From Fibrobacter succinogenes (GTDB lineage Bacteria > Fibrobacterota > Fibrobacteria > Fibrobacterales > Fibrobacteraceae), in NCBI RefSeq assembly GCF_902779965.1, contig NZ_CACZDK010000004.1, forward strand, positions 1 through 64,000: DNA of 64,000 nucleotides, in the 5' to 3' direction. The notes beneath the pieces are model-generated. The model was not told the origin of the DNA, did not search any database, and saw only the letters and a list, made by a program, of their open reading frames with translations. Position 1 is the stretch's first letter; every line of letters begins with the position of its first letter. The position numbers and the translations under genes are program-made. Shown one piece after another: positions 1-64,000 of this stretch.

Positions 1-639
1 TTCACCTTTTCGGCGAGGAACTTTTCCAAGGACTTCGGGTTGAGGAGCGCCTTGGTCATCGGCCAGTAGTAAGTCTTGTTGGCAGAGCCACCGCCCTTGG
101 CCACAAAGAGGAACTTCATCTCGGCGCCTTCTTCGGCGTGGATGTCGATCTGGGCAGGCAGGTTACAACCGGTATTTTTCTCTTCGTACATCGTGAGCGG
201 TGCAATCTGGCTGTAGCGCAGGTTCTTAGTAGTATAAGCGTTGTAGATACCTTCCGAAATCGCTTCGGCATCGTCAATGCCCGTCCACACCTGCTGGCCC
301 TTATGGGCAACGCAGATTGCCGTACCAGTATCTTGACAGAACGGGAGAATGCCCTTGGCGGCAACGCAGGCGTTCTTGAGCATGGTGAGGGCCACAAACT
401 TGTCGTTGTCCGAAGCTTCCGGATCCTGGAGAATCTTCGCGACCTTGGCCGTGTGGGCCGGGCGCAGGCAGAATTCAACTTCTTCGAAAGCGGCCTGAGC
501 GATCTTCGTGAGCGCCTCGGGGGCGACCTTCAGAATCTTCTTGCCTTCGAATTCGGCGACGGAAACGCCTTCCTTGCCGAGACTTACGTATTCGGTTGTA
601 TCTTCACCGTGCTGGACGGTAGCTTCGTATGAATGCCAT
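1..639 (-). CDS. fumA: Class I fumarate hydratase, N-terminal part, with apparent 5' frameshift
   Basis: Fumarase catalyses the reversible hydration of fumarate to malate. In Fibrobacter-type fermentation it would serve the reductive branch leading to succinate. The minus-strand reading shows class I hallmarks: [27 protein letters not shown], the iron-sulfur ligand motif in [12 protein letters not shown], and [12 protein letters not shown]. The gene runs off the left edge, so about 210 residues are visible. The main frame can be read only from base 629 downward and has no ATG, GTG or TTG between an upstream in-frame stop and the conserved region. An ATG at 639-637 begins Met-Ala-Phe, the expected start of this family, but is one base out of frame: base 630 behaves as one extra base (or two are missing). 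This is either a real lesion or a sequencing or assembly error. Family identity is firm; the start is not. Confidence 0.85.
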
Positions 640-1156
640 AGTAGATAATAGGGGTTAAGGATTAGGGGTTAGGAATTAGGCAACAGGAGTTTGGCTTTAG
701 GTTCATACACACGCGGCTATGCCGCCTAACTCACCTAAGACCTACACCTACTACTTAAGACCTTTTTTCGTTACTTCGGCTATAAAGATAAATCATTCAA
801 TTGGCATCTGTAAGGCCGAAGATTCGTTCTTTCGTCTAATCTTGCCGTTAAGGCGCTTTCGGCGCAATTTCCAAAGGCGCAATTGGCGGTAGGAAGTTGG
901 AAGTGGTTAGTAAACAGTGGTTAGTGATTAGTGAGAGTCTTCCTCAACCTTGCCATCCCGGAACCGTCCTTCTCGACCAAAGCGTGGGGATCCAGAGCCA
1001 CTAGTAAAATTTGCGATTTGTCCCCCGAATCCGACCATCCATCCCCCATTTTCACATTTTTTTTGATCTTTTTTACTTTTTTTATGACCAAAATCACATA
1101 AGAAGTATTATTTTTGATAACGAACAAAAAACTTTATTTTCTAAGAGGATTGAATA
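640..1156. other. Spacer of about 520 bases filled with degenerate repeat words
   Basis: No convincing gene is seen. The stretch holds runs of variants of GGTTAGG/GATTAGG (about 650-690) and GTGGTTAGT (about 900-935), like the TTAGT/CTAG-type filler in other spacers here. A short GCGGC-TAT-GCCGC hairpin lies near 711-723. From about 1045 it becomes strongly A/T-rich and probably carries the promoter of the Ala-rich gene, but I could not fix one -35/-10 pair. Confidence 0.6.
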
Positions 1157-1894
1157 ATGAAAAAAATTCTGCTAGCCACGATGATTTCGGCAGCTATGGT
1201 TTTTGCAGCTCCGGCAGCAAAGACAGTTAGTAAAGCAGCAACCGCCAAGAAGGCCGTCGCCGCCAAGGTAGAAAAAGCAGCCGAAGCTCCGGCAGCCGCA
1301 GAGGCCAAGGCTGCTGAAGCCACAGCCGCTGCACAGACTCAGGCTGCAGAAGCAACAACTGCAGCTCAAGCTCAAGCCGCCGTAGCCACCCAGGCCGCAG
1401 AAAACACGGCAGCTGCTGCTCAAGCTCAGGCAACCGCTACTGTTGACGCCGCACAAGCTCAAGCTACAGACGCCGCAACTGCAGCTCAGACTCAGGCAAC
1501 AGCAGCAGTTCAGACTGTCGAAAACGCAGCTGCAACCGCAGACGCCGCTCAAGCTCAGGCAACTGACGCAGCACAGGCAGCAACCGCTCAAGTTCAGGCT
1601 GTAGCAGATTCCGCACAGGCCGCAGCTCCGGCCGCAGCAGAAGAAGCAACCGAAGTTCTCGAAGCTAAGGCAGAAACCGCTCCGGTAGACACCGCCGCTC
1701 TCGCCAAGGCCGAAGAAGAAAAGAAAGCCGCCGAAGCAGAAGCAAAGGCCAAGGCTGAAGAAGAACAGAAGAAAGTCGAAAGCGAAACCTCCGGTACCGC
1801 AAAGTCCGCCGTCATGGACAATCCGTGGGAATTCATCGCCGTTTCCGCAGCATTCATCGCTTCTGTTCTCGTGATTATCTTCACCGGGGACTAA
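1157..1894 (+). CDS. Exported Ala/Gln-rich helical protein with C-terminal membrane segment
   Basis: Unrecognised protein of 245 aa. It starts with a signal peptide (KKILLATMISAAMVFAAPAA). A long segment follows (about residues 25-190) built almost only of Ala, Gln, Thr, Glu and Val, with irregular AQAQAT and TAAAQ units. Next comes a charged KAEEEKKAAEAEAKAKAEEE stretch (about 180-210), and then one hydrophobic segment (FIAVSAAFIASVLVIIF) at the extreme C-terminus. The composition resembles the helical spacer of TolA, but the order differs because the membrane segment is at the C-terminus, so TolA is not claimed. A periplasm-spanning or envelope-linking helix is a reasonable guess. AGAGGATT about 7 bases upstream supports the start, and a strong terminator follows. 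It appears monocistronic. Confidence 0.75.
   Translation: MKKILLATMISAAMVFAAPAAKTVSKAATAKKAVAAKVEKAAEAPAAAEAKAAEATAAAQTQAAEATTAAQAQAAVATQAAENTAAAAQAQATATVDAAQAQATDAATAAQTQATAAVQTVENAAATADAAQAQATDAAQAATAQVQAVADSAQAAAPAAAEEATEVLEAKAETAPVDTAALAKAEEEKKAAEAEAKAKAEEEQKKVESETSGTAKSAVMDNPWEFIAVSAAFIASVLVIIFTGD
1340..1620 (+). repeat. Imperfect coding repeat (AQAQAT-type units)
   Basis: Within the Ala-rich gene, units of roughly 6-9 codons related to GCT-CAA-GCT-CAG-GC(A/C)-ACT recur irregularly, giving AQAQAT, AQTQAT and AQAQATDAA at the protein level. Synonymous codons are shuffled between units, so the protein pattern looks selected more than the DNA repeat. Confidence 0.6.
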
Positions 1895-1925
1895 TGCGCA
1901 TCTAACCGCATGAACGCTGATTTAG

Positions 1926-1950
1926 AGACCGCCTCATGGCGGTCTTTTTT
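1926..1950 (+). terminator. Intrinsic terminator after the Ala-rich gene
   Basis: Perfect 8-bp stem AGACCGCC / GGCGGTCT with loop TCAT, followed by five more T residues. It lies about 30 bases after the stop. Confidence 0.92.
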
Positions 1951-1977
1951 GTACGCATTTAAAATCCCGCTTATATT
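1949..1977 (+). promoter_or_regulatory. Sigma-70-type promoter of the first GH9 gene
   Basis: TTGTAC at 1949-1954 and TATATT at 1972-1977 with an exact 17-base spacer. This predicts a start near 1984 and a leader of about 167 bases before the ATG at 2151. The -35 box begins in the T-run of the upstream terminator. Confidence 0.55.
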
Positions 1978-2025
1978 ACACGCTATGGAACGGGATGAAA
2001 ATTTTGCAAAATAAGGGAACAGATG

Positions 2026-2150
2026 GAGAACAAAAAAATTTAAATTTCCTTAGCTATCCTCTTGTAAATAGTTTATTTTCATTTTTCAAGAGGATTGTTT
2101 GGGGGCAAAATTCATTTTGCCCATTTTTGTTTTACGCTAAAGGAGACAAA
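2026..2150 (+). promoter_or_regulatory. Structured 5' leader (two hairpins) of the first GH9 gene
   Basis: The leader contains GAGAACAAAAAA at 2026. A 9-bp perfect hairpin follows: ATCCTCTTG at 2056-2064 pairs with CAAGAGGAT at 2087-2095 around a 22-base AT loop. A second hairpin, GGGCAAAA at 2103-2110 with TTTTGCCC at 2115-2122 (loop TTCA), is followed by a U-rich tract and resembles an intrinsic terminator. A strong SD, AAAGGAGA, precedes the ATG at 2151. The second GH9 gene has the same arrangement at almost the same distances. An attenuator or riboswitch-like role is inferred. Confidence 0.6.
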
Positions 2151-5100
2151 ATGAGTATAAAAAAATATCTGCTGGCTTTGTGCGCTACAGTAGGCATAAC
2201 CGTAGCACAGCAGAATTATCCCACACCATATGATTTGATCAGGCCTGTTTGGCCGTTAACCTGGGACAGCACTATATTCAAGACTAATTTTGCTCCAGGT
2301 CCAAAGCGAGTCTCGTTACCAAGCAAAAACACACCGGAATACTACGCCCCAAACGAAATCATTACTCCGGATACATTAAACCAGGCGTACATCGACGCCA
2401 TGGTAATCCAGATATCCCCCATTCGCGTCAACCAGGCCGGTTACCGCCCACAAGACGCGAAAAAACCGGTGCTATACGTTGGTTCAGCGACAAACTTCGA
2501 TGTTGTCAATGCAAAAGGCGAAGTCGTTGGCAAAGGAAGCTTCACAGAAACGCTCAAGAACTCCGTTTCGTCATCCTTAACAATCAAGGCATCGAACAAC
2601 TCCCAAATAGAATATGGTGGCGATAACCGCTACACGGCAACAAAGGCGGGCCCTACAGGAGCACTAAAAAGAGGTTTTCTCCCCGACGGTCTTCCCGAAA
2701 ACGAAAGACTGCGCATCAAGGTCGGAAACGATTACTCCTCCACATTTATCATCAGCGACAGAGTCTACTCCATGCTTCGCGATGCCGTCATCAAGTTCTA
2801 CGGGATTAACCGTAGCGGTAATTCGGAATCCTGGTTCCATCCGCCTAGCCATCTGAAAGACGGTTCCCTCGCCAATGTCGATATGACCGGCGGCTGGTAC
2901 GACTGCGGAGACCATCTTAAAGAAAGCCAAACAATCTCCTATAGCCTAGCACAGCTCGCCATGACGGCCGCCGCCTACGAAGACCGCGACCAGGACAACT
3001 ACGCATTCAACCAAGGCGAAGCCCAAAATACAGACAACATCCCTGACATGCTCCGAGAAGCGAAATTCGGAGCCGAATACGTCATCAAGGCTTACGATGC
3101 AGCCAAGGGCGTTGTTTCGGCAATGCCAGTATCCATTGGCGAAATCGGCAAAGACCACGGATGGTGGGGTTCTCCAGAATACCAGGACAACACACTCCAT
3201 GATAGAGGTGGTCCGACAGCTCGAATCTTGAGAAGCGATGACAACCCCGGAAGCGATGCAGAACTTGGAAGTACGGCCTCCGGAAACTTTGCCGCAGGCT
3301 TGGCCATCGTCTCCAAAATCTGGAATAAATACGATTCCACCTTTGCCAAAAAAAGCTTGACTGTGGCAAAAGCTCTTTATGAGTACGGCAAGTCCAAGAA
3401 AAAGCTCACAAATTCACCGGCTTATAGCGGTGGATCCACATACCATGACGAAATGGGCTTTGCGGCTGTATGCCTTTTCTATGCAACCGCAGATAAAACT
3501 TATTTGAACGACGCCGTCGAAGAAAAGTCCCTGGCAGGCGGCCAAACCAAGAAAGATTTCGCCAACAGCGACAAAAAAGGCGCAGGCATGTTCAATGGCG
3601 GATGGTTCGCGCACAAAGAAGCTTCTTTCTTGAAATCTAATGCCGCATCGGACTGGGCAAGCGTGTTCACGAGCGGTCTTTACGCCTTCTACAAATTGAT
3701 TTTGGAAACACAAGAAAAAGCTAACGCTTATGGCCTTTCGGACGAGCAAAGAATGATTTACATCGAGGACGTAGCCTTTACCATGGCGGCAAACCTCGCA
3801 GGTGTCATGACAGGCGGCTCTGAGAAAATCAATCTCCCCGCCGGTCAAGCCGGCTGGGTCGGCACCTCGATTTCATACGATCCGGTATGGGGATTGACTA
3901 GCTCCGTAAAGTCCGACTGGTGGACCAAATACGAAGCCGCCAACATTTTTGAACTTTTGGCGTATTACGACGTAACGAAGGACCTTGAAAACGTCACGAT
4001 GCCACAAACAGGAACCGTTCAAAATTGGAAATCGGATGAAATTCTCGAGCTTGCCGTTTCGCACATGAACTACTACCTCGGCATGAACCCGTGGGATGTA
4101 TCCTTGATTTATGGAGTCGGCGACAAGAACCACGCCCACCCGCACCATCGCGGTTCTAACCCCGAAGGTAAAAACGTCGCTGGTGTCATCAGCACATACA
4201 AATACCGTCCGCCCGTTGGAGGTTTAGGCCCTGCTCATGCACCAACCGGAGACGATGACCTTACAGTCCATTTTAACGATTACAAGCTCACAGAAAACAC
4301 ATGCATCGACGCCGTATCCAACTTTTTGCCGGCAGCAGTCCTTCTCGCCAAGTCTGAAGACTTGAACAGAGCACCCGCAATATCCGTTGAAATCCGCCAT
4401 GTCGATATGGATTCTGCAATAGTCTTTGTAAAACTGGACTTGGGCAGCTACGCCTATATCACTTACGACACAACGGAAACTTTAAAGAATCCGATAACAG
4501 CAAGTTCCGAAACAGCGACCAACCAGCACCAAATTATACTGCGCGATCTCAAGCCAGGAACAACTTACTACTTCTACGCCACAGCTAAGAACCCACGAAG
4601 CGGAAACACATCGAAAAAATGGCTAGTCGACAGCACCTCGACTCCGTTCACATTTACAACGCTTAGTACGGTTGAAAATGCAAACATTCAAAACGTTACC
4701 GTTTGTAATGTTACCGCAGACACCGCCGAAATCATGTGGTACACGCCAAACGGCGCATATGACTCGAAAGTTTACTGGGATACAGTTCCTCATTCAAACT
4801 TAAATGAATACGCATTCAACACAGGTAATGGCAACGCCGATATTTCCGGCATTCCGACGCAATTCCACTACGTGAAAATCGGCGGACTCAAGGAAAGGAC
4901 CACCTACTACTACGCTGTAGAAAGCAATGGCGTTTTTACAAACGTCAACGATAAGAACGAGCCGTTAAAGTTTAAGACTCCTGTAACGCAATACAAGTTT
5001 GAAGTCCGAATGTCCCAATATGTATGGGACCCGATGCCGGCCCTCGAAATCAATATTATCAACAACGAAGAACGTCCGTTCGACAGCTTGACATTGCGCC

Positions 5101-8100
5101 TCTACATGCGCGCCACCGACGACATCTATTACGACGTCGGCATTAGACGCGATATCTGCCAGGCATACAACGAAGCCGCCTACAACGACACGTGCTCCGC
5201 AGCAACACAAAAAGAACTGGATGGACTGTTCCGCAAGACATTCCCTCAAAAAATTGAAGACACCTACGACCCGACCGATGGCACATGGCAATGGTACTTC
5301 CCCATCCCGCTTGGTTCAACCATCATCAAATCTACGAGTAGGCTCAGAATTGACGTCATGTTCGACAGAAGAAGCGAATGGGAACCACACCTAGATTTGA
5401 TGAACGACACGCCCAAAAAGAAATTCTACTGCAACGACGGAAGCTCGTGGACATCCCAAGCAAAAGACAAGTTGCCTCAAAATCCTGGTGACTGGAGCTG
5501 GATGCCGCACTCGAAGGAAAACGGCGATTACGCTGATTTCGAAGGAATCCCCTGCCTTCCCAAGAACTTTGGCGATGATGACCTAGCCCCCATCAACCCT
5601 TACGTGTCCATTTACCGCAAAGATGAATTCGTATGGGGGTACAGCCCATCCAAAAAGGAAATGGAGACGAAGAAAGCTAAATACGAATTGACCGTATCCT
5701 TGGATCCTCCTTTCAATGTTTCGAATGGAAGCCATATCGATATAGACCAAAATAACAGCACCGTTCATGTCACAGGTAAGGCCCTTGTAACAGAAAACGG
5801 ATACATCACCAAAATTTGGGCAAATGGAGCCAAAGTCAGCGGCTCGATGCTATCCCAAGGTCTCGACAGATGGCTTTTGGATTCGTCCAATACGAAAACT
5901 ATCGCAAAATTCAACTTTGAGACAGGCTTATGGGATTTAGATATACCTGTCAAGATGAACATTGGATCCAAGAAAGTGGATATCACTGTATTCGCAGGCC
6001 CAGATCCAACTTGCGACGCTTGCACAGAAAATGGCGGTTGCGCTTTTGAGAACAGAAACTATTACATCAACTTCTCCAAAGGAGACGCCACTGCGTCCCA
6101 GCTTGTCATCAAGGATGCACAAGGAAACTCAATCGTAAGCCCCGCGAACCCAGAAGGCACAATATTCTACATCGACTTGTTGGACAAAGACAAGATCAAG
6201 AGCAAGGCAAGCTCTGTTGATATCTTGGTTATCAACAACAAGAAAAATGATCGACTCAAAGTAACCTTGACCGCAGACCCGAATAACCCCGGTCACTTTG
6301 TCGGCGGGCCGATTACCGCAGTGAACCACAGCAAGGAATCCAGGAACCAGACTTCTGAAATTTCGTTCTTTGCAGGCGATACAATCCAAGTCGTCTACAC
6401 CGACCCTGACGACGAAGACGATATCTCGAAGCAAACGTTCTTTGCAGAAACCAAGATTCCGTCGCCGCAGATAGCACTCGCCGAAGACACTAACTGCGAC
6501 AACAAGGCCGATCAGCTAAAGATTACATTCACAAATAAATTCACTGAAGAATATACGCTAGAAAGTATCAGCTACTTTATCGAAGGCATGACCGATTCCG
6601 TCAAAGTTCCGCTTGTTGCCTCCCAATATGCAAACCAAAACGAAATCATCATCCCGATTGACACAAGCCTTGTTCCAAAAAATCCAAATCCATCCGGAAA
6701 GATTACAGTCCGCATTACCGATCACGGTACAACAAATGCTGAAACCGCAAAAATTACGGACGGTATTTTCCCGACTCTCGAAAGCGTTTCGATTCTCGAA
6801 AAAGCTGACGACGACAACAGCGGTCTCGACACGATCATGATAGCATTCTCAGAGCCGGTGATATTCTCATCCGAAAGTGAATGGCCGCTTACCATCGCTG
6901 GAGCCACAGGAGTTCCGACCGTCATCGGAAAAGGAACGACCACCAATAACGGCAAGAGCTGGACCTTTATCATCAGCGGCAATACAGGCAATTCGCTTGT
7001 TCCGGTTGGCGCTATGGCAAGTGTAAGAACAACTGGCGGATTCACAATTACCGACCAGAACTTTAACCCGATAAACAACAGTTGTAAGCCCTCTGTTCCA
7101 ATAACGCTTATCTCTCGCCCTGTTCCAATCTACCATGCAGACATGATCGATTTGCAAGGCGACGGTATCCCCGATGTAGTCTTTATGATGTTCGAGAAAA
7201 AGCTCAAACCCAAAGATGTTTTCGACAGCATTGTTGTAAACTGGGGCAACCCGGGCATCACCCGCAGCTTCATTACCACAGCCGATACAACCGGCGGCAC
7301 AATCGTCCCGAAGGAATCTTACTGGACCATCCGCGACTCTGTTTCGGCTCCTTTCAAAGTCATGATTGACTCCATCCATTCAAAGGATTCCGTCAACACG
7401 TATAGCATTGTCGAAATCAACATTCCAACGACACACGCCTATCCGTACGGTTCCACAAGCGGTGAAAACGACGGTAACGGAACGGTATCCCCGATGAAGG
7501 GTGTCGCAAACGGATTCTTCGAAACAACCTACACGCTGTACGACAAGTGCGCGCCTGTCATTGCATCCGCACGCATGATCAAGGAAAACGTGCTCACCGT
7601 CAATATGTCCGAAAACCTCAACATGATTGAAACGGGCAAGTACATCCAGCGCGAACGTGATGAATACATTCCGCTCGAAAGGCCGCAGGGTACAGGCAAG
7701 TCGCAGCTCTTTACCTATAACGAAAAGGACAACGTCTTCCATGCCGGCGACCGCGTACGCCTCGTTCCAGAGGTTCTCGGAGGAGCCTACATCGACAAGA
7801 ACAACAACGCCCCGACAACAGCAAACCCCTATGTGCGTATCACGGGTGACGACAACATCCGCTTTACGGTAACGCTCACAAAGCCTGTTGCCACACCGAA
7901 GGCCGGTGCATACATGGGCCGTCCGGAAAGCACCATGAACGACGCATTCGTTACATCGGCAATCATCAACGGTAAGCGCAACTTTATCAGCTCAAACGGA
8001 ACGCTCCTCGGTCAAGTGGATACAGCCACATACGTTAGCTCCGGCCCGAATTTCGAGATCGAGGTCATGATGCCATCTGCAGGCTTCCTCACCCACGATG

Positions 8101-8477
8101 CCATACCGATGTATGATTTCCACCTGAAGATTGTCACCGACCTCTACGACAACCTTGGGCAATACGTGAACACCTACAAGCTGGATATCCCGAAAGAAAA
8201 CTTCGCGACAATCAGAAACCTGACCGATAACGGCACCCTAAAACTCAACGTGGAATGGGCCGCGAAGGACAACGAAGCGCCGGTCGCCAAGAAGGGCAAC
8301 AAGATTGGAACCGGAGCCTATATCGCAAAGTTTGACTTTACTGCAGAGCCCTTCTGCGCCACGACATTCGATTCAAAGAGCAACGACTACAAGGCTACAT
8401 GCTCAGTAATCGGAGAAAAGGCCGGAAGAGTAACAGACAGCAAGACAAAGACTCTCGGGTTTAAGAGAAAGAAATAA
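2151..8477 (+). CDS. Giant modular secreted glycoside hydrolase family 9 protein (copy A)
   Basis: Predicted extracellular beta-1,4-glucanase of 2108 aa. A longer in-frame extension exists from 1995, but AAAGGAG just before 2151, a signal peptide beginning MSIKKYLLALCA, and the matching start of copy B fix the ATG at 2151. Order: an Ig-like GH9 N-domain (IRVNQAGYRP); a GH9 catalytic domain with GGWYDCGDH near residue 246 (catalytic Asp pair), the substrate-site PHHR near 663 and the likely acid Glu in TENTCID near 714; two fibronectin-III-like modules; a CBM-like beta module with Cys pairs; several Ig-like repeats with SbsA-type AFSEPV and Asp-rich DGIPD loops; and a long conserved C-terminal region ending in a basic tail (GFKRKK). 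The catalytic residues look intact. Which glucan it cuts and how it is surface-attached cannot be read from the sequence. Confidence 0.93.
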   Translation: MSIKKYLLALCATVGITVAQQNYPTPYDLIRPVWPLTWDSTIFKTNFAPGPKRVSLPSKNTPEYYAPNEIITPDTLNQAYIDAMVIQISPIRVNQAGYRPQDAKKPVLYVGSATNFDVVNAKGEVVGKGSFTETLKNSVSSSLTIKASNNSQIEYGGDNRYTATKAGPTGALKRGFLPDGLPENERLRIKVGNDYSSTFIISDRVYSMLRDAVIKFYGINRSGNSESWFHPPSHLKDGSLANVDMTGGWYDCGDHLKESQTISYSLAQLAMTAAAYEDRDQDNYAFNQGEAQNTDNIPDMLREAKFGAEYVIKAYDAAKGVVSAMPVSIGEIGKDHGWWGSPEYQDNTLHDRGGPTARILRSDDNPGSDAELGSTASGNFAAGLAIVSKIWNKYDSTFAKKSLTVAKALYEYGKSKKKLTNSPAYSGGSTYHDEMGFAAVCLFYATADKTYLNDAVEEKSLAGGQTKKDFANSDKKGAGMFNGGWFAHKEASFLKSNAASDWASVFTSGLYAFYKLILETQEKANAYGLSDEQRMIYIEDVAFTMAANLAGVMTGGSEKINLPAGQAGWVGTSISYDPVWGLTSSVKSDWWTKYEAANIFELLAYYDVTKDLENVTMPQTGTVQNWKSDEILELAVSHMNYYLGMNPWDVSLIYGVGDKNHAHPHHRGSNPEGKNVAGVISTYKYRPPVGGLGPAHAPTGDDDLTVHFNDYKLTENTCIDAVSNFLPAAVLLAKSEDLNRAPAISVEIRHVDMDSAIVFVKLDLGSYAYITYDTTETLKNPITASSETATNQHQIILRDLKPGTTYYFYATAKNPRSGNTSKKWLVDSTSTPFTFTTLSTVENANIQNVTVCNVTADTAEIMWYTPNGAYDSKVYWDTVPHSNLNEYAFNTGNGNADISGIPTQFHYVKIGGLKERTTYYYAVESNGVFTNVNDKNEPLKFKTPVTQYKFEVRMSQYVWDPMPALEINIINNEERPFDSLTLRLYMRATDDIYYDVGIRRDICQAYNEAAYNDTCSAATQKELDGLFRKTFPQKIEDTYDPTDGTWQWYFPIPLGSTIIKSTSRLRIDVMFDRRSEWEPHLDLMNDTPKKKFYCNDGSSWTSQAKDKLPQNPGDWSWMPHSKENGDYADFEGIPCLPKNFGDDDLAPINPYVSIYRKDEFVWGYSPSKKEMETKKAKYELTVSLDPPFNVSNGSHIDIDQNNSTVHVTGKALVTENGYITKIWANGAKVSGSMLSQGLDRWLLDSSNTKTIAKFNFETGLWDLDIPVKMNIGSKKVDITVFAGPDPTCDACTENGGCAFENRNYYINFSKGDATASQLVIKDAQGNSIVSPANPEGTIFYIDLLDKDKIKSKASSVDILVINNKKNDRLKVTLTADPNNPGHFVGGPITAVNHSKESRNQTSEISFFAGDTIQVVYTDPDDEDDISKQTFFAETKIPSPQIALAEDTNCDNKADQLKITFTNKFTEEYTLESISYFIEGMTDSVKVPLVASQYANQNEIIIPIDTSLVPKNPNPSGKITVRITDHGTTNAETAKITDGIFPTLESVSILEKADDDNSGLDTIMIAFSEPVIFSSESEWPLTIAGATGVPTVIGKGTTTNNGKSWTFIISGNTGNSLVPVGAMASVRTTGGFTITDQNFNPINNSCKPSVPITLISRPVPIYHADMIDLQGDGIPDVVFMMFEKKLKPKDVFDSIVVNWGNPGITRSFITTADTTGGTIVPKESYWTIRDSVSAPFKVMIDSIHSKDSVNTYSIVEINIPTTHAYPYGSTSGENDGNGTVSPMKGVANGFFETTYTLYDKCAPVIASARMIKENVLTVNMSENLNMIETGKYIQRERDEYIPLERPQGTGKSQLFTYNEKDNVFHAGDRVRLVPEVLGGAYIDKNNNAPTTANPYVRITGDDNIRFTVTLTKPVATPKAGAYMGRPESTMNDAFVTSAIINGKRNFISSNGTLLGQVDTATYVSSGPNFEIEVMMPSAGFLTHDAIPMYDFHLKIVTDLYDNLGQYVNTYKLDIPKENFATIRNLTDNGTLKLNVEWAAKDNEAPVAKKGNKIGTGAYIAKFDFTAEPFCATTFDSKSNDYKATCSVIGEKAGRVTDSKTKTLGFKRKK
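7470..8477 (+). repeat. C-terminal segment of copy A, near-identical to 14256-15262
   Basis: The last kilobase of GH9 copy A is repeated at an offset of about 6786 bases in copy B with only scattered, mostly silent differences. One example is the block at 7713-7780, from the Phe-Thr-Tyr-Asn-Glu-Lys-Asp codons through the Val-Leu-Gly codons. The catalytic regions of the same genes differ much more. Confidence 0.8.
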
Positions 8478-8485
8478 GAACGATG

Positions 8486-8520
8486 AAGCCGCCAGGATTT
8501 AACCATTCTGGCGGCTTTTT
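8486..8520 (+). terminator. Intrinsic terminator after GH9 copy A
   Basis: A 10-bp stem, AAGCCGCCAG / CTGGCGGCTT, with a 12-base loop and a T-run. The loop bases GATTTAACC recur in the terminator after copy B, so the terminators were duplicated with the genes. Confidence 0.92.
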
Positions 8521-8604
8521 ATTTGTAAACTTACAGTTACAAAAATCCCTGTAAATACTAATAAATCATATCATTTTACTACAAATATCCTTAAAAAATC
8601 TCCG

Positions 8605-8610
8605 TATAAT
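8605..8610 (+). promoter_or_regulatory. -10 box of GH9 copy B
   Basis: Perfect TATAAT in the context CCGTATAATACAC, closely matching the TATATTACAC context of copy A. No good -35 is visible at 16-18 bases, so an activator may be needed. The predicted leader is about 157 bases. Confidence 0.5.
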
Positions 8611-8648
8611 ACACTAAAGAAAAAACGTTTAATTTCAGGGTAAAATTT

Positions 8649-8773
8649 GAGAACAAAAAAGCTTTTATCCCAAAACATTTTTACATAAATAATCTATTTT
8701 ATCTTTTGATAGATTATAGTCAGAGGGCAAAACACGTTTTTGCCCGCTTTTTTGGTTATACAAAGGAGACAAT
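8649..8773 (+). promoter_or_regulatory. Structured 5' leader (two hairpins) of GH9 copy B
   Basis: GAGAACAAAAAA starts at 8649, exactly 125 bases before the start codon as in copy A. Hairpin 1 is ATAATCTAT (8689-8697) with ATAGATTAT (8709-8717). Its stem sequence is unrelated to that of copy A but it has the same stem length and position. Hairpin 2 is GGGCAAAA (8725-8732) with TTTTGCCC (8738-8745), then a T6 run. AAAGGAG precedes the start. Keeping the stem while changing its sequence suggests selection on RNA structure. Confidence 0.6.
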
Positions 8774-11700
8774 GTGAGTATTAAGAAGTATCTGTTAGCA
8801 CTATGTGCAGCAGCCTCTGTAATGGCTGAAGATCCTACTCCTTATGAATTGATTCGACCAGTGTTCCCATTGACATGGGATACGACAGTGTTCAAAGATT
8901 TTGACACCTCGGTCACAAGAAAAAAGAACATGCTGCCCAAGAATCTGACTCCGGCAGCATACGCTCCAAATGCTCTAATTCCAGACACTTTGAATCAAGC
9001 CTATCTGGACGCCATGAACGTCAAGATTTCCCCAATCCGCGTAAACCAGGCCGGATATTTGGAAGACGATCCTGAACGCCAGTTTTACTATATAGGCAAT
9101 GCCCAAACTTTCGAAGTTACAGATATCAACGGAGTTCCTTTAGTTCCGCCAATAACAGGTTCACTGATTTCCTTAAACCAAAAAGTTTCCTCTACATGGT
9201 TAATCAACGCCGGAACCAATGCCGCCACCAATGACCAGAAGCGTTATTCTGTAAAGACAACGGGTCCAACGGGTGATTTGAAATACGGTCATATTCCTCA
9301 CAGCGTACCTCTAGACACTCGTTTACGCATTAAAGTTGGCAATGATATTTCCAGCACTTTTATCGTAAGTGACAAACTCTATTCCATGGTGAAAGACGCC
9401 GCCCTCAAGTTCTACGGCATCAACCGTAGCGGTATTGCAGAATCCTGGTTCCGCAATGGCGCTTCAAGCCACGCCCTAGATGGAGCAGGTCCAGTTACTG
9501 AAGGCCCTCAAGATATTCGCGGACCTTACAACGCCGCCCTTGCAGGAACGCTTCAAGGTGGTTATTATGACTGTGGGGACCACCTGAAGGAATCCCACAC
9601 CCAAATGTACGCATTCATGGTCATGGCATTGATGGCCGCGACTAATCCAAATGCAGACGAAGATAATTACGCATTCAACCAAAGCATTACAAGCGTTAAA
9701 GACGGCATTCCGGACATGATGCGCGAAGCAAAGCACGGCGCAGACTTTGTGCTCAGGTCATTCATTCGAGCTAAAGGCGTTGTCGATGACATGGCTCTCT
9801 CTGTAGGTAACTTCGGTTCAGACCACGGCTGGTGGGGCCCTCCCGAAAACCAAGATGGTCTCCCCATTGGCAATACCGCAGAAGCAACAGACCGTGGTGG
9901 CCCAGGAACCAGAACCGTCCGTCTTGGTGAAATTGGAGCCAATGTCGGTGGCGAAACAGTGGCAGGTCTTGCACTCGTTGGCAAATTGTATGCCCAATAT
10001 CCAGAGTATAAGGATTTTGCAGATAGCTGCTTAATGGTTGCCGAAAAGATGTACGATTTTGCAAAAGCCCTTGTACAGGGAAAAACTACATATGATGGCG
10101 GCAAAAGAGTTGTACACCATACAAACGACACCACGGGCGCCCCGATGGCATTAGCAAAACAGTCCCCGGCCTACCATGGAAATAACGAATTTGTCGATGA
10201 CATGGCATTAGCTTCTGTAGCTTTGCTTTATGCTACGGGTAAAAAGCTATACGCCGATGACGCACTCCGTACTAAGAATCTTTTCCGAGAACAAGAATAT
10301 GCAACAGGTCCTGCATTCTTTGAAGGAGGCTGGTTTGTCACTCACAATAAGGGATTCTTTAAAGATGTAAAGAATACAGGTTGGGCAAACTCTTACTCTT
10401 ATGCTCTTTATGCTTTATATAAACTGATTCTCGCAGACAAAGATACAGCTATAAACAAATTCGGCTTGACCGAAAATGAATGGTTAAGCGCCGTTGAACA
10501 TTGTGTTGCCAATATGATTGCAAACTTGGGCGATTTGGGCAAATACGAAGGTCTTCCCGAGACATTTGTCTTCCCGACGGTTCCAAACATATGGAAACAA
10601 AGCCAGGTTACTTACGACAGAATCTGGTACACAATGATGACCGACCAAACCTGGATTTACAACCGATACCGCGCCGGCGACATCTTTGAAGTTTTGGCAT
10701 ATGCGGACGTAGCCAAAGATATCGAAAGCAAAAATATTTCTTTGCCGACCATGGGAACCCCCAACTGGAAAGCCGCCGAAGCAAAACAATTGGGCATCAA
10801 CCAGTTGAACTACTTGCTAGGCGTGAACCCCTGGGATATTTCGTTTATCATGGGCATTGGCGATAAGAACGATGCACACCCGCATCATCGTGGCGCAAAC
10901 CCCGAAGGCACTAACGTTCCAGGCGGAAAAACTAAGTACTATTACAGACCACCCGTTGGAGGTCTTTATGGCGCAGTACCACCACTTGGTGGCGATGACG
11001 GCGATGGAACCATGGGTAAAAAAGGCGTTCTCAGTTGGGAATACTACCAAATGTCCGAAATCTGTATTGATGCAGCGGCAACGCTTGTAAGTACAGTAAC
11101 TTTGGCCTCCAAGCAAATCGATAAGACTCTAGCCCCCGACATGAACGTTGAAATTCGCCATGTCAGCATGGACTCCGCTCTCATAACTGTTAATCTTACT
11201 CAGCGCGGTACAGTCACTATCAATTATGGCACAACTGAAGGCCAGTACAATCTTACAGCCTCCAGCGAAGGATCAGCTGTTAAGCATGACATTGTCCTCC
11301 ATGACTTGAATCCCGGTACAGCCTACTACTTCTACGTCACAGGAGCAAACGCCTACAACCCAGCAAATACAAAGACCAAGTATCTCGTCGATAGCACTCA
11401 GACACCATTCACGTTCACGACTCTCAGCACTGTCGAAAACGCAAACATCGTAAACGTCACCGTCTGCAATGTTGATGCGGATAGCGCCGAAATCATGTGG
11501 TACACCCCGAACGGCGAATATGAATCCAAGATTTATTGGGACACCAAGCCGCACTCCAATGCCAATGAATTTGCATTCAATTCCGGTGCCGGAAACGCAG
11601 ACGTTTCAGGCATTCCTACGCAATTCCACTATGTAAAGATTGGCGGGCTCAAGGAAAAGACAACCTATTATTTCATGGTCGAAAGCAACGGCGCCCAATC

Positions 11701-14700
11701 TACAGTTGATGACAAAGGCAACTTGCTCAAGTTCACGACTCCGGTCACATGGTACGACTTCAGCGTAAAGACATACCAATATCCTTGGCAAGGGGATATG
11801 GCCATGGTCAACATCAATATTTTCAACAATGAATCACGTGCTTTTGACAGCTTGACGATTAGACTTTACATGCGTGGCACCGATGAAATTGAACACGACA
11901 TCGGTATGGGCACAGACATTTGTAACGCCTACTCATCAGCCGGTTTCAGCGGGGATTGCTCAAAAGCAACGAAGGATGAATTGGAAAGAGGTCTCCGCGA
12001 TGCACTTCCAATAAAGATTGAAGACACCTATGATGAAGCTACGGGAACATGGCAATGGTACTTCCCCTTGAACCTCGGTTCTACGGTCATTCAAAGTGCT
12101 AGCCGCCTCCGCTTTGACGTGAGATTCGACCATCGCAGTCCTTTCCCACCATACAAGGACTTGATGAACGAAGCTCCGAATAAAAAACTTTACTGCTATA
12201 CGAACAACAAGTGGTATGCCCCGTCCGATGAATATGCAGGTGCAGCAACATTAGCAGCAAATCCAGGAGACTGGAGCTGGATGCCGCACTCTCGCGCCAA
12301 TGGTGAAGAATATGATTATCCGGGCATGCCCTGCATAAGCAAGGACGATGGAGACATAGACTTCGACGCCGCTCCGGTGAACCCATACGTATCCGTTTAC
12401 CGCAAGGACGAATTCATTTGGGGTTACAGTCCATCCAAGAAGGAAATGGAACACAAGAAAGCTCATTACAAGATTGACGTCTCTCTTGATCCTCCGTTCA
12501 ACTTGTCCAATGGCTCCCACATCGATATCGACCAATCAAGCAGCATAGTCCATGTCAAGGGCAAGGCTCATGTGACCGAAGGTGGTTACATCACAAAGAT
12601 TTGGGCAAACGGTGTCAAAGTCAGCGGTTTGACTGTTAGCAAAGGTCTTGACAAATGGCTATTGAACGAAGCCGGTAGCGAAATTATCGCCAAGTATGAC
12701 ATTCCAACAGACATGTGGGATTTAGATATACCGGTCAAGATGGGCATTGGATCCAAGAAAGTGGACATCACCATCTTCGCAGGTCCAAACCCCACATGCG
12801 AAACATGCTCTGAAAATGGAGGCTGCGCCTTCGAAAACAGAACTTTCTACATAAACTTCTCCAAGGGAGACGCAACAGCTTCTACGCTTGTCCTCAAGGA
12901 TGCCACCGGAAATCCGGTCGTAAGCCCAGCAAATCCAGAAGGCACGATATTCTATATCGACGTGATGGACAAAGACAAGATAAAGAGCAAAGCAACCTCA
13001 GTTGAAGTCCAGATTCTCAATAACAAAAAGAACGACAAACTCAAGGTAACCTTGAACGCCGATCCGAATAACCCTGGTCACTTTATCGGCGGGCCGTTTA
13101 CAGCAGTGAACCACAGCAAGGAAACTAGGAACAAAACTTCTGAAATTTCGTTCTTCGCAGGCGATACAATTCAGGTCGTCTACACCGACCCGGATGACGA
13201 AGAAGACATCTCTAAGTATTCGTTCTTTGCAGAATCCAAGGTCCCGTCTCCACAGACTGCTCTCGCCGAAGACAGCAACTGCGACAACAAGGCAGACCAG
13301 TTGAGAATCGTTTTCACGAACAAGCTTACTGATGACTACACGCTTGACAGTATCCGCTACTTCATCGAAGGCATGAAGGATACAGTCAAGGTTCCGCTTG
13401 TCGCCTCAAAATATGCAGACATGAACGAAGTCCTCATCCCTATCGATACAAGCCTTATCAAGACCAATGCAAACCCGACAGGAAAGATTACGACTTACAT
13501 TACCGACAAGGGCACCGCCAACGCCGAATCCATTAAGATTACGGACGGCATCCTCCCCACGCTCGTAAGCGTATCTATCCTCGAAAAATCGGACAGCGAT
13601 AATAGCGGTCTCGACACGGTCATGATAGCATTCTCCGAACCGGTCATCTTCTCGTCATTGAATGAATGGCCTCTCGTTATTGCAGGTACTGTAAATTCGC
13701 CAACGGTCATCGATGCCGCAACAACAAACAACGGCAAGACTTGGCAGTTGGTGATCAGCGGCAATACAGGCAATTCGCTCGTTCCGATTGGCGCCATGGC
13801 TAGCGCAAGAAACACCGGCGGATTTACAATTACCGACCAGAACTTCAACCAGATTAACCCACAGGGCTGTAACCCGAGTGTTCCAGTAACGCTCATTTCT
13901 CGCCCGGTTCCGGTTTACTATGCAGAAATGGTCGACAAGGAAGGTGATGGCGTTCCGGACTTGGTCCACATCATATTCGAAAGAAAACTCAAGACCAAGG
14001 ACGTCTTCGACAGCATCGTGACAATCTGGGGCAACCCAGGCATCACACGCACATTCATTACTACAGCCGATACCACCGGCGGTGTAATCGTCCCGAAAGA
14101 ATCTTACTGGACCATCCGCGACTCTGCTTCGGCTCCGATCCAAATCATGGTCGATTCCGTCACGGTAAAGGATTCCGTCACTACATATAGCATTGTCGAT
14201 ATCACGATTCCAGCAACGCATGCCTATCCATACGGCTCCACAAGCGGCGATAAGGACGGAAACGGAACTGTATCCCCGATGAAGGGTGCTGCAAACGGAT
14301 TCTTCGAAACGAACTACACGTTGTACGACAAGTGCGCACCGGTTATTGCATCGGCACGTATGATCAAGGAAGGCGTGCTCACCATCAACTTGTCCGAACA
14401 GCTCAGCATGGTCGAAACGGGCAAGTACATCCAGCGTGAACGCGACGAATACATTCCGCACGAAAGGCCGCAAGGTTCTGGCAAGTCCCAGCTCTTTACC
14501 TATAACGAAAAGGACAACGTCTTCCATGCCGGCGACCGCGTACGCCTCGTTCCAGAGGTTCTCGGAGCAGCCTACATCGACAAGAACAACAATGTCCCGA
14601 CAGTTGCAAACCCCTATGTGCGCATCACGGGTGACGACAACATCCGCTTTACGGTAACGCTCACAAAGCCTGTAGCAACGCCAAAGGCCGGTGCATACAT

Positions 14701-15262
14701 GGGCCGTCCAGAAAATACAATGAACGACGCATTCGTTACATCGGCAATCATCAACGGCAAGCGCAACTTTATCAGCTCAAACGGAACTCTCCTCGGTCAA
14801 GTGGATACAGCCGCATACTTTAGCTCCGGCCCGAATTTTGAAATCGAGGTCATGATGCCTTCTGCAAGCTTCCTCACCCACGATGGCATACCGATGTATG
14901 ATTTCCACCTGAAGGTTGTCGCTGACCTCTACGATAACCTTGGGCAATACGTGAACACCTACAAGCTTGACATTCCGAGAGAGAACTTCGCAGCGATTAG
15001 GAACCTGACCGATAACGGCACCCTCAAGCTAAACGTAGAATGGGCCGCGAAGGACAACGAAGCGCCGGTCGCCAAGAAGGGCAACAAGATCGGAACCGGA
15101 GCCTACATCGCAAAGTTTGACTTTACCGCAGAGCCCTTCTGCGCCGCAGCATTCGATACAAACAGCAATGACTACAAGGCCTCATGCTCTGTAATCGGAG
15201 AAAAGGCAGGGAAAGTAACAGACAACAAGACAAAGACTCTAGGCTTTAAGAGAAAGAAATAA
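8774..15262 (+). CDS. Giant modular secreted glycoside hydrolase family 9 protein (copy B)
   Basis: Tandem paralogue of copy A, 2162 aa, starting at a GTG with AAAGGAG upstream. The overlapping ATG at 8772 is followed at once by TGA and cannot be used. It has a signal peptide (MSIKKYLLALCAAASVMA), the N-terminal Ig-like domain (IRVNQAGY), and a GH9 domain with GGYYDCGDH near residue 263, PHHR near 701 and a candidate acid Glu in SEICIDA near 760. The downstream fibronectin-like, CBM-like, Cys-rich (CETCSENGGC) and Ig-like modules, and the C-terminal region ending GFKRKK, match copy A in order. The catalytic half has diverged clearly while the last 300 or so codons are nearly identical in DNA, which suggests gene conversion or constraint on the C-terminus. 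An extra loop rich in Gly and Pro lies before the catalytic Asp pair. Confidence 0.93.
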   Translation: MSIKKYLLALCAAASVMAEDPTPYELIRPVFPLTWDTTVFKDFDTSVTRKKNMLPKNLTPAAYAPNALIPDTLNQAYLDAMNVKISPIRVNQAGYLEDDPERQFYYIGNAQTFEVTDINGVPLVPPITGSLISLNQKVSSTWLINAGTNAATNDQKRYSVKTTGPTGDLKYGHIPHSVPLDTRLRIKVGNDISSTFIVSDKLYSMVKDAALKFYGINRSGIAESWFRNGASSHALDGAGPVTEGPQDIRGPYNAALAGTLQGGYYDCGDHLKESHTQMYAFMVMALMAATNPNADEDNYAFNQSITSVKDGIPDMMREAKHGADFVLRSFIRAKGVVDDMALSVGNFGSDHGWWGPPENQDGLPIGNTAEATDRGGPGTRTVRLGEIGANVGGETVAGLALVGKLYAQYPEYKDFADSCLMVAEKMYDFAKALVQGKTTYDGGKRVVHHTNDTTGAPMALAKQSPAYHGNNEFVDDMALASVALLYATGKKLYADDALRTKNLFREQEYATGPAFFEGGWFVTHNKGFFKDVKNTGWANSYSYALYALYKLILADKDTAINKFGLTENEWLSAVEHCVANMIANLGDLGKYEGLPETFVFPTVPNIWKQSQVTYDRIWYTMMTDQTWIYNRYRAGDIFEVLAYADVAKDIESKNISLPTMGTPNWKAAEAKQLGINQLNYLLGVNPWDISFIMGIGDKNDAHPHHRGANPEGTNVPGGKTKYYYRPPVGGLYGAVPPLGGDDGDGTMGKKGVLSWEYYQMSEICIDAAATLVSTVTLASKQIDKTLAPDMNVEIRHVSMDSALITVNLTQRGTVTINYGTTEGQYNLTASSEGSAVKHDIVLHDLNPGTAYYFYVTGANAYNPANTKTKYLVDSTQTPFTFTTLSTVENANIVNVTVCNVDADSAEIMWYTPNGEYESKIYWDTKPHSNANEFAFNSGAGNADVSGIPTQFHYVKIGGLKEKTTYYFMVESNGAQSTVDDKGNLLKFTTPVTWYDFSVKTYQYPWQGDMAMVNINIFNNESRAFDSLTIRLYMRGTDEIEHDIGMGTDICNAYSSAGFSGDCSKATKDELERGLRDALPIKIEDTYDEATGTWQWYFPLNLGSTVIQSASRLRFDVRFDHRSPFPPYKDLMNEAPNKKLYCYTNNKWYAPSDEYAGAATLAANPGDWSWMPHSRANGEEYDYPGMPCISKDDGDIDFDAAPVNPYVSVYRKDEFIWGYSPSKKEMEHKKAHYKIDVSLDPPFNLSNGSHIDIDQSSSIVHVKGKAHVTEGGYITKIWANGVKVSGLTVSKGLDKWLLNEAGSEIIAKYDIPTDMWDLDIPVKMGIGSKKVDITIFAGPNPTCETCSENGGCAFENRTFYINFSKGDATASTLVLKDATGNPVVSPANPEGTIFYIDVMDKDKIKSKATSVEVQILNNKKNDKLKVTLNADPNNPGHFIGGPFTAVNHSKETRNKTSEISFFAGDTIQVVYTDPDDEEDISKYSFFAESKVPSPQTALAEDSNCDNKADQLRIVFTNKLTDDYTLDSIRYFIEGMKDTVKVPLVASKYADMNEVLIPIDTSLIKTNANPTGKITTYITDKGTANAESIKITDGILPTLVSVSILEKSDSDNSGLDTVMIAFSEPVIFSSLNEWPLVIAGTVNSPTVIDAATTNNGKTWQLVISGNTGNSLVPIGAMASARNTGGFTITDQNFNQINPQGCNPSVPVTLISRPVPVYYAEMVDKEGDGVPDLVHIIFERKLKTKDVFDSIVTIWGNPGITRTFITTADTTGGVIVPKESYWTIRDSASAPIQIMVDSVTVKDSVTTYSIVDITIPATHAYPYGSTSGDKDGNGTVSPMKGAANGFFETNYTLYDKCAPVIASARMIKEGVLTINLSEQLSMVETGKYIQRERDEYIPHERPQGSGKSQLFTYNEKDNVFHAGDRVRLVPEVLGAAYIDKNNNVPTVANPYVRITGDDNIRFTVTLTKPVATPKAGAYMGRPENTMNDAFVTSAIINGKRNFISSNGTLLGQVDTAAYFSSGPNFEIEVMMPSASFLTHDGIPMYDFHLKVVADLYDNLGQYVNTYKLDIPRENFAAIRNLTDNGTLKLNVEWAAKDNEAPVAKKGNKIGTGAYIAKFDFTAEPFCAAAFDTNSNDYKASCSVIGEKAGKVTDNKTKTLGFKRKK
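14256..15262 (+). repeat. C-terminal segment of copy B, near-identical to 7470-8477
   Basis: Partner of the repeat in copy A, in direct orientation. Such repeats could allow homologous recombination that deletes about 6.8 kb or makes a hybrid gene. Confidence 0.8.
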
Positions 15263-15271
15263 CGAACCATG

Positions 15272-15312
15272 GAGCCCCAGGATTTAACCGTCCTGGCGGC
15301 TCTTTATTTTTA
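15272..15312 (+). terminator. Intrinsic terminator after GH9 copy B
   Basis: GAGCC-CCAGGA pairs with TCCTGG-(C bulge)-GGCTC, followed by TTTATTTTT. The next gene starts only about 18 bases further, so read-through may feed it. Confidence 0.82.
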
Positions 15313-15329
15313 GAACAAAAGATAAACGT

Positions 15330-18300
15330 ATGAAAAAACTAATCAGTGCTATTTTCTTATTATCCTTATTCTGCATAGAGCATTCTCTGGCAGCAAATAC
15401 TCATAGTCTACCGAATCTCGACAGGACCTGCAAAACTTGCACGCGTATACACAACGATTCGGTAAACGTCTTTAACAGGCGTCCCATCCGCTTGAACCAA
15501 AGCGGATTCAAGCCCGAACATTACAAGTATGCCTATGTTGCAGACCCTACAGAAAAGACGTTCAAAGTCATTGACGCCAACAGTGGAAAAGAAGTTCCCG
15601 GTGGAGGAAACCTCACCCTCATAGGAACTGTTACCAAGCCAGGTATAACAGTTAGAGTATCCTTCAACTCCCTCCAAGACTTAATGAGACTTGGGGACAC
15701 AACTTCGACGGGAACCGAAACTCTCTACCGCGCCGATTTCACAACGCTTTCAACTGTAGGCGAATACTTCCTCGTTGTGGGCAAAGACACCTCGGCAACA
15801 TTCCATATCAGCCCCTATATTTACAACTCCATTCTTGAAAAATCGTTGATGTTCTTTGGAATTCAACGTTGCGGCAATACGGATTCCCACTTCCACGGAG
15901 CCTGCCACTTGAAGGATGGTTCAAAAATAAATCATGACCTTACCGGTGGTTGGCATGACTGTGGTGACCATTTTAAAGTCGCCGAAACCGTCGGTTATGC
16001 AGCTTACGTGCTTTCAATGGTTTACCTCACCTACCCTGACAAGGCTGAAGACCGTTTCGGTCATTCATATGCAGACACAATTCGAGATGGCATTCCGGAC
16101 ATTCTCTATGAAGCTAAAATCGGTGCCGACTATATCATGAAGCTTTATGACGCCTCTGTTGCCGAAGGACTTATCGAAAAAGGCGACATGTTCCATACGG
16201 TGGGCATGAGCGATTGGGATCACAGTTTCTGGGACGTGCCCGAACACCAAGATATGCAACCTTATAAAAAAGGAGGTCCAGACCGACTTGTTCTCAAAGG
16301 TATCGGAACAAACGTTGCCGGCATTTACGCAGCCACATTGGCAAACGTTGCCGCCGGGTTTAAATGGATCAATCCTTCTTACTCTAAAAGACTATTAGAT
16401 GCAGCAAAAACAATTTATGCAAAAATTGTGAAGCCGACATACTTAAAATACACAGAATCATATGAAGGTCGTGACAAATGCGCTAAAAGGGGCAAGGCAA
16501 CTTTATACGAGTATAGCGATGGTAATATAACCTTTAACGGAAAAGGATACTACAGCGGTATGGGGCTTTGCGAAGACGATGCTGCAGCGGCAGCCGTGTC
16601 GCTTTGGTATGCTACCGGAGATACCACATATTCGTATGACTTGTATAAAAATCCGGACATGAACCAAAATGGGCATGCAAAATTTGACTTGGCATTTTTC
16701 CCTAAAGGGATTCTTGCTATGGACCAGGGCTTCAACAACTCTTGGGCAACGGACTACCAGAATCTATTCGCCTATGTTCTGTTCGCCATGCAAAGGCTTA
16801 TCTTGAACGACCCCGAATACGAAACAAAATTCGGACTGTCGAAAATGGAAAGAGATTCACTATCGATGCGCGTGATGGCTGCGTTCCGCAAACAAGTCGA
16901 GACCAACTCCACGGGTGATTCCGTTGCAGTTCTTTATCCGGGTTCCGGCAATGCAGAACCTCGCGAAGGCACATCCAAGCTCAAAGTGCAACCTCCCTAC
17001 AACTTGGTGTGGACCAGCTTTGACTGGGGCGTGATGCGCTACAACATGGGTTCTGCAGTGGCTGTATTCCTTTTGTATGAACTTACAAAAGACGAACGCT
17101 ACTTGAAAGTCGCTTTGGACAACATGTATTACGTACTGGGCGCCAACCCCTGGGATATTTCACTTTTGCTCGGTGCAGGCGACAAGAACCCGCAACACCC
17201 GCATAACCGTTCCGCAAACCCCGATGGTTACAATGCAGGTGGCGGCATTCCTTACGATTACAAGTGCCCCATCGGCGCATTGATGGGTGGACGCGCTCCG
17301 AATTTACCATTGATTGAAGACTGGGAAAAATACACATCGACAGAAACCTGTATCGACTTCTCGGCTCAGTTCCTGTTCCCGGCACAAAGCCTTGCAGAAC
17401 AACTCCCGCCCGATAACGACGGTCCTGTTTTCAGCGACATCGTTGGTATCCCCACATCGGATTCTACAGCAATTATCAGCTGGAAGACCGACGAACTCGC
17501 ACTCGTAACCGTTTCCTATGATGTAACAACAAATGCCAATACCGCAAAATCCATACAGCTCACCGAAGCGGTCAAAGAAGGCTCAGTAACACTCACCGGC
17601 CTAATTCCTGGGCAAACGTACTACTTCTACCTTGAAGGCGTTGACCCTCATGGAAACATCACCACAGATGATAACCATGGTTATTGGTACAAATTCACCA
17701 TGACATCGACAACAACTCAAATCAAGGGTGTTACCATTTGTCAGGTGGATAACCGCAGCGCTAAAATTTACTGGTGGAGCACAGATCGCCTAGACGGCAT
17801 GGTTCATTTTGGTAAAGCAAAAGGTTCCTATACTGAAAAAGTAGTCGCAAATGGCGGTGTAGCCCTTTTCCACGAAGCCGTCCTTACTGGACTTGAAGCC
17901 GGCACCACATACTACTTTACCGTATCATCTGGAGCAACTGTTTCCGAAGAATATTCTTTCACGACCGAACAATATGCAACAACAGTCAACATGGATATCA
18001 ACGTCAAGCCTCTCAACAAGGATGGATGTAGAAACTCTTCCGACTGGAAAAAATGCAATACGTTCCTCGTCATCGTCCGAAACAAAGACTCGGTGGAATA
18101 CAACGATCTTGATTTAAGATTCTATTTCCCCGTAGCAGTCCAAGGATCAAGCAACAACAAGTCCATTTGGGATGGAACCGGATTTTCCGTTGGCTGGCCT
18201 GTCATAAATTTCGGCGAACCTGTTCCCTATAATGTAATATCAATGAAAGACTCCGTAGAAAAAGGCTATTATATGCCAGTCCACATCGAGGGAAAACTGG

Positions 18301-21230
18301 CAGTATCCGGTAGCTACTTCTTTGAATTAATTATAAACCCCACATACGGAAGCATCGACAGCAGTTGGTCATTTAGGCCCCATACTGCAAAAGATGATCC
18401 AGAATACTTCGAAGGTATCAATTTGAAGCGAGGACCGCTATATAAAGAAGAATCCAACTCCAACATGTATGTAGAAATCATTGATGGTGTAGGTGAAAAA
18501 GCGTTCAGAAAAACAGCATACGTCACAGCATACTACCACGGCACATACATTTACGGCTACGGTCCGGATTACACACCGGATAAAGGCCCCCAAGTTGACC
18601 GTAAAATTGAGACAACCTTCTCAAGCCCGTTCATAAGCCCAATTCACTCCGTCGAAAAAGTGGATCCGCAAACAACCTATTCGGCCACAAGCACGATTAC
18701 TCCGAACGGATTCCTCGATGCCGTTGAAAAGAACAGCGATCCCTATTCATTTGAATATCTAAATCCCAAGCGTACGGACGCCATTTCCTTCGGCGTTACC
18801 GACACTCTACTCGCCTACGGCAACAACTATATAGAATGGGTCACCTGGCACAACAGAAATGCCAACCAGAAGACCGAAAACAAGTATGATTGCGCCTGCG
18901 CTGTTGTACGCACGAACGTCGAAATCGACAGTATCACAAAGCCACTCGAAAAACGTTATCTCGCATTCGACAAGGCAAAAATTACCGGCTACAAGAACAA
19001 GTTCGTCGAAGTTCAAATTGCACTCCTCGACAGTAATCTTAACATTCTCACAAGCGAAAAGAATCTGAACGTCGAACTTTTAACAGACGATCCGAACGTT
19101 CGCTTCTACACAGATCCGACAGCAACGATTCCAGTAACGACAGTCACGCTTTTCGATGGCGTAACAACCATTTACGTCAGTTCCGACGTAGCTTTGCAAA
19201 CGACAATTTCAGCAACGCATGCAAACACGGCTGATTACGCCTATACGCCGGCTATAGCCGAGCTCACCATCGAAGATCTTCCGCCTTGGCCGATTATCGA
19301 TGTAGCAAAGATTGTGGACCTGAACTGCGACCACATTCCTGACGCTATGGATATCACGCTTTCATCGGAATATATCGAAAATCAATCGTTCTCATCAATT
19401 TCGTTCATCTACGGAAACGAAACAATTGTTTCAAATAAAGTCAAGTCGCTGAACGGAAAATCACTCATTGTAGAAATCACAGTTCCGCAAGAAGTCGTGA
19501 CGGATGCCTCCGGAAAGATTACGCTCGAAAGCAATATCCAAGGCAACAAGAAGACCGTTGAAGATATCTATTCTGACGGCATTTCGCCGGCACTGCTTTC
19601 TGCAACAGTTCTCGAACGTCAGGATACATCGACAACAGACCACCTATACTTGCAATTCAGCGAACCGATTTCGGCTCCGGGTACACAATTCCCGCTCATC
19701 CTTTACAACACAGATGCAACAACGAAAGCCACCATCCCCACCGTTCTCTCAGCCAAGCTTTACAACGAAGCCAAGAACATTTGGGATTTCGAAATCGCCT
19801 TTGATGCAGGCCAAGGCTCTTTGGTAACCGCAGGCATGTGGGGCCAACTCGATCCGGCCGGAACAATCCGCGACTTGAACGGCAATGGAGTGGCAGGCCT
19901 CTGCACACCGGAAAAGGTTCAAATTCTCCTCAAGATTTTGCCGATTCCGATGACATACGCCGTCATTACAGACAAGTTCCAAAACGGTTATGCAAGCCAC
20001 GTCGATGTGACATTCCAGAAACCGCTCGACGACAAGCACACACCGGAAAAATTGGAAATCATCTTTGGTATGGCAATGCCCGAAACACTCACGGTCGAAA
20101 AGAGCAAGTTCGTATTAAGCGGTGAAAATCTCTCCATCGATCTCGAAAAGCCGTTCCAGTTCGGTAACACCTGCGGTAATTACGATGGGCCACTCCCGGG
20201 CGGAAAGCTCCTTACAAATGCAGGCCTTGTAACGCAGTACCTCGGAACAGGTGCCGCTACCGAAACGAACAACGTCCTTGCCGAAGATAAGGTTGGGCCG
20301 GTCTTTGTTTCGGCTACAATCAACCAAGCTTCTACAATTGACATTTTAAACATTACCGCAAGTGAACCTCTAGTCACCGCAGACGAAAACCAGCAATTCT
20401 TCAGACACAAGCGCGGCGAAAAGCAATCCAATGTATTCCGCAACGGATTCTCGAACTGGAACTATCTACAGAAGAATGCCGGAATCTCGCTCATCTACTC
20501 AGGCGACCTCACTGGGTCCGTGATGGAAGGCGACTTTGTAAGAATGGGCTCCATGATGACAAGCACGTTCAAAGACGCAAACGGCAACTATCCTGAATTT
20601 GATGTTCCGTGGGTTCTTGTAAACGGTAAAGGTACTCCAACTATCAAATTCAACGTAAAGTTGCGCGAAACCGTCAACGATATAAATTCCTTCAACCGCT
20701 CAAATGTTGATGTCAGCGAAACAATGCGTTTCTATATCAAGAATCCGTCATCAAACAAGTTCGACCTCATTCAAGACGGCAAAATCACACTTACGGGAAT
20801 TGACTCCGCAAGTATCGGTGGTGCCATCTTTGATGTGAAACTCACTGTACCGCGCGGAGCATCATTCGGCGAAGAATGTGCCTGGGATAATCTCCTGGTC
20901 AAATTCAACATTCCCATTTACTCGAACCTCGGTAGCTTTGTAAATCGCTTCCACAACTCCTTCAATGTAGACCCGAAACAATACCTTTCCATCAACAACG
21001 TGGTTGAATTTGCCATCGAATGGGCAAACAAGGGACCGTCGGGCATCCGCACCAAAGAAGATCGAGCCGTGGGCACAGGCGCATACATTTACAAGGCCGA
21101 AATCGAAGCAAAGTTCTCGCCGAACATGAACAACCCTGAAGTCAAAAACAATGCCAAAATTATCAGCAACTTCTCGACGAAATCCTCGTTCGAGCAGAGA
21201 AAGACTTTTGGTATAAAGAGAACAAAGTAA
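15330..21230 (+). CDS. Giant modular secreted glycoside hydrolase family 9 protein (copy C)
   Basis: Third GH9 paralogue, 1966 aa, more distant from copies A and B. It has a signal peptide (MKKLISAIFLLSLFCIEHSLA), a short Cys pair (CKTC), the Ig-like GH9 N-domain (IRLNQSGF), and a GH9 domain with GGWHDCGDH near residue 206, PHNR near 623 (fits the family H-x-R signature) and a candidate acid Glu in TETCID near 672. Two fibronectin-III-like modules, a CBM-like module with a Cys pair (residues about 890-1010), Ig-like modules with FSEPI, and the shared C-terminal region follow, ending in a basic tail (FGIKRTK). It lacks the dual-hairpin leader and lies 67 bases after copy B. No clear SD is visible. 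No terminator lies between it and the histidine kinase, so they may be co-transcribed. Confidence 0.92.
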   Translation: MKKLISAIFLLSLFCIEHSLAANTHSLPNLDRTCKTCTRIHNDSVNVFNRRPIRLNQSGFKPEHYKYAYVADPTEKTFKVIDANSGKEVPGGGNLTLIGTVTKPGITVRVSFNSLQDLMRLGDTTSTGTETLYRADFTTLSTVGEYFLVVGKDTSATFHISPYIYNSILEKSLMFFGIQRCGNTDSHFHGACHLKDGSKINHDLTGGWHDCGDHFKVAETVGYAAYVLSMVYLTYPDKAEDRFGHSYADTIRDGIPDILYEAKIGADYIMKLYDASVAEGLIEKGDMFHTVGMSDWDHSFWDVPEHQDMQPYKKGGPDRLVLKGIGTNVAGIYAATLANVAAGFKWINPSYSKRLLDAAKTIYAKIVKPTYLKYTESYEGRDKCAKRGKATLYEYSDGNITFNGKGYYSGMGLCEDDAAAAAVSLWYATGDTTYSYDLYKNPDMNQNGHAKFDLAFFPKGILAMDQGFNNSWATDYQNLFAYVLFAMQRLILNDPEYETKFGLSKMERDSLSMRVMAAFRKQVETNSTGDSVAVLYPGSGNAEPREGTSKLKVQPPYNLVWTSFDWGVMRYNMGSAVAVFLLYELTKDERYLKVALDNMYYVLGANPWDISLLLGAGDKNPQHPHNRSANPDGYNAGGGIPYDYKCPIGALMGGRAPNLPLIEDWEKYTSTETCIDFSAQFLFPAQSLAEQLPPDNDGPVFSDIVGIPTSDSTAIISWKTDELALVTVSYDVTTNANTAKSIQLTEAVKEGSVTLTGLIPGQTYYFYLEGVDPHGNITTDDNHGYWYKFTMTSTTTQIKGVTICQVDNRSAKIYWWSTDRLDGMVHFGKAKGSYTEKVVANGGVALFHEAVLTGLEAGTTYYFTVSSGATVSEEYSFTTEQYATTVNMDINVKPLNKDGCRNSSDWKKCNTFLVIVRNKDSVEYNDLDLRFYFPVAVQGSSNNKSIWDGTGFSVGWPVINFGEPVPYNVISMKDSVEKGYYMPVHIEGKLAVSGSYFFELIINPTYGSIDSSWSFRPHTAKDDPEYFEGINLKRGPLYKEESNSNMYVEIIDGVGEKAFRKTAYVTAYYHGTYIYGYGPDYTPDKGPQVDRKIETTFSSPFISPIHSVEKVDPQTTYSATSTITPNGFLDAVEKNSDPYSFEYLNPKRTDAISFGVTDTLLAYGNNYIEWVTWHNRNANQKTENKYDCACAVVRTNVEIDSITKPLEKRYLAFDKAKITGYKNKFVEVQIALLDSNLNILTSEKNLNVELLTDDPNVRFYTDPTATIPVTTVTLFDGVTTIYVSSDVALQTTISATHANTADYAYTPAIAELTIEDLPPWPIIDVAKIVDLNCDHIPDAMDITLSSEYIENQSFSSISFIYGNETIVSNKVKSLNGKSLIVEITVPQEVVTDASGKITLESNIQGNKKTVEDIYSDGISPALLSATVLERQDTSTTDHLYLQFSEPISAPGTQFPLILYNTDATTKATIPTVLSAKLYNEAKNIWDFEIAFDAGQGSLVTAGMWGQLDPAGTIRDLNGNGVAGLCTPEKVQILLKILPIPMTYAVITDKFQNGYASHVDVTFQKPLDDKHTPEKLEIIFGMAMPETLTVEKSKFVLSGENLSIDLEKPFQFGNTCGNYDGPLPGGKLLTNAGLVTQYLGTGAATETNNVLAEDKVGPVFVSATINQASTIDILNITASEPLVTADENQQFFRHKRGEKQSNVFRNGFSNWNYLQKNAGISLIYSGDLTGSVMEGDFVRMGSMMTSTFKDANGNYPEFDVPWVLVNGKGTPTIKFNVKLRETVNDINSFNRSNVDVSETMRFYIKNPSSNKFDLIQDGKITLTGIDSASIGGAIFDVKLTVPRGASFGEECAWDNLLVKFNIPIYSNLGSFVNRFHNSFNVDPKQYLSINNVVEFAIEWANKGPSGIRTKEDRAVGTGAYIYKAEIEAKFSPNMNNPEVKNNAKIISNFSTKSSFEQRKTFGIKRTK

Positions 21231-21252
21231 AAATCCAACCGAATGGGAAAAT

Positions 21253-23631
21253 ATGCAAGAGAGTCTATTTACAAACTCGCCCTACGTAATCGCGCTTTCC
21301 GTTATAGCGTTAATCGTTGTATGCTATTTTCCCATTATGCTTGGGCAAAAAACGTCAGTCAAGCAGCTCCCTCGCTCCATCCACCAATTGGTGATTATCA
21401 GTATATTCTGGCAGGCGAGCAACTTGATTGGCGATATTTTCTTTAGCGGTGAAAATTTTGTCGCAGGAACAAAGGCCTACACGGCAAGACAACTCATTTT
21501 TGGAGCAGCCGCACTGGGTTGGATCCAGTTAGGCAATGCTGTTCAGCACACCGCAGAAATCAGCCTGAAAATAAAAAGAAAGAACTGTTGGAAGCTCATG
21601 AACATTTTCGGAGCGGCCGCCGTTTTGATTTCGACTTATCTTTTTATCAACGAGCCTTCCTATATCCCCAATTTCAATTTCTTTAGCTACAGGCCATTTG
21701 CCGAAAGGCCCATATTCAACTTTTACTCGTTGTTGTTCTGCTTGTTTGTTCTTCCCAATATCATTGTCACGGCTTACATTTTTCTTCGCAATATTGTGCA
21801 ATCCAGCGATACGACGCTCCCCCACCAGGTCAGTATTTACATGTTGGCCTCGTTCGTATTCTTTATAACGCTAGCGGCTCTCTTCGATTTTGTCATCCCC
21901 ATTTCTACCAATTTCAATCAATACGATCAATTCCTCAAATGGTCGCAATTCATCTCGGTATTCCTAGCCATACTTTCGGGACAATACTTCACATCGGTTT
22001 CTTTTAAAAATAAAAGCGCCTCGTGGTTCTTAGACAAACTAAAAGACAGAATGGTAGACGGCCTCCTGTACTACAATTACAAAGGCGAAATTCAACTTGC
22101 AAATCCGGCGGCGCTGAGCATTTTGCACACCACGCAAGAAGCGCTCCACAACAAAAAAGTTTCTTCGATTTTCCCGCAAATCACGGACCCTTCGCGCGAA
22201 TCGACTTACAACAAAATAAGAGTCAAGATTGACAACGAAGACCATATTTTTAACGTTTCCATTTTTGAAATTCGTCAATCATTGACCACCAACTACAACG
22301 TAGCCTTCTTTAGCGATGTTTCGAACACATTGCATTACCAGCAAATTATCAAGAACCGCGATGAGCAGTTCAAGGAATACCAGCTCGACCAAATCCGCTA
22401 TCAAGAACGTTTAAACATCTGGAAAAAGAAGGTCGATGAAAGTAAATACTTCTTGGATACGTTAATCAGTACGCTCCCCTTCCGTTTTTGGTCCAAGAAC
22501 GAGCAGGGCGTATTCATGACGCAAAACCAAAACGATATCAAGAACCGCGGTAACCTGTTGCAAACTTCAGAGCCGGACAACAAGATTTTACCGCAAGAAC
22601 TTTTAGCGCGAAACGAAGGCGAACCGCAAAGTTTCATTTCATACGAACGAATTAAAAAATCTACAAGCGATTTTGAAGACGAAGAAGATTCAGTCGAGAT
22701 CTTGAACCAAGACGATTACAATATGGCAGTCCGCAAAGGAGCTGCTAAAGATATTTCAATTTTTGAAAACATGTTCATCCCGATTATGGCACCCAGTAAG
22801 CCATACAAAATAATCGGCATCAAGATTGATATTACCAAGGAACAGCGTCTCGAAAAAGAACGCGACATGTTGCAAGAACAAAAACATATCCATTCGAGAC
22901 TCGAAGAATTGGGAACCATCTGCGGTGGTTTTGCCCACGACTACAACAACATCCTGGGCTCCCAGATCGGTTTCTGCGACCTCGCACTAGAAGTGCTTGA
23001 TAAAGATAACCAGGCATACTTGTTCATCCAGGAAGCAAGAAAGGCGGCAACTCGCGGCAAGGAATCTCTTGAAGAGCTTTTAAACACCATCCGCGGAAAG
23101 ACATCCGAAAAGGACAAACTCACAGAGTTCGCGCCTTACATGATTATCGAAGACGTGGTGAAGAAGCTCTGGATAACACTCCCTCCAAACGTAAAGGTGA
23201 AAGCAGACAACATCGACAAGGACATTCGCATTGTTGGAAACGTCTCCGCACTCGACCGCATTATCAGCAACCTTGCAAACAACGCCATCTTCGCCATGAA
23301 GGAAAACGGCGGAACACTTACGATTGCTTTAAAACGCGAGGTGCTTACGGAGCCGCTCATTACGCCGTATGCACCGCAAATTGATGCAGGCACTTATGCG
23401 AAAATCACCGTCGAAGACACGGGCACAGGCATGGACACTGCGACCCTCGAACGCATCTTTTCACCGTTCTTTACGACCAAGGCGCCGGGCGAAGGCCTCG
23501 GCTTAGGGCTTTCTTCGGCCTTAAGACTGCTAAAAGAAGGCAATGCGGGCTATACAGTACAAACAACCTTGGGCGAAGGAACTATTTTTAATCTATATTG
23601 GTCTATAAGAAACGAGAAAATGGAGGCTTAA
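21253..23631 (+). CDS. Seven-TM sensor histidine kinase with PAS-like region
   Basis: Membrane sensor kinase of 792 aa. About seven hydrophobic segments occupy residues 10-250. A PAS-like segment (about 265-370; GLLYYNYKGEIQLANPAAL) and a second PAS-like segment (about 395-530) follow. A dimerisation/phospho-acceptor helix with FAHDYNN has its His near 562, in the NtrB-like style (HDxNN). The ATPase domain has N-box LANNAIFAM, G1 EDTGTGMD, F-box FSPFFTTK and G2 GLGLGLSSA. It starts 22 bases after the third GH9 stop and overlaps the next gene by one base (TAATG), so kinase and receiver are probably translationally coupled. The signal is unknown. With no periplasmic domain of any size, it may sense something in the membrane or through a partner. 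Confidence 0.9.
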   Translation: MQESLFTNSPYVIALSVIALIVVCYFPIMLGQKTSVKQLPRSIHQLVIISIFWQASNLIGDIFFSGENFVAGTKAYTARQLIFGAAALGWIQLGNAVQHTAEISLKIKRKNCWKLMNIFGAAAVLISTYLFINEPSYIPNFNFFSYRPFAERPIFNFYSLLFCLFVLPNIIVTAYIFLRNIVQSSDTTLPHQVSIYMLASFVFFITLAALFDFVIPISTNFNQYDQFLKWSQFISVFLAILSGQYFTSVSFKNKSASWFLDKLKDRMVDGLLYYNYKGEIQLANPAALSILHTTQEALHNKKVSSIFPQITDPSRESTYNKIRVKIDNEDHIFNVSIFEIRQSLTTNYNVAFFSDVSNTLHYQQIIKNRDEQFKEYQLDQIRYQERLNIWKKKVDESKYFLDTLISTLPFRFWSKNEQGVFMTQNQNDIKNRGNLLQTSEPDNKILPQELLARNEGEPQSFISYERIKKSTSDFEDEEDSVEILNQDDYNMAVRKGAAKDISIFENMFIPIMAPSKPYKIIGIKIDITKEQRLEKERDMLQEQKHIHSRLEELGTICGGFAHDYNNILGSQIGFCDLALEVLDKDNQAYLFIQEARKAATRGKESLEELLNTIRGKTSEKDKLTEFAPYMIIEDVVKKLWITLPPNVKVKADNIDKDIRIVGNVSALDRIISNLANNAIFAMKENGGTLTIALKREVLTEPLITPYAPQIDAGTYAKITVEDTGTGMDTATLERIFSPFFTTKAPGEGLGLGLSSALRLLKEGNAGYTVQTTLGEGTIFNLYWSIRNEKMEA

Positions 23632-24005
23632 TGTCTACAATACTCATCATTGACGATGATGCTCAGCTCAACCTCATGTTGAAGTCTGCCCTGGAATTAA
23701 AAGGTTACACTGTCGATACAGCTTGCAACGGTAAGAAAGCAAAGTCGCTTTATCAAAAGAATACGTACGATGTGATTATCACCGATATCATCATGCCGGA
23801 AGGTGATGGCTTTGAAGTAGTCCTTGACCTTCGCCGCATGGGCATGAGCGACCGTACGATCGCCATCAGCGGTGGTGGACGTACTTCTGCCGAAGACTAC
23901 CTTGCAACGGCGCAGCATTTCGATGTAGCCGCAATTTTCAGCAAGCCGCTGGATCTCCAGCTGCTCCGCAACAAAGTTGACGAGATAATCAAAGCACATT
24001 CGTAA
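23631..24005 (+). CDS. Receiver-only response regulator (CheY-like)
   Basis: Receiver domain of 124 aa with no output domain. It has the acidic cluster IIDDDAQ at the N-terminus, the phospho-acceptor Asp in IITDIIMPEGDGF near residue 51, the switch Ser in IAISGGG and the conserved Lys in FSKPLD near 107, so it should be phosphorylatable. The ATG at 23631, with GGAGG 5-9 bases upstream, overlaps the kinase stop (TAATG) and is preferred over an in-frame start at 23598 inside the kinase gene. It may pass phosphate on, or act by binding a partner. The DNA-binding protein downstream is the obvious candidate partner. Confidence 0.9.
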   Translation: MSTILIIDDDAQLNLMLKSALELKGYTVDTACNGKKAKSLYQKNTYDVIITDIIMPEGDGFEVVLDLRRMGMSDRTIAISGGGRTSAEDYLATAQHFDVAAIFSKPLDLQLLRNKVDEIIKAHS

Positions 24006-24013
24006 TAGCATAA

Positions 24014-25570
24014 ATGATGAATATCCTGATCGCTGATTTTGATCGGAAATTTGTCGAGGAGCTACAGCGGAACTGGTCCATCGCCGGAACGAACCTCTTG
24101 GTCTGCTCCGACGAAAAGACTCTGATGCCGCTTATAAAAAAGACGTCGATAGACCTTGCGTTTATCGAGGTCCCTTTTTTAATGCTCGACAATATGGATT
24201 TGATCAGCTACCTGAAGGAACGCCAGCCTGGTATTGAAATTTTTGTGCTGTGCGATGACCGCAATTGGCAAGGCGCCGCAAGCGCCATTACTCGCGGTGC
24301 TACTAGCTTTTTGAAGAAGCCCATCACATTGTCGCTTCTTGAAAACACAGCTAATAAAATCCAGGCTCAACAGCAAAATAAGTCCAACACGCAGCTCATG
24401 GAATCCCAAGTGTTGGACAGCCTTCTCGGCGACACGCCCGAGATGCGCAAAATTTTAAAGACTGTTTACAAGGTCGCACCGACCAACAGTACGTTGCTCA
24501 TAACCGGCGAATCCGGTTCGGGCAAGGAGTTTTTAGCAAACGTTGTTCACCGCTACAGCAAGCGCGCTAACGAACCGTTTGTACCGGTCAACTGCGGAGC
24601 TATCCCCGAGAACCTCGTCGAAAGTGAACTCTTCGGTAGCAAGAAAGGTTCATACACAGGTTCTACCGCCGACAAGAAAGGCTTGTTCGAATCTGCAAAC
24701 GGCGGTACACTTTTCCTCGATGAAGTCGGCGAACTGTCGCCAGCCACACAAGTTAAACTTTTGCGTTTCTTACAAAGTCACGAAATCAGGCGCGTGGGCG
24801 AAACAGAGGCTCGCTATTTGGACATTCGCATTATCGCTGCAACAAACCGCGATTTGCAACAGGCCATGCACGAAGGGCGTTTCCGCGAAGACCTTTACTA
24901 CCGCCTGAACACATTCCATTTGCAGCTCCCGCCGCTGAGAGAAAGAAAGCCAGTCATTCCGAACTTGATACGTTATTTTATTCTAAAGAATAAGGAAGCG
25001 CAAGGGAAGGAAATCCATGACCTTGAACCGGCAGCGCTTTATGCTTTGACAAAATACCCCTACCCCGGCAACATTCGCGAGCTCGAAAACATCATGGAAC
25101 ACGCGATTGTGCTTTCGGAAGGTGGAATCATCAAGCTCGAAGATTTGCCTGAATATGTGCAGGTTGAAGCCCGCGAAAAGACGGTCGCCATCCCACACAT
25201 CAAGGATGCTGGCAGCTACAAAGAAAGCGCTAGTGAACCTATTAGCGACATCGTTGAAGAAGTCGAGGATGACGAGAAATCTGCCGAAAATCCAATCGGA
25301 ACCCCGATTCATTTTGAACCGATTTCGGGCAAGACGGATAACGCAGGGCTTTTGACGCATAACCCAACCAAGTACTTAACGCATAATCCAGAGCCAGACG
25401 ATGAAGAAATTCTTTCGCTCGACGAAATGGAACGCAGACACATTCTGCATGCGCTGAGCATTTGCAAAGGGAACAAGACCGAAGTGTGCAAGAAGCTCGG
25501 GATTAGCCGTGCCACGCTTTGGAGAAAGCTCAAAGAACTGAAAATTGAAATGGATGGCGGAGAGGAGTGA
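24014..25570 (+). CDS. Sigma-54-type (NtrC family) activator with degenerate receiver
   Basis: 518 aa. Residues 3-120 have the receiver fold pattern, but Glu-52 (AFIEVPF) replaces the phospho-acceptor Asp and Cys replaces the switch Ser/Thr (FVLCDD). FLKKP keeps the conserved Lys. The AAA+ domain (about 135-375) has Walker A GESGSGKE, Walker B GGTLFLDEVGEL and R-finger region REDLYYRL. The sigma-54-contacting loop reads GSYTGS instead of GAFTGA. A linker of about 85 residues, acidic at 405-440, leads to a Fis-type helix-turn-helix (KTEVCKKLGISRATLWRKL). It follows the receiver gene by 8 bases. If it uses sigma-54, Glu-52 may make it constitutively on or partner-controlled. No clear sigma-54 promoter was found by eye in the spacers. 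Confidence 0.9.
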   Translation: MMNILIADFDRKFVEELQRNWSIAGTNLLVCSDEKTLMPLIKKTSIDLAFIEVPFLMLDNMDLISYLKERQPGIEIFVLCDDRNWQGAASAITRGATSFLKKPITLSLLENTANKIQAQQQNKSNTQLMESQVLDSLLGDTPEMRKILKTVYKVAPTNSTLLITGESGSGKEFLANVVHRYSKRANEPFVPVNCGAIPENLVESELFGSKKGSYTGSTADKKGLFESANGGTLFLDEVGELSPATQVKLLRFLQSHEIRRVGETEARYLDIRIIAATNRDLQQAMHEGRFREDLYYRLNTFHLQLPPLRERKPVIPNLIRYFILKNKEAQGKEIHDLEPAALYALTKYPYPGNIRELENIMEHAIVLSEGGIIKLEDLPEYVQVEAREKTVAIPHIKDAGSYKESASEPISDIVEEVEDDEKSAENPIGTPIHFEPISGKTDNAGLLTHNPTKYLTHNPEPDDEEILSLDEMERRHILHALSICKGNKTEVCKKLGISRATLWRKLKELKIEMDGGEE

Positions 25571-25612
25571 GCGGCTACGCCGCAGTTGTCTAAATTCTAA
25601 GTTCTAAGCTCA
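25571..25612. repeat. Interspersed spacer words (GCGGCTACGCCGC + TTCTAAGTTCTAAGCTC)
   Basis: A short hairpin word GCGGC-TAC-GCCGC is followed by TCTAAATTCTAAGTTCTAAGCTCA. The last part is the reverse complement of the AGAACTTAG words near 32352 and 59507, so it belongs to the same scattered repeat group. Confidence 0.6.
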
Positions 25613-26632
25613 CACCTCAACGAGTGTTGCGACTAAGCAGGAATCTTTCGTTGAGCCGCTACCGACAAAGTCTACGTCTTGGGATTTTTTCCAAGACGTT
25701 TTTGCTTTGGGATGAACGGAGGAAACGGCCGCGAGAACGTCACGTGCAAATGCGTTCAAATTAAATTCACTGTAGTTGGAACTCACCATGAAGAATCCAT
25801 TCGGATTCAGAAGTTCAGCACATTCTGCAACAAGCGGCATCAAGTGTTCGCGCACGTTAAAATTAAAACCCTTGAATCGCGCAAAGCTAGGCGGGTCAAG
25901 CACGATGCCGTCAAAACGGAGCCCCTTCTTTTTTGCCCAGTGCACATACTCAATCGCATTACCGCGAAAGAATTCTCCTGGACGCAAATCGAGCCCATTT
26001 AACGCATAATTTTCACGGCCCTTATCGAGAATCTTACCGCTGATATCGGCATTCGTAGCTACCGCAGCACCGCCCAAACGCGCATGCACCGAGAAACTGC
26101 AAGTATAACTAAAAAGGTTGAGGAATCGCGGACCATCGAATGCAGCGGGATTCGAGGATTGCGCAGTTTCGGGATGCGAAGAGCATGCGCCGGACATCGC
26201 GCGGAAGCGTTCTTCAACTTCCAATCGCACATGACGCATATCCAAGAAAAGACCCGGATTAATCGTATCCATCAAATCCACATGGAACTGAGCCTTCCCC
26301 TCGCGCACAACGCCAACAGCATCTTCACGCGAACCCACCACCACATCCATGGGAGCATTTTCAAGCGAACGCCCCGCACTAGAAAGGCGTTCCTTTGTCA
26401 CAACGCAAACAGGATTGAAGAGTTCGCCAACAGCATTGACAATTTCAGTCTTGCTTGTCAAAAGTTCCGGCCCAAAGAACTGCATCTGGTAACGGTCGCC
26501 AAACTTATCAATCGTGAGTCCCGGGAAACCATCAGCAGAGCCATTCACAATGCGCAAAGCATCCGTGACAGAAAACAGAGAAGAGCGCTTTTCAAGCGCA
26601 ATCGCTAACTTGTTTTTTAAATCAAAAGCCAT
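25610..26632 (-). CDS. Class I SAM-dependent methyltransferase, RlmI-like
   Basis: 340 aa. The N-terminal part (VTDALRIVNGSADGFPGLTIDKFGD) matches the RlmI/RlmK-type substrate domain, and NPGLFLDMRHVR matches their conserved linker. The Rossmann core has FLNLFSYTCSFSVHA (motif I), and the catalytic-site motif is DPPSF near residue 245. Members methylate large-subunit rRNA (RlmI makes m5C at 1962 in E. coli), but the exact target base is uncertain here. The N-terminal PUA domain of E. coli RlmI seems absent or very short. The start ATG is inferred from domain position; no strong SD is visible. Downstream it meets the sigma-54 activator tail to tail. Confidence 0.8.
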   Translation of the reverse strand: MAFDLKNKLAIALEKRSSLFSVTDALRIVNGSADGFPGLTIDKFGDRYQMQFFGPELLTSKTEIVNAVGELFNPVCVVTKERLSSAGRSLENAPMDVVVGSREDAVGVVREGKAQFHVDLMDTINPGLFLDMRHVRLEVEERFRAMSGACSSHPETAQSSNPAAFDGPRFLNLFSYTCSFSVHARLGGAAVATNADISGKILDKGRENYALNGLDLRPGEFFRGNAIEYVHWAKKKGLRFDGIVLDPPSFARFKGFNFNVREHLMPLVAECAELLNPNGFFMVSSNYSEFNLNAFARDVLAAVSSVHPKAKTSWKKSQDVDFVGSGSTKDSCLVATLVEV

Positions 26633-26679
26633 TCGAGAAAATGAATCCTAGATTCTTCGACTTCGCTTGTTGTAGAAAC

Positions 26680-26712
26680 GGCCCTGAGCTTGTCGAAGGG
26701 CCCAGGATGACA
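26680..26712. repeat. REP-like palindrome with CAGGATGACA word
   Basis: GGCCCTGAGCTTGTCGAAGGGCC reads on the other strand as the CCCTTCGACAAGCTCAGGG palindrome seen between genes in many unrelated bacteria. CAGGATGACA follows and recurs at 26762-26771. Confidence 0.65.
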
Positions 26713-26781
26713 CAGCAAAAATAGAAAATTCAGTGGATCCCGTCGGTTGTTTCACGCTCTCCAGGATGACAACACTTTCGT

Positions 26782-27225
26782 CTATTTATCCAAAGTCTTG
26801 ATTTGGTCAACGAACTCGCCCACTTCCTTAAATTCACGGTAGATGGAAGCAAAGCGGACGTATGCTACTGCGTCGAGTTTCTTGAGTTCCTGCATCACGA
26901 GGTTGCCGATTTGATCATAACTGACTTCGGAATTTTCGGATGTCTGCAAAGCATTTTCGACACGCGTCACAAGCTGTTCAATATCGTCGATGGACACCGG
27001 TCTTTTTTTGCAAGAGTTCATTATACCGCGCAAAAGCTTTTCACGCTGGAACGGTTCGCGTTCACCACTGCGTTTAATAACGGTCAACTGCTGGACTTCA
27101 ACGTATTCACGAGTCGTAAAACGTCGACCGCAAGCACAACATTCACGACGGCGGCGAATCGACGAACCACTCACGCGGCTATCGACAACCTTATCGTTAT
27201 CATTCTTGCAAAAAGGGCAAATCAT
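26782..27225 (-). CDS. nrdR: Transcriptional repressor NrdR
   Basis: 147 aa, the usual NrdR size. It represses ribonucleotide reductase genes by binding NrdR boxes, sensing ATP/dATP. An N-terminal zinc ribbon (CPFC at residues 3-6 and CCAC near 31-34) is followed by RRRRECxxCxRRFTTREYVE, an ATP-cone (VIKRSGEREPFQREKLLRGI) and the C-terminal YVRFASIYREF. The ATG at 27225 (MICPFC) is chosen because the zinc ribbon always begins the protein; an upstream in-frame extension has no family match. No ribonucleotide reductase gene or NrdR box was noticed in the window. Confidence 0.95.
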   Translation of the reverse strand: MICPFCKNDNDKVVDSRVSGSSIRRRRECCACGRRFTTREYVEVQQLTVIKRSGEREPFQREKLLRGIMNSCKKRPVSIDDIEQLVTRVENALQTSENSEVSYDQIGNLVMQELKKLDAVAYVRFASIYREFKEVGEFVDQIKTLDK

Positions 27226-27509
27226 GCGTTGAATATAGGTTATTTTGAAGAAAAAGGTGATTAAAATCTTTATAAAATTACATTGTTTAGTAGAAAGTAG
27301 GCGGTAGGACAAATGCGTAGGTCGAGCGTCGCGGCCAAGAGTGTGCAAATTTATGCAAGCATAAGCCATTTATGGACTTATATTTGATAAATGCAGCCAC
27401 GGACGCGAAGCGTCAACCTCTTGAGCGTAGCGAGAGTACAAGTTAGAAGTGATGCAAAAAAAACGGCACCGTCAGGCACCGTTTTCAAATTTTCGATTGC
27501 GCTCGCTAA
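27226..27509. other. Spacer between nrdR and transketolase
   Basis: No gene seen. It holds short spacer words (AGTAGAAAGTAGGCGGTAGG; GACGCGAAGCGTC; CTTGAGCGTAGCGAGAGTACAA) and the transketolase terminator. The third word recurs near 33502 as CTTGAGCGAAGCGAAAGTACAA. Confidence 0.6.
27456..27483 (-). terminator. Intrinsic terminator after transketolase
   Basis: Read on the minus strand, AACGGTGCC pairs with GGTGCCGTT (9 bp with two G-U pairs, loop TGAC) and an 8-base T-run follows. It lies just after the transketolase stop. Confidence 0.82.
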
Positions 27510-29585
27510 TTAAGCGTTAGCCTTCTTAAAGTCTTCGACGTTCTTTGCAAATTCAGCGAGGTATTCCTTGGCTGCTGCAGCAACAGCTTCCGGAACGTAG
27601 CCGAATTCCTTTTCGAGAACGCCAGCCGGAGCAGAAGCTCCGAAGCGTTCGAGACCGGAGACCTTGCCGAAGCCACCCACGACCTGGGCGAACAGGAGCG
27701 GAAGACCGCTGGACTTTGCAAACACCGGAGTCCACGGAGCAATGATGCTGTCGCGGTAGGCCTTGTCCTGCTTGAGGAAAAGAGCCGGGCTAATCATGGA
27801 GACCACGCGAACGGCCTTGCCTTCGGCGCGGAGGAGTTCGGCAGCCTGATGTTCGAGGAGAACGTCACTTCCGTTTGCAACCAAAGTAAGTTCCGGCTTC
27901 TTGCCTGCGGCAGTGTTGTCGCTGACGATGTAAGCGCCCTTGCGGCAAGCCTTGGCGGCTTCGTAGCGGTTGTCACCCGGGAGCGTATTCACGACCTGGC
28001 GAGTAAGGATGAGAGCCGTCGGGCTGTCGTTGTTTTCAAAAGCCATTTCCCATGCTGCGAGCGTTTCGTAAGCATCGGCCGGACGGAGAACGAGCATTTC
28101 AGCCTTGCCGCTAGCCTTCGTGAGGCTTTCGAGCAAGCGGATCTGCGTTTCGTGTTCGATCGGCTGGTGCGTCGGGCCGTCTTCGCCCACGCGGAAGCTG
28201 TCGTGCGTAAACACGTACTTGACCGGGAGGCCCATGAGAGCAGCCATGCGGATTGCCGGCTTCATAAAGTCACTGAACACGAAGAACGTTGCGCAAATCG
28301 GATAGAGACCGCCGTGGAGAGCGATACCGTTAGCAATGGCACCCATCGTGAGTTCTGCAACGCCGACCTGGACAAATGCGCCCTTGAAGTCGTTAGCGCG
28401 GAAGATGCCCGTCTTGTCGAGGAATGCCTGCGTGTTGTCGGAGTTCGAAAGGTCTGCAGAGCTGCAGATGATGTTGTGATAATTTTCGGCGAGGTAGCCA
28501 AGAACCGTACCGCTAGTGACGCGAGTGGCAACGCCTTCCTTGATGTTGAGCTTGGAGAGGTCGATCTTGAGACCCTTGCCCGAGAGCCATTCATTGAGGG
28601 TTGCGGACTTTTCGGCGTTAGCCTTGTCCCAAGCAGCCTTGGCCTTCTTCCATTCGGCAACTTCCTTGCGGAGTTCGTTAGCGCGGGCTTCAAAGCCAGC
28701 CTTCACGTCATCAAAGACCTGGAACGGATCGTCCGGATTGCCACCGAGATTCTTGACCGTTGCAGAAGTAGAAGCACCGGCAGCATTAAGCGGCTGACCG
28801 TGCGTAGAAACAGCGCCTTCGTAGCTCTTGCCGTCTTCGGCGATAGCGCCCTTAGCCATCGTAGTGTGACCGTAGACGAGCACCGGCTTTTCAGTTTCTG
28901 TCCAAGCGGCCTTGAAAGCCTTGCGGAGTTCTGCAATGTTGGAACCGTCGCATTCAATCACGCGGAAGCCCCAGGATTCGTACTGACCAACGAAGTCGTG
29001 GTCCATCACGTCTTCAGTCTTGCAGCTGAGCTGGACCTGGTTTGCGTCGTAGAAGAAAATGAGATTCGAAAGCTTGAGGTGACCAGCAATGCGGCCCACG
29101 CCGTATGCGATTTCTTCTTCGAGGCCACCGTCAGAAACGAGGCAGACCGTCTTGTGTTCGACGATGGAACCGAAGCGTTCGACCATGAAGCGTTCAGCGA
29201 TAGCACCACCGAGAGCAATGCCGTGACCGATGCCGAGCGGGCCCGAAGAGTTTTCAATACCAAGGGAGACATCGACTTCAGGGTGGCCCGGAGTGCGGCT
29301 GCCAAGCTGGCGGAAATTCTTCACGTCTTCGAGGGTAAGGCGGTTCGTGAGGACGAGTTCGGAATAGAGGAGCGGGCTCATGTGGCCCGGGTCCATGAAG
29401 AAGCGGTCGCGAGCCATCCAGTTAGCGTTGTCCGGATCGTAGCGCAAGAATTCTGCAAACAAAAGCGTAATAGCATCGGCGGCGCCCATGGCTCCACCCG
29501 GATGTCCGGACTTGGCCTTCTGCACCATCGCGGCAGAAAGGATACGGACGTTGTCAGCTGCTTTTGTAACTAATGAATCTTGCAC
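27510..29585 (-). CDS. tkt: Transketolase
   Basis: 691 aa, normal for the family. It transfers two-carbon ketol units between pentose-phosphate-pathway sugars using thiamine pyrophosphate, in the cytoplasm. Visible features: SGHPGGAMGAADA near residue 26 (substrate/cofactor His), DPGHMSPLLYSEL, SSGPLGIGHGIALGGAIAER, the TPP/Mg motif VSDGGLEEE (SDG in place of the usual GDG), and the transketolase motif THDSFRVGEDGPTHQPIEHE in the Pyr domain. The start is a GTG at 29585 preceded by AGGGG eight bases upstream. It is divergent from the membrane glycosyltransferase and followed by a terminator, so it is probably a single-gene unit. Confidence 0.96.
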   Translation of the reverse strand: MQDSLVTKAADNVRILSAAMVQKAKSGHPGGAMGAADAITLLFAEFLRYDPDNANWMARDRFFMDPGHMSPLLYSELVLTNRLTLEDVKNFRQLGSRTPGHPEVDVSLGIENSSGPLGIGHGIALGGAIAERFMVERFGSIVEHKTVCLVSDGGLEEEIAYGVGRIAGHLKLSNLIFFYDANQVQLSCKTEDVMDHDFVGQYESWGFRVIECDGSNIAELRKAFKAAWTETEKPVLVYGHTTMAKGAIAEDGKSYEGAVSTHGQPLNAAGASTSATVKNLGGNPDDPFQVFDDVKAGFEARANELRKEVAEWKKAKAAWDKANAEKSATLNEWLSGKGLKIDLSKLNIKEGVATRVTSGTVLGYLAENYHNIICSSADLSNSDNTQAFLDKTGIFRANDFKGAFVQVGVAELTMGAIANGIALHGGLYPICATFFVFSDFMKPAIRMAALMGLPVKYVFTHDSFRVGEDGPTHQPIEHETQIRLLESLTKASGKAEMLVLRPADAYETLAAWEMAFENNDSPTALILTRQVVNTLPGDNRYEAAKACRKGAYIVSDNTAAGKKPELTLVANGSDVLLEHQAAELLRAEGKAVRVVSMISPALFLKQDKAYRDSIIAPWTPVFAKSSGLPLLFAQVVGGFGKVSGLERFGASAPAGVLEKEFGYVPEAVAAAAKEYLAEFAKNVEDFKKANA

Positions 29586-29768
29586 GGTCTAACCCCTTTA
29601 GAGTTTTGTTTTTACGCGGCAAATTTAGTTTTTTCTTGCAAAACTCTCAAGGTATATTGTCAAATGAAAAGCCCAAAGCAATAAAAAGTTATATTTTCAT
29701 CACAAATTACTATTCAGTAAAATCGCCCCCAAACGGAGCGGTTTTGTGTATTTTCGAGAAGGATTCAA

Positions 29769-32336
29769 ATGAACTACAAAGACGCTATCTTGAAACTGTT
29801 CAAGAACTTAGCACACCCCGCCGGTATTATCGGAACAATTGTCGCACTCATCATCCCCATCCTTATTTATCTTTTAGGTTCCCCCAAGGGAAGCCATAAA
29901 GATATTATTCGGCAACTCGATTTAAATCTTCCATTCGGTCTTTTTTGGCTACAACTCATCCTGGGCATCGTTCTTTTCTGCGTTTTAAACAAGGATTTTA
30001 GAGAATGGATCAAGGGAATCCTCCCCGAAAAATCCATCAGCATCATGGCGCTAGTGTTTGCCGTAGCCGTATCCATTTTCGCAGGCACACAGATTGAAGC
30101 ACGCCACCGTGTGCAAAGTGACGAAAGCGTATTCATGTCCGTAGCACAGAACATGTACTACAATCACATATCAGGAACGTGCAACCAAGGCGATTTTGAT
30201 CAAAACCAACTCAATTGCCACGCCAACTCCAACAGCTTCAAAACCAAGGGACTTTCGTTCCTTTACTATCTCGGCATGCCGCTGTTCGGGAACAATCTTC
30301 GCTGGATTTTTACAGCAGAATTCGTGATGCTACCGCTTTCGTTCTTGCTCATGTTCCTTGCGATTGTCGCATGGACCAGGCAACCGCTCCTCGCCTTCTT
30401 GGCATCGCTCCTCATGGCACTCCAACCGACAGTGCTGTTCCAGTTCCGCGCCATGTCCGTCGAGCCACTCTACATATTCCTCTCTGCACTTTCGCTCCTC
30501 GTTTTCAAGTGGGCTTATGATAGAAACACCATAAGGCATTGGACGCTCCTTGCCCTCATCCTCGCCTTCTTTGCGCAAACCCGCCAAGAAACAATCTTCT
30601 GCATTTTCGCATTCATCCTCTTTGCACTCCCGAAACTTCTCGACAAGAAAGACGCCAAGGCCCCCACATTCTTCGTCGTATTCTCGATTTTCTCCGTCCC
30701 TGTGCTCCTCACCATCAGCTATTTCCAAGGCTTTGGTTTCCAGGGCGGTGAATTCGAAGCCCATGGTCACTTCTTCGAAGACCTCGCCAAGAACTGGGAC
30801 GTGATGACCATGAAGATTGGAGACAACGGAGAACTCCGCAATCCGTTCCTCAGCTACTTCAACTACCTCTTTGTAATCGGAGCCATCTACCTCGTCTTCC
30901 GCGCCATCAACGATGCCCGAAAGAGCGACTTCACCTACCTCAAGATTCTCAGTTTCTTACTCCTGTACCACGTTCAGACGTACGTCATTCTCGAGAACGT
31001 TTCCGGCGATTTCAGCATTGAAATCAACCAACGCTATAGCCTTGTGATGCTCCCGACGATGGCATTTGTGGCCGCACTCCCCATCACGCACATGATCCAG
31101 TATTTTGCAACTCCGATGAACAGCAAGGAACAAAATGCCAAAGGCGCCTTCGCTGGCATACTCATCGCAGCCATCATCTTTACCGGTTGGACATTCCATT
31201 ACAAGCAAGACTTCAACAAAAACATCATGTACAACCGCAACCACTTGACCATCGAAGAATACGAGATTCTCGGGTGGCTCAAGGAACAGCCCAAGGCTGA
31301 CCGATTCTTTATTTACGGACGTCCGTGGCATTTTATAGGTTACGGAATTTCTTCTATCCATTATGACGAAGCTCGAAAAATGAGCAACGCCAAAATGAAG
31401 AAACTCATCGATAAATATAAAGGCGAAGTCTATTACATCCGCGGACTGGACTGCTGGGACAGCCACACTTACCACAAGAAAGCAGTGGAACACCGTATCG
31501 CCACGACCTGCGACGTTTTCGAGCGCGAAATGGATATGACCGGAGTTAAGAACATCTTGATTACGAACAACTACTGGGTTCAAATCGCAAAGTTCAACGG
31601 TCGCAAGAATTACTCCCCAGAAAATATTATTTCGACCAGCGAAATTGAAATCATCCCGGATGATTCCACTAAGAGCAAAGCCGCTGCATTAAGAATAAAC
31701 TACAAACTCAATGAAAAAGGAACTGCCGTAGCTAACTGGACCTTAACAATAACCTTGAATGACCAACCTCTTACCATAAAAAAATACCAATTTGGCGAAT
31801 ACAGCAAGGATATTAATATCGAAGGATTACAGCCTGGCTTTAACCAGATCCGCTTTATCGTACAAGATTTAGCGACAAAAAGCAAGCTTGCCGACATTTC
31901 AAAATTTCACTTTGAAAAAGCAAACGGAGTCGTCGCTCTTACGGAAATTCCTATAGTCTCACACCAACAAGAATGGGGCCAAATGCACAAAAACGAAAGC
32001 ATTGAAGGCAACAAGTTAACCGTAAACGGACAACTTTACGCGAACGGAATTGGTACGCACGCCTCATCTACAACTGTTTTTGACATCGACAAAAAATATT
32101 CGAGATTCAGGCTTTCCGCAGGCCTTGATGACGAATCCCTTTGCAGCGAAGGCGTTGCTGTCGAAGTTCTCGGTGACGGAAAATCTCTCGTAAAAACCCC
32201 GTTCTTCAAGAATGGCGTATTGCACAAAGTCGAAGCCGACGTTGCCGGAGTCCAAAAGCTGACCATAAAATCCATGCCGCAAAAAAGCATCAACTGTAGC
32301 CATGTGGATATCATCAATCCGGTATTGATTCCGTAG
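29769..32336 (+). CDS. Polytopic GT-C-type membrane glycosyltransferase with C-terminal NPCBM-like domain
   Basis: 855 aa. About eleven hydrophobic segments fill residues 15-450. The first outer loop has an acidic DES motif (VQSDESVFMSVAQNMY) of the kind GT-C enzymes (PMT/ArnT-like) use to bind lipid-linked sugar donors. The C-terminal 300 residues are soluble. The last 120 (GIGTHASSTTVFDI, FRLSAGLDDESLC, VEVLGDGKSL) match the NPCBM carbohydrate-binding fold. It probably adds a sugar from a polyprenyl carrier to a protein or glycan on the outer side of the inner membrane. The polyprenyl-sugar synthase-like gene just downstream supports this. GAGAAGG lies 7 bases before the ATG. The acceptor is unknown. 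Confidence 0.8.
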   Translation: MNYKDAILKLFKNLAHPAGIIGTIVALIIPILIYLLGSPKGSHKDIIRQLDLNLPFGLFWLQLILGIVLFCVLNKDFREWIKGILPEKSISIMALVFAVAVSIFAGTQIEARHRVQSDESVFMSVAQNMYYNHISGTCNQGDFDQNQLNCHANSNSFKTKGLSFLYYLGMPLFGNNLRWIFTAEFVMLPLSFLLMFLAIVAWTRQPLLAFLASLLMALQPTVLFQFRAMSVEPLYIFLSALSLLVFKWAYDRNTIRHWTLLALILAFFAQTRQETIFCIFAFILFALPKLLDKKDAKAPTFFVVFSIFSVPVLLTISYFQGFGFQGGEFEAHGHFFEDLAKNWDVMTMKIGDNGELRNPFLSYFNYLFVIGAIYLVFRAINDARKSDFTYLKILSFLLLYHVQTYVILENVSGDFSIEINQRYSLVMLPTMAFVAALPITHMIQYFATPMNSKEQNAKGAFAGILIAAIIFTGWTFHYKQDFNKNIMYNRNHLTIEEYEILGWLKEQPKADRFFIYGRPWHFIGYGISSIHYDEARKMSNAKMKKLIDKYKGEVYYIRGLDCWDSHTYHKKAVEHRIATTCDVFEREMDMTGVKNILITNNYWVQIAKFNGRKNYSPENIISTSEIEIIPDDSTKSKAAALRINYKLNEKGTAVANWTLTITLNDQPLTIKKYQFGEYSKDINIEGLQPGFNQIRFIVQDLATKSKLADISKFHFEKANGVVALTEIPIVSHQQEWGQMHKNESIEGNKLTVNGQLYANGIGTHASSTTVFDIDKKYSRFRLSAGLDDESLCSEGVAVEVLGDGKSLVKTPFFKNGVLHKVEADVAGVQKLTIKSMPQKSINCSHVDIINPVLIP

Positions 32337-32514
32337 CAGTTTCGCCGCAGTTGGCAGAACTTAGTCCGCTCCGCTCTTAGAGCTTAGAAAAACAGACAAA
32401 ATCCTAAGTTCTAAGCTCCGAGTTACTAGTTACTAGAAGTAATTTATATAAAAATTCCCTAGTAACTAATAACTATTAACTAGTAACTATTTTTCAAATT
32501 GCTATAATTGCACT
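32337..32514. repeat. Spacer made of interspersed repeat words
   Basis: It contains CGCAGTTGGCAGAACTTAGTCCGCTCCGCTCTTAGAGCTTAG, closely matched near 59500-59535; an inverted copy (CTAAGTTCTAAGCTC); then runs of GTTACTAGTTACTAG and AACTAATAACTATTAACTAG. No gene or convincing terminator is seen. Confidence 0.65.
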
Positions 32515-33426
32515 ATGCTTTTATCCGTAATTATTCCTGTTTTTAATGAAGAAGAAATCGTTGCCGAAACCTACCGTGTCTTGGAGGAAGAGCTCAAGGA
32601 TATCGAACACGAACTCATTTTTGTCAACGACGGTTCCAAGGACCGCACCCGCGAAATCGTGGAAGGTCTTCTCCCCGGAAATCCGAACAACAAGATTATC
32701 AATTTCAGCCGCAACTTCGGTCACCAGGCCGCATTCAGCGCGGGTCTCGACCATTGCATTGGCGATGCGGTAGTGATTATCGACGGCGACTTGCAAGACC
32801 CGCCTAGCCTTATTCACGAGATGCTCGAAAAGTGGCGTGAAGGCTATCAAGTTGTTTACGCACAGCGCAACAAGCGCAAAGGCGAAACCCTTTTCAAGCG
32901 CTTTACTGCATTCTGCTTCTACCGTATAATTGGCAAGCTCACAAGCATTGACATTCCGCCTGACACAGGTGACTTTAGACTCATGGACCGCTGCGTGGTC
33001 GACCAGCTCAAGAACCTCCCCGAACGCAGCCGCTTCTTGCGCGGCCTCGTGTGCTGGGTCGGCTTCAAGAAAATCGGCGTCAAGTACGACCGCGCCGAAC
33101 GCACGGCAGGCACTTCGAAGTATCCGCTCAAAAAAATGCTCCGCCTTGCCTTCGACGGCATTACAGGGTTCAGCTCTGCGCCGCTCAAGATCAGTTTCTA
33201 CATGGGATGGATCGCAACGATTGTCGGATTCGCCTTGCTCGTCTGGTCGATTCTCGAAAAGTTCCTCTCCCCAGCAACAACGGTTCCCGGTTGGGCATCG
33301 CTCATGACGGCAATTATATTCTTTGCCGGCGTGCAGCTTTTGACCATCGGCATTCTCGGCGAGTACATCGGCCGCATCTACGACGAAGTCAAGCAGCGCC
33401 CGCTGTACATCGAAGACAAAAAATAA
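32515..33426 (+). CDS. Polyprenyl-phosphate glycosyltransferase, GT2 family (GtrB/DPM1-like)
   Basis: 303 aa. An N-terminal GT-A domain has VIIPVFNEEE, FVNDGSKDRT and the metal-binding DGDLQDPP near residue 86. Two C-terminal membrane helices (about 222-250 and 262-290) end in GEYIGRIYDEVKQRPLYI, the hallmark of GtrB-type enzymes. These charge undecaprenyl phosphate with one sugar on the cytoplasmic face. It lies after the GT-C-type membrane transferase in the same direction, which fits a donor-maker and donor-user pair. The sugar cannot be told from the sequence. Confidence 0.9.
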   Translation: MLLSVIIPVFNEEEIVAETYRVLEEELKDIEHELIFVNDGSKDRTREIVEGLLPGNPNNKIINFSRNFGHQAAFSAGLDHCIGDAVVIIDGDLQDPPSLIHEMLEKWREGYQVVYAQRNKRKGETLFKRFTAFCFYRIIGKLTSIDIPPDTGDFRLMDRCVVDQLKNLPERSRFLRGLVCWVGFKKIGVKYDRAERTAGTSKYPLKKMLRLAFDGITGFSSAPLKISFYMGWIATIVGFALLVWSILEKFLSPATTVPGWASLMTAIIFFAGVQLLTIGILGEYIGRIYDEVKQRPLYIEDKK

Positions 33427-33439
33427 TTCGGAATTCGGA

Positions 33440-33497
33440 CAACTGCTCGGCTCGGAAATGCCAATGCTTGCATTGGCATTTCCGAGCCGAGCAGTTG
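33440..33497. repeat. Perfect 28-bp inverted repeat with 2-base spacer
   Basis: The arm at 33440-33467 (CAACTGCTCGGCTCGGAAAT then GCCAATGC) is exactly complementary to 33470-33497, separated by TT. It lies 13 bases after the GT2 stop. No T-run follows, so it is not a normal intrinsic terminator. Confidence 0.9.
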
Positions 33498-33499
33498 GT

Positions 33500-33625
33500 G
33501 CTTGAGCGAAGCGAAAGTACAATTAGGAATTGACGCATTTAGGATTGTCATTCCCGATTTATTCGGGAATCTCCTTGCTTAGAAATTTTTAAGTTAAAGG
33601 AGAAGCCTGCCTTCGCAGGCATGAC
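33500..33625. repeat. Interspersed words and two REP-like hairpins before gmk
   Basis: CTTGAGCGAAGCGAAAGTACAATTAGGAATTG matches the word at 27419. TCCCGATTTATTCGGGA is preceded by GTCAT, and GCCTGCCTTCGCAGGC is followed by ATGACG. Both are the GTCAT-plus-palindrome pattern of REP-like elements. Confidence 0.65.
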
Positions 33626-33664
33626 GCGATAAAAGTGAATATGGAGTAATTACAGAATTTAACT

Positions 33665-34225
33665 ATGAAAAACAAACTATTCGTAATGAGTGCCGCGAGT
33701 GGCGCAGGAAAGACCACCCTCAAGGATCTGGTCATCAAGGATTTTCCGGACATCAAGTATTCCATCTCCGCAACAACCCGCAAACCGCGCGAAGGCGAAG
33801 TTGATGGAGTCCACTATTTTTTCAAGACAAAAGAAGAATTCGAAAAGCTCATTAAAGAAAACGGCTTGATTGAATGGAACGAAGTCCACGGCAACTACTA
33901 CGGAACGCCCAAGAGTTTCGTTGAAAAGACTCTCGCCGAAGGAAATCGCGTGCTGTTCGACCTCGACGTTTTCGGGAAAATCAACTTCGATAAGGTCTAC
34001 CCCGATGCCACGGGAATCTTCATTTTGCCGCCTAGCGAAGAAGAACTCGAACGCCGCCTCCGCGGACGCGGCACCGATAGCGAAGAAGTCATCCAGCTCC
34101 GCCTTGCAAACGCCAAAAAGGAAATTGAATTTGCAAAGACCAAGGGCAAGTACGAATACACGATTATCAATGACGATCTGCAAAAAGCCGCAGACGAACT
34201 CCGCGCCATTTTAAGACAGAAGTAA
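33665..34225 (+). CDS. gmk: Guanylate kinase
   Basis: 186 aa. It phosphorylates GMP to GDP with ATP in the cytoplasm. The P-loop is SGAGKTTL at residues 10-17. The GMP-binding segment has SISATTRKPREGEVDGVHYFF, GLIEWNEVHGNYYGTP and VLFDLDVFG, and the lid has RLRGRGTDSEEVIQLRL. Length and motifs are typical. The ATG is preceded by a short A/T-rich region with no strong SD. A terminator follows. Confidence 0.96.
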   Translation: MKNKLFVMSAASGAGKTTLKDLVIKDFPDIKYSISATTRKPREGEVDGVHYFFKTKEEFEKLIKENGLIEWNEVHGNYYGTPKSFVEKTLAEGNRVLFDLDVFGKINFDKVYPDATGIFILPPSEEELERRLRGRGTDSEEVIQLRLANAKKEIEFAKTKGKYEYTIINDDLQKAADELRAILRQK

Positions 34226-34282
34226 ATTGATTATTGGTCATTAGTCATTGGTTGTAATTTGACTTTGAATTCGCACCCGATG

Positions 34283-34323
34283 AAAATTCCCGCCCCATCG
34301 TTTACTGAGAGGCGGGAATTTTT
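34283..34323 (+). terminator. Terminator after gmk, probably two-way
   Basis: A 12-bp stem, AAAATTCCCGCC / GGCGGGAATTTT, with a 16-base loop between two convergent genes. The T-run on the plus strand is five long; on the minus strand it is four. Confidence 0.8.
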
Positions 34324-34333
34324 GTGTGAGGTG

Positions 34334-35341
34334 TTATGTGTGAATTCTTACGACAATGGAATTTTCAAAGAAGCTCGGGTCTGCCCCCAAGCGCCACAGC
34401 TTAGAGCCATATGCAAACAAGTTCGGACGCGCCTTGCGTAAAATTGCGGCACCCGTTGCACGCAGATACCCCGCTTTGCTCTTGGACTGCATTCCCTTGA
34501 GCTTAGCCCCCAAGTCATCAATGCTTACGCTAATTGCATTGTGATCATGCGGGTTGTACGGTTCCGCCTGCACCTTGGTAGAGAGCGATTCAAAAACCTC
34601 CAGACTTTTGGCACCAAGCGCAGTATCATCAAAAAAGCGGAAAGCCGTCGCCGCCTTTACAACGGATTCAAACTTCTCGATGCCATCAATCCACGGATAG
34701 TTCGTTGCCCCCACAAGCCCGACCGTAAAGTCAAACGATTCCGCTTCGCGGAAATAGCGGATAAACATTTCCTCCGGAGATTCCTTTTCGGGATTTGGCT
34801 TGAGAACATCTTTAGCAGCCGTCAAGAGAATCGCGGACACATCCGTTTCTCCAGTTGCAATCGGAGCATTCGCCTTGTAAACTTGTTCAAACCCACTGTC
34901 GCCGCGGAACCCGCCATAGACATACGCAAACAGAGCTTCCGCTGCTACAGGCTTTATGAGGTGTAGCACAAGCGGCAAGAAGTTCGCAAACACCGTCGAA
35001 CGACGGCGCATAAGTTCTGCGACAAGCAAGCCATCTCGTTCCTGAACCGCAAGCAACAACGCCCCCACATGCAACAAGAACGAATACTGCCCAACATCTA
35101 AATTCTTGATGTCGCTCGGCAAATAGACTCTGATTGTCGCTTGCAATTCCTTTGGCAAGTACATGTACCAAGAAGGCGTAAAGTAGGCACTGCCGTCTAC
35201 GCACTGCATCTGCGAAAGTTCCTCATCTTTTGCTGATGCGCCATCAACAAAATCAAGAATTCCGGTCGCGCTTCGCGAGAACCCGTAAACCGTTATGTCC
35301 CGGGACGTTTCAATCTTCACGTAAAACATTTCATTTGCCAT
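34334..35341 (-). CDS. Uncharacterised protein with C-terminal HIRAN-like domain
   Basis: 335 aa, cytoplasmic. The last 90 residues read VQAEPYNPHDHNAISV....GYLRATGAAIL, matching the HIRAN pattern (E-P-x-N-x-x-D-x-N-A-I-x-V, then G-Y-L and an A-x-x-L helix). HIRAN domains bind single-stranded or 3'-end DNA in HLTF and in phage and defence proteins. The N-terminal 240 residues match nothing I recognise and contain a hydrophobic but not clearly membrane-spanning stretch (QYSFLLHVGALLLAV). A strong AGGAGG lies 8 bases before the ATG. The neighbourhood is accessory. A nucleic-acid or repair-linked role is inference only. Confidence 0.75.
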   Translation of the reverse strand: MANEMFYVKIETSRDITVYGFSRSATGILDFVDGASAKDEELSQMQCVDGSAYFTPSWYMYLPKELQATIRVYLPSDIKNLDVGQYSFLLHVGALLLAVQERDGLLVAELMRRRSTVFANFLPLVLHLIKPVAAEALFAYVYGGFRGDSGFEQVYKANAPIATGETDVSAILLTAAKDVLKPNPEKESPEEMFIRYFREAESFDFTVGLVGATNYPWIDGIEKFESVVKAATAFRFFDDTALGAKSLEVFESLSTKVQAEPYNPHDHNAISVSIDDLGAKLKGMQSKSKAGYLRATGAAILRKARPNLFAYGSKLWRLGADPSFFENSIVVRIHT

Positions 35342-35445
35342 TGCAGGCCTCCTTTCTGAAGGTTACAATGTAAACTTAGATTTTAATAGTGTCATATAAT
35401 GACATTTTAGAATTTTGCAAAAAAAAAATTCTTTTTTTTACAACG

Positions 35446-35477
35446 AAAAAGAGGCGCAATTTACATAATTGCACCTC
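35446..35477 (-). terminator. Terminator of the 187-aa unknown gene
   Basis: On the minus strand, GAGGTGCAATT pairs with AATTGCGCCTC (11 bp with one G-U, five-base loop) and is followed by T5. Confidence 0.75.
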
Positions 35478-35498
35478 AAAAAAAATGCTAACAATATT

Positions 35499-36062
35499 CT
35501 AATAACGTTGACAACGTTTCTCAAGAAAGTCATTCGCAGCTCGTTCAACATCTTTAACAAGCGTTTCTATTTTTTGGCGATCAGCCGTTCCACTGCGCCA
35601 ATCGGTATAAATATCAATTTGCCTTTTTCCATCAAATTCATCATACGGCAATACATAGTTGACTTCAGCGCGAATAAACCACATATTATCCGCATCTTGG
35701 CGAAGCGATACCTTCAATCCACAACTCGTATCCTTCGATTCAATTGAAAGATTATCGAAAAGACATTTACGATAATTTTCTCTTTTTTGCGCATTAGCAC
35801 ACAATGATTTTATTTTGTCCCTAAATTCATTCCAGCGGAGACCCAATTGACCATTTAGCATCAGCTCTTGTTCACTAAAGTAAACTGAAGTTTTATCAGG
35901 ATTATAGAATAATGTTACATTTCCCACTGCATCAATTTCACCGATATTACATCCAGAATCGTTCACAATATTAGATTTTTTACCCTGAAGAGGAATTTTC
36001 ACCTGACATTGGAATTCCTCTTTTATAGTAGTGATAACATCCATAAGTTCATTTATTTTCAT
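35499..36062 (-). CDS. Hypothetical protein, 187 aa
   Basis: Unrecognised soluble protein with alternating beta-strand-like and charged segments. It has four Cys (FQCQV, SGCNI, SLCAN, KCLF) plus others, but no paired zinc motif. The C-terminus (KIETLVKDVERAANDFLEKR) is a likely helix. GGAG lies 9 bases before the ATG, and a clear terminator follows the stop, so it looks like a real single-gene unit. It is divergent from the 323-aa gene, with a 250-base A/T-rich promoter region between them. Lower G+C than the housekeeping genes suggests an accessory gene. Confidence 0.7.
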   Translation of the reverse strand: MKINELMDVITTIKEEFQCQVKIPLQGKKSNIVNDSGCNIGEIDAVGNVTLFYNPDKTSVYFSEQELMLNGQLGLRWNEFRDKIKSLCANAQKRENYRKCLFDNLSIESKDTSCGLKVSLRQDADNMWFIRAEVNYVLPYDEFDGKRQIDIYTDWRSGTADRQKIETLVKDVERAANDFLEKRCQRY

Positions 36063-36313
36063 AATAATACTCCAATTTTTGATAATAACTTAATATACAC
36101 TTCATTTACATAAATTAATATTATATATTTCGGCGCAAAATATTACAAACTAATTACAAACATATATAATATCATACAAAAACAAAAAAGCCAAATTACA
36201 TTCTTTAAACATCAAAGTTCTACACTACTTTACGTGACCAGCCACCACAGCTTTATTTTCAAACGAATCCAAAGGGTTAATTATACTATACTTTCTGCAA
36301 AACGAGCGATTAC

Positions 36314-37285
36314 ATGAAAATCTACTACCACCTCCCCGGACTATTTGAATTTTACGACTTATACAAGGCGTATCTGCCGCTATTCCGCGAGCACCGTGAA
36401 TATTTTTACGACTGGTGCGAAATCGGTTCCATTTACGGAGCGCCGAGCGACTGCATTTGGGGCGGTGGGCGAGTCGGTTTCGGAGATGCAGAGCCGCGAA
36501 AAGTTGCGAAACTCATGCGGGAATATGAGATTTCCGCGAGGCTCACTTTCAGCAATTCATTGATTCGCGAAGAACACTTCGCCGATGCCCGATGCAACAA
36601 GTTGTGCAAAATGTTTGAAAGCGGTGCAGTTTCCAGCGCAGGCGAGATGCGCGCAATTCAAGATGAAGACAAGAATCGCGAGTATTCCGATGCAAGCGAA
36701 ATGAACACAGTTCAAAACGGCATCATCATCCATTCCGACCTATTGCTGAATTACATCAAAACCAAGTACCCCAATTTTTACTTCGTCTCCTCAACGACAA
36801 AAGTTATCACAGATTTCGAGCAATTCAAAGCAGAGCTTGACCGCGATGATTTCCGCTATGTCGTTCCTGATTTCAGACTCAACAAGCAATTCGACAAATT
36901 GAACGCACTCACAAGCGAACAAAAACAAAAGATTGAATTTCTCTGCAATGAATGTTGTTGGTTCGGCTGTTACGACCGCAAAAAATGCTACGAGAACGTA
37001 AGCCAGAAAAGTCTCGGCGAAAAATGCGAAGACCACGTTTGCATCTCGCCCACAGCTCAAAGAGGCTACCGCTTTTCCGATGCAATGAAAAATCCAGGCT
37101 TTATTGGAATCGAGGACATTCAAAACATCTACGCCCCCGCAGGTTTCCAACACTTTAAAATCGAAGGTCGCAGTCTTGGCAGCGCTCTCATTTTGGAATT
37201 TCTACTTTATTACATGACGAAGCCCGAGCACCAGCTCAAAGTTCGTGAAGAAATTTATCTGGACAGCACGTTAGATTTATTTTAA
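36314..37285 (+). CDS. Conserved unknown protein with Cys-rich motif (possible U32-like)
   Basis: 323 aa, cytoplasmic. The N-terminus (YYHLPGLFEFYDLY...IGSIYGAPSDCIWGGGRVGFG) looks like a family signature, and I take this to be a conserved uncharacterised protein. Alternating strand/helix blocks (IIIHSDLLLNYIK, FYFVSSTTKVI, YVVPDFRLN) suggest a TIM barrel. The motif NECCWFGCYDRKKCYENV near residues 213-230, followed by a distant Cys-His region, recalls the Cys clusters of U32 peptidase-like proteins that may bind an iron-sulfur cluster. The C-terminus (FKIEGRSLGSALILEFLLYYM) also recalls U32 proteins. That placement is tentative. It starts a run of three same-strand genes. Confidence 0.7.
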   Translation: MKIYYHLPGLFEFYDLYKAYLPLFREHREYFYDWCEIGSIYGAPSDCIWGGGRVGFGDAEPRKVAKLMREYEISARLTFSNSLIREEHFADARCNKLCKMFESGAVSSAGEMRAIQDEDKNREYSDASEMNTVQNGIIIHSDLLLNYIKTKYPNFYFVSSTTKVITDFEQFKAELDRDDFRYVVPDFRLNKQFDKLNALTSEQKQKIEFLCNECCWFGCYDRKKCYENVSQKSLGEKCEDHVCISPTAQRGYRFSDAMKNPGFIGIEDIQNIYAPAGFQHFKIEGRSLGSALILEFLLYYMTKPEHQLKVREEIYLDSTLDLF

Positions 37286-37296
37286 ACGGAGATCAA

Positions 37297-37602
37297 ATGA
37301 GTTCTACTATAACGGCAGCAATCATAATAATTACGTTATCTTCGTTTATCATAGCAAAGATTCTTAAAAAAATTGCAAAGAAAGCGTCCCCCAATTTGCT
37401 GTTTGCCATCGCAGATATCATCATCGGCCTTTTGATATTAGGCTTTGCCATCTATGACTTCAATACCGCCGAAGGAGAGTTCGCAGGAATCTTAGGCGAA
37501 TTGGCGTTGCTGATTGGAGAACCGATTGTCGTTGTGCTTTTAATTATCGACGCCATTGTATGGTACAAGTCACGAAAGAAAAAACAACCGTCTTGTAAAT
37601 GA
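37297..37602 (+). CDS. Small membrane protein, 101 aa
   Basis: Unrecognised. It has three hydrophobic segments (about residues 4-20, 33-52 and 66-90) and a basic tail (KSRKKKQPSCK), predicting an inner-membrane protein. GGAG lies 6 bases before the ATG. It starts 11 bases after the previous stop, so it is probably in one transcript with the 323-aa gene. Confidence 0.65.
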   Translation: MSSTITAAIIIITLSSFIIAKILKKIAKKASPNLLFAIADIIIGLLILGFAIYDFNTAEGEFAGILGELALLIGEPIVVVLLIIDAIVWYKSRKKKQPSCK

Positions 37603-37658
37603 TTCAAAAATAGATCCGACAAAAGGTTGCTCCAATTAATTCCAAACATTCAAAAAAA

Positions 37659-38549
37659 ATGAAGAAAAAATTTATGACCTTCTTGATTATCGCCGCCGCC
37701 ATCATTTTGCTTTTGACAATTTGGTTCAACATTCCCTATTCGCCTGTCAAAACGCAGTTCCGCAATGATGTCGAGGCAAGGTTGCAAAGCGCCGCAACTC
37801 TCGCAAACGTAAACGCCGAAAAATCCGGCACACAAGCCCAAACGCTAGATTCCGCAAGTATCGCAAACCTCCCACCCCTCATTCAAAAATATTTGGAAAC
37901 GAGCGGTTACATCGGTAGCCCAAAGCGCTCGCACTTGACCATGGAATACAAAGATGTCGATTTCGGCATGGGCGTAAACAAGCCGCGAATCAAAATCGAT
38001 TACACGCATGTGGACTTTGCCGATTCACCTGAGAGGCTCGCATTTATCGACAGCAAAATGCTCGGCATTCCGTTCCAAGGCTACGATTACTACATGAACG
38101 GCAAAGGCGGCATGAAAGGCGTTCTCGCGAAACTCGTTACGCTATTCGACCAGACCGGCCCTACAATGGACAAGGCTTGCCTCATCACCTATCTCGCCGA
38201 AGCATTCTTTTTGCCAGAAGCCCTCTTGAAAGATTTCATCACGTTCAAGCAAGTTGACGACCACACCATCGAAGCGACAATCACAAACAAAGGCGTAACT
38301 GCAACCGGAATTTTCCATTTCAATGACGCTTACGAAATGACCTCGTTTACAACAAATGATCGTGGTCAAATTTCACCCGACGGAACCATCGAATACACCC
38401 CGTGGGAAGCCCAATGCGAGAACTATAAAACCTATTCCGATGGCATCAAACGCCCCACCGTTTTCCGCGCTGTATGGAAAAACAAAGACAGCGACTTCGT
38501 CTATTTCGATGGAGAAATCAGTAAAGTGAACGGAGCTATCCGTCCTTAA
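37659..38549 (+). CDS. DUF6544-like membrane-anchored protein
   Basis: 296 aa. One N-terminal membrane helix (TFLIIAAAIILLLTIWF) is followed by a soluble domain predicted outside the cytoplasm. LPPLIQKYLETSGYIG, YYMNGKGGMKG and ISPDGTIEYTPWEAQCENYKTYSDGIKRPT resemble the DUF6544 family of unknown function. It is 56 bases after the small membrane protein on the same strand and may belong to the same unit. No catalytic motif was recognised. Confidence 0.7.
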   Translation: MKKKFMTFLIIAAAIILLLTIWFNIPYSPVKTQFRNDVEARLQSAATLANVNAEKSGTQAQTLDSASIANLPPLIQKYLETSGYIGSPKRSHLTMEYKDVDFGMGVNKPRIKIDYTHVDFADSPERLAFIDSKMLGIPFQGYDYYMNGKGGMKGVLAKLVTLFDQTGPTMDKACLITYLAEAFFLPEALLKDFITFKQVDDHTIEATITNKGVTATGIFHFNDAYEMTSFTTNDRGQISPDGTIEYTPWEAQCENYKTYSDGIKRPTVFRAVWKNKDSDFVYFDGEISKVNGAIRP

Positions 38550-38572
38550 AAAGCTTCGTGCAATATTAAAAC

Positions 38573-38595
38573 AAAAAAGCCCAGCGAAACTGGGC
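38573..38595 (-). terminator. Terminator of the Rpn-family gene
   Basis: On the minus strand, GCCCAG-TTTCG-CTGGGC is followed by T6. It lies about 20 bases past the stop at 38618. Confidence 0.8.
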
Positions 38596-38617
38596 GATTA
38601 AAAAAACATTTAGGACA

Positions 38618-39529
38618 TCAGCGTTGAGTTCGGCGCTTTTTGATTTCGTCCAAAGAAATTCGCGAAATGGCAGAAATATCTTCATCTGTCAATTTGGGGT
38701 TAGCAAACATAGCATCTATCATTTCATATCGAGTTTCAATCTTGGCTCCAGCCAAACGGCATTCAATTTCTTCTTTTGCAATCATTTCTCGCTCCAGTTC
38801 GGTTAGAGTAGTTTTATCCAGGTTCTCAATTCTGATGCGGTTCAAGGCTTCGTTGACGATTCCATTTCCAAAGTCAGGGAGCGGTTCACCCTCATGCGCG
38901 TGTTTAAGCACATAAAGCCAAGCGTCAACAGGATCTTTTACCTCGTCTGCGGTCTTATTGAACTTCGGCAGGCATACAATAATATACTTATTTTTAGGAA
39001 AAATCGTCTCGACGCTTCCACTATTCAACATTTCCTTGCTATAAATAGCCCATTCATCGATGTAATTTTTCATGCGATGCGGCAATTCAAAGTCGCAAAT
39101 CCAAATGGATATAGTTTCAGGTATTTCATAACGCCGATACTCCTTCTCTTCTTTTGAGAGCGTTTTGAATTCTTCCGATTTTTCCATTTCATGCTTGCCT
39201 TTTATGATCAGGAATGCTTTGTACAATATAGTGCGGTCGATAAAGAAACTATGATCCGCCTTCTGCATTTCAATATTGAGGAAACGCTTAGAACCCGTAG
39301 TTGCGAACGCATCCAAGATGACCTTACGTTCTTCAGGAATCATAAACCGTAACGTATGTTCAAACGAATAGTTCAAATTCTTGATTTGGTCATCCCCCTT
39401 CAGCTGCAAGATTCCATCAACAAAATCCTTGATAGCGTCCTTGCTTGCGAACAAGCTCTTGAATCCCGTATCGGTTCTCGGATCTATATAGGTTTTTCCT
39501 TTCAAGGTTTCTGAAATAAATTGATTCAT
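38618..39529 (-). CDS. Rpn-family PD-(D/E)XK nuclease / transposase-like protein
   Basis: 303 aa. DPRTDTGFKSLFASKDAIKDFVDGIL at the N-terminus, VILDAFATTGSKRFLNIEMQKAD near residues 70-92 and YKAFLIIKG match the Rpn/putative-transposase family (TIGR01784-like), with the metal-site D...ExQ pattern in the second block. Rpn proteins cut DNA and promote RecA-independent recombination, or act in phage defence. The C-terminus has the usual charged helices. GGAG precedes the ATG, and a terminator follows the stop. It sits in the accessory stretch and shows no terminal inverted repeats, so it is not a complete mobile element here. Confidence 0.87.
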   Translation of the reverse strand: MNQFISETLKGKTYIDPRTDTGFKSLFASKDAIKDFVDGILQLKGDDQIKNLNYSFEHTLRFMIPEERKVILDAFATTGSKRFLNIEMQKADHSFFIDRTILYKAFLIIKGKHEMEKSEEFKTLSKEEKEYRRYEIPETISIWICDFELPHRMKNYIDEWAIYSKEMLNSGSVETIFPKNKYIIVCLPKFNKTADEVKDPVDAWLYVLKHAHEGEPLPDFGNGIVNEALNRIRIENLDKTTLTELEREMIAKEEIECRLAGAKIETRYEMIDAMFANPKLTDEDISAISRISLDEIKKRRTQR

Positions 39530-39741
39530 TGTTGTATCTCCGTTAATTTTGGAGGTCCTAATCTACAACGAAAAACTTTAAAAAAACAAAACTTTGCAAA
39601 TTTTGCAACCAACCGTTAGCAAAATCGCTCATTTTGTCAACTATGGAATTACTTTGGCAAGAAAATATTTTCCACCATGCTTTTACAATGTCAAATTTAG
39701 ACATTACAATATTATATATTCAATCAAAAGGATAATACAAA

Positions 39742-40143
39742 ATGCAAAAGATATATTCAGAAAACGACTTTCCGCAGTCTTTGCGATGGCAAAACGTTGA
39801 TAAGTTCTTAAAAAATTTTATGCACCGTCTTGTCAGCGAAACAGCGCCCAGCAACACAATCATTGATGAACACGGAAACAAAATTTTAAAAGTTTTCAGC
39901 CGCAAAAGATTTATCTGCTGGTACTCTCGCGTATTCGAAATCAACGAATTCTACCATACATACGGGACTCCCGGCATCTGGTTTCACGGATACTTGCCCC
40001 AAAACGATTTTGGCGAACCTGAATTTGATAGCGTCGAACCCGGCTACGGCTACTATGATTTTAGAATCAAGAGTTTAGAGCACTTTAAGCAGATTCTTGA
40101 AGCCATGATCAAAGCTGATGAGTATTTTGCCACAGTGGAATAA
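39742..40143 (+). CDS. Hypothetical protein, 133 aa
   Basis: Unrecognised soluble protein rich in aromatic residues (GIWFHGYLPQNDFGEPEF, YGYYDFRIKSLEHFK). AAAGGAT lies 9 bases before the ATG and an A/T-rich promoter-like region precedes it. It has no membrane segment or signal peptide. It may be a small immunity- or adaptor-type protein, but nothing in the sequence proves a function. Confidence 0.6.
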   Translation: MQKIYSENDFPQSLRWQNVDKFLKNFMHRLVSETAPSNTIIDEHGNKILKVFSRKRFICWYSRVFEINEFYHTYGTPGIWFHGYLPQNDFGEPEFDSVEPGYGYYDFRIKSLEHFKQILEAMIKADEYFATVE

Positions 40144-40339
40144 ATAGAGCACAAAAGAATGAATTATGCATCAATGAACATTGCCAAAATTGAGCAACAA
40201 AAGATATATTCAAAAACAGGTCTTATAGGGGCTCTTTTTTAACAGTGTTGAAACAAAAAACACCCGCAGTTCGCCCTCTTGCACCGCAATAAGGCGGTAA
40301 TATATATTTGAGGAAAAATACAAGCAGGCATCAACATCC

Positions 40340-40951
40340 ATGAATCGCTACTTAAGCACCCTACTCAAGTTTACTTCAAAAGACGCTCATTACCCGCACC
40401 TTTGCGGAGTTCACTTTAACATTTCTAACGGGATCGCTTGTGCAACAGACGGTCGATCCGCACTTATGCTTTCTGCAACTTCAGATACAATCCGCAGTTT
40501 CTGCAACGAATTGGCAACAGAAAAAGGATTAAAAACATCCCTAGACAAAGTGACTATCATTAAACTGAAAAAAACTTGGTCCATAAATAACAATCCATAC
40601 CCAAACTTATTCCAAATAATCCCCATAGGCCGCTACGAAGAGTGGAATGGTTTTGCTTTTTACAACAACATAGAGTTTGCCAAGAGGATAAAGAGCATCG
40701 CAAACCTATGTGGTTCATATCCAGATTTTTCAACAAGCCAAAAATCTCCTTACAAAGCCTTACAAAACTACTCTACAAAGAAAAAGGGAAACGAAACGAT
40801 ACACATACTCACCATCATCATGCCCTCCAACATTGAAGAGCACTTTTGGAAAGAAGACTTCGAAATAAAATACAGCAAAGTTTTGGGTTCAAACAAGCCG
40901 AATATGGAAGAAGTCGAGTATTGGAAAGAACTTCAAGCAAAATTCAAATAA
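40340..40951 (+). CDS. Hypothetical protein, possibly sliding-clamp-like
   Basis: 203 aa. The N-terminus (PHLCGVHFNISNGIACATDGRSALMLSA) recalls a DNA polymerase beta-clamp repeat, where a strand pair ends in ATDGxRL. A YPNLFQIIPIG segment later resembles the FPDY...P part of the same fold, and FAKRIKSIANL could start a second repeat. The similarity is short and from memory. With only about 200 residues it would be a partial or phage-style clamp-like protein. It lies directly upstream of the restriction-modification gene, which has its own promoter. Its low-G+C bases suggest transfer. Confidence 0.6.
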   Translation: MNRYLSTLLKFTSKDAHYPHLCGVHFNISNGIACATDGRSALMLSATSDTIRSFCNELATEKGLKTSLDKVTIIKLKKTWSINNNPYPNLFQIIPIGRYEEWNGFAFYNNIEFAKRIKSIANLCGSYPDFSTSQKSPYKALQNYSTKKKGNETIHILTIIMPSNIEEHFWKEDFEIKYSKVLGSNKPNMEEVEYWKELQAKFK

Positions 40952-40960
40952 AGGTAACTT

Positions 40961-40990
40961 TTGACACTTTGTGCCATTTGAATTTATTAT
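40961..40990 (+). promoter_or_regulatory. Sigma-70-type promoter of the restriction-modification gene
   Basis: Perfect TTGACA at 40961-40966 and TATTAT at 40985-40990 with an 18-base spacer. The predicted start near 40997 lies downstream of the GTG at 40971, so translation must begin later. Confidence 0.65.
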
Positions 40991-41000
40991 ATTCGGGAGC

Positions 41001-44000
41001 ATGGTTAACACACAGAAAAAGATGAACGAGAAAGAAAAGAAAGCAGCAGCCAAGGCATTTGCAGAACGTTGGACTGATAAAGGATATGAAAAAGGTGAGT
41101 CTCAAAAATTCTGGATGGACTTACTTTCAAGCGTTTTTGGCATAGAGAACTTTGCAGAATTCATCTTTTTCGAAGAACAAGTCAAAGAACGTCTCCAAGA
41201 TAAAACCATCACTAATTTTATAGACGCCTACATTCCTTCGACGCGCGTGATGATCGAACAAAAATCCAGCGACAAGGACTTGCGTAAGCCGATAAAGCAA
41301 AGTGACGGCCGATATTTAACGCCTTATCAGCAAGCAAAGAAGTATGTGGCAGATTTGCCGCTGAGCCAGCACCCCAAATGGATTGTCTCATGCAATTTTA
41401 CGGAATTTCTGATATACGACATGGAGCATCCAAGCGGAGAACCCGAACAGATTTTATTGAAAAATTTGGGTAAAGAATACCACCGCCTAAATTTTTTGGT
41501 AGATGCACGCAGTGAAAACATCAAACGTGAAGTCGAAGTTTCTATCAAAGCCGGCGAAATCGTTGGAAAAATTTACGATGCATTATTGCCCGAATTTGGC
41601 AAAAACCCAACAGCAGCAGACCTTCACGCACTGAACGTCTTGTGCGTACGTCTCGTCTTTTGCCTTTACGCCGAAGATGCAGGAATTTTCAAAAAAGAGC
41701 AATTCTATAGTTATCTTAAGAGTTTCCGCGCCGAAAACATGCGCGTGGCTCTCCGTGAGCTTTTCCGTGTTCTTGATACAAAGCCCGAGAACCGCGACAG
41801 ATTCATGGAAGAAAAGCTTGCTGATTTTCCATATGTAAATGGTTCGCTATTCCACGAAAAAGAAGGCGAAACAATCCCGCCCATTTCAGAAAAGACTGCC
41901 GAAATTATTTTGACACATGGAAGCTTAGACTTTGACTGGTCTGAAATCAGCCCCACGATTTTCGGTGCGGTTTTTGAAAGTACGTTGAACCCCGCAACCC
42001 GCAGAAGCGGAGGAATGCACTATACCAGCATCGAAAACATCCATAAAGTCATTGATCCCTTATTTTTGAATGATCTACGGGAAGAGCTCAACAGGATAGT
42101 GCCATCCACCACCAAGGCTCTCACCAAGCTGCAACAGCAAAAACTGCTCAATCTGCAAGACAAAATCGCCTCCCTGAAATTCCTCGACCCCGCCTGTGGA
42201 TCTGGTAACTTCCTTACCGAAACCTACACAAGTCTCCGCAAACTGGAAAACCAAATTCTCATGTTACTCATGGCCGACAATATTGTGTTGGGCGAAATCG
42301 TGAACCCCGTAAAGGTAAACATCACGCAGTTCTACGGAATCGAAATCAACGACTTTGCGGTAAACGTGGCTAAGACAGCCCTCTGGATTGCTGAATCGCA
42401 AATGCTCAAGGAAACGGAAATTATTGTCCGACAGGATATTGAATTTCTCCCCCTCACCACCAATGCAACCATCGTCGAAGGCAACGCCCTAAAGATGGAT
42501 TGGGAATATTTGCAAGAAAATAACACAGAACCAACGCTGTGGGCGGATAAAGTCAATGTTGTTTCTCCCAAAGATATTGATCCAAAGAAAATGATTCTTG
42601 CAGAACCAGGAAAACACTACGATGCTGTAACTGTTGTAACAGAAGACTTGCACATAGGAAAATCTGCAGAACAACCTCATAAGAAAAATCATTACGATTA
42701 CTTGATCAGTAATCCCCCATTTGTAGGATACGGTTTACAAACCAAAGAACAAAAACAAGAAACTCTAGACATTTTCGTTGATAAAAAAGGCAAGTCCTAC
42801 AGTTCAGCTGGCAAAATTGACTATGTTGCCAACTGGTATTTCAAAGCAGCAAAATTGATTCAAGGAACAAATACAAAATGCGCTTTCGTGTCAACAAATA
42901 GCATCACACAAGGTGAACAAGTTGCAGGCATTTGGAAACCACTTTTTGACAGGTTTAAGTTACAAATTGATTTTGCTTACCAAACATTCCGTTGGGACAG
43001 CGAATCCGAGCAAAAGGCACACGTTCATTGCGTAATTATAGGCTTTTCGGCAAACAACTCCTCTCAGCAACACCCCAAACGCATTTACCTTGCCAACGGA
43101 AAAATCAACGAGGCAAAGTCCATCAATCCCTATTTGATGGACGCACCTAACATTTTTGTTGAAAGCCGGAAAAATCCGTTGTGTAACGTTCCTTTAATGA
43201 CTACAGGCAACCGTCCTGCCGATGGCGGGCACCTTATTATTGAAGCGAATGAATATGAAGATTTCATCAGCAAAGAACCCGATGCAAAGCCTTTCATCAA
43301 ACGTCTTATCGGTTCTGAAGAGTTCATCAATAACAAACCACGTTACTGTTTATGGCTCGTCGATGCGACTCCTGCGCAAATCAAAGGGATGCGTGAAGTT
43401 TACAAGCGCGTTCAGGCTTGCAAACTTGACAGAGAAAATTCACCCGATGCAGGGCGACAGAAACTTGCGTTAAGACCGGCTCTTTTCCGAGAAACAAACA
43501 ATCCTGAAAACTATATCATTGTACCTGCAACATCTTCAGAAAAAAGAACCTACATTCCGCTAGGTTTTTTAGGAAAAGAGTTTATTCCATCAAATGCAGC
43601 CGTAATTATCCCCGATGCAACACTTTATCACTTCGGTATACTCACCTCAAGTGTTCACATGGCATGGATGCGTACCGTTAGCGGTAAACTAGAAAGCCGT
43701 TACCGATATAGCAAAGATATCGTTTACAATAACTTTCCATGGTGCAATCCGACAGATGTACAAAAAGCAACAATTGAAAACACAGCACAAGCAATTCTTG
43801 ACGTACGCGCAAAGTATCCTGACTGCAGTCTTGCCGATCTTTACGATGATTTGACAATGCCCACAGATCTTCGCAAAGCCCACTCAGACAACGATAAGGC
43901 CGTTATGGAGGCCTATGGATTCAACACCAAGATGACTGAAGCAGAAATCATAATAGAATTGCTCAAAAAATATCAAGAGCTTGTAGAAAAAACGCCTAAA

Positions 44001-44009
44001 CAGAAATAA
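41001..44009 (+). CDS. MmeI-like (type IIL) single-chain restriction-modification enzyme
   Basis: 1002 aa from the ATG at 41001; the ATG at 41022 (MNEKEKK) is also possible. Order: an N-terminal MmeI-like nuclease region (WTDKGYEKGESQKFWMDLL, then D-x10-EQK in NFIDAYIPSTRVMIEQKSS near residues 75-92, the PD-(D/E)XK-type site); a helical connector; an adenine-N6 methyltransferase with FLDPACGSGNF near 394 (SAM motif I) and the catalytic NPPF in YLISNPPFVGYG near 573; a target-recognition region (about 700-850; FIKRLIGSEEF); and a C-terminal helical part with RYRYSKDIVYNNFPW. Such enzymes methylate one strand of a short site and cut at a distance. All key motifs appear intact. The recognition sequence cannot be read. 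Confidence 0.88.
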   Translation: MVNTQKKMNEKEKKAAAKAFAERWTDKGYEKGESQKFWMDLLSSVFGIENFAEFIFFEEQVKERLQDKTITNFIDAYIPSTRVMIEQKSSDKDLRKPIKQSDGRYLTPYQQAKKYVADLPLSQHPKWIVSCNFTEFLIYDMEHPSGEPEQILLKNLGKEYHRLNFLVDARSENIKREVEVSIKAGEIVGKIYDALLPEFGKNPTAADLHALNVLCVRLVFCLYAEDAGIFKKEQFYSYLKSFRAENMRVALRELFRVLDTKPENRDRFMEEKLADFPYVNGSLFHEKEGETIPPISEKTAEIILTHGSLDFDWSEISPTIFGAVFESTLNPATRRSGGMHYTSIENIHKVIDPLFLNDLREELNRIVPSTTKALTKLQQQKLLNLQDKIASLKFLDPACGSGNFLTETYTSLRKLENQILMLLMADNIVLGEIVNPVKVNITQFYGIEINDFAVNVAKTALWIAESQMLKETEIIVRQDIEFLPLTTNATIVEGNALKMDWEYLQENNTEPTLWADKVNVVSPKDIDPKKMILAEPGKHYDAVTVVTEDLHIGKSAEQPHKKNHYDYLISNPPFVGYGLQTKEQKQETLDIFVDKKGKSYSSAGKIDYVANWYFKAAKLIQGTNTKCAFVSTNSITQGEQVAGIWKPLFDRFKLQIDFAYQTFRWDSESEQKAHVHCVIIGFSANNSSQQHPKRIYLANGKINEAKSINPYLMDAPNIFVESRKNPLCNVPLMTTGNRPADGGHLIIEANEYEDFISKEPDAKPFIKRLIGSEEFINNKPRYCLWLVDATPAQIKGMREVYKRVQACKLDRENSPDAGRQKLALRPALFRETNNPENYIIVPATSSEKRTYIPLGFLGKEFIPSNAAVIIPDATLYHFGILTSSVHMAWMRTVSGKLESRYRYSKDIVYNNFPWCNPTDVQKATIENTAQAILDVRAKYPDCSLADLYDDLTMPTDLRKAHSDNDKAVMEAYGFNTKMTEAEIIIELLKKYQELVEKTPKQK

Positions 44010-44057
44010 TATTTAGGACGTCCATAATTCATTTTATACATTTTCTTTTTTTCCATC

Positions 44058-44321
44058 TTAAAGCACAATCACGATTGCGACAATCACTATCAAAATTACA
44101 GCAAGCGCGATTAAGACCATGCGCTTGGAAATTTTGCGGTATTTGTAAACGATGATTTTGTCACCAACTTTGGGCGTTTTGTAGGGTTCGCACAATGCGG
44201 AATCGTCTACGAAAAAGTTAAAGCCGTTGATTGAGGCGATGCCGAGTCTTTTGGCTTCGTTCCATTGCGTAACGACGGCGATGTCCGTCGGAATTATTCT
44301 TCTTTTTTTGATTATATGCAA
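44058..44321 (-). CDS. Small protein with C-terminal membrane anchor, 87 aa
   Basis: Unrecognised. A soluble beta-rich domain (WNEAKRLGIASINGFNFFVDDSALCEPYKTPKVGDKIIVYKYRKI) is followed by one C-terminal hydrophobic helix (LIALAVILIVIVAIVIVL), a tail-anchored layout. The only available start is a TTG with no strong SD, so the 5' end is uncertain. It is convergent with the restriction-modification gene. Confidence 0.5.
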   Translation of the reverse strand: MHIIKKRRIIPTDIAVVTQWNEAKRLGIASINGFNFFVDDSALCEPYKTPKVGDKIIVYKYRKISKRMVLIALAVILIVIVAIVIVL

Positions 44322-44399
44322 AAAAAATTAGAAAAAAATTCTAATACATTTTTATATTAACAGCAACAATTGACTACCGAATGGAGCAAAAAAGAACTT

Positions 44400-45107
44400 A
44401 TGTGTGAAGAAAATAAATCTTGCGAATGCAGCAACGATGACGTCGTTGCCATTACAAAAAATTGCGCTGAATCTTGGTTAAAAAGAATCCGTAATTTTGC
44501 AGGTTTCTTAGGAATGATCCTTCCTTGGATTGCATTAATCGGGGCAACAATTGTCTCCAAAGCGAATCCTACAATTATTCCAAAAGATTTTTGGTACACG
44601 TTGTCGATTTCTGCAACTTATTACTTAACCCCCGCAATGGCAGGCATTCTAACAACAGCATCAATCGTACTGATGTGCTACAAAGGCTACGATAAAAAAG
44701 ACGAACTCGTCACGACGATTTCCGGCATTTTTGGATTGATGATTGTCTTATTTCCCTGCAAATGCTCCGTTGCTGAAAAGACTGTCGGCAACATCGTCGG
44801 ATTTTTCCAATTGCCCATCAACATTTCAGACATCATCCACACGGCAGCGGCTGTCATATTCTTTTTGCTTTTGGCGATCAACAGTATGTTCCTATTCACT
44901 CTTGGCGAAAGCAACACGCGTCAAAAACACATCAGAAACTTTATTTATAAAGTCTGCGGAATCGGAATGTTCTGTACACTTCCTCTATTGATTATACCCT
45001 TTAATTTTCCTGCAAAAATATTCGTTATCGAAGCCATAGCACTCACTTTTTTCGGCATCAGTTGGCTTGTGAAAGGACAAATTTTCGGATTATTTGCCGA
45101 CAAATAG
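44400..45107 (+). CDS. Polytopic membrane protein, unknown function
   Basis: About 235 aa from the ATG at 44400 (MCEENKSCEC); a TTG 30 bases upstream would add ten residues. A Cys-rich soluble head is followed by about six hydrophobic segments (FAGFLGMILPWIALIGATIV; YYLTPAMAGILTTASIVLM; ISGIFGLMIVLFPC; IIHTAAAVIFFLLLAINSMFLF; VCGIGMFCTLPLLIIPF; FVIEAIALTFFGISWLV). The layout resembles DUF998-type membrane proteins, but I do not claim membership. A strong two-way terminator follows. Confidence 0.65.
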   Translation: MCEENKSCECSNDDVVAITKNCAESWLKRIRNFAGFLGMILPWIALIGATIVSKANPTIIPKDFWYTLSISATYYLTPAMAGILTTASIVLMCYKGYDKKDELVTTISGIFGLMIVLFPCKCSVAEKTVGNIVGFFQLPINISDIIHTAAAVIFFLLLAINSMFLFTLGESNTRQKHIRNFIYKVCGIGMFCTLPLLIIPFNFPAKIFVIEAIALTFFGISWLVKGQIFGLFADK

Positions 45108-45124
45108 CTTTATCTCATAGATAC

Positions 45125-45166
45125 AAAAAAACAGCTGTTCTCTTTTAGAAAACAGCTGTTTTTTTT
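45125..45166. terminator. Two-way terminator between convergent genes
   Basis: AAACAGCTGTT pairs with AACAGCTGTTT around a short loop; an A-run lies on one side and a T8 run on the other. It serves the membrane gene on the plus strand and the barrel protein on the minus strand. Confidence 0.88.
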
Positions 45167-45186
45167 AAATGTAAAATCGCTCTAGT

Positions 45187-45834
45187 TTAGAAAGCGAAAC
45201 CAAGGTACAGGTTGAATTCAACACCGACTCCATCGCCAAAGAAGAAATCGGCCGTATCATCATCATCAAGATCAGTACCTTCAAGAGTACAACGGCTATA
45301 CCCAACACCAATATCCGAGCCAAATACGAAGCTACCGCTCATGAACTTATAACCAAAAGCTGCGGAGAAGGAAAGAATTTTCATTGTAACGCTAGACTTA
45401 TCGTCCTTGTCTTCGCCGGAATAGTACGAATACTCAACAGAAGGTTGAACATACCAACCCTTGGGATGTTCACCGTTGAAATAACGACGGTAACCTTCCA
45501 TAAGGCCAAATCCAAAGAGGCTAGCTCCATCTAAATCAGCCCAAAGAATGTTCGGACGAGAGATAATGGCATTTGCCGGAGAAAAACCGGTTTCAACAGT
45601 CACAAACACCCAAGGAATGTTAAATGCAGCCAAAACGGTCAAAGAAAGCGGATGAAGAGAAACAGAGAACATCTTGTCTTCATTTTTTGCAGCAGGTGCA
45701 CTTACCGGAGCCTGAACGCTAGACGTATTAGCGGATTCCCATTGGCTAGCAGACTGATTTTGCGTGAAAGCATCTTCTTGTGCAAACACAAGGCTTGCTA
45801 CCATAAGAGAAGTCATAAAAATTTTTTTAAACAT
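45187..45834 (-). CDS. Outer-membrane beta-barrel-type exported protein
   Basis: 215 aa. A signal peptide (MFKKIFMTSLMVASLVFAQ) and a low-complexity linker (residues 20-50, Ser/Ala/Gln-rich) are followed by amphipathic strands with alternating aromatics (GWYVQPSVEYSYYSGE, MKILSFSAAFGYKFMSGSFVFGSDIGVGYS), ending in FNLYLGFAF. A terminal Phe is typical of outer-membrane barrels. An acidic DLDDDDTAD loop precedes the last strand. GGAGATAATCT lies upstream of the ATG. The function is unknown; the likely place is the outer membrane. Confidence 0.8.
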   Translation of the reverse strand: MFKKIFMTSLMVASLVFAQEDAFTQNQSASQWESANTSSVQAPVSAPAAKNEDKMFSVSLHPLSLTVLAAFNIPWVFVTVETGFSPANAIISRPNILWADLDGASLFGFGLMEGYRRYFNGEHPKGWYVQPSVEYSYYSGEDKDDKSSVTMKILSFSAAFGYKFMSGSFVFGSDIGVGYSRCTLEGTDLDDDDTADFFFGDGVGVEFNLYLGFAF

Positions 45835-46025
45835 AGATTATCTCCTTTTTTTAAATTTGCACGCAAAAATAAAGAAAAACTTTTTATTCGTCAATAAATT
45901 TCTTACTTCTTTTCTTTTGTCTTAACTTTTTTTTTCTAAATTTCTCTTTTTTTTGCTTTTTTTACCACAAAAAAACAAATTCACTTTAAAGTAAATTTTT
46001 AATTACAAACGTTATTATTCAATAT

Positions 46026-48083
46026 TTATTCTAATTCCACTTTAATTTCGACACCAGGAACCCATGCTTTAGGGGCATTCAAAATGGGTGAAAGCAACTT
46101 ACGAACGACAGCAAGATTTTGCGTTTTTACATAGAGCTTAACCCAGAACACATTTTGCACTTTCGGCACAAACGCATCAACCGGTCCAAGAACCATCAGC
46201 GCAGATTCTTTGCGCAAAATACTTTCAAGTCGATTCACCGTATCGCGAAGTAAATTTTCATCACGGGAACCGCAACTGATTTCGACCAATTTGCAGAACG
46301 GCGGATAAAAAGCTATCTGACGATTTGACGATTCCAAATTGGCAAAACCATCAAAGTCATGGCGAATTGCAAATTGCATCACGGGTTCTGTTGGATTAAG
46401 CGTTTGGATAAATACGCGGCCACCGCCACCTGCACGCCCCGCGCGGCCTGCTGTTTGGCTCAACAGCTGGTAAAGTTTTTCACTCGAACGAAAATCAGGA
46501 ATCCCTAATCCAGAATCTGCACCGACAACGCCAACAAGTTTCACACCTGGAAAATCATGGCCCTTCGCAACCATTTGTGTTCCAAGCAAAATATTGTATT
46601 CACGATTCCTAAACGATGTCAATATTTTTTCGACTGCGCCCACATTCTGCGTTGTATCGCGATCCATGCGGATCACTTTTGCATCGGCCACCCATTCTTG
46701 AATTTCTTCTTCGAGTTTTTCGATGGCACCGCCAACAAATTCATACGTTTCGGCACCACATGATGGGCACGGAGTATTCACCGGATAAAGCGCTGCGCAG
46801 TAATGGCACATCAATGCATTGTACTGCTTATGATACACCAGCGGAATATGGCAATGCTTGCAATAAAGCGTTTCGCCACATTTTGAACAAACTCTAATTT
46901 TTGAATAACCACGGCGATTCATGAGAATAATCGCCTGGTCGCCATTTGCAATACAATCCGAAAGCGCTTCACGCAAAGTTGGCGACATGAGCACGCCTTT
47001 TTGCTGGTGCACCTTTCCCATATCAACAATCGTCACTTCGGGGAGCGGTGCTGCCGTCGCACGATTCTTGAGAGTCAAGAGTTTAAGGTTTCCCGCTTTG
47101 GCATTGCGGAATGTTTCGAGGCAAGGTGTTGCACTGCCAAGCACAACAAGCGCTCCATGCTTTTGTGCCAAATGGAATGCCAAGTCGCGCGTATGATAAC
47201 GCGGAGCCGGGTCCTGTTGCTTAAACGAAGAATCATGTTCCTCATCTAAAATAACAACGTCAAATTCAAACGGCGATAAAATAGCACTGCGCGTTCCAAG
47301 CACAACTTTAGCAGATCCATCAAGAACAGCCAAATAGCCCGCTCTTTTTTGCGGAGCCGAAAGCGCAGAATGCAACACCACCACAGGAACTTTCAAAAAA
47401 TCTTCAAACCGAGAAGCTGTCTGCGGGGTAAGCCCAATTTCGGGAACGAGAATGAGCACACGTTTATTTCGTTTGAGAGCTTCGCGCACCAATTCCTGAT
47501 AAACTCTCGTTTTACCACTACCGGTCACACCATGCAAGAGCGTTCCACGAAAACCGTCTTTATCCAAATCTTCAACAAGACTGGCTAGTGCTGTCTGCTG
47601 TTCGTCTGTCAAGGGGGGCAAGTCCGAACCGACTTGCATTTCGAATCTATCCGGTAAAGCCTCGCCCCGTGGTTCAGCTTTTTTTTGAGCACACAAAGCA
47701 TCGAGGAACTTGTCAAAATCAGCGGGCCAAAAAACATTCAAAGCACGCATGGGCGTACTTACATAATACTTAGCAATCCATTCCAATGATTCCATATAAC
47801 GTTCAGTAAAGACATAACCGGACTCATGCGGACACGCATAACGAACGTCAAAATTTGGCTTTTCAGAATGGACTCGGCTTACTAAAGCAAGCGTTGGCTT
47901 GCGCCGAGCAAGCTGCACCCAGACAACACTTCCCCTTACAATACTTGCGCCTTCGGGCACTCCGTAAGTAAAAACAGATGGGGACAAAGGGATATAAACC
48001 TCACAAAAATGCGAGACAAGCGCCGCATCACAGCGTTCCTTGACCATTTCTGGAGCCGAAGTTTTGGGAATTCTCTTTGCCAC
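46026..48083 (-). CDS. priA: Primosomal replication-restart helicase PriA
   Basis: 685 aa, slightly short for PriA. It is a 3'-to-5' superfamily 2 helicase that reloads the replisome at stalled forks. Visible: Walker A LLHGVTGSGKT near residue 185, DEEH Walker B, LGSATP, a zinc-binding domain with four CxxC pairs (CSKC, CKHC, CHYC, CPSC near residues 395-440), GTQMVAKGHDFPGVKLVGVVGAD, and QTAGRAGRAGGGGRVFIQT. The start is a GTG at 48083 with no strong SD. All helicase motifs look intact. Confidence 0.95.
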   Translation of the reverse strand: MAKRIPKTSAPEMVKERCDAALVSHFCEVYIPLSPSVFTYGVPEGASIVRGSVVWVQLARRKPTLALVSRVHSEKPNFDVRYACPHESGYVFTERYMESLEWIAKYYVSTPMRALNVFWPADFDKFLDALCAQKKAEPRGEALPDRFEMQVGSDLPPLTDEQQTALASLVEDLDKDGFRGTLLHGVTGSGKTRVYQELVREALKRNKRVLILVPEIGLTPQTASRFEDFLKVPVVVLHSALSAPQKRAGYLAVLDGSAKVVLGTRSAILSPFEFDVVILDEEHDSSFKQQDPAPRYHTRDLAFHLAQKHGALVVLGSATPCLETFRNAKAGNLKLLTLKNRATAAPLPEVTIVDMGKVHQQKGVLMSPTLREALSDCIANGDQAIILMNRRGYSKIRVCSKCGETLYCKHCHIPLVYHKQYNALMCHYCAALYPVNTPCPSCGAETYEFVGGAIEKLEEEIQEWVADAKVIRMDRDTTQNVGAVEKILTSFRNREYNILLGTQMVAKGHDFPGVKLVGVVGADSGLGIPDFRSSEKLYQLLSQTAGRAGRAGGGGRVFIQTLNPTEPVMQFAIRHDFDGFANLESSNRQIAFYPPFCKLVEISCGSRDENLLRDTVNRLESILRKESALMVLGPVDAFVPKVQNVFWVKLYVKTQNLAVVRKLLSPILNAPKAWVPGVEIKVELE

Positions 48084-48214
48084 GGGGGCAAAGATAGTTA
48101 TTGATACAAGCTTAAATGGGCATAAATTCGTGTAAAATTTTCTGACTGCAAGTTTTTTTTAGTTAGATTATGCTATACGGAGCTGAGAAAGCCCCGCCTA
48201 CCTTTGGAGATATT

Positions 48215-51130
48215 ATGAGCTTTTTTGACGCATTTAAACCGAAATGGCAAAATTCCAACCCTGCAAAGCGCATCGAAGCGATTGCCGACTTGGATGAACT
48301 CACTAGTCAAGATATTGTCGAACGAGTGGCCCTTTCAGATGATAATGTCGAAGTGAGAATAGCTGCAATCAAAAAACTTGCACTTATTAATACACTTCAG
48401 GAAATTTCTAAGAACGACAGTGACTCCAGCGTACGCCGTCTGGCAGAAACAAGAGCTTTTGAAGAAATTGTCAAAAAGCTGAAAGACTTTAACGAATCGA
48501 ACTTGAACGACGAAGCACGCGGCTATATCGAAGCTGTCAAGGACACACGTTATGCCGAAGACGTCCTCAAGGCTACAGACAACTTAACTATAAAGAGAGA
48601 ACTGGTCAAGCTTTGCAACAAGCAGTCTCTCCTCGCCCAGATTGCTTCTCGCGACTCTAGCGAAGAAATTGCACTGGCTGCAGCAGACCGTGTTGTTTCT
48701 GAATCCTTGCAGACTGACCTTATCAAAAATTCCAAGCACGTTTCTGTCCGCAAGAAGATTTCAGATAAAGTTCGTGCAAAGAAAGAAGCCGAAGACAACG
48801 GCAAAAAAGCATTGGAACTTTTGCAGAGCAAGCGCGAAGCATTGATCAAGCAAGCCCACTTCCTTGCCGCTCAAAAAGACGCTATCGCCACAAAGCCGCA
48901 GTTTGACGCCCTCATGACCGAAGCAAACGCTCTTGGCATGGGTGATTCTACCGGCACGCTCAACGAAATTTACGATAGCTTCAACAAGTTCTACGACGAA
49001 GCGACTGCCGCCAAGAAGGCTGCCGAAAACGCCGAAGCCGAAAAGCAGGCCAAGATAGCCCACTTGACAGAAACGCTTGCCGAACTCGAAAGCATGCTCG
49101 AAGCGAACTCGACTGAAGAAAACGCTGAACGCGTGAACGCCATCGTCGAAGAATGGACTGCAAACAAAAACATCATGGATGCAGCATCCATCAAGCGCTT
49201 CAACAATGCCTACTTCAAGACGCAAGAAGCAAAGAAGATTGTGATTCCAACCGCCGAATCTGAAAACGCCAGCGAAGAAGAAATTGCAGTCCGCAAGAGC
49301 CTCCTCGAACGTCTCCAGGCACTCTCCGACACGGAAATTGATGAGAACACGGGCAAGCATTTGCACGCTATCGTTCGCGAATGGGAAAAGCTCGACCTTC
49401 TCGAAGGCGACGATCCGATTCTCCAGACATATAACGCTCTGCGCACCAAGTTGAACGAGCTCATCTCGGCATTCAACGAAAAAGCCCAAAAGGTCATCGA
49501 AGAAAATTCCAAGAAGCTCCGCGCTCTCATCGAACGCATCCAGAACATCGACGAAAATCAGGAATTCCGCGAAATCCATAAGATCCTCCGCGATACTTAT
49601 CAGGAATGGAAGGAAATCGTCGGCGAACAGAAATTCAAGTATCACGATCTTTGGCAGGAATACAAGATTGCCACATCCCGCTTCCAAGAAATGCAACAGT
49701 GGGAAAACTGGCACAACGAAAAAGACCGCGATACTATTATCGAAGAAATGGAAGCGCTTTCTAGAGAAACGCCGAGTCAGGCTGTTCTTACCAAGTTCCG
49801 CGAACTTTGCAGCAAGTGGCGCGAAATCGGCCCCATCTCTGCCGCCAAGTTCCAGGATTACCGCGACCGCTTCCAGGCTCTCGTAGACAAGATCAAGGAA
49901 AACTGCGCTCCGTTCATCGAAGAACAGAACGCCGAACGTCAGAAGAATCTCGTTGACAAGGAAGCTCTTTGCCAGAAGGTCGAAGAACTCGTTGCCAATG
50001 CAGAAATCTTCTGGAAGGACAAGTTCAAGTCCGTTCAGGAAATCCAGGAAAACTGGAAGAACATCGGCATGGTCCCGAAGGAAGCCTTTGCAGCGCTCAA
50101 CAAGCGCTTCAAGGACGCAGTGAACGCCTTCTATGCCCAGCATAAGGAAAATGTGAAGCGCGAAGACGACAGTCGCGAAGCGAACTACGAAAAGAAGGTT
50201 GCCCTCTGCATCGAAGCCGAAGCCATCAAGGACTCGACCGACTGGAATGCCACTTCCACCAAGCTCAAACAGTTGCAGGATGCTTGGAAGGCAACCGGCC
50301 CAGTTCCGAAGAGCAAGTCCGACGAAATTTGGACACGCTTCCGCACCGCTTGCGATTCCTTCTTCGAAAAGAAGCGCAACCACTTTGAAGAAATGGATGC
50401 CGCTAAGCAGAAGAACCTCGAACAAAAGCAAGCCATTTGTGAAAAGCTCGAAGCTCTCGACTTGAACAATGTAACTCCGGAAGTTATTGAAGCTTATAAG
50501 GCTATCGATGCCGAATGGAAAACTATCGGCATGGTTCCGAAGGACGCTGTTGAATCCATCAACGAACGCTACAGCGCAATCGTCAACAAGATTGTAGCCA
50601 AGATGGCTGAAACCGACCCGGAACTCCAGGCCAAGATTGCAGAAATCAAGAAGAAAAAGCAAGACTCCATCGAAAAGGTTCGCCAATTCGCAGAAAGCGC
50701 TGGTTCCAACCAACTCGCCGATGCCGTTCGCGAAATCCAGAAGGAATGGGTCACGCTCGGTTCTTGCGGTAACGACGATGCTGAATTGCAAAAGGCATTC
50801 CGCGATGTTTGCGACGACTTCTTCACTCGCCGCCGCGACCAGCTCGACATTCAGGAACAGGCTCGCCAAAACAACTTGCAGAAGAAGATTCTCCTCTGCG
50901 AACAGGCCGAAGACTTGCTCACCGACTTGAACGATCAGACAGTCGTCGCTTCGATGAACAAGGTCAAGCACTTCCGCCGCCTTTGGAAGGAAGTCGGTGC
51001 AGTTCCTCGCGAACACTCCGAAAAGATCTGGAAGCGCTTCAACACGGCATGCGATCAGGTATTCGCCTTCGGCCGCAAGGACGAAAAGAAGGAAGAAGCT
51101 CCGGCACAGGCAGCCGTCAGCGAAGCATAG
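48215..51130 (+). CDS. DUF349 repeat protein with N-terminal HEAT-like region
   Basis: 971 aa from the ATG at 48215, chosen because GGAG lies 6 bases upstream; an in-frame ATG at 48170 has no SD. Residues 1-200 look like HEAT-type helical pairs (RIEAIADLDELTSQDIVERVALSDDNVEVRIAAIKKLA). The rest is repeated DUF349 units with the W-K-x-I/V-G motif (EWKEIVG, KWREIGPIS, NWKNIGMVP, AWKATGPVP, EWKTIGMVP, EWVTLG, LWKEVGAVP), all predicted long charged helices. The function of DUF349 proteins is poorly known. Cytoplasmic by lack of a signal peptide. Confidence 0.85.
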   Translation: MSFFDAFKPKWQNSNPAKRIEAIADLDELTSQDIVERVALSDDNVEVRIAAIKKLALINTLQEISKNDSDSSVRRLAETRAFEEIVKKLKDFNESNLNDEARGYIEAVKDTRYAEDVLKATDNLTIKRELVKLCNKQSLLAQIASRDSSEEIALAAADRVVSESLQTDLIKNSKHVSVRKKISDKVRAKKEAEDNGKKALELLQSKREALIKQAHFLAAQKDAIATKPQFDALMTEANALGMGDSTGTLNEIYDSFNKFYDEATAAKKAAENAEAEKQAKIAHLTETLAELESMLEANSTEENAERVNAIVEEWTANKNIMDAASIKRFNNAYFKTQEAKKIVIPTAESENASEEEIAVRKSLLERLQALSDTEIDENTGKHLHAIVREWEKLDLLEGDDPILQTYNALRTKLNELISAFNEKAQKVIEENSKKLRALIERIQNIDENQEFREIHKILRDTYQEWKEIVGEQKFKYHDLWQEYKIATSRFQEMQQWENWHNEKDRDTIIEEMEALSRETPSQAVLTKFRELCSKWREIGPISAAKFQDYRDRFQALVDKIKENCAPFIEEQNAERQKNLVDKEALCQKVEELVANAEIFWKDKFKSVQEIQENWKNIGMVPKEAFAALNKRFKDAVNAFYAQHKENVKREDDSREANYEKKVALCIEAEAIKDSTDWNATSTKLKQLQDAWKATGPVPKSKSDEIWTRFRTACDSFFEKKRNHFEEMDAAKQKNLEQKQAICEKLEALDLNNVTPEVIEAYKAIDAEWKTIGMVPKDAVESINERYSAIVNKIVAKMAETDPELQAKIAEIKKKKQDSIEKVRQFAESAGSNQLADAVREIQKEWVTLGSCGNDDAELQKAFRDVCDDFFTRRRDQLDIQEQARQNNLQKKILLCEQAEDLLTDLNDQTVVASMNKVKHFRRLWKEVGAVPREHSEKIWKRFNTACDQVFAFGRKDEKKEEAPAQAAVSEA

Positions 51131-51149
51131 CGATACGGCGAAAGCCTCT

Positions 51150-51206
51150 TCGCAACCTTGTCATGCCCGCCTACCTGTCCTCGCTTGACGGGGACGAGCG
51201 GGCATC
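51150..51206. repeat. REP-like inverted repeat after the DUF349 gene
   Basis: GTCATGCCCGC...GCGGGCAT with a partly paired inner part (CTCG...CGAG) and then CTCCTTTTTA. It may also act as a terminator. GGGAATGACA near 51301 may be the far end of the same element type. Confidence 0.65.
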
Positions 51207-51348
51207 TCCTTTTTATACACTAGAGAATGGAGATTCCCTCCCCATACGCGGATCATGACTACTAAGCAGCATAGCAGCAAGTAGTCAAAGAGGTCAAGCC
51301 GGGAATGACAAATAGACTAAATCCTTCTACATTTTTTATTTTTGGGTC

Positions 51349-52311
51349 ATGAAATTTCCGCCATGGACAAGTGTAAGCGAAGCAGCCCGCCTCCTCAAAG
51401 AAAGCGAAGTCGTCGCTATCCCGACAGAAACAGTTTACGGACTCGCCGGTAACGCATTCGAGCCCAAAGCGCTCGCCAAGATTTTCGCCGCTAAAGAACG
51501 CCCGACGTTCGACCCGCTGATTGTCCATATCGCAGACATTGCACAACTCACCGACATAGCCAAGGACATCCCCGATAGCGCCTACAGACTCGCCGAAGCT
51601 TATTGGCCGGGCCCGATGACGATTATCCTTCCCAAGAAGGATTGCATCCCCGACCTTTGCACAAGCGCCCTCCCCTCCGTGGCCGTGCGCTTTCCGAGCC
51701 ATCCGATTGCACAGGCAATCATCAAGGAATCAGGACTCCCGCTGGCCGCCCCTAGCGCAAACCTCTTTAAGCATGTAAGCCCCACGACCGCTGAACATGT
51801 TGCAGCCCAGCTCGCCGACCGCATCGCAGGCATTGTCGATGGCGGCCCCTGTTCCGTAGGCGTCGAAAGCTCCATCATCTCGCTCGTCGGCGAACCGACC
51901 GTGATGCGTCCTGGCGCCATCACGCCCGAAATGTTCAAGGCAGTCCTCGGTGAAGTAAAAATCAAGGAATCCACATCCAAGCCGGGCCAGCCAATGCTTG
52001 CCCCCGGCCAATGCGACACGCATTACCGCCCGCAAGTCCCGCTTTACTATGGCGAAGTTCCTGCAGGCTACACGCTCCCAGAACAGACCGTCCGCATTGC
52101 GTTTGGCTCACAAGCAGGCCCAATTCCTGCTACAGTAAACTTGTCAGCTACAGGCGACATGGTCGAAGCGACCTCTAAGCTTTACGCATTCATGCACGAC
52201 CTTGACAAATCCGAATACGACCTGATTCTCGTAGACCCCATCCCGAACACAGGCGTCGGCATGGCGCTCAACGACCGCTTGAAACGTGCAAGCATCAAGG
52301 CGCTGCCGTAA
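51349..52311 (+). CDS. sua5: Threonylcarbamoyl-AMP synthase (Sua5 type)
   Basis: 320 aa. It makes threonylcarbamoyl-adenylate from threonine, bicarbonate and ATP, the first step of t6A tRNA modification. The YrdC domain (1-200) has VVAIPTETVYGLAGNAF, KIFAAKERPTFDPLIVHI, AYWPGPMTIILPKK and PLAAPSANLFKHVSPTTAEHV. The C-terminal Sua5 domain (about 215-320) has QPMLAPGQCDTHYRPQVPLYY and GVGMALNDRLKRAS, so this is the long two-domain form. The spacing to the previous gene and no shared operon suggest an independent unit. Confidence 0.95.
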   Translation: MKFPPWTSVSEAARLLKESEVVAIPTETVYGLAGNAFEPKALAKIFAAKERPTFDPLIVHIADIAQLTDIAKDIPDSAYRLAEAYWPGPMTIILPKKDCIPDLCTSALPSVAVRFPSHPIAQAIIKESGLPLAAPSANLFKHVSPTTAEHVAAQLADRIAGIVDGGPCSVGVESSIISLVGEPTVMRPGAITPEMFKAVLGEVKIKESTSKPGQPMLAPGQCDTHYRPQVPLYYGEVPAGYTLPEQTVRIAFGSQAGPIPATVNLSATGDMVEATSKLYAFMHDLDKSEYDLILVDPIPNTGVGMALNDRLKRASIKALP

Positions 52312-52470
52312 ATACAAGATTATAGTTACTAGTTTGTAGTTAATAGGTACTAGAGATTGTTGAAAAAAATCATCCTCGACTGAGCGTAGCGAAGGAGGGA
52401 ATCCATACATTGTACCACAAAAAATTATGGATGGGTCAAAGAATATACAAGCATATTCAGAACTCTTAAC
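52312..52470. repeat. Interspersed spacer words
   Basis: ATAGTTACTAGTTTGTAGTTAATAGGTACTAGAG, then CATCCTCGACTGAGCGTAGCGAAGGAGGGAATCC, then CATACATTG. The middle word resembles GGATCTTAAGCAAAGCGAGAGGGAATCC near 59549. No gene seen. Confidence 0.6.
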
Positions 52471-53202
52471 TCAAATCGGGAACAGCGGGTAGTGTTCCTT
52501 GGTATAGGCACGCGTGAATGCATTGAAATGCCACCATTCGCTAGGGAGCATCACCCAGCCAGCGCGCTTCATGATATTGCGGAGCAGGTTGCGATTATCA
52601 ATTTGAGATTGCGTCAGGCGCCCGGATTCAAGAGCCTCAGCCTCGCCCACAGCCCCAGCACAGCGCTCAAAAGAATCAAAATCCGCACCCATGTCAAGCA
52701 AATTGCCCGTGCTATCAGCAAGTCCTAAATCAAGCGCAAGCCCGTAATTGTGGAGCCCGCCCGTTTTGCCAGACGAAACAAAATGGCTATAAGGCGTTCC
52801 TGCAACAGAGCTTTTCAAAACAGCTTGTGCATACATCGGGCGCGCGGCATCAAAAATCACAAGCAAATATCCCGGCAATTCCTTCGCGATAATAGAAAGT
52901 GCGCGCCTTAGCTTTGGCAACGCATCTCTATGCACAAACGCACGCTGGAAGCCGCAATACATGTCGTGTCCCGTCACATTGTTAAATGTCGCATAGCGCA
53001 AATCCATGCGAATGCCACGCATGTACGTAATTTCGACCAAATTAGAATCGTGCGTCGCGTAATCAATCCACTTCTTTGCAGAAGTGCAATAACGCAACGG
53101 TTTTTCGGGTTTCGGAGGCACAAACAAAGAATCGGTCACATGCGAGAATGCAGAAACAGCAAAGAAAGCACTTATCAAAAGAATAGATTGCTTCCGCCAC
53201 AT
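52471..53202 (-). CDS. Exported VanX/DdpX-type D-Ala-D-Ala dipeptidase (M15)
   Basis: 243 aa from the ATG at 53202. It would hydrolyse D-alanyl-D-alanine or related peptidoglycan dipeptides in the periplasm. A signal peptide (WRKQSILLISAFFAVSAFSH) is followed by VEITYMRGIRMDLRYATFNNVTG (VanX-like N-motif), VIFDAARP (Arg of the catalytic site), the zinc motif LHNYGLALDLGL (HxxxxxxD) and EWWHF with the catalytic Glu and third zinc His. An in-frame ATG 42 bases upstream would add residues encoded by a REP-like sequence, so it is rejected. A recycling or cell-wall-editing role is likelier than vancomycin resistance, since no VanH/VanA partner is present. Confidence 0.88.
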   Translation of the reverse strand: MWRKQSILLISAFFAVSAFSHVTDSLFVPPKPEKPLRYCTSAKKWIDYATHDSNLVEITYMRGIRMDLRYATFNNVTGHDMYCGFQRAFVHRDALPKLRRALSIIAKELPGYLLVIFDAARPMYAQAVLKSSVAGTPYSHFVSSGKTGGLHNYGLALDLGLADSTGNLLDMGADFDSFERCAGAVGEAEALESGRLTQSQIDNRNLLRNIMKRAGWVMLPSEWWHFNAFTRAYTKEHYPLFPI

Positions 53203-53285
53203 CCTGCCCGCGGCAGGTTCTTCTTTCGTTCCTCGGAATGACAACTTGCGCAGCTTCCTACTGTCTACTTCCTACCGCCTACTAA
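53203..53285. repeat. REP-like sequence at the dipeptidase start
   Basis: CCTGCCCGCGGCAGG palindrome, then TTCTTCTTTCGTTCCTCGGAATGACA, the reverse of the TGTCATTCCGAGGAACGAAAG word known from many genomes. TTCCTACTGTCTACTTCCTACCGCCTACTAATTA filler follows. Confidence 0.6.
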
Positions 53286-55640
53286 TTATATTCCCAATTG
53301 CACTTCGACGCCGAAATCGATATTTAGCCCCATGCCCTTTGCAATAAACGGCACCAAGTCAAATCCGTTGGCAGTATTCTTGTCATTATCGCGAGCGACC
53401 AATGAGCGTTCACGCCAATTTTTGGAACCAAGGAATCTAAGCGCACCCACATCGAGTTTCGAGAAGATGTTGTCTACTTCCAAATAGAATCTTGCATGCT
53501 TAAAGAAGAACTTCGACTTGGTCAAATCCAAGTTCACGCGAATATCCGTTCTGTACAAATCCGTAAACTGGTTGTAATCCTTAAGTTCGCGAGTCCCGCC
53601 CTTGCCATCCGAAGCAGTTTTAACCGAGTAAAAATAAAGCGGTCTATGCCATGCAGCATGATGTGTCAAAATCACAGACACAATAGAATCCTTTCGCGGA
53701 TAATATCTAAAGTGCGAAACCACATCCAAACGGGAATTCGCTTCCCACGGCAAAGACTTACCGCCCTTCAGTTCGTATTCACCGTAAACAGAACTTGCAT
53801 TCATCGACATCGAGAAATGATGAGACGTTTTCCATTCAACAGAGCCCGAAGCACCGGAGACCCAAGCGTAATCAATCGGAGTCACGTCCTTGTAATTTGC
53901 AAAAGCCTTCGGCAACGGAAGCAGCGGATCGGCATAGAAGCGCCCAAAGCCCGCCAACTGGGCAACCAAGTATTTAGATCGATAACCAGCACCCAACTTG
54001 AGGGAAGTTCCCGATTCCAAGCGGCCCGTCAAGTCGCCATCATCAAAATAATGTTTCCAGTCAGCACGGTATGCGGCATTTCCAAAGAGTCTCCAATATG
54101 CAGAATCTTTTTTTGACAAATTGCGTTCCATATCGAACGATGCCGTCGGGCGCGCATTATGATCAGCCGCATCTGCAACCGCACCCACAGAAATCATATA
54201 TTGCGAATAATTGTTTTTCCAATCAAGCGTAGCCGCACCCGATAAAATACCCGTTTGGTATTTGCTGCTTTCTTCACCACCAGTAATCGGGAAACTGCGT
54301 TCAACAAAGTGGTGTTCATAAAGAATAGCTCCACGCAAATCAGCGCCAAAGATGTCGGCATGGAAATCCTTGTCGGCGCCCACGCTCAGCGTTGTATGCG
54401 TTTGGTTGTAACCATCAATAAAGGTTCTATCCACATCTTCGATTTTCTTACCCATTTCGTTACGGAATCCGGTCGTATCACGCAATGTATCGCTCAAGCT
54501 TTCGCGGACAAGCCCAGCATGGAAACTTGCGCCAAACTTCGAAGCGTATTCAGCACCCACAACCAAGTAGCTTTGAGAGCCTTCGGCAATGTCTATAGAA
54601 TTGGTACTGTTGTAACTTTTTGACGTATCCTGACGGATTCGATATTTATCGGAGCTGAACAATGTGCGCAAAGCCCATGTCGCATTTCCCAGCGAATCTG
54701 AACCATTCAACTGTGCATAAATATCAAAAGCAGAAAGGTCAAACGGATCCGACGACTTCACATCGCTGTCGCTAGCCTCATCGCCACGCTTGCGGAATTC
54801 CGTATAGAACTTTTCACCAAGAATCTTGAGAATGCCAGCATCAAGAGTGCGGAACGCAAAGCGGAAACTATCCCAAAAGAAGAACGGCGCATCGAGCAAA
54901 ACTTCGCGCTGAGAAATCGTAGCCGTACCTCTCAAGCCCCATTCACCGCTAGTCTGTTCCGGAATAAACTGGATTGAAGTCGCAAGGCCCTGTCCAAGAG
55001 GCCCCTGACCGTAATGATCATGGACTTCGATACCGCTCAACGTATGCGGGTTTATAACCGAAAGATTGTTCGGAAAACCTACATCCAGATGACGCATGTT
55101 CGGAATGCGAAGACGCCCCAAATGATATGCGACATCGCTCGCGCGGGAACCTTGATAATACAAAGCGCTGCTAAAATCTTTCTGTCCCGAGATGCCAGGC
55201 ATCTGGCTCAAGTGTTCCGTCAAGTCAAAACGCATGCCCGCAGCATCTTCAAGCTTGTCGATCTGAATAGTGCGTTCCACTTCCCACTTGATCGGTTCGC
55301 CATCACCGATAATCGTACTGGCGCCAAGATTTGTAACATTGGTGCTAAGCGTAACCACCATGTCCATAAGGTCGGCAAAATCTTGCAATTCCACAAAAAC
55401 GCTATCAAAGCCATCTTTCTTGAACACAAGCGTCGCATTCTTGGAATCCACCGAGAACTCAAATCGACCGCGGGAATCAGTCGTTCCAATCGGCTTACCA
55501 GACTTGTAAGTAACAGCGACATCCTTGACAGGCAAATCAGATTCTGCTTCAAGAACGACACCAATAACCATTGTTGGCGAGGCAGCAAGGGCCCCTACGA
55601 TAAGAAACAATACTAAACAGAAAATAATACGAAACTTCAT
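53286..55640 (-). CDS. TonB-dependent outer-membrane receptor with N-terminal regulatory domain
   Basis: 784 aa from the ATG at 55640 (MKFRIIFCLVLFLIVGALA signal peptide); a TTG 51 bases upstream is less likely. Order: a carboxypeptidase-regulatory-like domain (GVVLEAESDLPVKDVAVTYKSGKPIGTTDSRGRFEF, residues about 27-100); a plug region (LTEHLSQMPGISGQKDFSSALYYQGSRASDVAYHLGRLRIPNMRH); and a long 22-strand-type barrel rich in aromatic strands. It should import a ligand through the outer membrane with TonB/ExbBD energy, but the ligand is unknown. It is divergent from the omega-amidase-like gene. Neither SusD nor TonB is in the window. Confidence 0.85.
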   Translation of the reverse strand: MKFRIIFCLVLFLIVGALAASPTMVIGVVLEAESDLPVKDVAVTYKSGKPIGTTDSRGRFEFSVDSKNATLVFKKDGFDSVFVELQDFADLMDMVVTLSTNVTNLGASTIIGDGEPIKWEVERTIQIDKLEDAAGMRFDLTEHLSQMPGISGQKDFSSALYYQGSRASDVAYHLGRLRIPNMRHLDVGFPNNLSVINPHTLSGIEVHDHYGQGPLGQGLATSIQFIPEQTSGEWGLRGTATISQREVLLDAPFFFWDSFRFAFRTLDAGILKILGEKFYTEFRKRGDEASDSDVKSSDPFDLSAFDIYAQLNGSDSLGNATWALRTLFSSDKYRIRQDTSKSYNSTNSIDIAEGSQSYLVVGAEYASKFGASFHAGLVRESLSDTLRDTTGFRNEMGKKIEDVDRTFIDGYNQTHTTLSVGADKDFHADIFGADLRGAILYEHHFVERSFPITGGEESSKYQTGILSGAATLDWKNNYSQYMISVGAVADAADHNARPTASFDMERNLSKKDSAYWRLFGNAAYRADWKHYFDDGDLTGRLESGTSLKLGAGYRSKYLVAQLAGFGRFYADPLLPLPKAFANYKDVTPIDYAWVSGASGSVEWKTSHHFSMSMNASSVYGEYELKGGKSLPWEANSRLDVVSHFRYYPRKDSIVSVILTHHAAWHRPLYFYSVKTASDGKGGTRELKDYNQFTDLYRTDIRVNLDLTKSKFFFKHARFYLEVDNIFSKLDVGALRFLGSKNWRERSLVARDNDKNTANGFDLVPFIAKGMGLNIDFGVEVQLGI

Positions 55641-55707
55641 GCCTTCAAAATAGATAATTTGCGATAAAAAATTTCGCCAATCCACAAACAACGGTTATAT
55701 TATACGC

Positions 55708-56505
55708 ATGCTTAAAGTTTATTTAGTCCAAATGGATAGCGCCAAGGGTTCTAAATCCGAAAATATCGCCCGCGCAAAGGCCATGATTCTTGACGCGCAC
55801 CCCGCCGAAGGAAGTATCATCCTTTTGCCCGAGATGTTTGCCACGGGCTATATTCCCGCAAACCTAGATTCCGCAGCCGAAGATTTCAGCACAAATACCG
55901 CAGGCGAAACTGCACGCATGCTCTCAGAAATCGCCGACGCCACAAACTGCATCATCATGGGCGCAGGTATAACACGCGCTCCCAACGGATTTTACAACCA
56001 CGTGAGCGTCTATGCTCCGCAAGCCCCCACGGAACACTGCGGATACGACAAGATGAACCTCTTTTTCCCGGAACGGGACGATTTTACGCCGGGAGCAAGC
56101 GTTAATTTATTTGCGCTACTAGACTGGAAAATAGCTTCGTTTATCTGCTACGACTTGCGGTTCCCCGAAATTTTCCGCGAAGCAATCAAGCAAGGCGCAA
56201 ACCTCATCACGATCCAAGCAGCCTGGCCTGCCAAAAGACGCGCCCACTGGGAAACGCTCCTCAAGGCCCGCGCCATCGAGAACCAAGTCTACATAGCAGC
56301 CGTAAACGCCGTGAGCACACAGCCCGGCACTAAAGCCCCACTCGCAGGCACATCGCTCATCATCTCGCCCAACGGAGACGTTATCGCCGAAGGAACCACC
56401 AACGAAGAGATGATCATTTCCGCCGAACTGGACCTGCTAGCCGAACGAAATTACCGCAAATCATTCCCCGTACTCAATGGAATCGTTCCTCCAGATTTGA
56501 TTTAA
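55708..56505 (+). CDS. Carbon-nitrogen hydrolase, omega-amidase-like (Nit2/YafV)
   Basis: 265 aa. Nitrilase-superfamily catalytic triad: Glu in LLPEMFATGY near residue 43, Lys in YDKMNLFFPE near 113, Cys in FICYDLRFPE near 148. The LRFPE context and length fit omega-amidases, which hydrolyse alpha-ketoglutaramate and alpha-ketosuccinamate and so repair transamination side products. It is cytoplasmic. The promoter must lie in the 67 bases shared with the divergent receptor gene. Other nitrilase-branch amidases cannot be ruled out. Confidence 0.9.
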   Translation: MLKVYLVQMDSAKGSKSENIARAKAMILDAHPAEGSIILLPEMFATGYIPANLDSAAEDFSTNTAGETARMLSEIADATNCIIMGAGITRAPNGFYNHVSVYAPQAPTEHCGYDKMNLFFPERDDFTPGASVNLFALLDWKIASFICYDLRFPEIFREAIKQGANLITIQAAWPAKRRAHWETLLKARAIENQVYIAAVNAVSTQPGTKAPLAGTSLIISPNGDVIAEGTTNEEMIISAELDLLAERNYRKSFPVLNGIVPPDLI

Positions 56506-56690
56506 CGATTTCCAAGCGGCACTCAAACGAAAAAAATCCTTGGACAATCAATCAACGCTAACCCATTGTGCACCAACGAGTTAGCGATTTCTTTTTATAT
56601 ATTTGTCGAAAAATTTTCTTTTACCCATATCCATCCGGCCTCAAAAAGATTATTTTTTACTTACATCTTTAAAATCAAAGAGGTTTTAAA

Positions 56691-56828
56691 ATGGCAACGT
56701 CAAGTAACATCGATTACGCAAAAGAGCTCATAAAAGCGGGTCTCAAACGCGAGCTGATTTTAAAAATCACCTCCATTTCTGAACACGAATACAGCATCCT
56801 CCAGCGCGAACTTTTCGCTACTGCTTAA
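56691..56828 (+). CDS. Small protein, 45 aa
   Basis: Unrecognised. It reads Met-Ala-Thr-Ser-Ser-Asn then IDYAKELIKAGLKRELILKITSISEHEYSILQRELFATA, two predicted helices in a helix-turn-helix-like layout with many charged residues. AAAGAGG lies 8 bases before the ATG and there is an A/T-rich upstream region. It is followed 3 bases later by another reading frame, which suggests one small operon. It is too short for normal annotation cut-offs. A small DNA-binding or antitoxin-like role is possible but unproven. Confidence 0.6.
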   Translation: MATSSNIDYAKELIKAGLKRELILKITSISEHEYSILQRELFATA

Positions 56829-56830
56829 AC

Positions 56831-57193
56831 TTGCAGCTCATTTTAAACATTCCCGCCCAAAAGGCGACCGAAGGGGCCTCACGCAAGGCCGCCGTTATCG
56901 CTTGTTACAAGGACGGGAGTCTTTTGCTCGATGCAAGGGACAACCTCAAGCCGGCCAGATTCATCATGCATCCGTCTGACAATTTTCCATGGACGGAATT
57001 CATCGAAAAACTACTTGCCGCCTGGCAACTCTGCGATTATAGCGATGTTCCAGAAGCATTCAAGCCCATCAAGCAAATTCCAACATTTGTAATTGAAGGG
57101 CTCCCAAGCGAACCCGTTCCACAACAACTCAAGGTTTTAGCCACATTGCGGTCCCACGGTTATTTTGCCCCTCTCAAAAATTCTGGCAAATAA
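56831..57193 (+). CDS. Hypothetical protein, 120 aa
   Basis: Unrecognised soluble protein starting at a TTG two bases after the stop of the 45-aa gene, so probably coupled to it; the next in-frame ATG would lose 45 residues. It has alternating strand and helix segments (AAVIACYKDGSLLLDARDNLKPARFIM, WTEFIEKLLAAWQLC) and no signal peptide. With the 45-aa gene it makes a small two-gene unit that ends in a terminator. Confidence 0.6.
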   Translation: MQLILNIPAQKATEGASRKAAVIACYKDGSLLLDARDNLKPARFIMHPSDNFPWTEFIEKLLAAWQLCDYSDVPEAFKPIKQIPTFVIEGLPSEPVPQQLKVLATLRSHGYFAPLKNSGK

Positions 57194-57210
57194 AGTTCCG
57201 AATACAAAAG

Positions 57211-57279
57211 AAGAAAGTGTCCTCTCCTAATCCAAATCGACCAAACATCGACCATAATCGAAGACACTTTCTTTATTTT
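57211..57279 (+). terminator. Long-loop terminator after the two small genes
   Basis: AAGAAAGTGTC pairs with GACACTTTCTT (11 bp) around a 41-base loop with direct copies of ATCGACCA, followed by TATTTTT. Confidence 0.7.
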
Positions 57280-57431
57280 TCCAAGGAGAATCCACCCTAC
57301 CATCTCCTATTGTTAATTATACTTTTTTTTGTTCAATATGATTTATTATTTAAAAACTATTTTTCTAACCAAAATAAATATACCCCAAATAATATATATT
57401 CACGTTGTACAACATTTGGGGTTGTCGCATT

Positions 57432-58616
57432 ATGAACTTTATCAAGTATTTTAGCAAACAACGTTGGTTCATGGGGAAAAACAGAACCATCGCGAGCACC
57501 GAAACGCTCGACTCCACAGAAGCCGGCGGCACACGAATCAAGCTTATCAAGGTTTCGTTCAACGATGGCGAAAGCGATATTTACACGTTTATCGATGACG
57601 AGAACGCCGTCGGAAAAATTCTCGAAGACGCATTCCTCGATGGTTCCCGGCAATCCGTCTTCTCCGGAGACTCTGGATTTTTCTCGTTCCGCATTACAGC
57701 GCCGCTCCCCAAGGCGCCACTGACAAGCATCAAGCCTGTTTCTAAAGAACAAAGCAATTCAGCCTTTTGCGCACCAGGTAAATTTTTCTTTAAACTTTAT
57801 CGCAGGCTCGAACCGGGATTACACCCCGAAGCAGAAATTCTCGAAGCCATGAACAAAGCCGACAGTAGCCGCGTTCCGAAACTTTACGCCGTCTGCAATT
57901 ACAAAGCTAAAGGTGGAGAAGTTTATACTTGGGGTATCCTCGAAGAACATTTTGCAGGAGCCAAGGATGCCTGGAACGAGTTCTGTAACAACATGGATAG
58001 CACAGACGCTTTCCAGCTCGGCATGTCCACCGCACAAATGCACGAAAGCCTAAAACCGCTAAGCGGCCCCAAGTACAGCAACGTCGAGCCGCCTTTTGAC
58101 AAGCTGGAACAATTGCTAAAAAATTCAACGGACACCGAATACGCGCCAGAACTCCGCAAACGCCTTCCGGAACTGCGTATCCGCTACAGCGATTTACTCC
58201 GCGAAACATTCAGCGACAAGACGATAAAAAAACAGCGCATCCACGGGGATTACCATCTGGGTCAAGTGCTCATTACACAAAGCGCAAACGGCACCAAGCA
58301 TTTCGAGATTATCGACTTTGAAGGTGAACCCACGCGCAGCCTCGATTACAGGCGCACCATCCGCTCCCCCGCTGTCGATATCGCAGGAATGTTGCGCAGT
58401 TTTGCCTACGCAGGCGCCGTTGCAAAGGTCGATCCGAGCGAAGCTCAACAAGCCTTTATCACCGGCTACTCCAAGGTTTCAGGGATTTCCACCGATGCAA
58501 TTGAAAAAGAATCCAAGCCCTACATTTTGGCCAAAGCTATTTACGAAGCATGCTACGAACTAGAATTTAGGCCCAACTGGTTCTGGATTCCCGCCAAAGC
58601 GCTGCTGGAACTGTAA
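57432..58616 (+). CDS. mak: Maltokinase (Mak/Pep2-like aminoglycoside-phosphotransferase fold)
   Basis: 394 aa from the ATG at 57432 (MNFIKYFSKQRWFMGKNR), which matches the family start. Maltokinase phosphorylates maltose with ATP to maltose-1-phosphate, the donor for GlgE alpha-glucan elongation. The kinase core has FFKLYRRLEPGLHPEAEIL (Lys/Glu of the ATP site), the catalytic loop RIHGDYHLGQVL near residue 275, and the metal-binding IIDFEGEPTRS followed by RRTIRSPAVDIAGMLRSFAYA, the maltokinase signature. No glgE, treS or glycogen gene is in the window. No strong SD is seen. Confidence 0.88.
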   Translation: MNFIKYFSKQRWFMGKNRTIASTETLDSTEAGGTRIKLIKVSFNDGESDIYTFIDDENAVGKILEDAFLDGSRQSVFSGDSGFFSFRITAPLPKAPLTSIKPVSKEQSNSAFCAPGKFFFKLYRRLEPGLHPEAEILEAMNKADSSRVPKLYAVCNYKAKGGEVYTWGILEEHFAGAKDAWNEFCNNMDSTDAFQLGMSTAQMHESLKPLSGPKYSNVEPPFDKLEQLLKNSTDTEYAPELRKRLPELRIRYSDLLRETFSDKTIKKQRIHGDYHLGQVLITQSANGTKHFEIIDFEGEPTRSLDYRRTIRSPAVDIAGMLRSFAYAGAVAKVDPSEAQQAFITGYSKVSGISTDAIEKESKPYILAKAIYEACYELEFRPNWFWIPAKALLEL

Positions 58617-58706
58617 ACAACAAGCGCCCCGCCCGCATAAATTTCATTTTGATTCTAAATCCATTCTAAGGCGAAGCCATCAACATTTTCTATATTTGGC
58701 GCCATC

Positions 58707-59495
58707 ATGACACCAGAAGAAATGGAACAGTTACTCCGTAAGGAAGCCTCAGAGCTCGTCAAAACCGAGCCGCTTTCGAAGTTGATGCTCGAAGAGCAAG
58801 TCCTTAACCGCAAAAATTTTGCGGATATGCTTTGCGTAACCCTAGCATGTCAACTCGCAGGTGAAGTCATCGACCGCGCGGAACTGGAGAAGATTTTCTG
58901 TTCCATGTACGAGAAATACCCGAATTTGCTCATTTCGGCAACGAAAGACTTGCGAGCAACCGTCTTGCGCGACCCCGCTTGCACAAGCTATTTGGAACCT
59001 TTGTTGCTATTCAAGGGATTTCAGGGATTGCAGGCTTACCGCGTTGCTCACGTACTGTGGGAAGAACACAGGCATTTTCCGGCCAAGATGATCCAGAACA
59101 TCATCAGCCGCAAGTTCGGCATGGATATCCACCCGGCTGCAAAAATCGGCCATGGGCTTTTGATTGACCATGCAACGAACATTGTCATTGGCGAAACCGC
59201 AACCGTCGGGAACAACGTGAGCTTTTTGCATGGCGTGACCTTGGGCGGTACCGGTAACGAAATCGGCGACCGTCACCCCAAAATCGGAAACGGCGTAATG
59301 CTCGGTGCGCATGCCCAGTTGCTCGGCAACATCCACATCGGCGATGGCGCTAAGATTGGCGCAGGTGCAGTTGTGCTTTGCGATGTACCCGCCCATACGA
59401 CTTACGCAGGAGTCCCGGCAGTTCAGGTTGGCCACCCGCACGATGAAATGCCAAGCTTCAATATGCAGCAGGACTTCACGCGCGACAAGGGGTAA
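58707..59495 (+). CDS. cysE: Serine O-acetyltransferase
   Basis: 262 aa. It acetylates serine with acetyl-CoA, the first step of cysteine synthesis. The N-terminal helical domain (residues 1-135) leads into a left-handed beta-helix of hexapeptide repeats from 145: HPAAKIGHGLLIDHATNIVIGETA with the catalytic His in IDHATNIVIGE, FLHGVTLGGTGNEIGDRHPKIG, and GAHAQLLGNIHIGDGAKIGAGAVVLCDVPAHTTYAGVPAVQVG. It lies downstream of maltokinase on the same strand but 90 bases away. Confidence 0.95.
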   Translation: MTPEEMEQLLRKEASELVKTEPLSKLMLEEQVLNRKNFADMLCVTLACQLAGEVIDRAELEKIFCSMYEKYPNLLISATKDLRATVLRDPACTSYLEPLLLFKGFQGLQAYRVAHVLWEEHRHFPAKMIQNIISRKFGMDIHPAAKIGHGLLIDHATNIVIGETATVGNNVSFLHGVTLGGTGNEIGDRHPKIGNGVMLGAHAQLLGNIHIGDGAKIGAGAVVLCDVPAHTTYAGVPAVQVGHPHDEMPSFNMQQDFTRDKG

Positions 59496-59574
59496 TAGTT
59501 GGCAGAACTTAGACCGCTTCGCTTTTAGAACTTAGAAGAAATCGAAGGATCTTAAGCAAAGCGAGAGGGAATCC
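59496..59574. repeat. Interspersed spacer words between cysE and nth
   Basis: AGTTGGCAGAACTTAGACCGCTTCGCTTTTAGAACTTAGAAG matches the word at 32348; AGAACTTAGA occurs twice as a direct repeat. GGATCTTAAGCAAAGCGAGAGGGAATCC follows and runs into the nth start region. Confidence 0.65.
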
Positions 59575-60198
59575 ATGCGAAAGGCGGACAAGATTAAATT
59601 CATAGGCGATAAGCTAGACGAACTGTTTCCTGATCCGCCGATTCCGTTAAACTACACAAACGCATTCACGATGCTTGTCGCGGTCGTTCTGAGCGCCCAA
59701 TGCACCGACATCCGTGTGAACCAGGTTACCGAAGTTCTTTTCAAACTTGCCGATACGCCTCAAAAAATGATCAAGCTCGGCGTGGAACGCATTGCCGAAA
59801 TCATCAAGCCCTGCGGATTTTTCAACACCAAAAGCGTGAACATCTACAAGCTTTCGCAAACGCTCGTCGAAAAATTCAAGGGCGAAGTCCCGCAAACATT
59901 CGAAGAACTTGAAAGCTTGCCCGGCGTTGGCCATAAAACGGCTAGCGTTATCATGAGCCATATTTTCAAGATTCCGGCCTTCCCCGTCGATACACACATC
60001 CACCGCCTTGCCGAACGCTGGGGTTTAAGCGATGGTTCCAGCGTCGAAAAAACAGAAGAGGATTTAAAAAAAGCTTTTCCCAAGGAAGAATGGGAAAAGC
60101 GTCATTTGCAAATCATTTATTTTGGTCGCACCTACTGCAAGGCCCGCGGGCACAAAAACGAAGAATGCCCGATATGCTCTGTAGTTGGTAGTTACTAG
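59575..60198 (+). CDS. nth: Endonuclease III-type DNA glycosylase/lyase
   Basis: 207 aa. It removes oxidised pyrimidines and cuts the abasic strand. VVLSAQCTDIRVNQVT, the helix-hairpin-helix LPGVGHKTASVIMSH with catalytic Lys near residue 120, and PVDTHIHRLAERWGL with the catalytic Asp near 139 are intact. The C-terminal cluster reads TYCKARGHKNEECPICSVVGSY-stop, with three Cys where classical endonuclease III has four iron-sulfur ligands. The last codons (GTA GTT GGT AGT TAC TAG) lie in a spacer-type repeat, so the C-terminus may be an alternative family form or trimmed by the repeat. The start is just after a spacer word; SD-like GAGAGGGAA precedes the ATG. Confidence 0.92.
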   Translation: MRKADKIKFIGDKLDELFPDPPIPLNYTNAFTMLVAVVLSAQCTDIRVNQVTEVLFKLADTPQKMIKLGVERIAEIIKPCGFFNTKSVNIYKLSQTLVEKFKGEVPQTFEELESLPGVGHKTASVIMSHIFKIPAFPVDTHIHRLAERWGLSDGSSVEKTEEDLKKAFPKEEWEKRHLQIIYFGRTYCKARGHKNEECPICSVVGSY

Positions 60199-60221
60199 TT
60201 ATTAGTTACTAGAGTTTTTAA
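60180..60221. repeat. TAGTTACTAG-type filler overlapping the nth 3' end
   Basis: GTAGTTGGTAGTTACTAGTTATTAGTTACTAGAG. The same words occur at 32420-32490 and 52322-52352. The first TAG is the stop of nth. Confidence 0.7.
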
Positions 60222-60265
60222 GGTACAAGATTCTTTTATTTATCCATAATCATCGTGGCAATTCA

Positions 60266-61339
60266 TCACCTTCTACGCGATGGTGGTGGCGGCGGTGGAT
60301 TATGCGGTCCAGAACGGCGTTCTGCTCTACGAGAATCCTGATCGTCCGAGCTTGATGCCGGAGGAGGCGGAGGTGGGAAAGGGCGCCTATAATTCGACGA
60401 AGGTGGTGCCGAAGTTGTGCGAGGTTCCGCAGCCGATTTGTTCAAGCCCTGCGATGCTGGAACCGGCGCCAACGGGCGATTACCCCAAGAATTAGCACGT
60501 GGAGGCGGCGGTGCTGACGGACGCCTATAATTCGAAGGAGGCGGATTGTCTATTCGCAAACGCGGAGGAGCAGGCGGAGGATTATCAAAACGAATATGAT
60601 GCACACGTCTCTGACGATGACGCGGAAGAGGCGGTGCATAGCGATGCGGATGGCGGTAATGCGGGCGACGATGCACCCAATCATAATAGAACGGATCCCA
60701 GCCCCAATAAACAAGACCAGCCCCAGTCCAAACCCCATTCACATAGCGCAAGCGAATATTGCCGTCAGAAACGACGTAATAAACGACACGCGGATCATAT
60801 TCGGGAACATACACATATTCTTCGCGGACAGGCTGAATCGAAACATTTTCATCCACCGTCACAGAAACCTTGTCATCACTATTCAAATAGCCATTCTTGT
60901 GAGCAACCTTACGCATTCTCTGCACCGCATCCATCACATCGGCCTTTTGCATTTCAACCGCTTCACCAAGCTGATGAGACCAAGTCGCATATTTTGCCAA
61001 CTTGCGAAGTACATCTGGGAACGGGATTAGCGCAATCACCGATTCATCGTAATCCAATTCGGCACGTTCAATCGCAGCAGCCAAATCGTCCCCCTTCAAA
61101 TGGCGGTTTGCGGTTGCAAACGCAGATGCTCTCGGGAGGTCATCGCCATGCGTCGTGGCGTCAAGAACATGCACCAACAGCGGGTCAGGATAAAGCGCTA
61201 TGGTCGAAACAAGCGTATCCAATTCCGCAGGCGTGTAACGGTTTTGCGCAAAGACAAATCCCCCCCAAAAAAACAACAGTCCCAAAAACAGACGAAACGA
61301 CCGCACGGAAAAACTTGATTTCAAGGTTTTTTCTTTCAT
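60266..61339 (-). CDS. DUF3300 exported protein with Pro/Arg-rich tail
   Basis: 357 aa. A signal peptide (FRLFLGLLFFWGGFVFAQ) precedes the DUF3300 domain at residues 35-190: ELDTLVSTIALYPDPLLVHVLDATTH, LIPFPDVLRKLAKYATWSHQLGEAVEMQKADVMDAVQRMR and VYVPEYDPRVVYYV. The rest is aromatic and then strongly Pro/Arg/His-rich (PHYRHPHRYAPP, repeated NPPP and SNYRRP units) with no fold expected. The tail may bind cell wall or acidic surfaces, but DUF3300 has no known function. AGGAGG precedes the ATG. It is divergent from the first CotH gene. Confidence 0.88.
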   Translation of the reverse strand: MKEKTLKSSFSVRSFRLFLGLLFFWGGFVFAQNRYTPAELDTLVSTIALYPDPLLVHVLDATTHGDDLPRASAFATANRHLKGDDLAAAIERAELDYDESVIALIPFPDVLRKLAKYATWSHQLGEAVEMQKADVMDAVQRMRKVAHKNGYLNSDDKVSVTVDENVSIQPVREEYVYVPEYDPRVVYYVVSDGNIRLRYVNGVWTGAGLVYWGWDPFYYDWVHRRPHYRHPHRYAPPLPRHRQRRVHHIRFDNPPPAPPRLRIDNPPPSNYRRPSAPPPPRANSWGNRPLAPVPASQGLNKSAAEPRTTSAPPSSNYRRPFPPPPPPASSSDDQDSRRAERRSGPHNPPPPPPSRRR

Positions 61340-61534
61340 AGGAACCTCCTTATCCTAAAATACATCTATTGGATGCTCAAGACCAGCATACCGTTTCGTC
61401 CAGTCCCATTTTTTGGCCAAAAAAGCCTCATGTGCAAAAACAACTACAACATTTTACAGTGCGTAACCAGAAATTAACAAATCCTTTTGGCTTCTTCCAT
61501 ATAAATTTATTCAAGATGTTAGAGGATGCATATT

Positions 61535-63322
61535 ATGAATATGTTCGTTAAAGCAACAGCCCTTGCAGGTTGCATCATTGGCTCAGGTTACGCACAGACC
61601 TACGATTTGCCCATTTTATTCATAGACTCCAAACAAAAATGCCTTGACTTTTACACCTTTGAAAAAATACCCGCCACCATAAAAGTCTTGGACGGGAAAA
61701 CAAACAACGTCGCAGACAGTTCCAAAGGCATCCAATACGACATAGGCATCAAAGTTCGTGGATTTAATTCAGCAGCTTTCCCCAAACCAAACTACACCAT
61801 CGAATTCCACGATTCAACGGGCAAAGACATAAACGTGAGCCTGCTCGGCCTCCCGCCTTCTGACGACTGGGTTTTGCACGGGCCTTATCTCGATAAAAGC
61901 ATGATAAGGAACTCCTTTGCCCACTGGCTCTTCCGGCAAACAGGCCGTTACAGCCCGCGCACCAAATTTTTCGATCTGTACATCAACGGGGTCTATCGCG
62001 GCGTTTATGAACTTACCGAAAGAATCAAGCGAGGTAAATACCGCGTCAACGTGAGCAAGCTCAAAAAAACCGACATCGAAGGCGAGGAACTCACCGGAGG
62101 CTACATTTGGGAATTCGACTATATCATAGACAGGCACGGTGCAGGGCTTCCATCATACAATCCAGCAGACTTTCAAACTTCTGATGGAGTAAACGTCGTT
62201 TTGCGCTACCCCAAAAAAGAGAAAATTACGAAAGAACAGGAAGAATACCTAAAAAATTATTTGAACAATCTCGAAGCTTTAGTCAAGGACGGTAAAAACG
62301 GGAACGGATACGAAAACTACGTGGATGTAGCATCGACAGTGGACTATATATTGCATCAAGAACTCACAAACCATGCAGATGCCTATGTCTATAATTTTTT
62401 CATGTACAAGCCCAAGGATAGAACGGACGAGCATGGCAACAAGACCGTAGGCAAAACAACACTAGGCCCACCGTGGGATTTCGAACTAGCTTTTAAGAAC
62501 AGTTTTAAGCCAGATAGTGGCAATAATGATAAAAAGGATACGAATTCCACCATAGGCTTCGATTTCCGAAGCACTAGTAGCTGGATAATAGAAAATAACT
62601 ACAACAACTTCAATGTTTCAACGGGTTTAGGTTCGTACACACTAGCAGGATGGCTAATTGAAATGTGGAGGGATAGCGTTTTCCAAATCGAGGTGTCAAA
62701 ACGTTGGGCGGAACTTCGCAGTGGCGTTTGGCACACCAAAACCATAGATGCCTATCTGGACTCCATGAAAACGTACCTGACGAGCGCCGCCGAAAGGAAT
62801 TTCAAGCGCTGGCCAAATTTAGGGAAAGCAAGCGGAACCAATGACGAAGATCTGGAGCCTATGAAATACTGCGACACAAACAGGCCTCAAAAAGCGAGAA
62901 TGATTATGGGCGGATACAACGCAGAAACTTGGGATGGAGAATTCGAACACGTCCGCAACAAAACAAAAGAAAGAATGAAATTGATAGACGAACTACTCGG
63001 ATTTAAGGAACCGGAAAAACCTGTAGTCTTCGAACCCATCATCCATGAACCCGACTGGCAAGCGGAAATGGGCGATACAAGTAAAGCCCACATTGACGCC
63101 AATCATTTAAGCAGGCTTTCACCGGCGAATTTCTTTGTCGTGAACGGCGACCATCTCGAAATCAGCACGAGCATCGGAGGCACATTCGCCCTTGTTGACC
63201 TGAACGGAGCCGTTCTTTACAGGACCCACATCAAGACCGGAGTAACAACGATGGAGATTCCTGCCAAGGCAAGGAACAAGCATTGGATTGCCACGCTGAA
63301 CGGCAAAATGTTGAACAAATAG
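61535..63322 (+). CDS. Secreted CotH-family protein with C-terminal T9SS-like domain
   Basis: 595 aa from the ATG at 61535. An ATG at 61526 touches the SD AGAGG and is too close; 61535 gives normal spacing. A signal peptide (ATALAGCIIGSGYAQ) is followed by the CotH domain (about 25-470): IGIKVRGFNSAAFPKPNYTIEF, DDWVLHGPYLDKSMIRNSFAHWLF, FFDLYINGVYRGVYELTERIKRGKYRVNV, TTLGPPWDFELAF. CotH proteins are atypical kinases in spores and fungi; here the role is unknown. The last 75 residues (GGTFALVDLNGAVLYRTHIKTGVTTMEIPAKA...WIATLNGK) look like a type A sorting domain of the type IX secretion system, suggesting surface display. Confidence 0.85.
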   Translation: MNMFVKATALAGCIIGSGYAQTYDLPILFIDSKQKCLDFYTFEKIPATIKVLDGKTNNVADSSKGIQYDIGIKVRGFNSAAFPKPNYTIEFHDSTGKDINVSLLGLPPSDDWVLHGPYLDKSMIRNSFAHWLFRQTGRYSPRTKFFDLYINGVYRGVYELTERIKRGKYRVNVSKLKKTDIEGEELTGGYIWEFDYIIDRHGAGLPSYNPADFQTSDGVNVVLRYPKKEKITKEQEEYLKNYLNNLEALVKDGKNGNGYENYVDVASTVDYILHQELTNHADAYVYNFFMYKPKDRTDEHGNKTVGKTTLGPPWDFELAFKNSFKPDSGNNDKKDTNSTIGFDFRSTSSWIIENNYNNFNVSTGLGSYTLAGWLIEMWRDSVFQIEVSKRWAELRSGVWHTKTIDAYLDSMKTYLTSAAERNFKRWPNLGKASGTNDEDLEPMKYCDTNRPQKARMIMGGYNAETWDGEFEHVRNKTKERMKLIDELLGFKEPEKPVVFEPIIHEPDWQAEMGDTSKAHIDANHLSRLSPANFFVVNGDHLEISTSIGGTFALVDLNGAVLYRTHIKTGVTTMEIPAKARNKHWIATLNGKMLNK

Positions 63323-63347
63323 CCGAGCTTAGATTCGAGCAGACCAG

Positions 63348-63377
63348 AAGGACCTCCCCCGCGGGATGTCCTTTTTT
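63348..63377 (+). terminator. Terminator after the first CotH gene
   Basis: AAGGAC-c-TCCC pairs with GGGA-t-GTCCTT (10 bp with one mismatch, loop CCGC), then a T-run. Confidence 0.8.
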
Positions 63378-63432
63378 GTGAATTTTTGCCACATTTTTTA
63401 AAGAAATTTGCGGATGTCAGACTGTCAACACT

Positions 63433-63438
63433 TATAAT
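63433..63438 (+). promoter_or_regulatory. -10 box of the second CotH gene
   Basis: Perfect TATAAT. TTGCGG lies 19 bases upstream as a weak -35. This predicts a leader of about 70 bases. Confidence 0.4.
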
Positions 63439-63516
63439 GCATAATCTGTGATAAACGCATACTCCACCGACCTCATTATATAGATTACTATATGGAGTTT
63501 GGTAAAGGAGTATAAT

Positions 63517-64000
63517 ATGTTCAACAAATCAAAAATTTTCTTTTTTTGCATCGTTCTAGCGATGGCATTACCGATATTTGCGCAATCTTACGATTTGCCG
63601 CTAGTTATCGTAAACACGCAAAATAGGCAAGCTCTCCAGAAGGGAGCCGACAAGATTCCTGCGACAATGCGTATTCTGGACAACGGCACGAACAGCGTTG
63701 CCGACAGTTCCAAGGGCGAAAAATACAACATCGGCATCAAGATCCGCGGGCAGACTTCCGCAGACTTCCCCAAAAAGGGTTACGGCATCGAACTCAAGGC
63801 GCGCTCCTGCACAAACATCGCCGATACGGCCTGCCACGACACAAGCCTCAAGGTTTTAGGCATGCCCAAGAACGCCGACTGGGTGTTCCACGGACCATAT
63901 GTCGACAAGACGCTCATCCGCAACGCGCTCGCCTACTGGCTCTACCAGCGCACGGGCCGCTACAGTTCCCGATTCAAGTTCTTCGAGCTCTACCTAAACG
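63517..64000 (+). CDS. Second secreted CotH-family protein, 5' part
   Basis: Incomplete at the right edge; about 161 residues visible. AAAGGAG lies 6 bases before the ATG. A signal peptide (KIFFFCIVLAMALPIFAQ) is followed by YDLPLVIVNTQNRQALQKG, IPATMRILDNGTNSVADSSKGEKYNIGIKIRGQTSADFPKKGYGIEL and DWVFHGPYVDKTLIRNALAYWLY, aligning block by block with the first CotH gene. A 194-base spacer with a terminator separates them, so they are tandem paralogues with separate promoters. Confidence 0.88.
   Translation, partial: MFNKSKIFFFCIVLAMALPIFAQSYDLPLVIVNTQNRQALQKGADKIPATMRILDNGTNSVADSSKGEKYNIGIKIRGQTSADFPKKGYGIELKARSCTNIADTACHDTSLKVLGMPKNADWVFHGPYVDKTLIRNALAYWLYQRTGRYSSRFKFFELYLN

Follow-up and report, generated by a model that had tools for sequence, protein, structure and literature searches.

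A putative phased activator box in DNA and one conserved 5'UTR hairpin upstream of giant GH9 genes in Fibrobacter succinogenes

The regions preceding two giant GH9 genes of Fibrobacter succinogenes are best read, with a probability that we put at roughly 0.7, as activator-dependent promoters, each followed by a short 5'UTR with one conserved hairpin (P2), and not as a two-hairpin riboswitch. The genes lie in the window analyzed here, a stretch of 64,000 nucleotides from contig NZ_CACZDK010000004.1, in which three consecutive giant GH9 proteins were confirmed with Pfam (Table 1). The repeat found upstream of the genes was computed directly, as were its phasing, the unrelated loci that use it and the covariation of P2. 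As to the identity of the activator, the start sites and the function of P2, we infer the following. An 11-bp repeat (2015-2032 and 8638-8655), located 44-46 bp upstream of a -10 element, TATTTT, would be the binding site of an activator, for which a dimeric response regulator of the OmpR/PhoB type is the likeliest candidate. With this hexamer as the -10, the centre of the box would lie near -61 relative to the predicted start, a class I geometry, and transcription would begin near 2086 and 8707. The resulting 5'UTR of about 65-70 nt would carry P2, which may act together with its U tract as a conditional terminator in the window's clade. Starts at these positions would leave the GAGAACAAAAAA word, which lies within the box, and the 5' arm of a second hairpin described earlier (hairpin 1) outside the mRNA.

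Table 1. Positions of the genes and of the upstream elements discussed in the text
Feature	Position	Strand	Remarks
Giant GH9 gene 1	2151..8477	+	2108 aa; GH9, CelD_N and fn3-like domains; start ATG 2151
Giant GH9 gene 2	8774..15262	+	2162 aa; start GTG 8774
GH9 gene 3	15330..21230	+	1966 aa; short gap after gene 2; without its own box leader
Histidine kinase, PAS-like match	21253-23631		directly after the GH9 genes
NtrC-family regulator (sigma-54 activator)	24014-25570		downstream of GH9 gene 3, with the histidine kinase
Leader 1 alternative -10-like TATATT	1972..1977	+	its use would put the entire leader into the transcript
Leader 1 tandem activator box (putative) GGGAACA-gatg-GAGAACA	2015..2032	+	exact pattern match; 46 bp from second GAACA to TATTTT
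Leader 1 hairpin 1, ATCCTCTTG/CAAGAGGAT	2056..2095 (arms 2056-2064/2087-2095)	+	spans putative -10 and start; own1 and near relatives only
Leader 1 putative -10 TATTTT	2074..2079	+	in conserved TAAATAGTTTATTTTC block; predicted start near 2086
Leader 1 conserved 5'UTR hairpin P2, GGGCAAAA-UUCA-UUUUGCCC	2103..2122	+	
Leader 1 P2 U-rich tail, ATTTTTGTTTT	2123..2133	+	terminator-like
Leader 1 Shine-Dalgarno region AAGGAGA	2141..2147	+	before ATG 2151
Leader 2 alternative -10-like TATAAT	8605..8610	+	upstream of box
Leader 2 tandem activator box (putative) GGGTAAA-attt-GAGAACA	8638..8655	+	2 mismatches, first half degenerate; 44 bp from GAACA to TATTTT
Leader 2 hairpin 1, ATAATCTAT/ATAGATTAT	8689..8717 (arms 8689-8697/8709-8717)	+	mismatched in most relatives
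Leader 2 putative -10 TATTTT	8695..8700	+	in TAAATAATCTATTTTA; predicted start near 8707
Leader 2 conserved 5'UTR hairpin P2, GGGCAAAA-CACGU-UUUUGCCC	8725..8745	+	
Leader 2 P2 U-rich tail, GCTTTTTTGG	8746..8755	+	
Genus-wide small RNA of about 60 nt	G000:C9:46338-46395 (locus L280)		RGGAACACCCAATCCCATCC, identical 18-mer, then terminator hairpin

The two upstream regions were compared with 80 genomes of the genus, searched with a pattern taken from the second hairpin and then with a covariance model built from 26 leaders. This profile gave 31 strong matches in 19 of the 80 genomes, with one or two copies in each of the 19, and every match was directly upstream of these GH9 genes; none of the 31 was a further full leader at another place in a genome. 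We added 40 more upstream regions of orthologs and paralogs to the comparison. The alignment of the 26 leaders contains four conserved blocks, namely GAGAACARAAA, TAAATAATYTATTTTM, the GGGCAARA/TTTTGCCC hairpin with its T tract, and AAGGAG, and both leaders of the window have the same parts. Compared across the 80 genomes, the "leader" resolves into separable modules. Rfam gave no match in the window, in line with the preliminary description, which knew of no RNA family for it. The open reading frame of GH9 gene 1 is also open upstream as far as an ATG at 1995 (1995-2150), and annotation software may therefore set the start of this gene 52 codons too early and mask the leader. The terminators of GH9 genes 1 and 2 (8485-8518 and about 15271-15305) have a loop segment in common, GGATTTAACC, and similar GCC-rich stems.

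In both leaders the GAGAACAAAAAA word indeed precedes the start codon by exactly 125 bases (2026 for ATG 2151 and 8649 for GTG 8774), as first described. It forms (as GAGAACA) the second copy in a direct repeat, GRGARCA-N4-GRGAACA, with a period of 11 bp, of which GGGAACAgatgGAGAACA (own1), GAGAGCAaaaaGGGAACA and GAGAACAtctaGGGAACA are examples among orthologs. In 51 of 53 leaders the second GAACA stands 44-46 bp from TATTTT, a spacing that holds after redundancy is removed (21 of 22 leaders); the intervening bases vary. Across the 80 genomes, the exact repeat gave 60 matches against 3 for a reversed control. The looser pattern GAACA-N6-GAACA followed by TATWTT, scanned over a 31-bp range of distances, gave 97 matches genus-wide against 6 for the reversed control, counts that are not independent since many of the matches are orthologous. 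These 97 fall into spacing classes of 44-47 bp (47 matches), 55-57 bp (17) and, weakly, 64-66 bp (14), with a single match below 44 bp; the peaks lie about one DNA turn apart, i.e., they are helically phased. The word is therefore probably an activator site in DNA, which explains these sequence patterns better than an RNA element does. In four orthologs (G023, G034, G073 and G080) the -10 block and P2 are present and the box is absent. Four orthologous leaders without a GAACA box (L127, L133, L135 and L142) share GCGTATTTTTTTGTTTT about 35-60 nt before the -10 block, possibly the site of a different activator.

Operators of the OmpR/PhoB type, such as the pho box and the heptamer repeats bound by SARP proteins, consist of two 7-bp direct repeats set 4 bp apart, giving a period of 11 bp, and precede an activatable promoter. 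The Fibrobacter box resembles them in its direct repeat of 7+4 bp and 11-bp period, and in its helical phasing with the -10, although to our knowledge GRGARCA is not a described box. A classical pho box overlaps the -35 region; the Fibrobacter site, by contrast, is set back about 45 bp from the -10. With class I activator promoters (CRP site at -61.5) it shares a centre near -61 relative to the predicted start and spacing classes about one turn apart, but its repeat is direct and not inverted.

Support for TATTTT as the -10 element came from 243 Fibrobacter upstream regions, in which the context of the -10 hexamer is TnTATATT, close to the TnTATTTT of the leaders. This context was derived from aligned hexamers; a search for promoter models by expectation maximization (EM) was dominated by T tracts. 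No clear -35 element was found in the leaders. In six gene-1 leaders, about 35 nt separate the box from the terminator T tract of the gene upstream, and this interval contains no -10-like hexamer, which places the promoter inside the "leader". Hexamers resembling those at 1972 and 8605 recur in gene-2 leaders, and judging from these sequences a second, longer transcript starting upstream of the boxes is possible.

The box is not confined to GH9 genes. The same layout of box and -10 was found upstream of a terminated small RNA of about 60 nt and of lipoprotein genes, and at those loci the box cannot belong to the RNA of a GH9 leader. The 18-mer of the small RNA occurs without a mismatch in 76 of the 80 genomes, essentially once per genome, and in those examples that were read its -10 follows tandem GAACA boxes; the loci scanned had no match in Rfam. 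Lipoprotein genes with an upstream tandem box were found at loci L157, L158, L186, L188 (C10:93349 in the window's own genome), L227, L234, L235, L221 and L228, where the box lies near 45, 53-55 or 61-66 bp from a -10-like hexamer. Pairing of the small RNA with the GH9 leaders was considered and rejected (p 0.25 and 0.43 for the two leaders of the window against 243 control upstream regions).

Hairpin 1 fared differently under comparison. Its 9-bp arms do exist in both leaders of the window, where the local fold is better than that of shuffled sequences (z of -4.4 and -2.9). The conserved two-hairpin layout that had been proposed was not recovered: RNAalifold predicted P2 alone from the 26 leaders, and across 56 leaders the hairpin 1 region folded much like its shuffles (mean z -0.67, median p 0.24). 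Nor did the claim of compensatory change hold, as the 5' arms that had been compared are not homologous and fall in different alignment columns, the arm of leader 1 lying upstream of the conserved TAAATARTYTATTTT block and that of leader 2 inside it. By eye, a version of the hairpin is kept only in close relatives of leader 1, with three G-U substitutions in G004 and one change of A-U to U-A in G084. Alignment, RNAalifold and shuffled folds rule it out as a conserved RNA element, and from these sequences the hairpin is probably incidental.

P2 is a genuine conserved 5'UTR hairpin with covariation. As had been noted, GGGCAAAA begins at 2103 and 8725, at distances of 48 and 49 bases from the start codon, is closed by TTTTGCCC and is followed by a T-rich tail; about 28 nt separate the end of the hairpin from the start codon, and the local fold of the region has a z of -1.6 in leader 1 and -3.1 in leader 2 against shuffles. 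Across the genus the stem is rewritten while its pairing is held, as in GGGCAAAA/UUUUGCCC, AGGACUC/GAGUCCU, CGGGUAC/GUACCCG, CGGGCAU/AUGUCCG, UGAGUGC/GUACUCA and others. Among 40 unique hairpins, 98% of the six outer pairs are formed, compared with 59% when the 3' arms are shuffled; over 15 distinct 5' arms the values are 98% and 51%, with none of 2,000 shuffles equalling the observed pairing, though these percentages are inflated by choosing the best hairpin in each search window. The z-score against shuffles is the fairer test, and it averaged -2.27 in 56 leaders; for 12 upstream regions classed as lacking P2 the mean was -0.10. The folding energy is mostly about -9 to -12 kcal/mol genus-wide. 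In a paralogous GH9 group, six leaders carry boxes and lack P2; the box and P2 are hence separable among orthologs and paralogs, which argues against a single integrated RNA device.

The U tract after P2 persists almost throughout the window's clade, and it also follows unrelated stems such as AGGACUC..GUUUUUU. In other groups P2 is kept and the tract is absent or broken, with CCATTTGG in the group of G005, G003 and G022, GTTGGCTG in G010, G056 and G033, and TCCCTTAC in G069. As the T tract is missing from several clades that keep P2, termination is not the property under genus-wide selection. For the window's clade, these sequences make a role of P2 as a terminator or attenuator possible; its conservation would also be consistent with a hairpin that protects or insulates the 6-kb mRNA at its 5' end. 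P2 resembles the stabilizing hairpins of the ompA type in its predicted moderate stability, in lying within about 20 nt of the predicted 5' end and in being kept in structure and not in sequence, and it differs from them in the U tract that follows it in many members. It resembles intrinsic-terminator attenuators in the placement of a hairpin and U tract between the predicted start and the Shine-Dalgarno region, but no competing antiterminator was found in the GH9 leaders and the U tract is not kept genus-wide. Pairing of block A with the U tract as an antiterminator was set aside, as one is A-rich and the other U-rich and no covariation was seen by eye in the alignment of 26 leaders.

Several other readings of these regions were weighed against the promoter with a single 5'UTR hairpin. 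In the model that goes with the preliminary description, transcription would start near 1985 and 8617 and the whole leader of about 165 nt would be an RNA attenuator or riboswitch choosing between termination at P2 and read-through. The -10-like hexamers upstream of both boxes would allow this, P2 with its U tract resembles an intrinsic terminator, both whole leaders of the window fold better than shuffles, and in the minimum free energy (MFE) fold of leader 1 an upstream segment, GGGAUGAAAAUUUUGC, pairs with P2 and could be an antiterminator. That partner is not conserved, however; orthologous leaders fold weakly as wholes (mean z -1.36), RNAalifold yields P2 only, and no aptamer-like conserved structure appeared upstream of the terminator in the consensus fold. 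With the boxes recurring at helical spacing before the small RNA and lipoprotein promoters, the box and P2 occurring apart and Rfam giving no match, we regard this reading as unlikely. What stands of the original proposal is a cis-acting regulatory region, with P2 and its U tract as a plausible terminator; the riboswitch-like RNA is poorly supported, as the word is better explained as a phased DNA repeat and hairpin 1 is not conserved. A narrower version, a sub-case of our preferred promoter reading, makes P2 a regulated intrinsic terminator that would yield an RNA of about 45 nt, with read-through set by a protein or by elongation conditions. The terminator-like stem and U tract of both leaders, and the near-constant U tract in the window's clade, speak for it, but given the loss of the tract in several clades that keep P2, the lack of an antiterminator structure in the leaders and terminator calls that are no commoner in scans than in shuffles, we hold it to be possible and on the doubtful side.

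Control at translation, by a third hairpin formed between the U tract and the Shine-Dalgarno sequence, seems very improbable. The U tract is paired with AAAGGAG in the MFE fold of both leaders, and the pairing probability of the Shine-Dalgarno sequence reaches 0.99 in own2, yet across 50 leaders it is 0.61 and remains 0.61 with shuffling confined to the middle of the spacer (Wilcoxon p 0.68), and a U tract and a purine-rich Shine-Dalgarno sequence pair automatically. We give no more credit to control of the leaders through a sigma-54 promoter by the histidine kinase and NtrC-family regulator encoded downstream of the GH9 genes. Sigma-54 is encoded in the genome and a similarly placed regulator has been named as a candidate [PMC3079729], but no GG-N10-GC lies within 150 nt of either start, no match to a stricter -24/-12 pattern was found in 72 leaders, and the linked regulator has GSYTGS at the position of the expected GAFTGA motif. 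An NtrC-type protein working with sigma-70 is conceivable.

How cellulase genes are regulated in Fibrobacter has been described as an unanswered question, and in F. succinogenes S85 a regulator placed similarly within the Fisuc_0393 to 0397 arrangement was put forward as a possible cellulase regulator [PMC3079729]. The histidine kinase and NtrC-type regulator of the window apparently correspond to that arrangement. The linked regulator is of the NtrC type and not of the OmpR type. Four OmpR/PhoB-type regulators, candidates for the activator, are encoded in the genome, and no GAACA box was found upstream of them, which gives no sign of autoregulation. No promoter or attenuation study of these GH9 genes was found in the literature searched.

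The analysis also illustrates how promoter DNA can be mistaken for leader RNA if orthologs are left out of a comparison of two paralogs. A wider and more speculative picture, which we consider rather unlikely as a whole, is a previously undescribed Fibrobacter regulon in which one activator acting through phased GAACA repeats would join GH9 cellulases, lipoproteins and a genus-wide small RNA, with the GH9 leader hairpin as a second checkpoint terminating or sparing the 6-kb message. A conserved, phased, putative operator before giant cellulases, common to the small RNA and the lipoprotein genes, would offer a handle on the control of cellulases in Fibrobacter, with the box serving as bait for its regulator.
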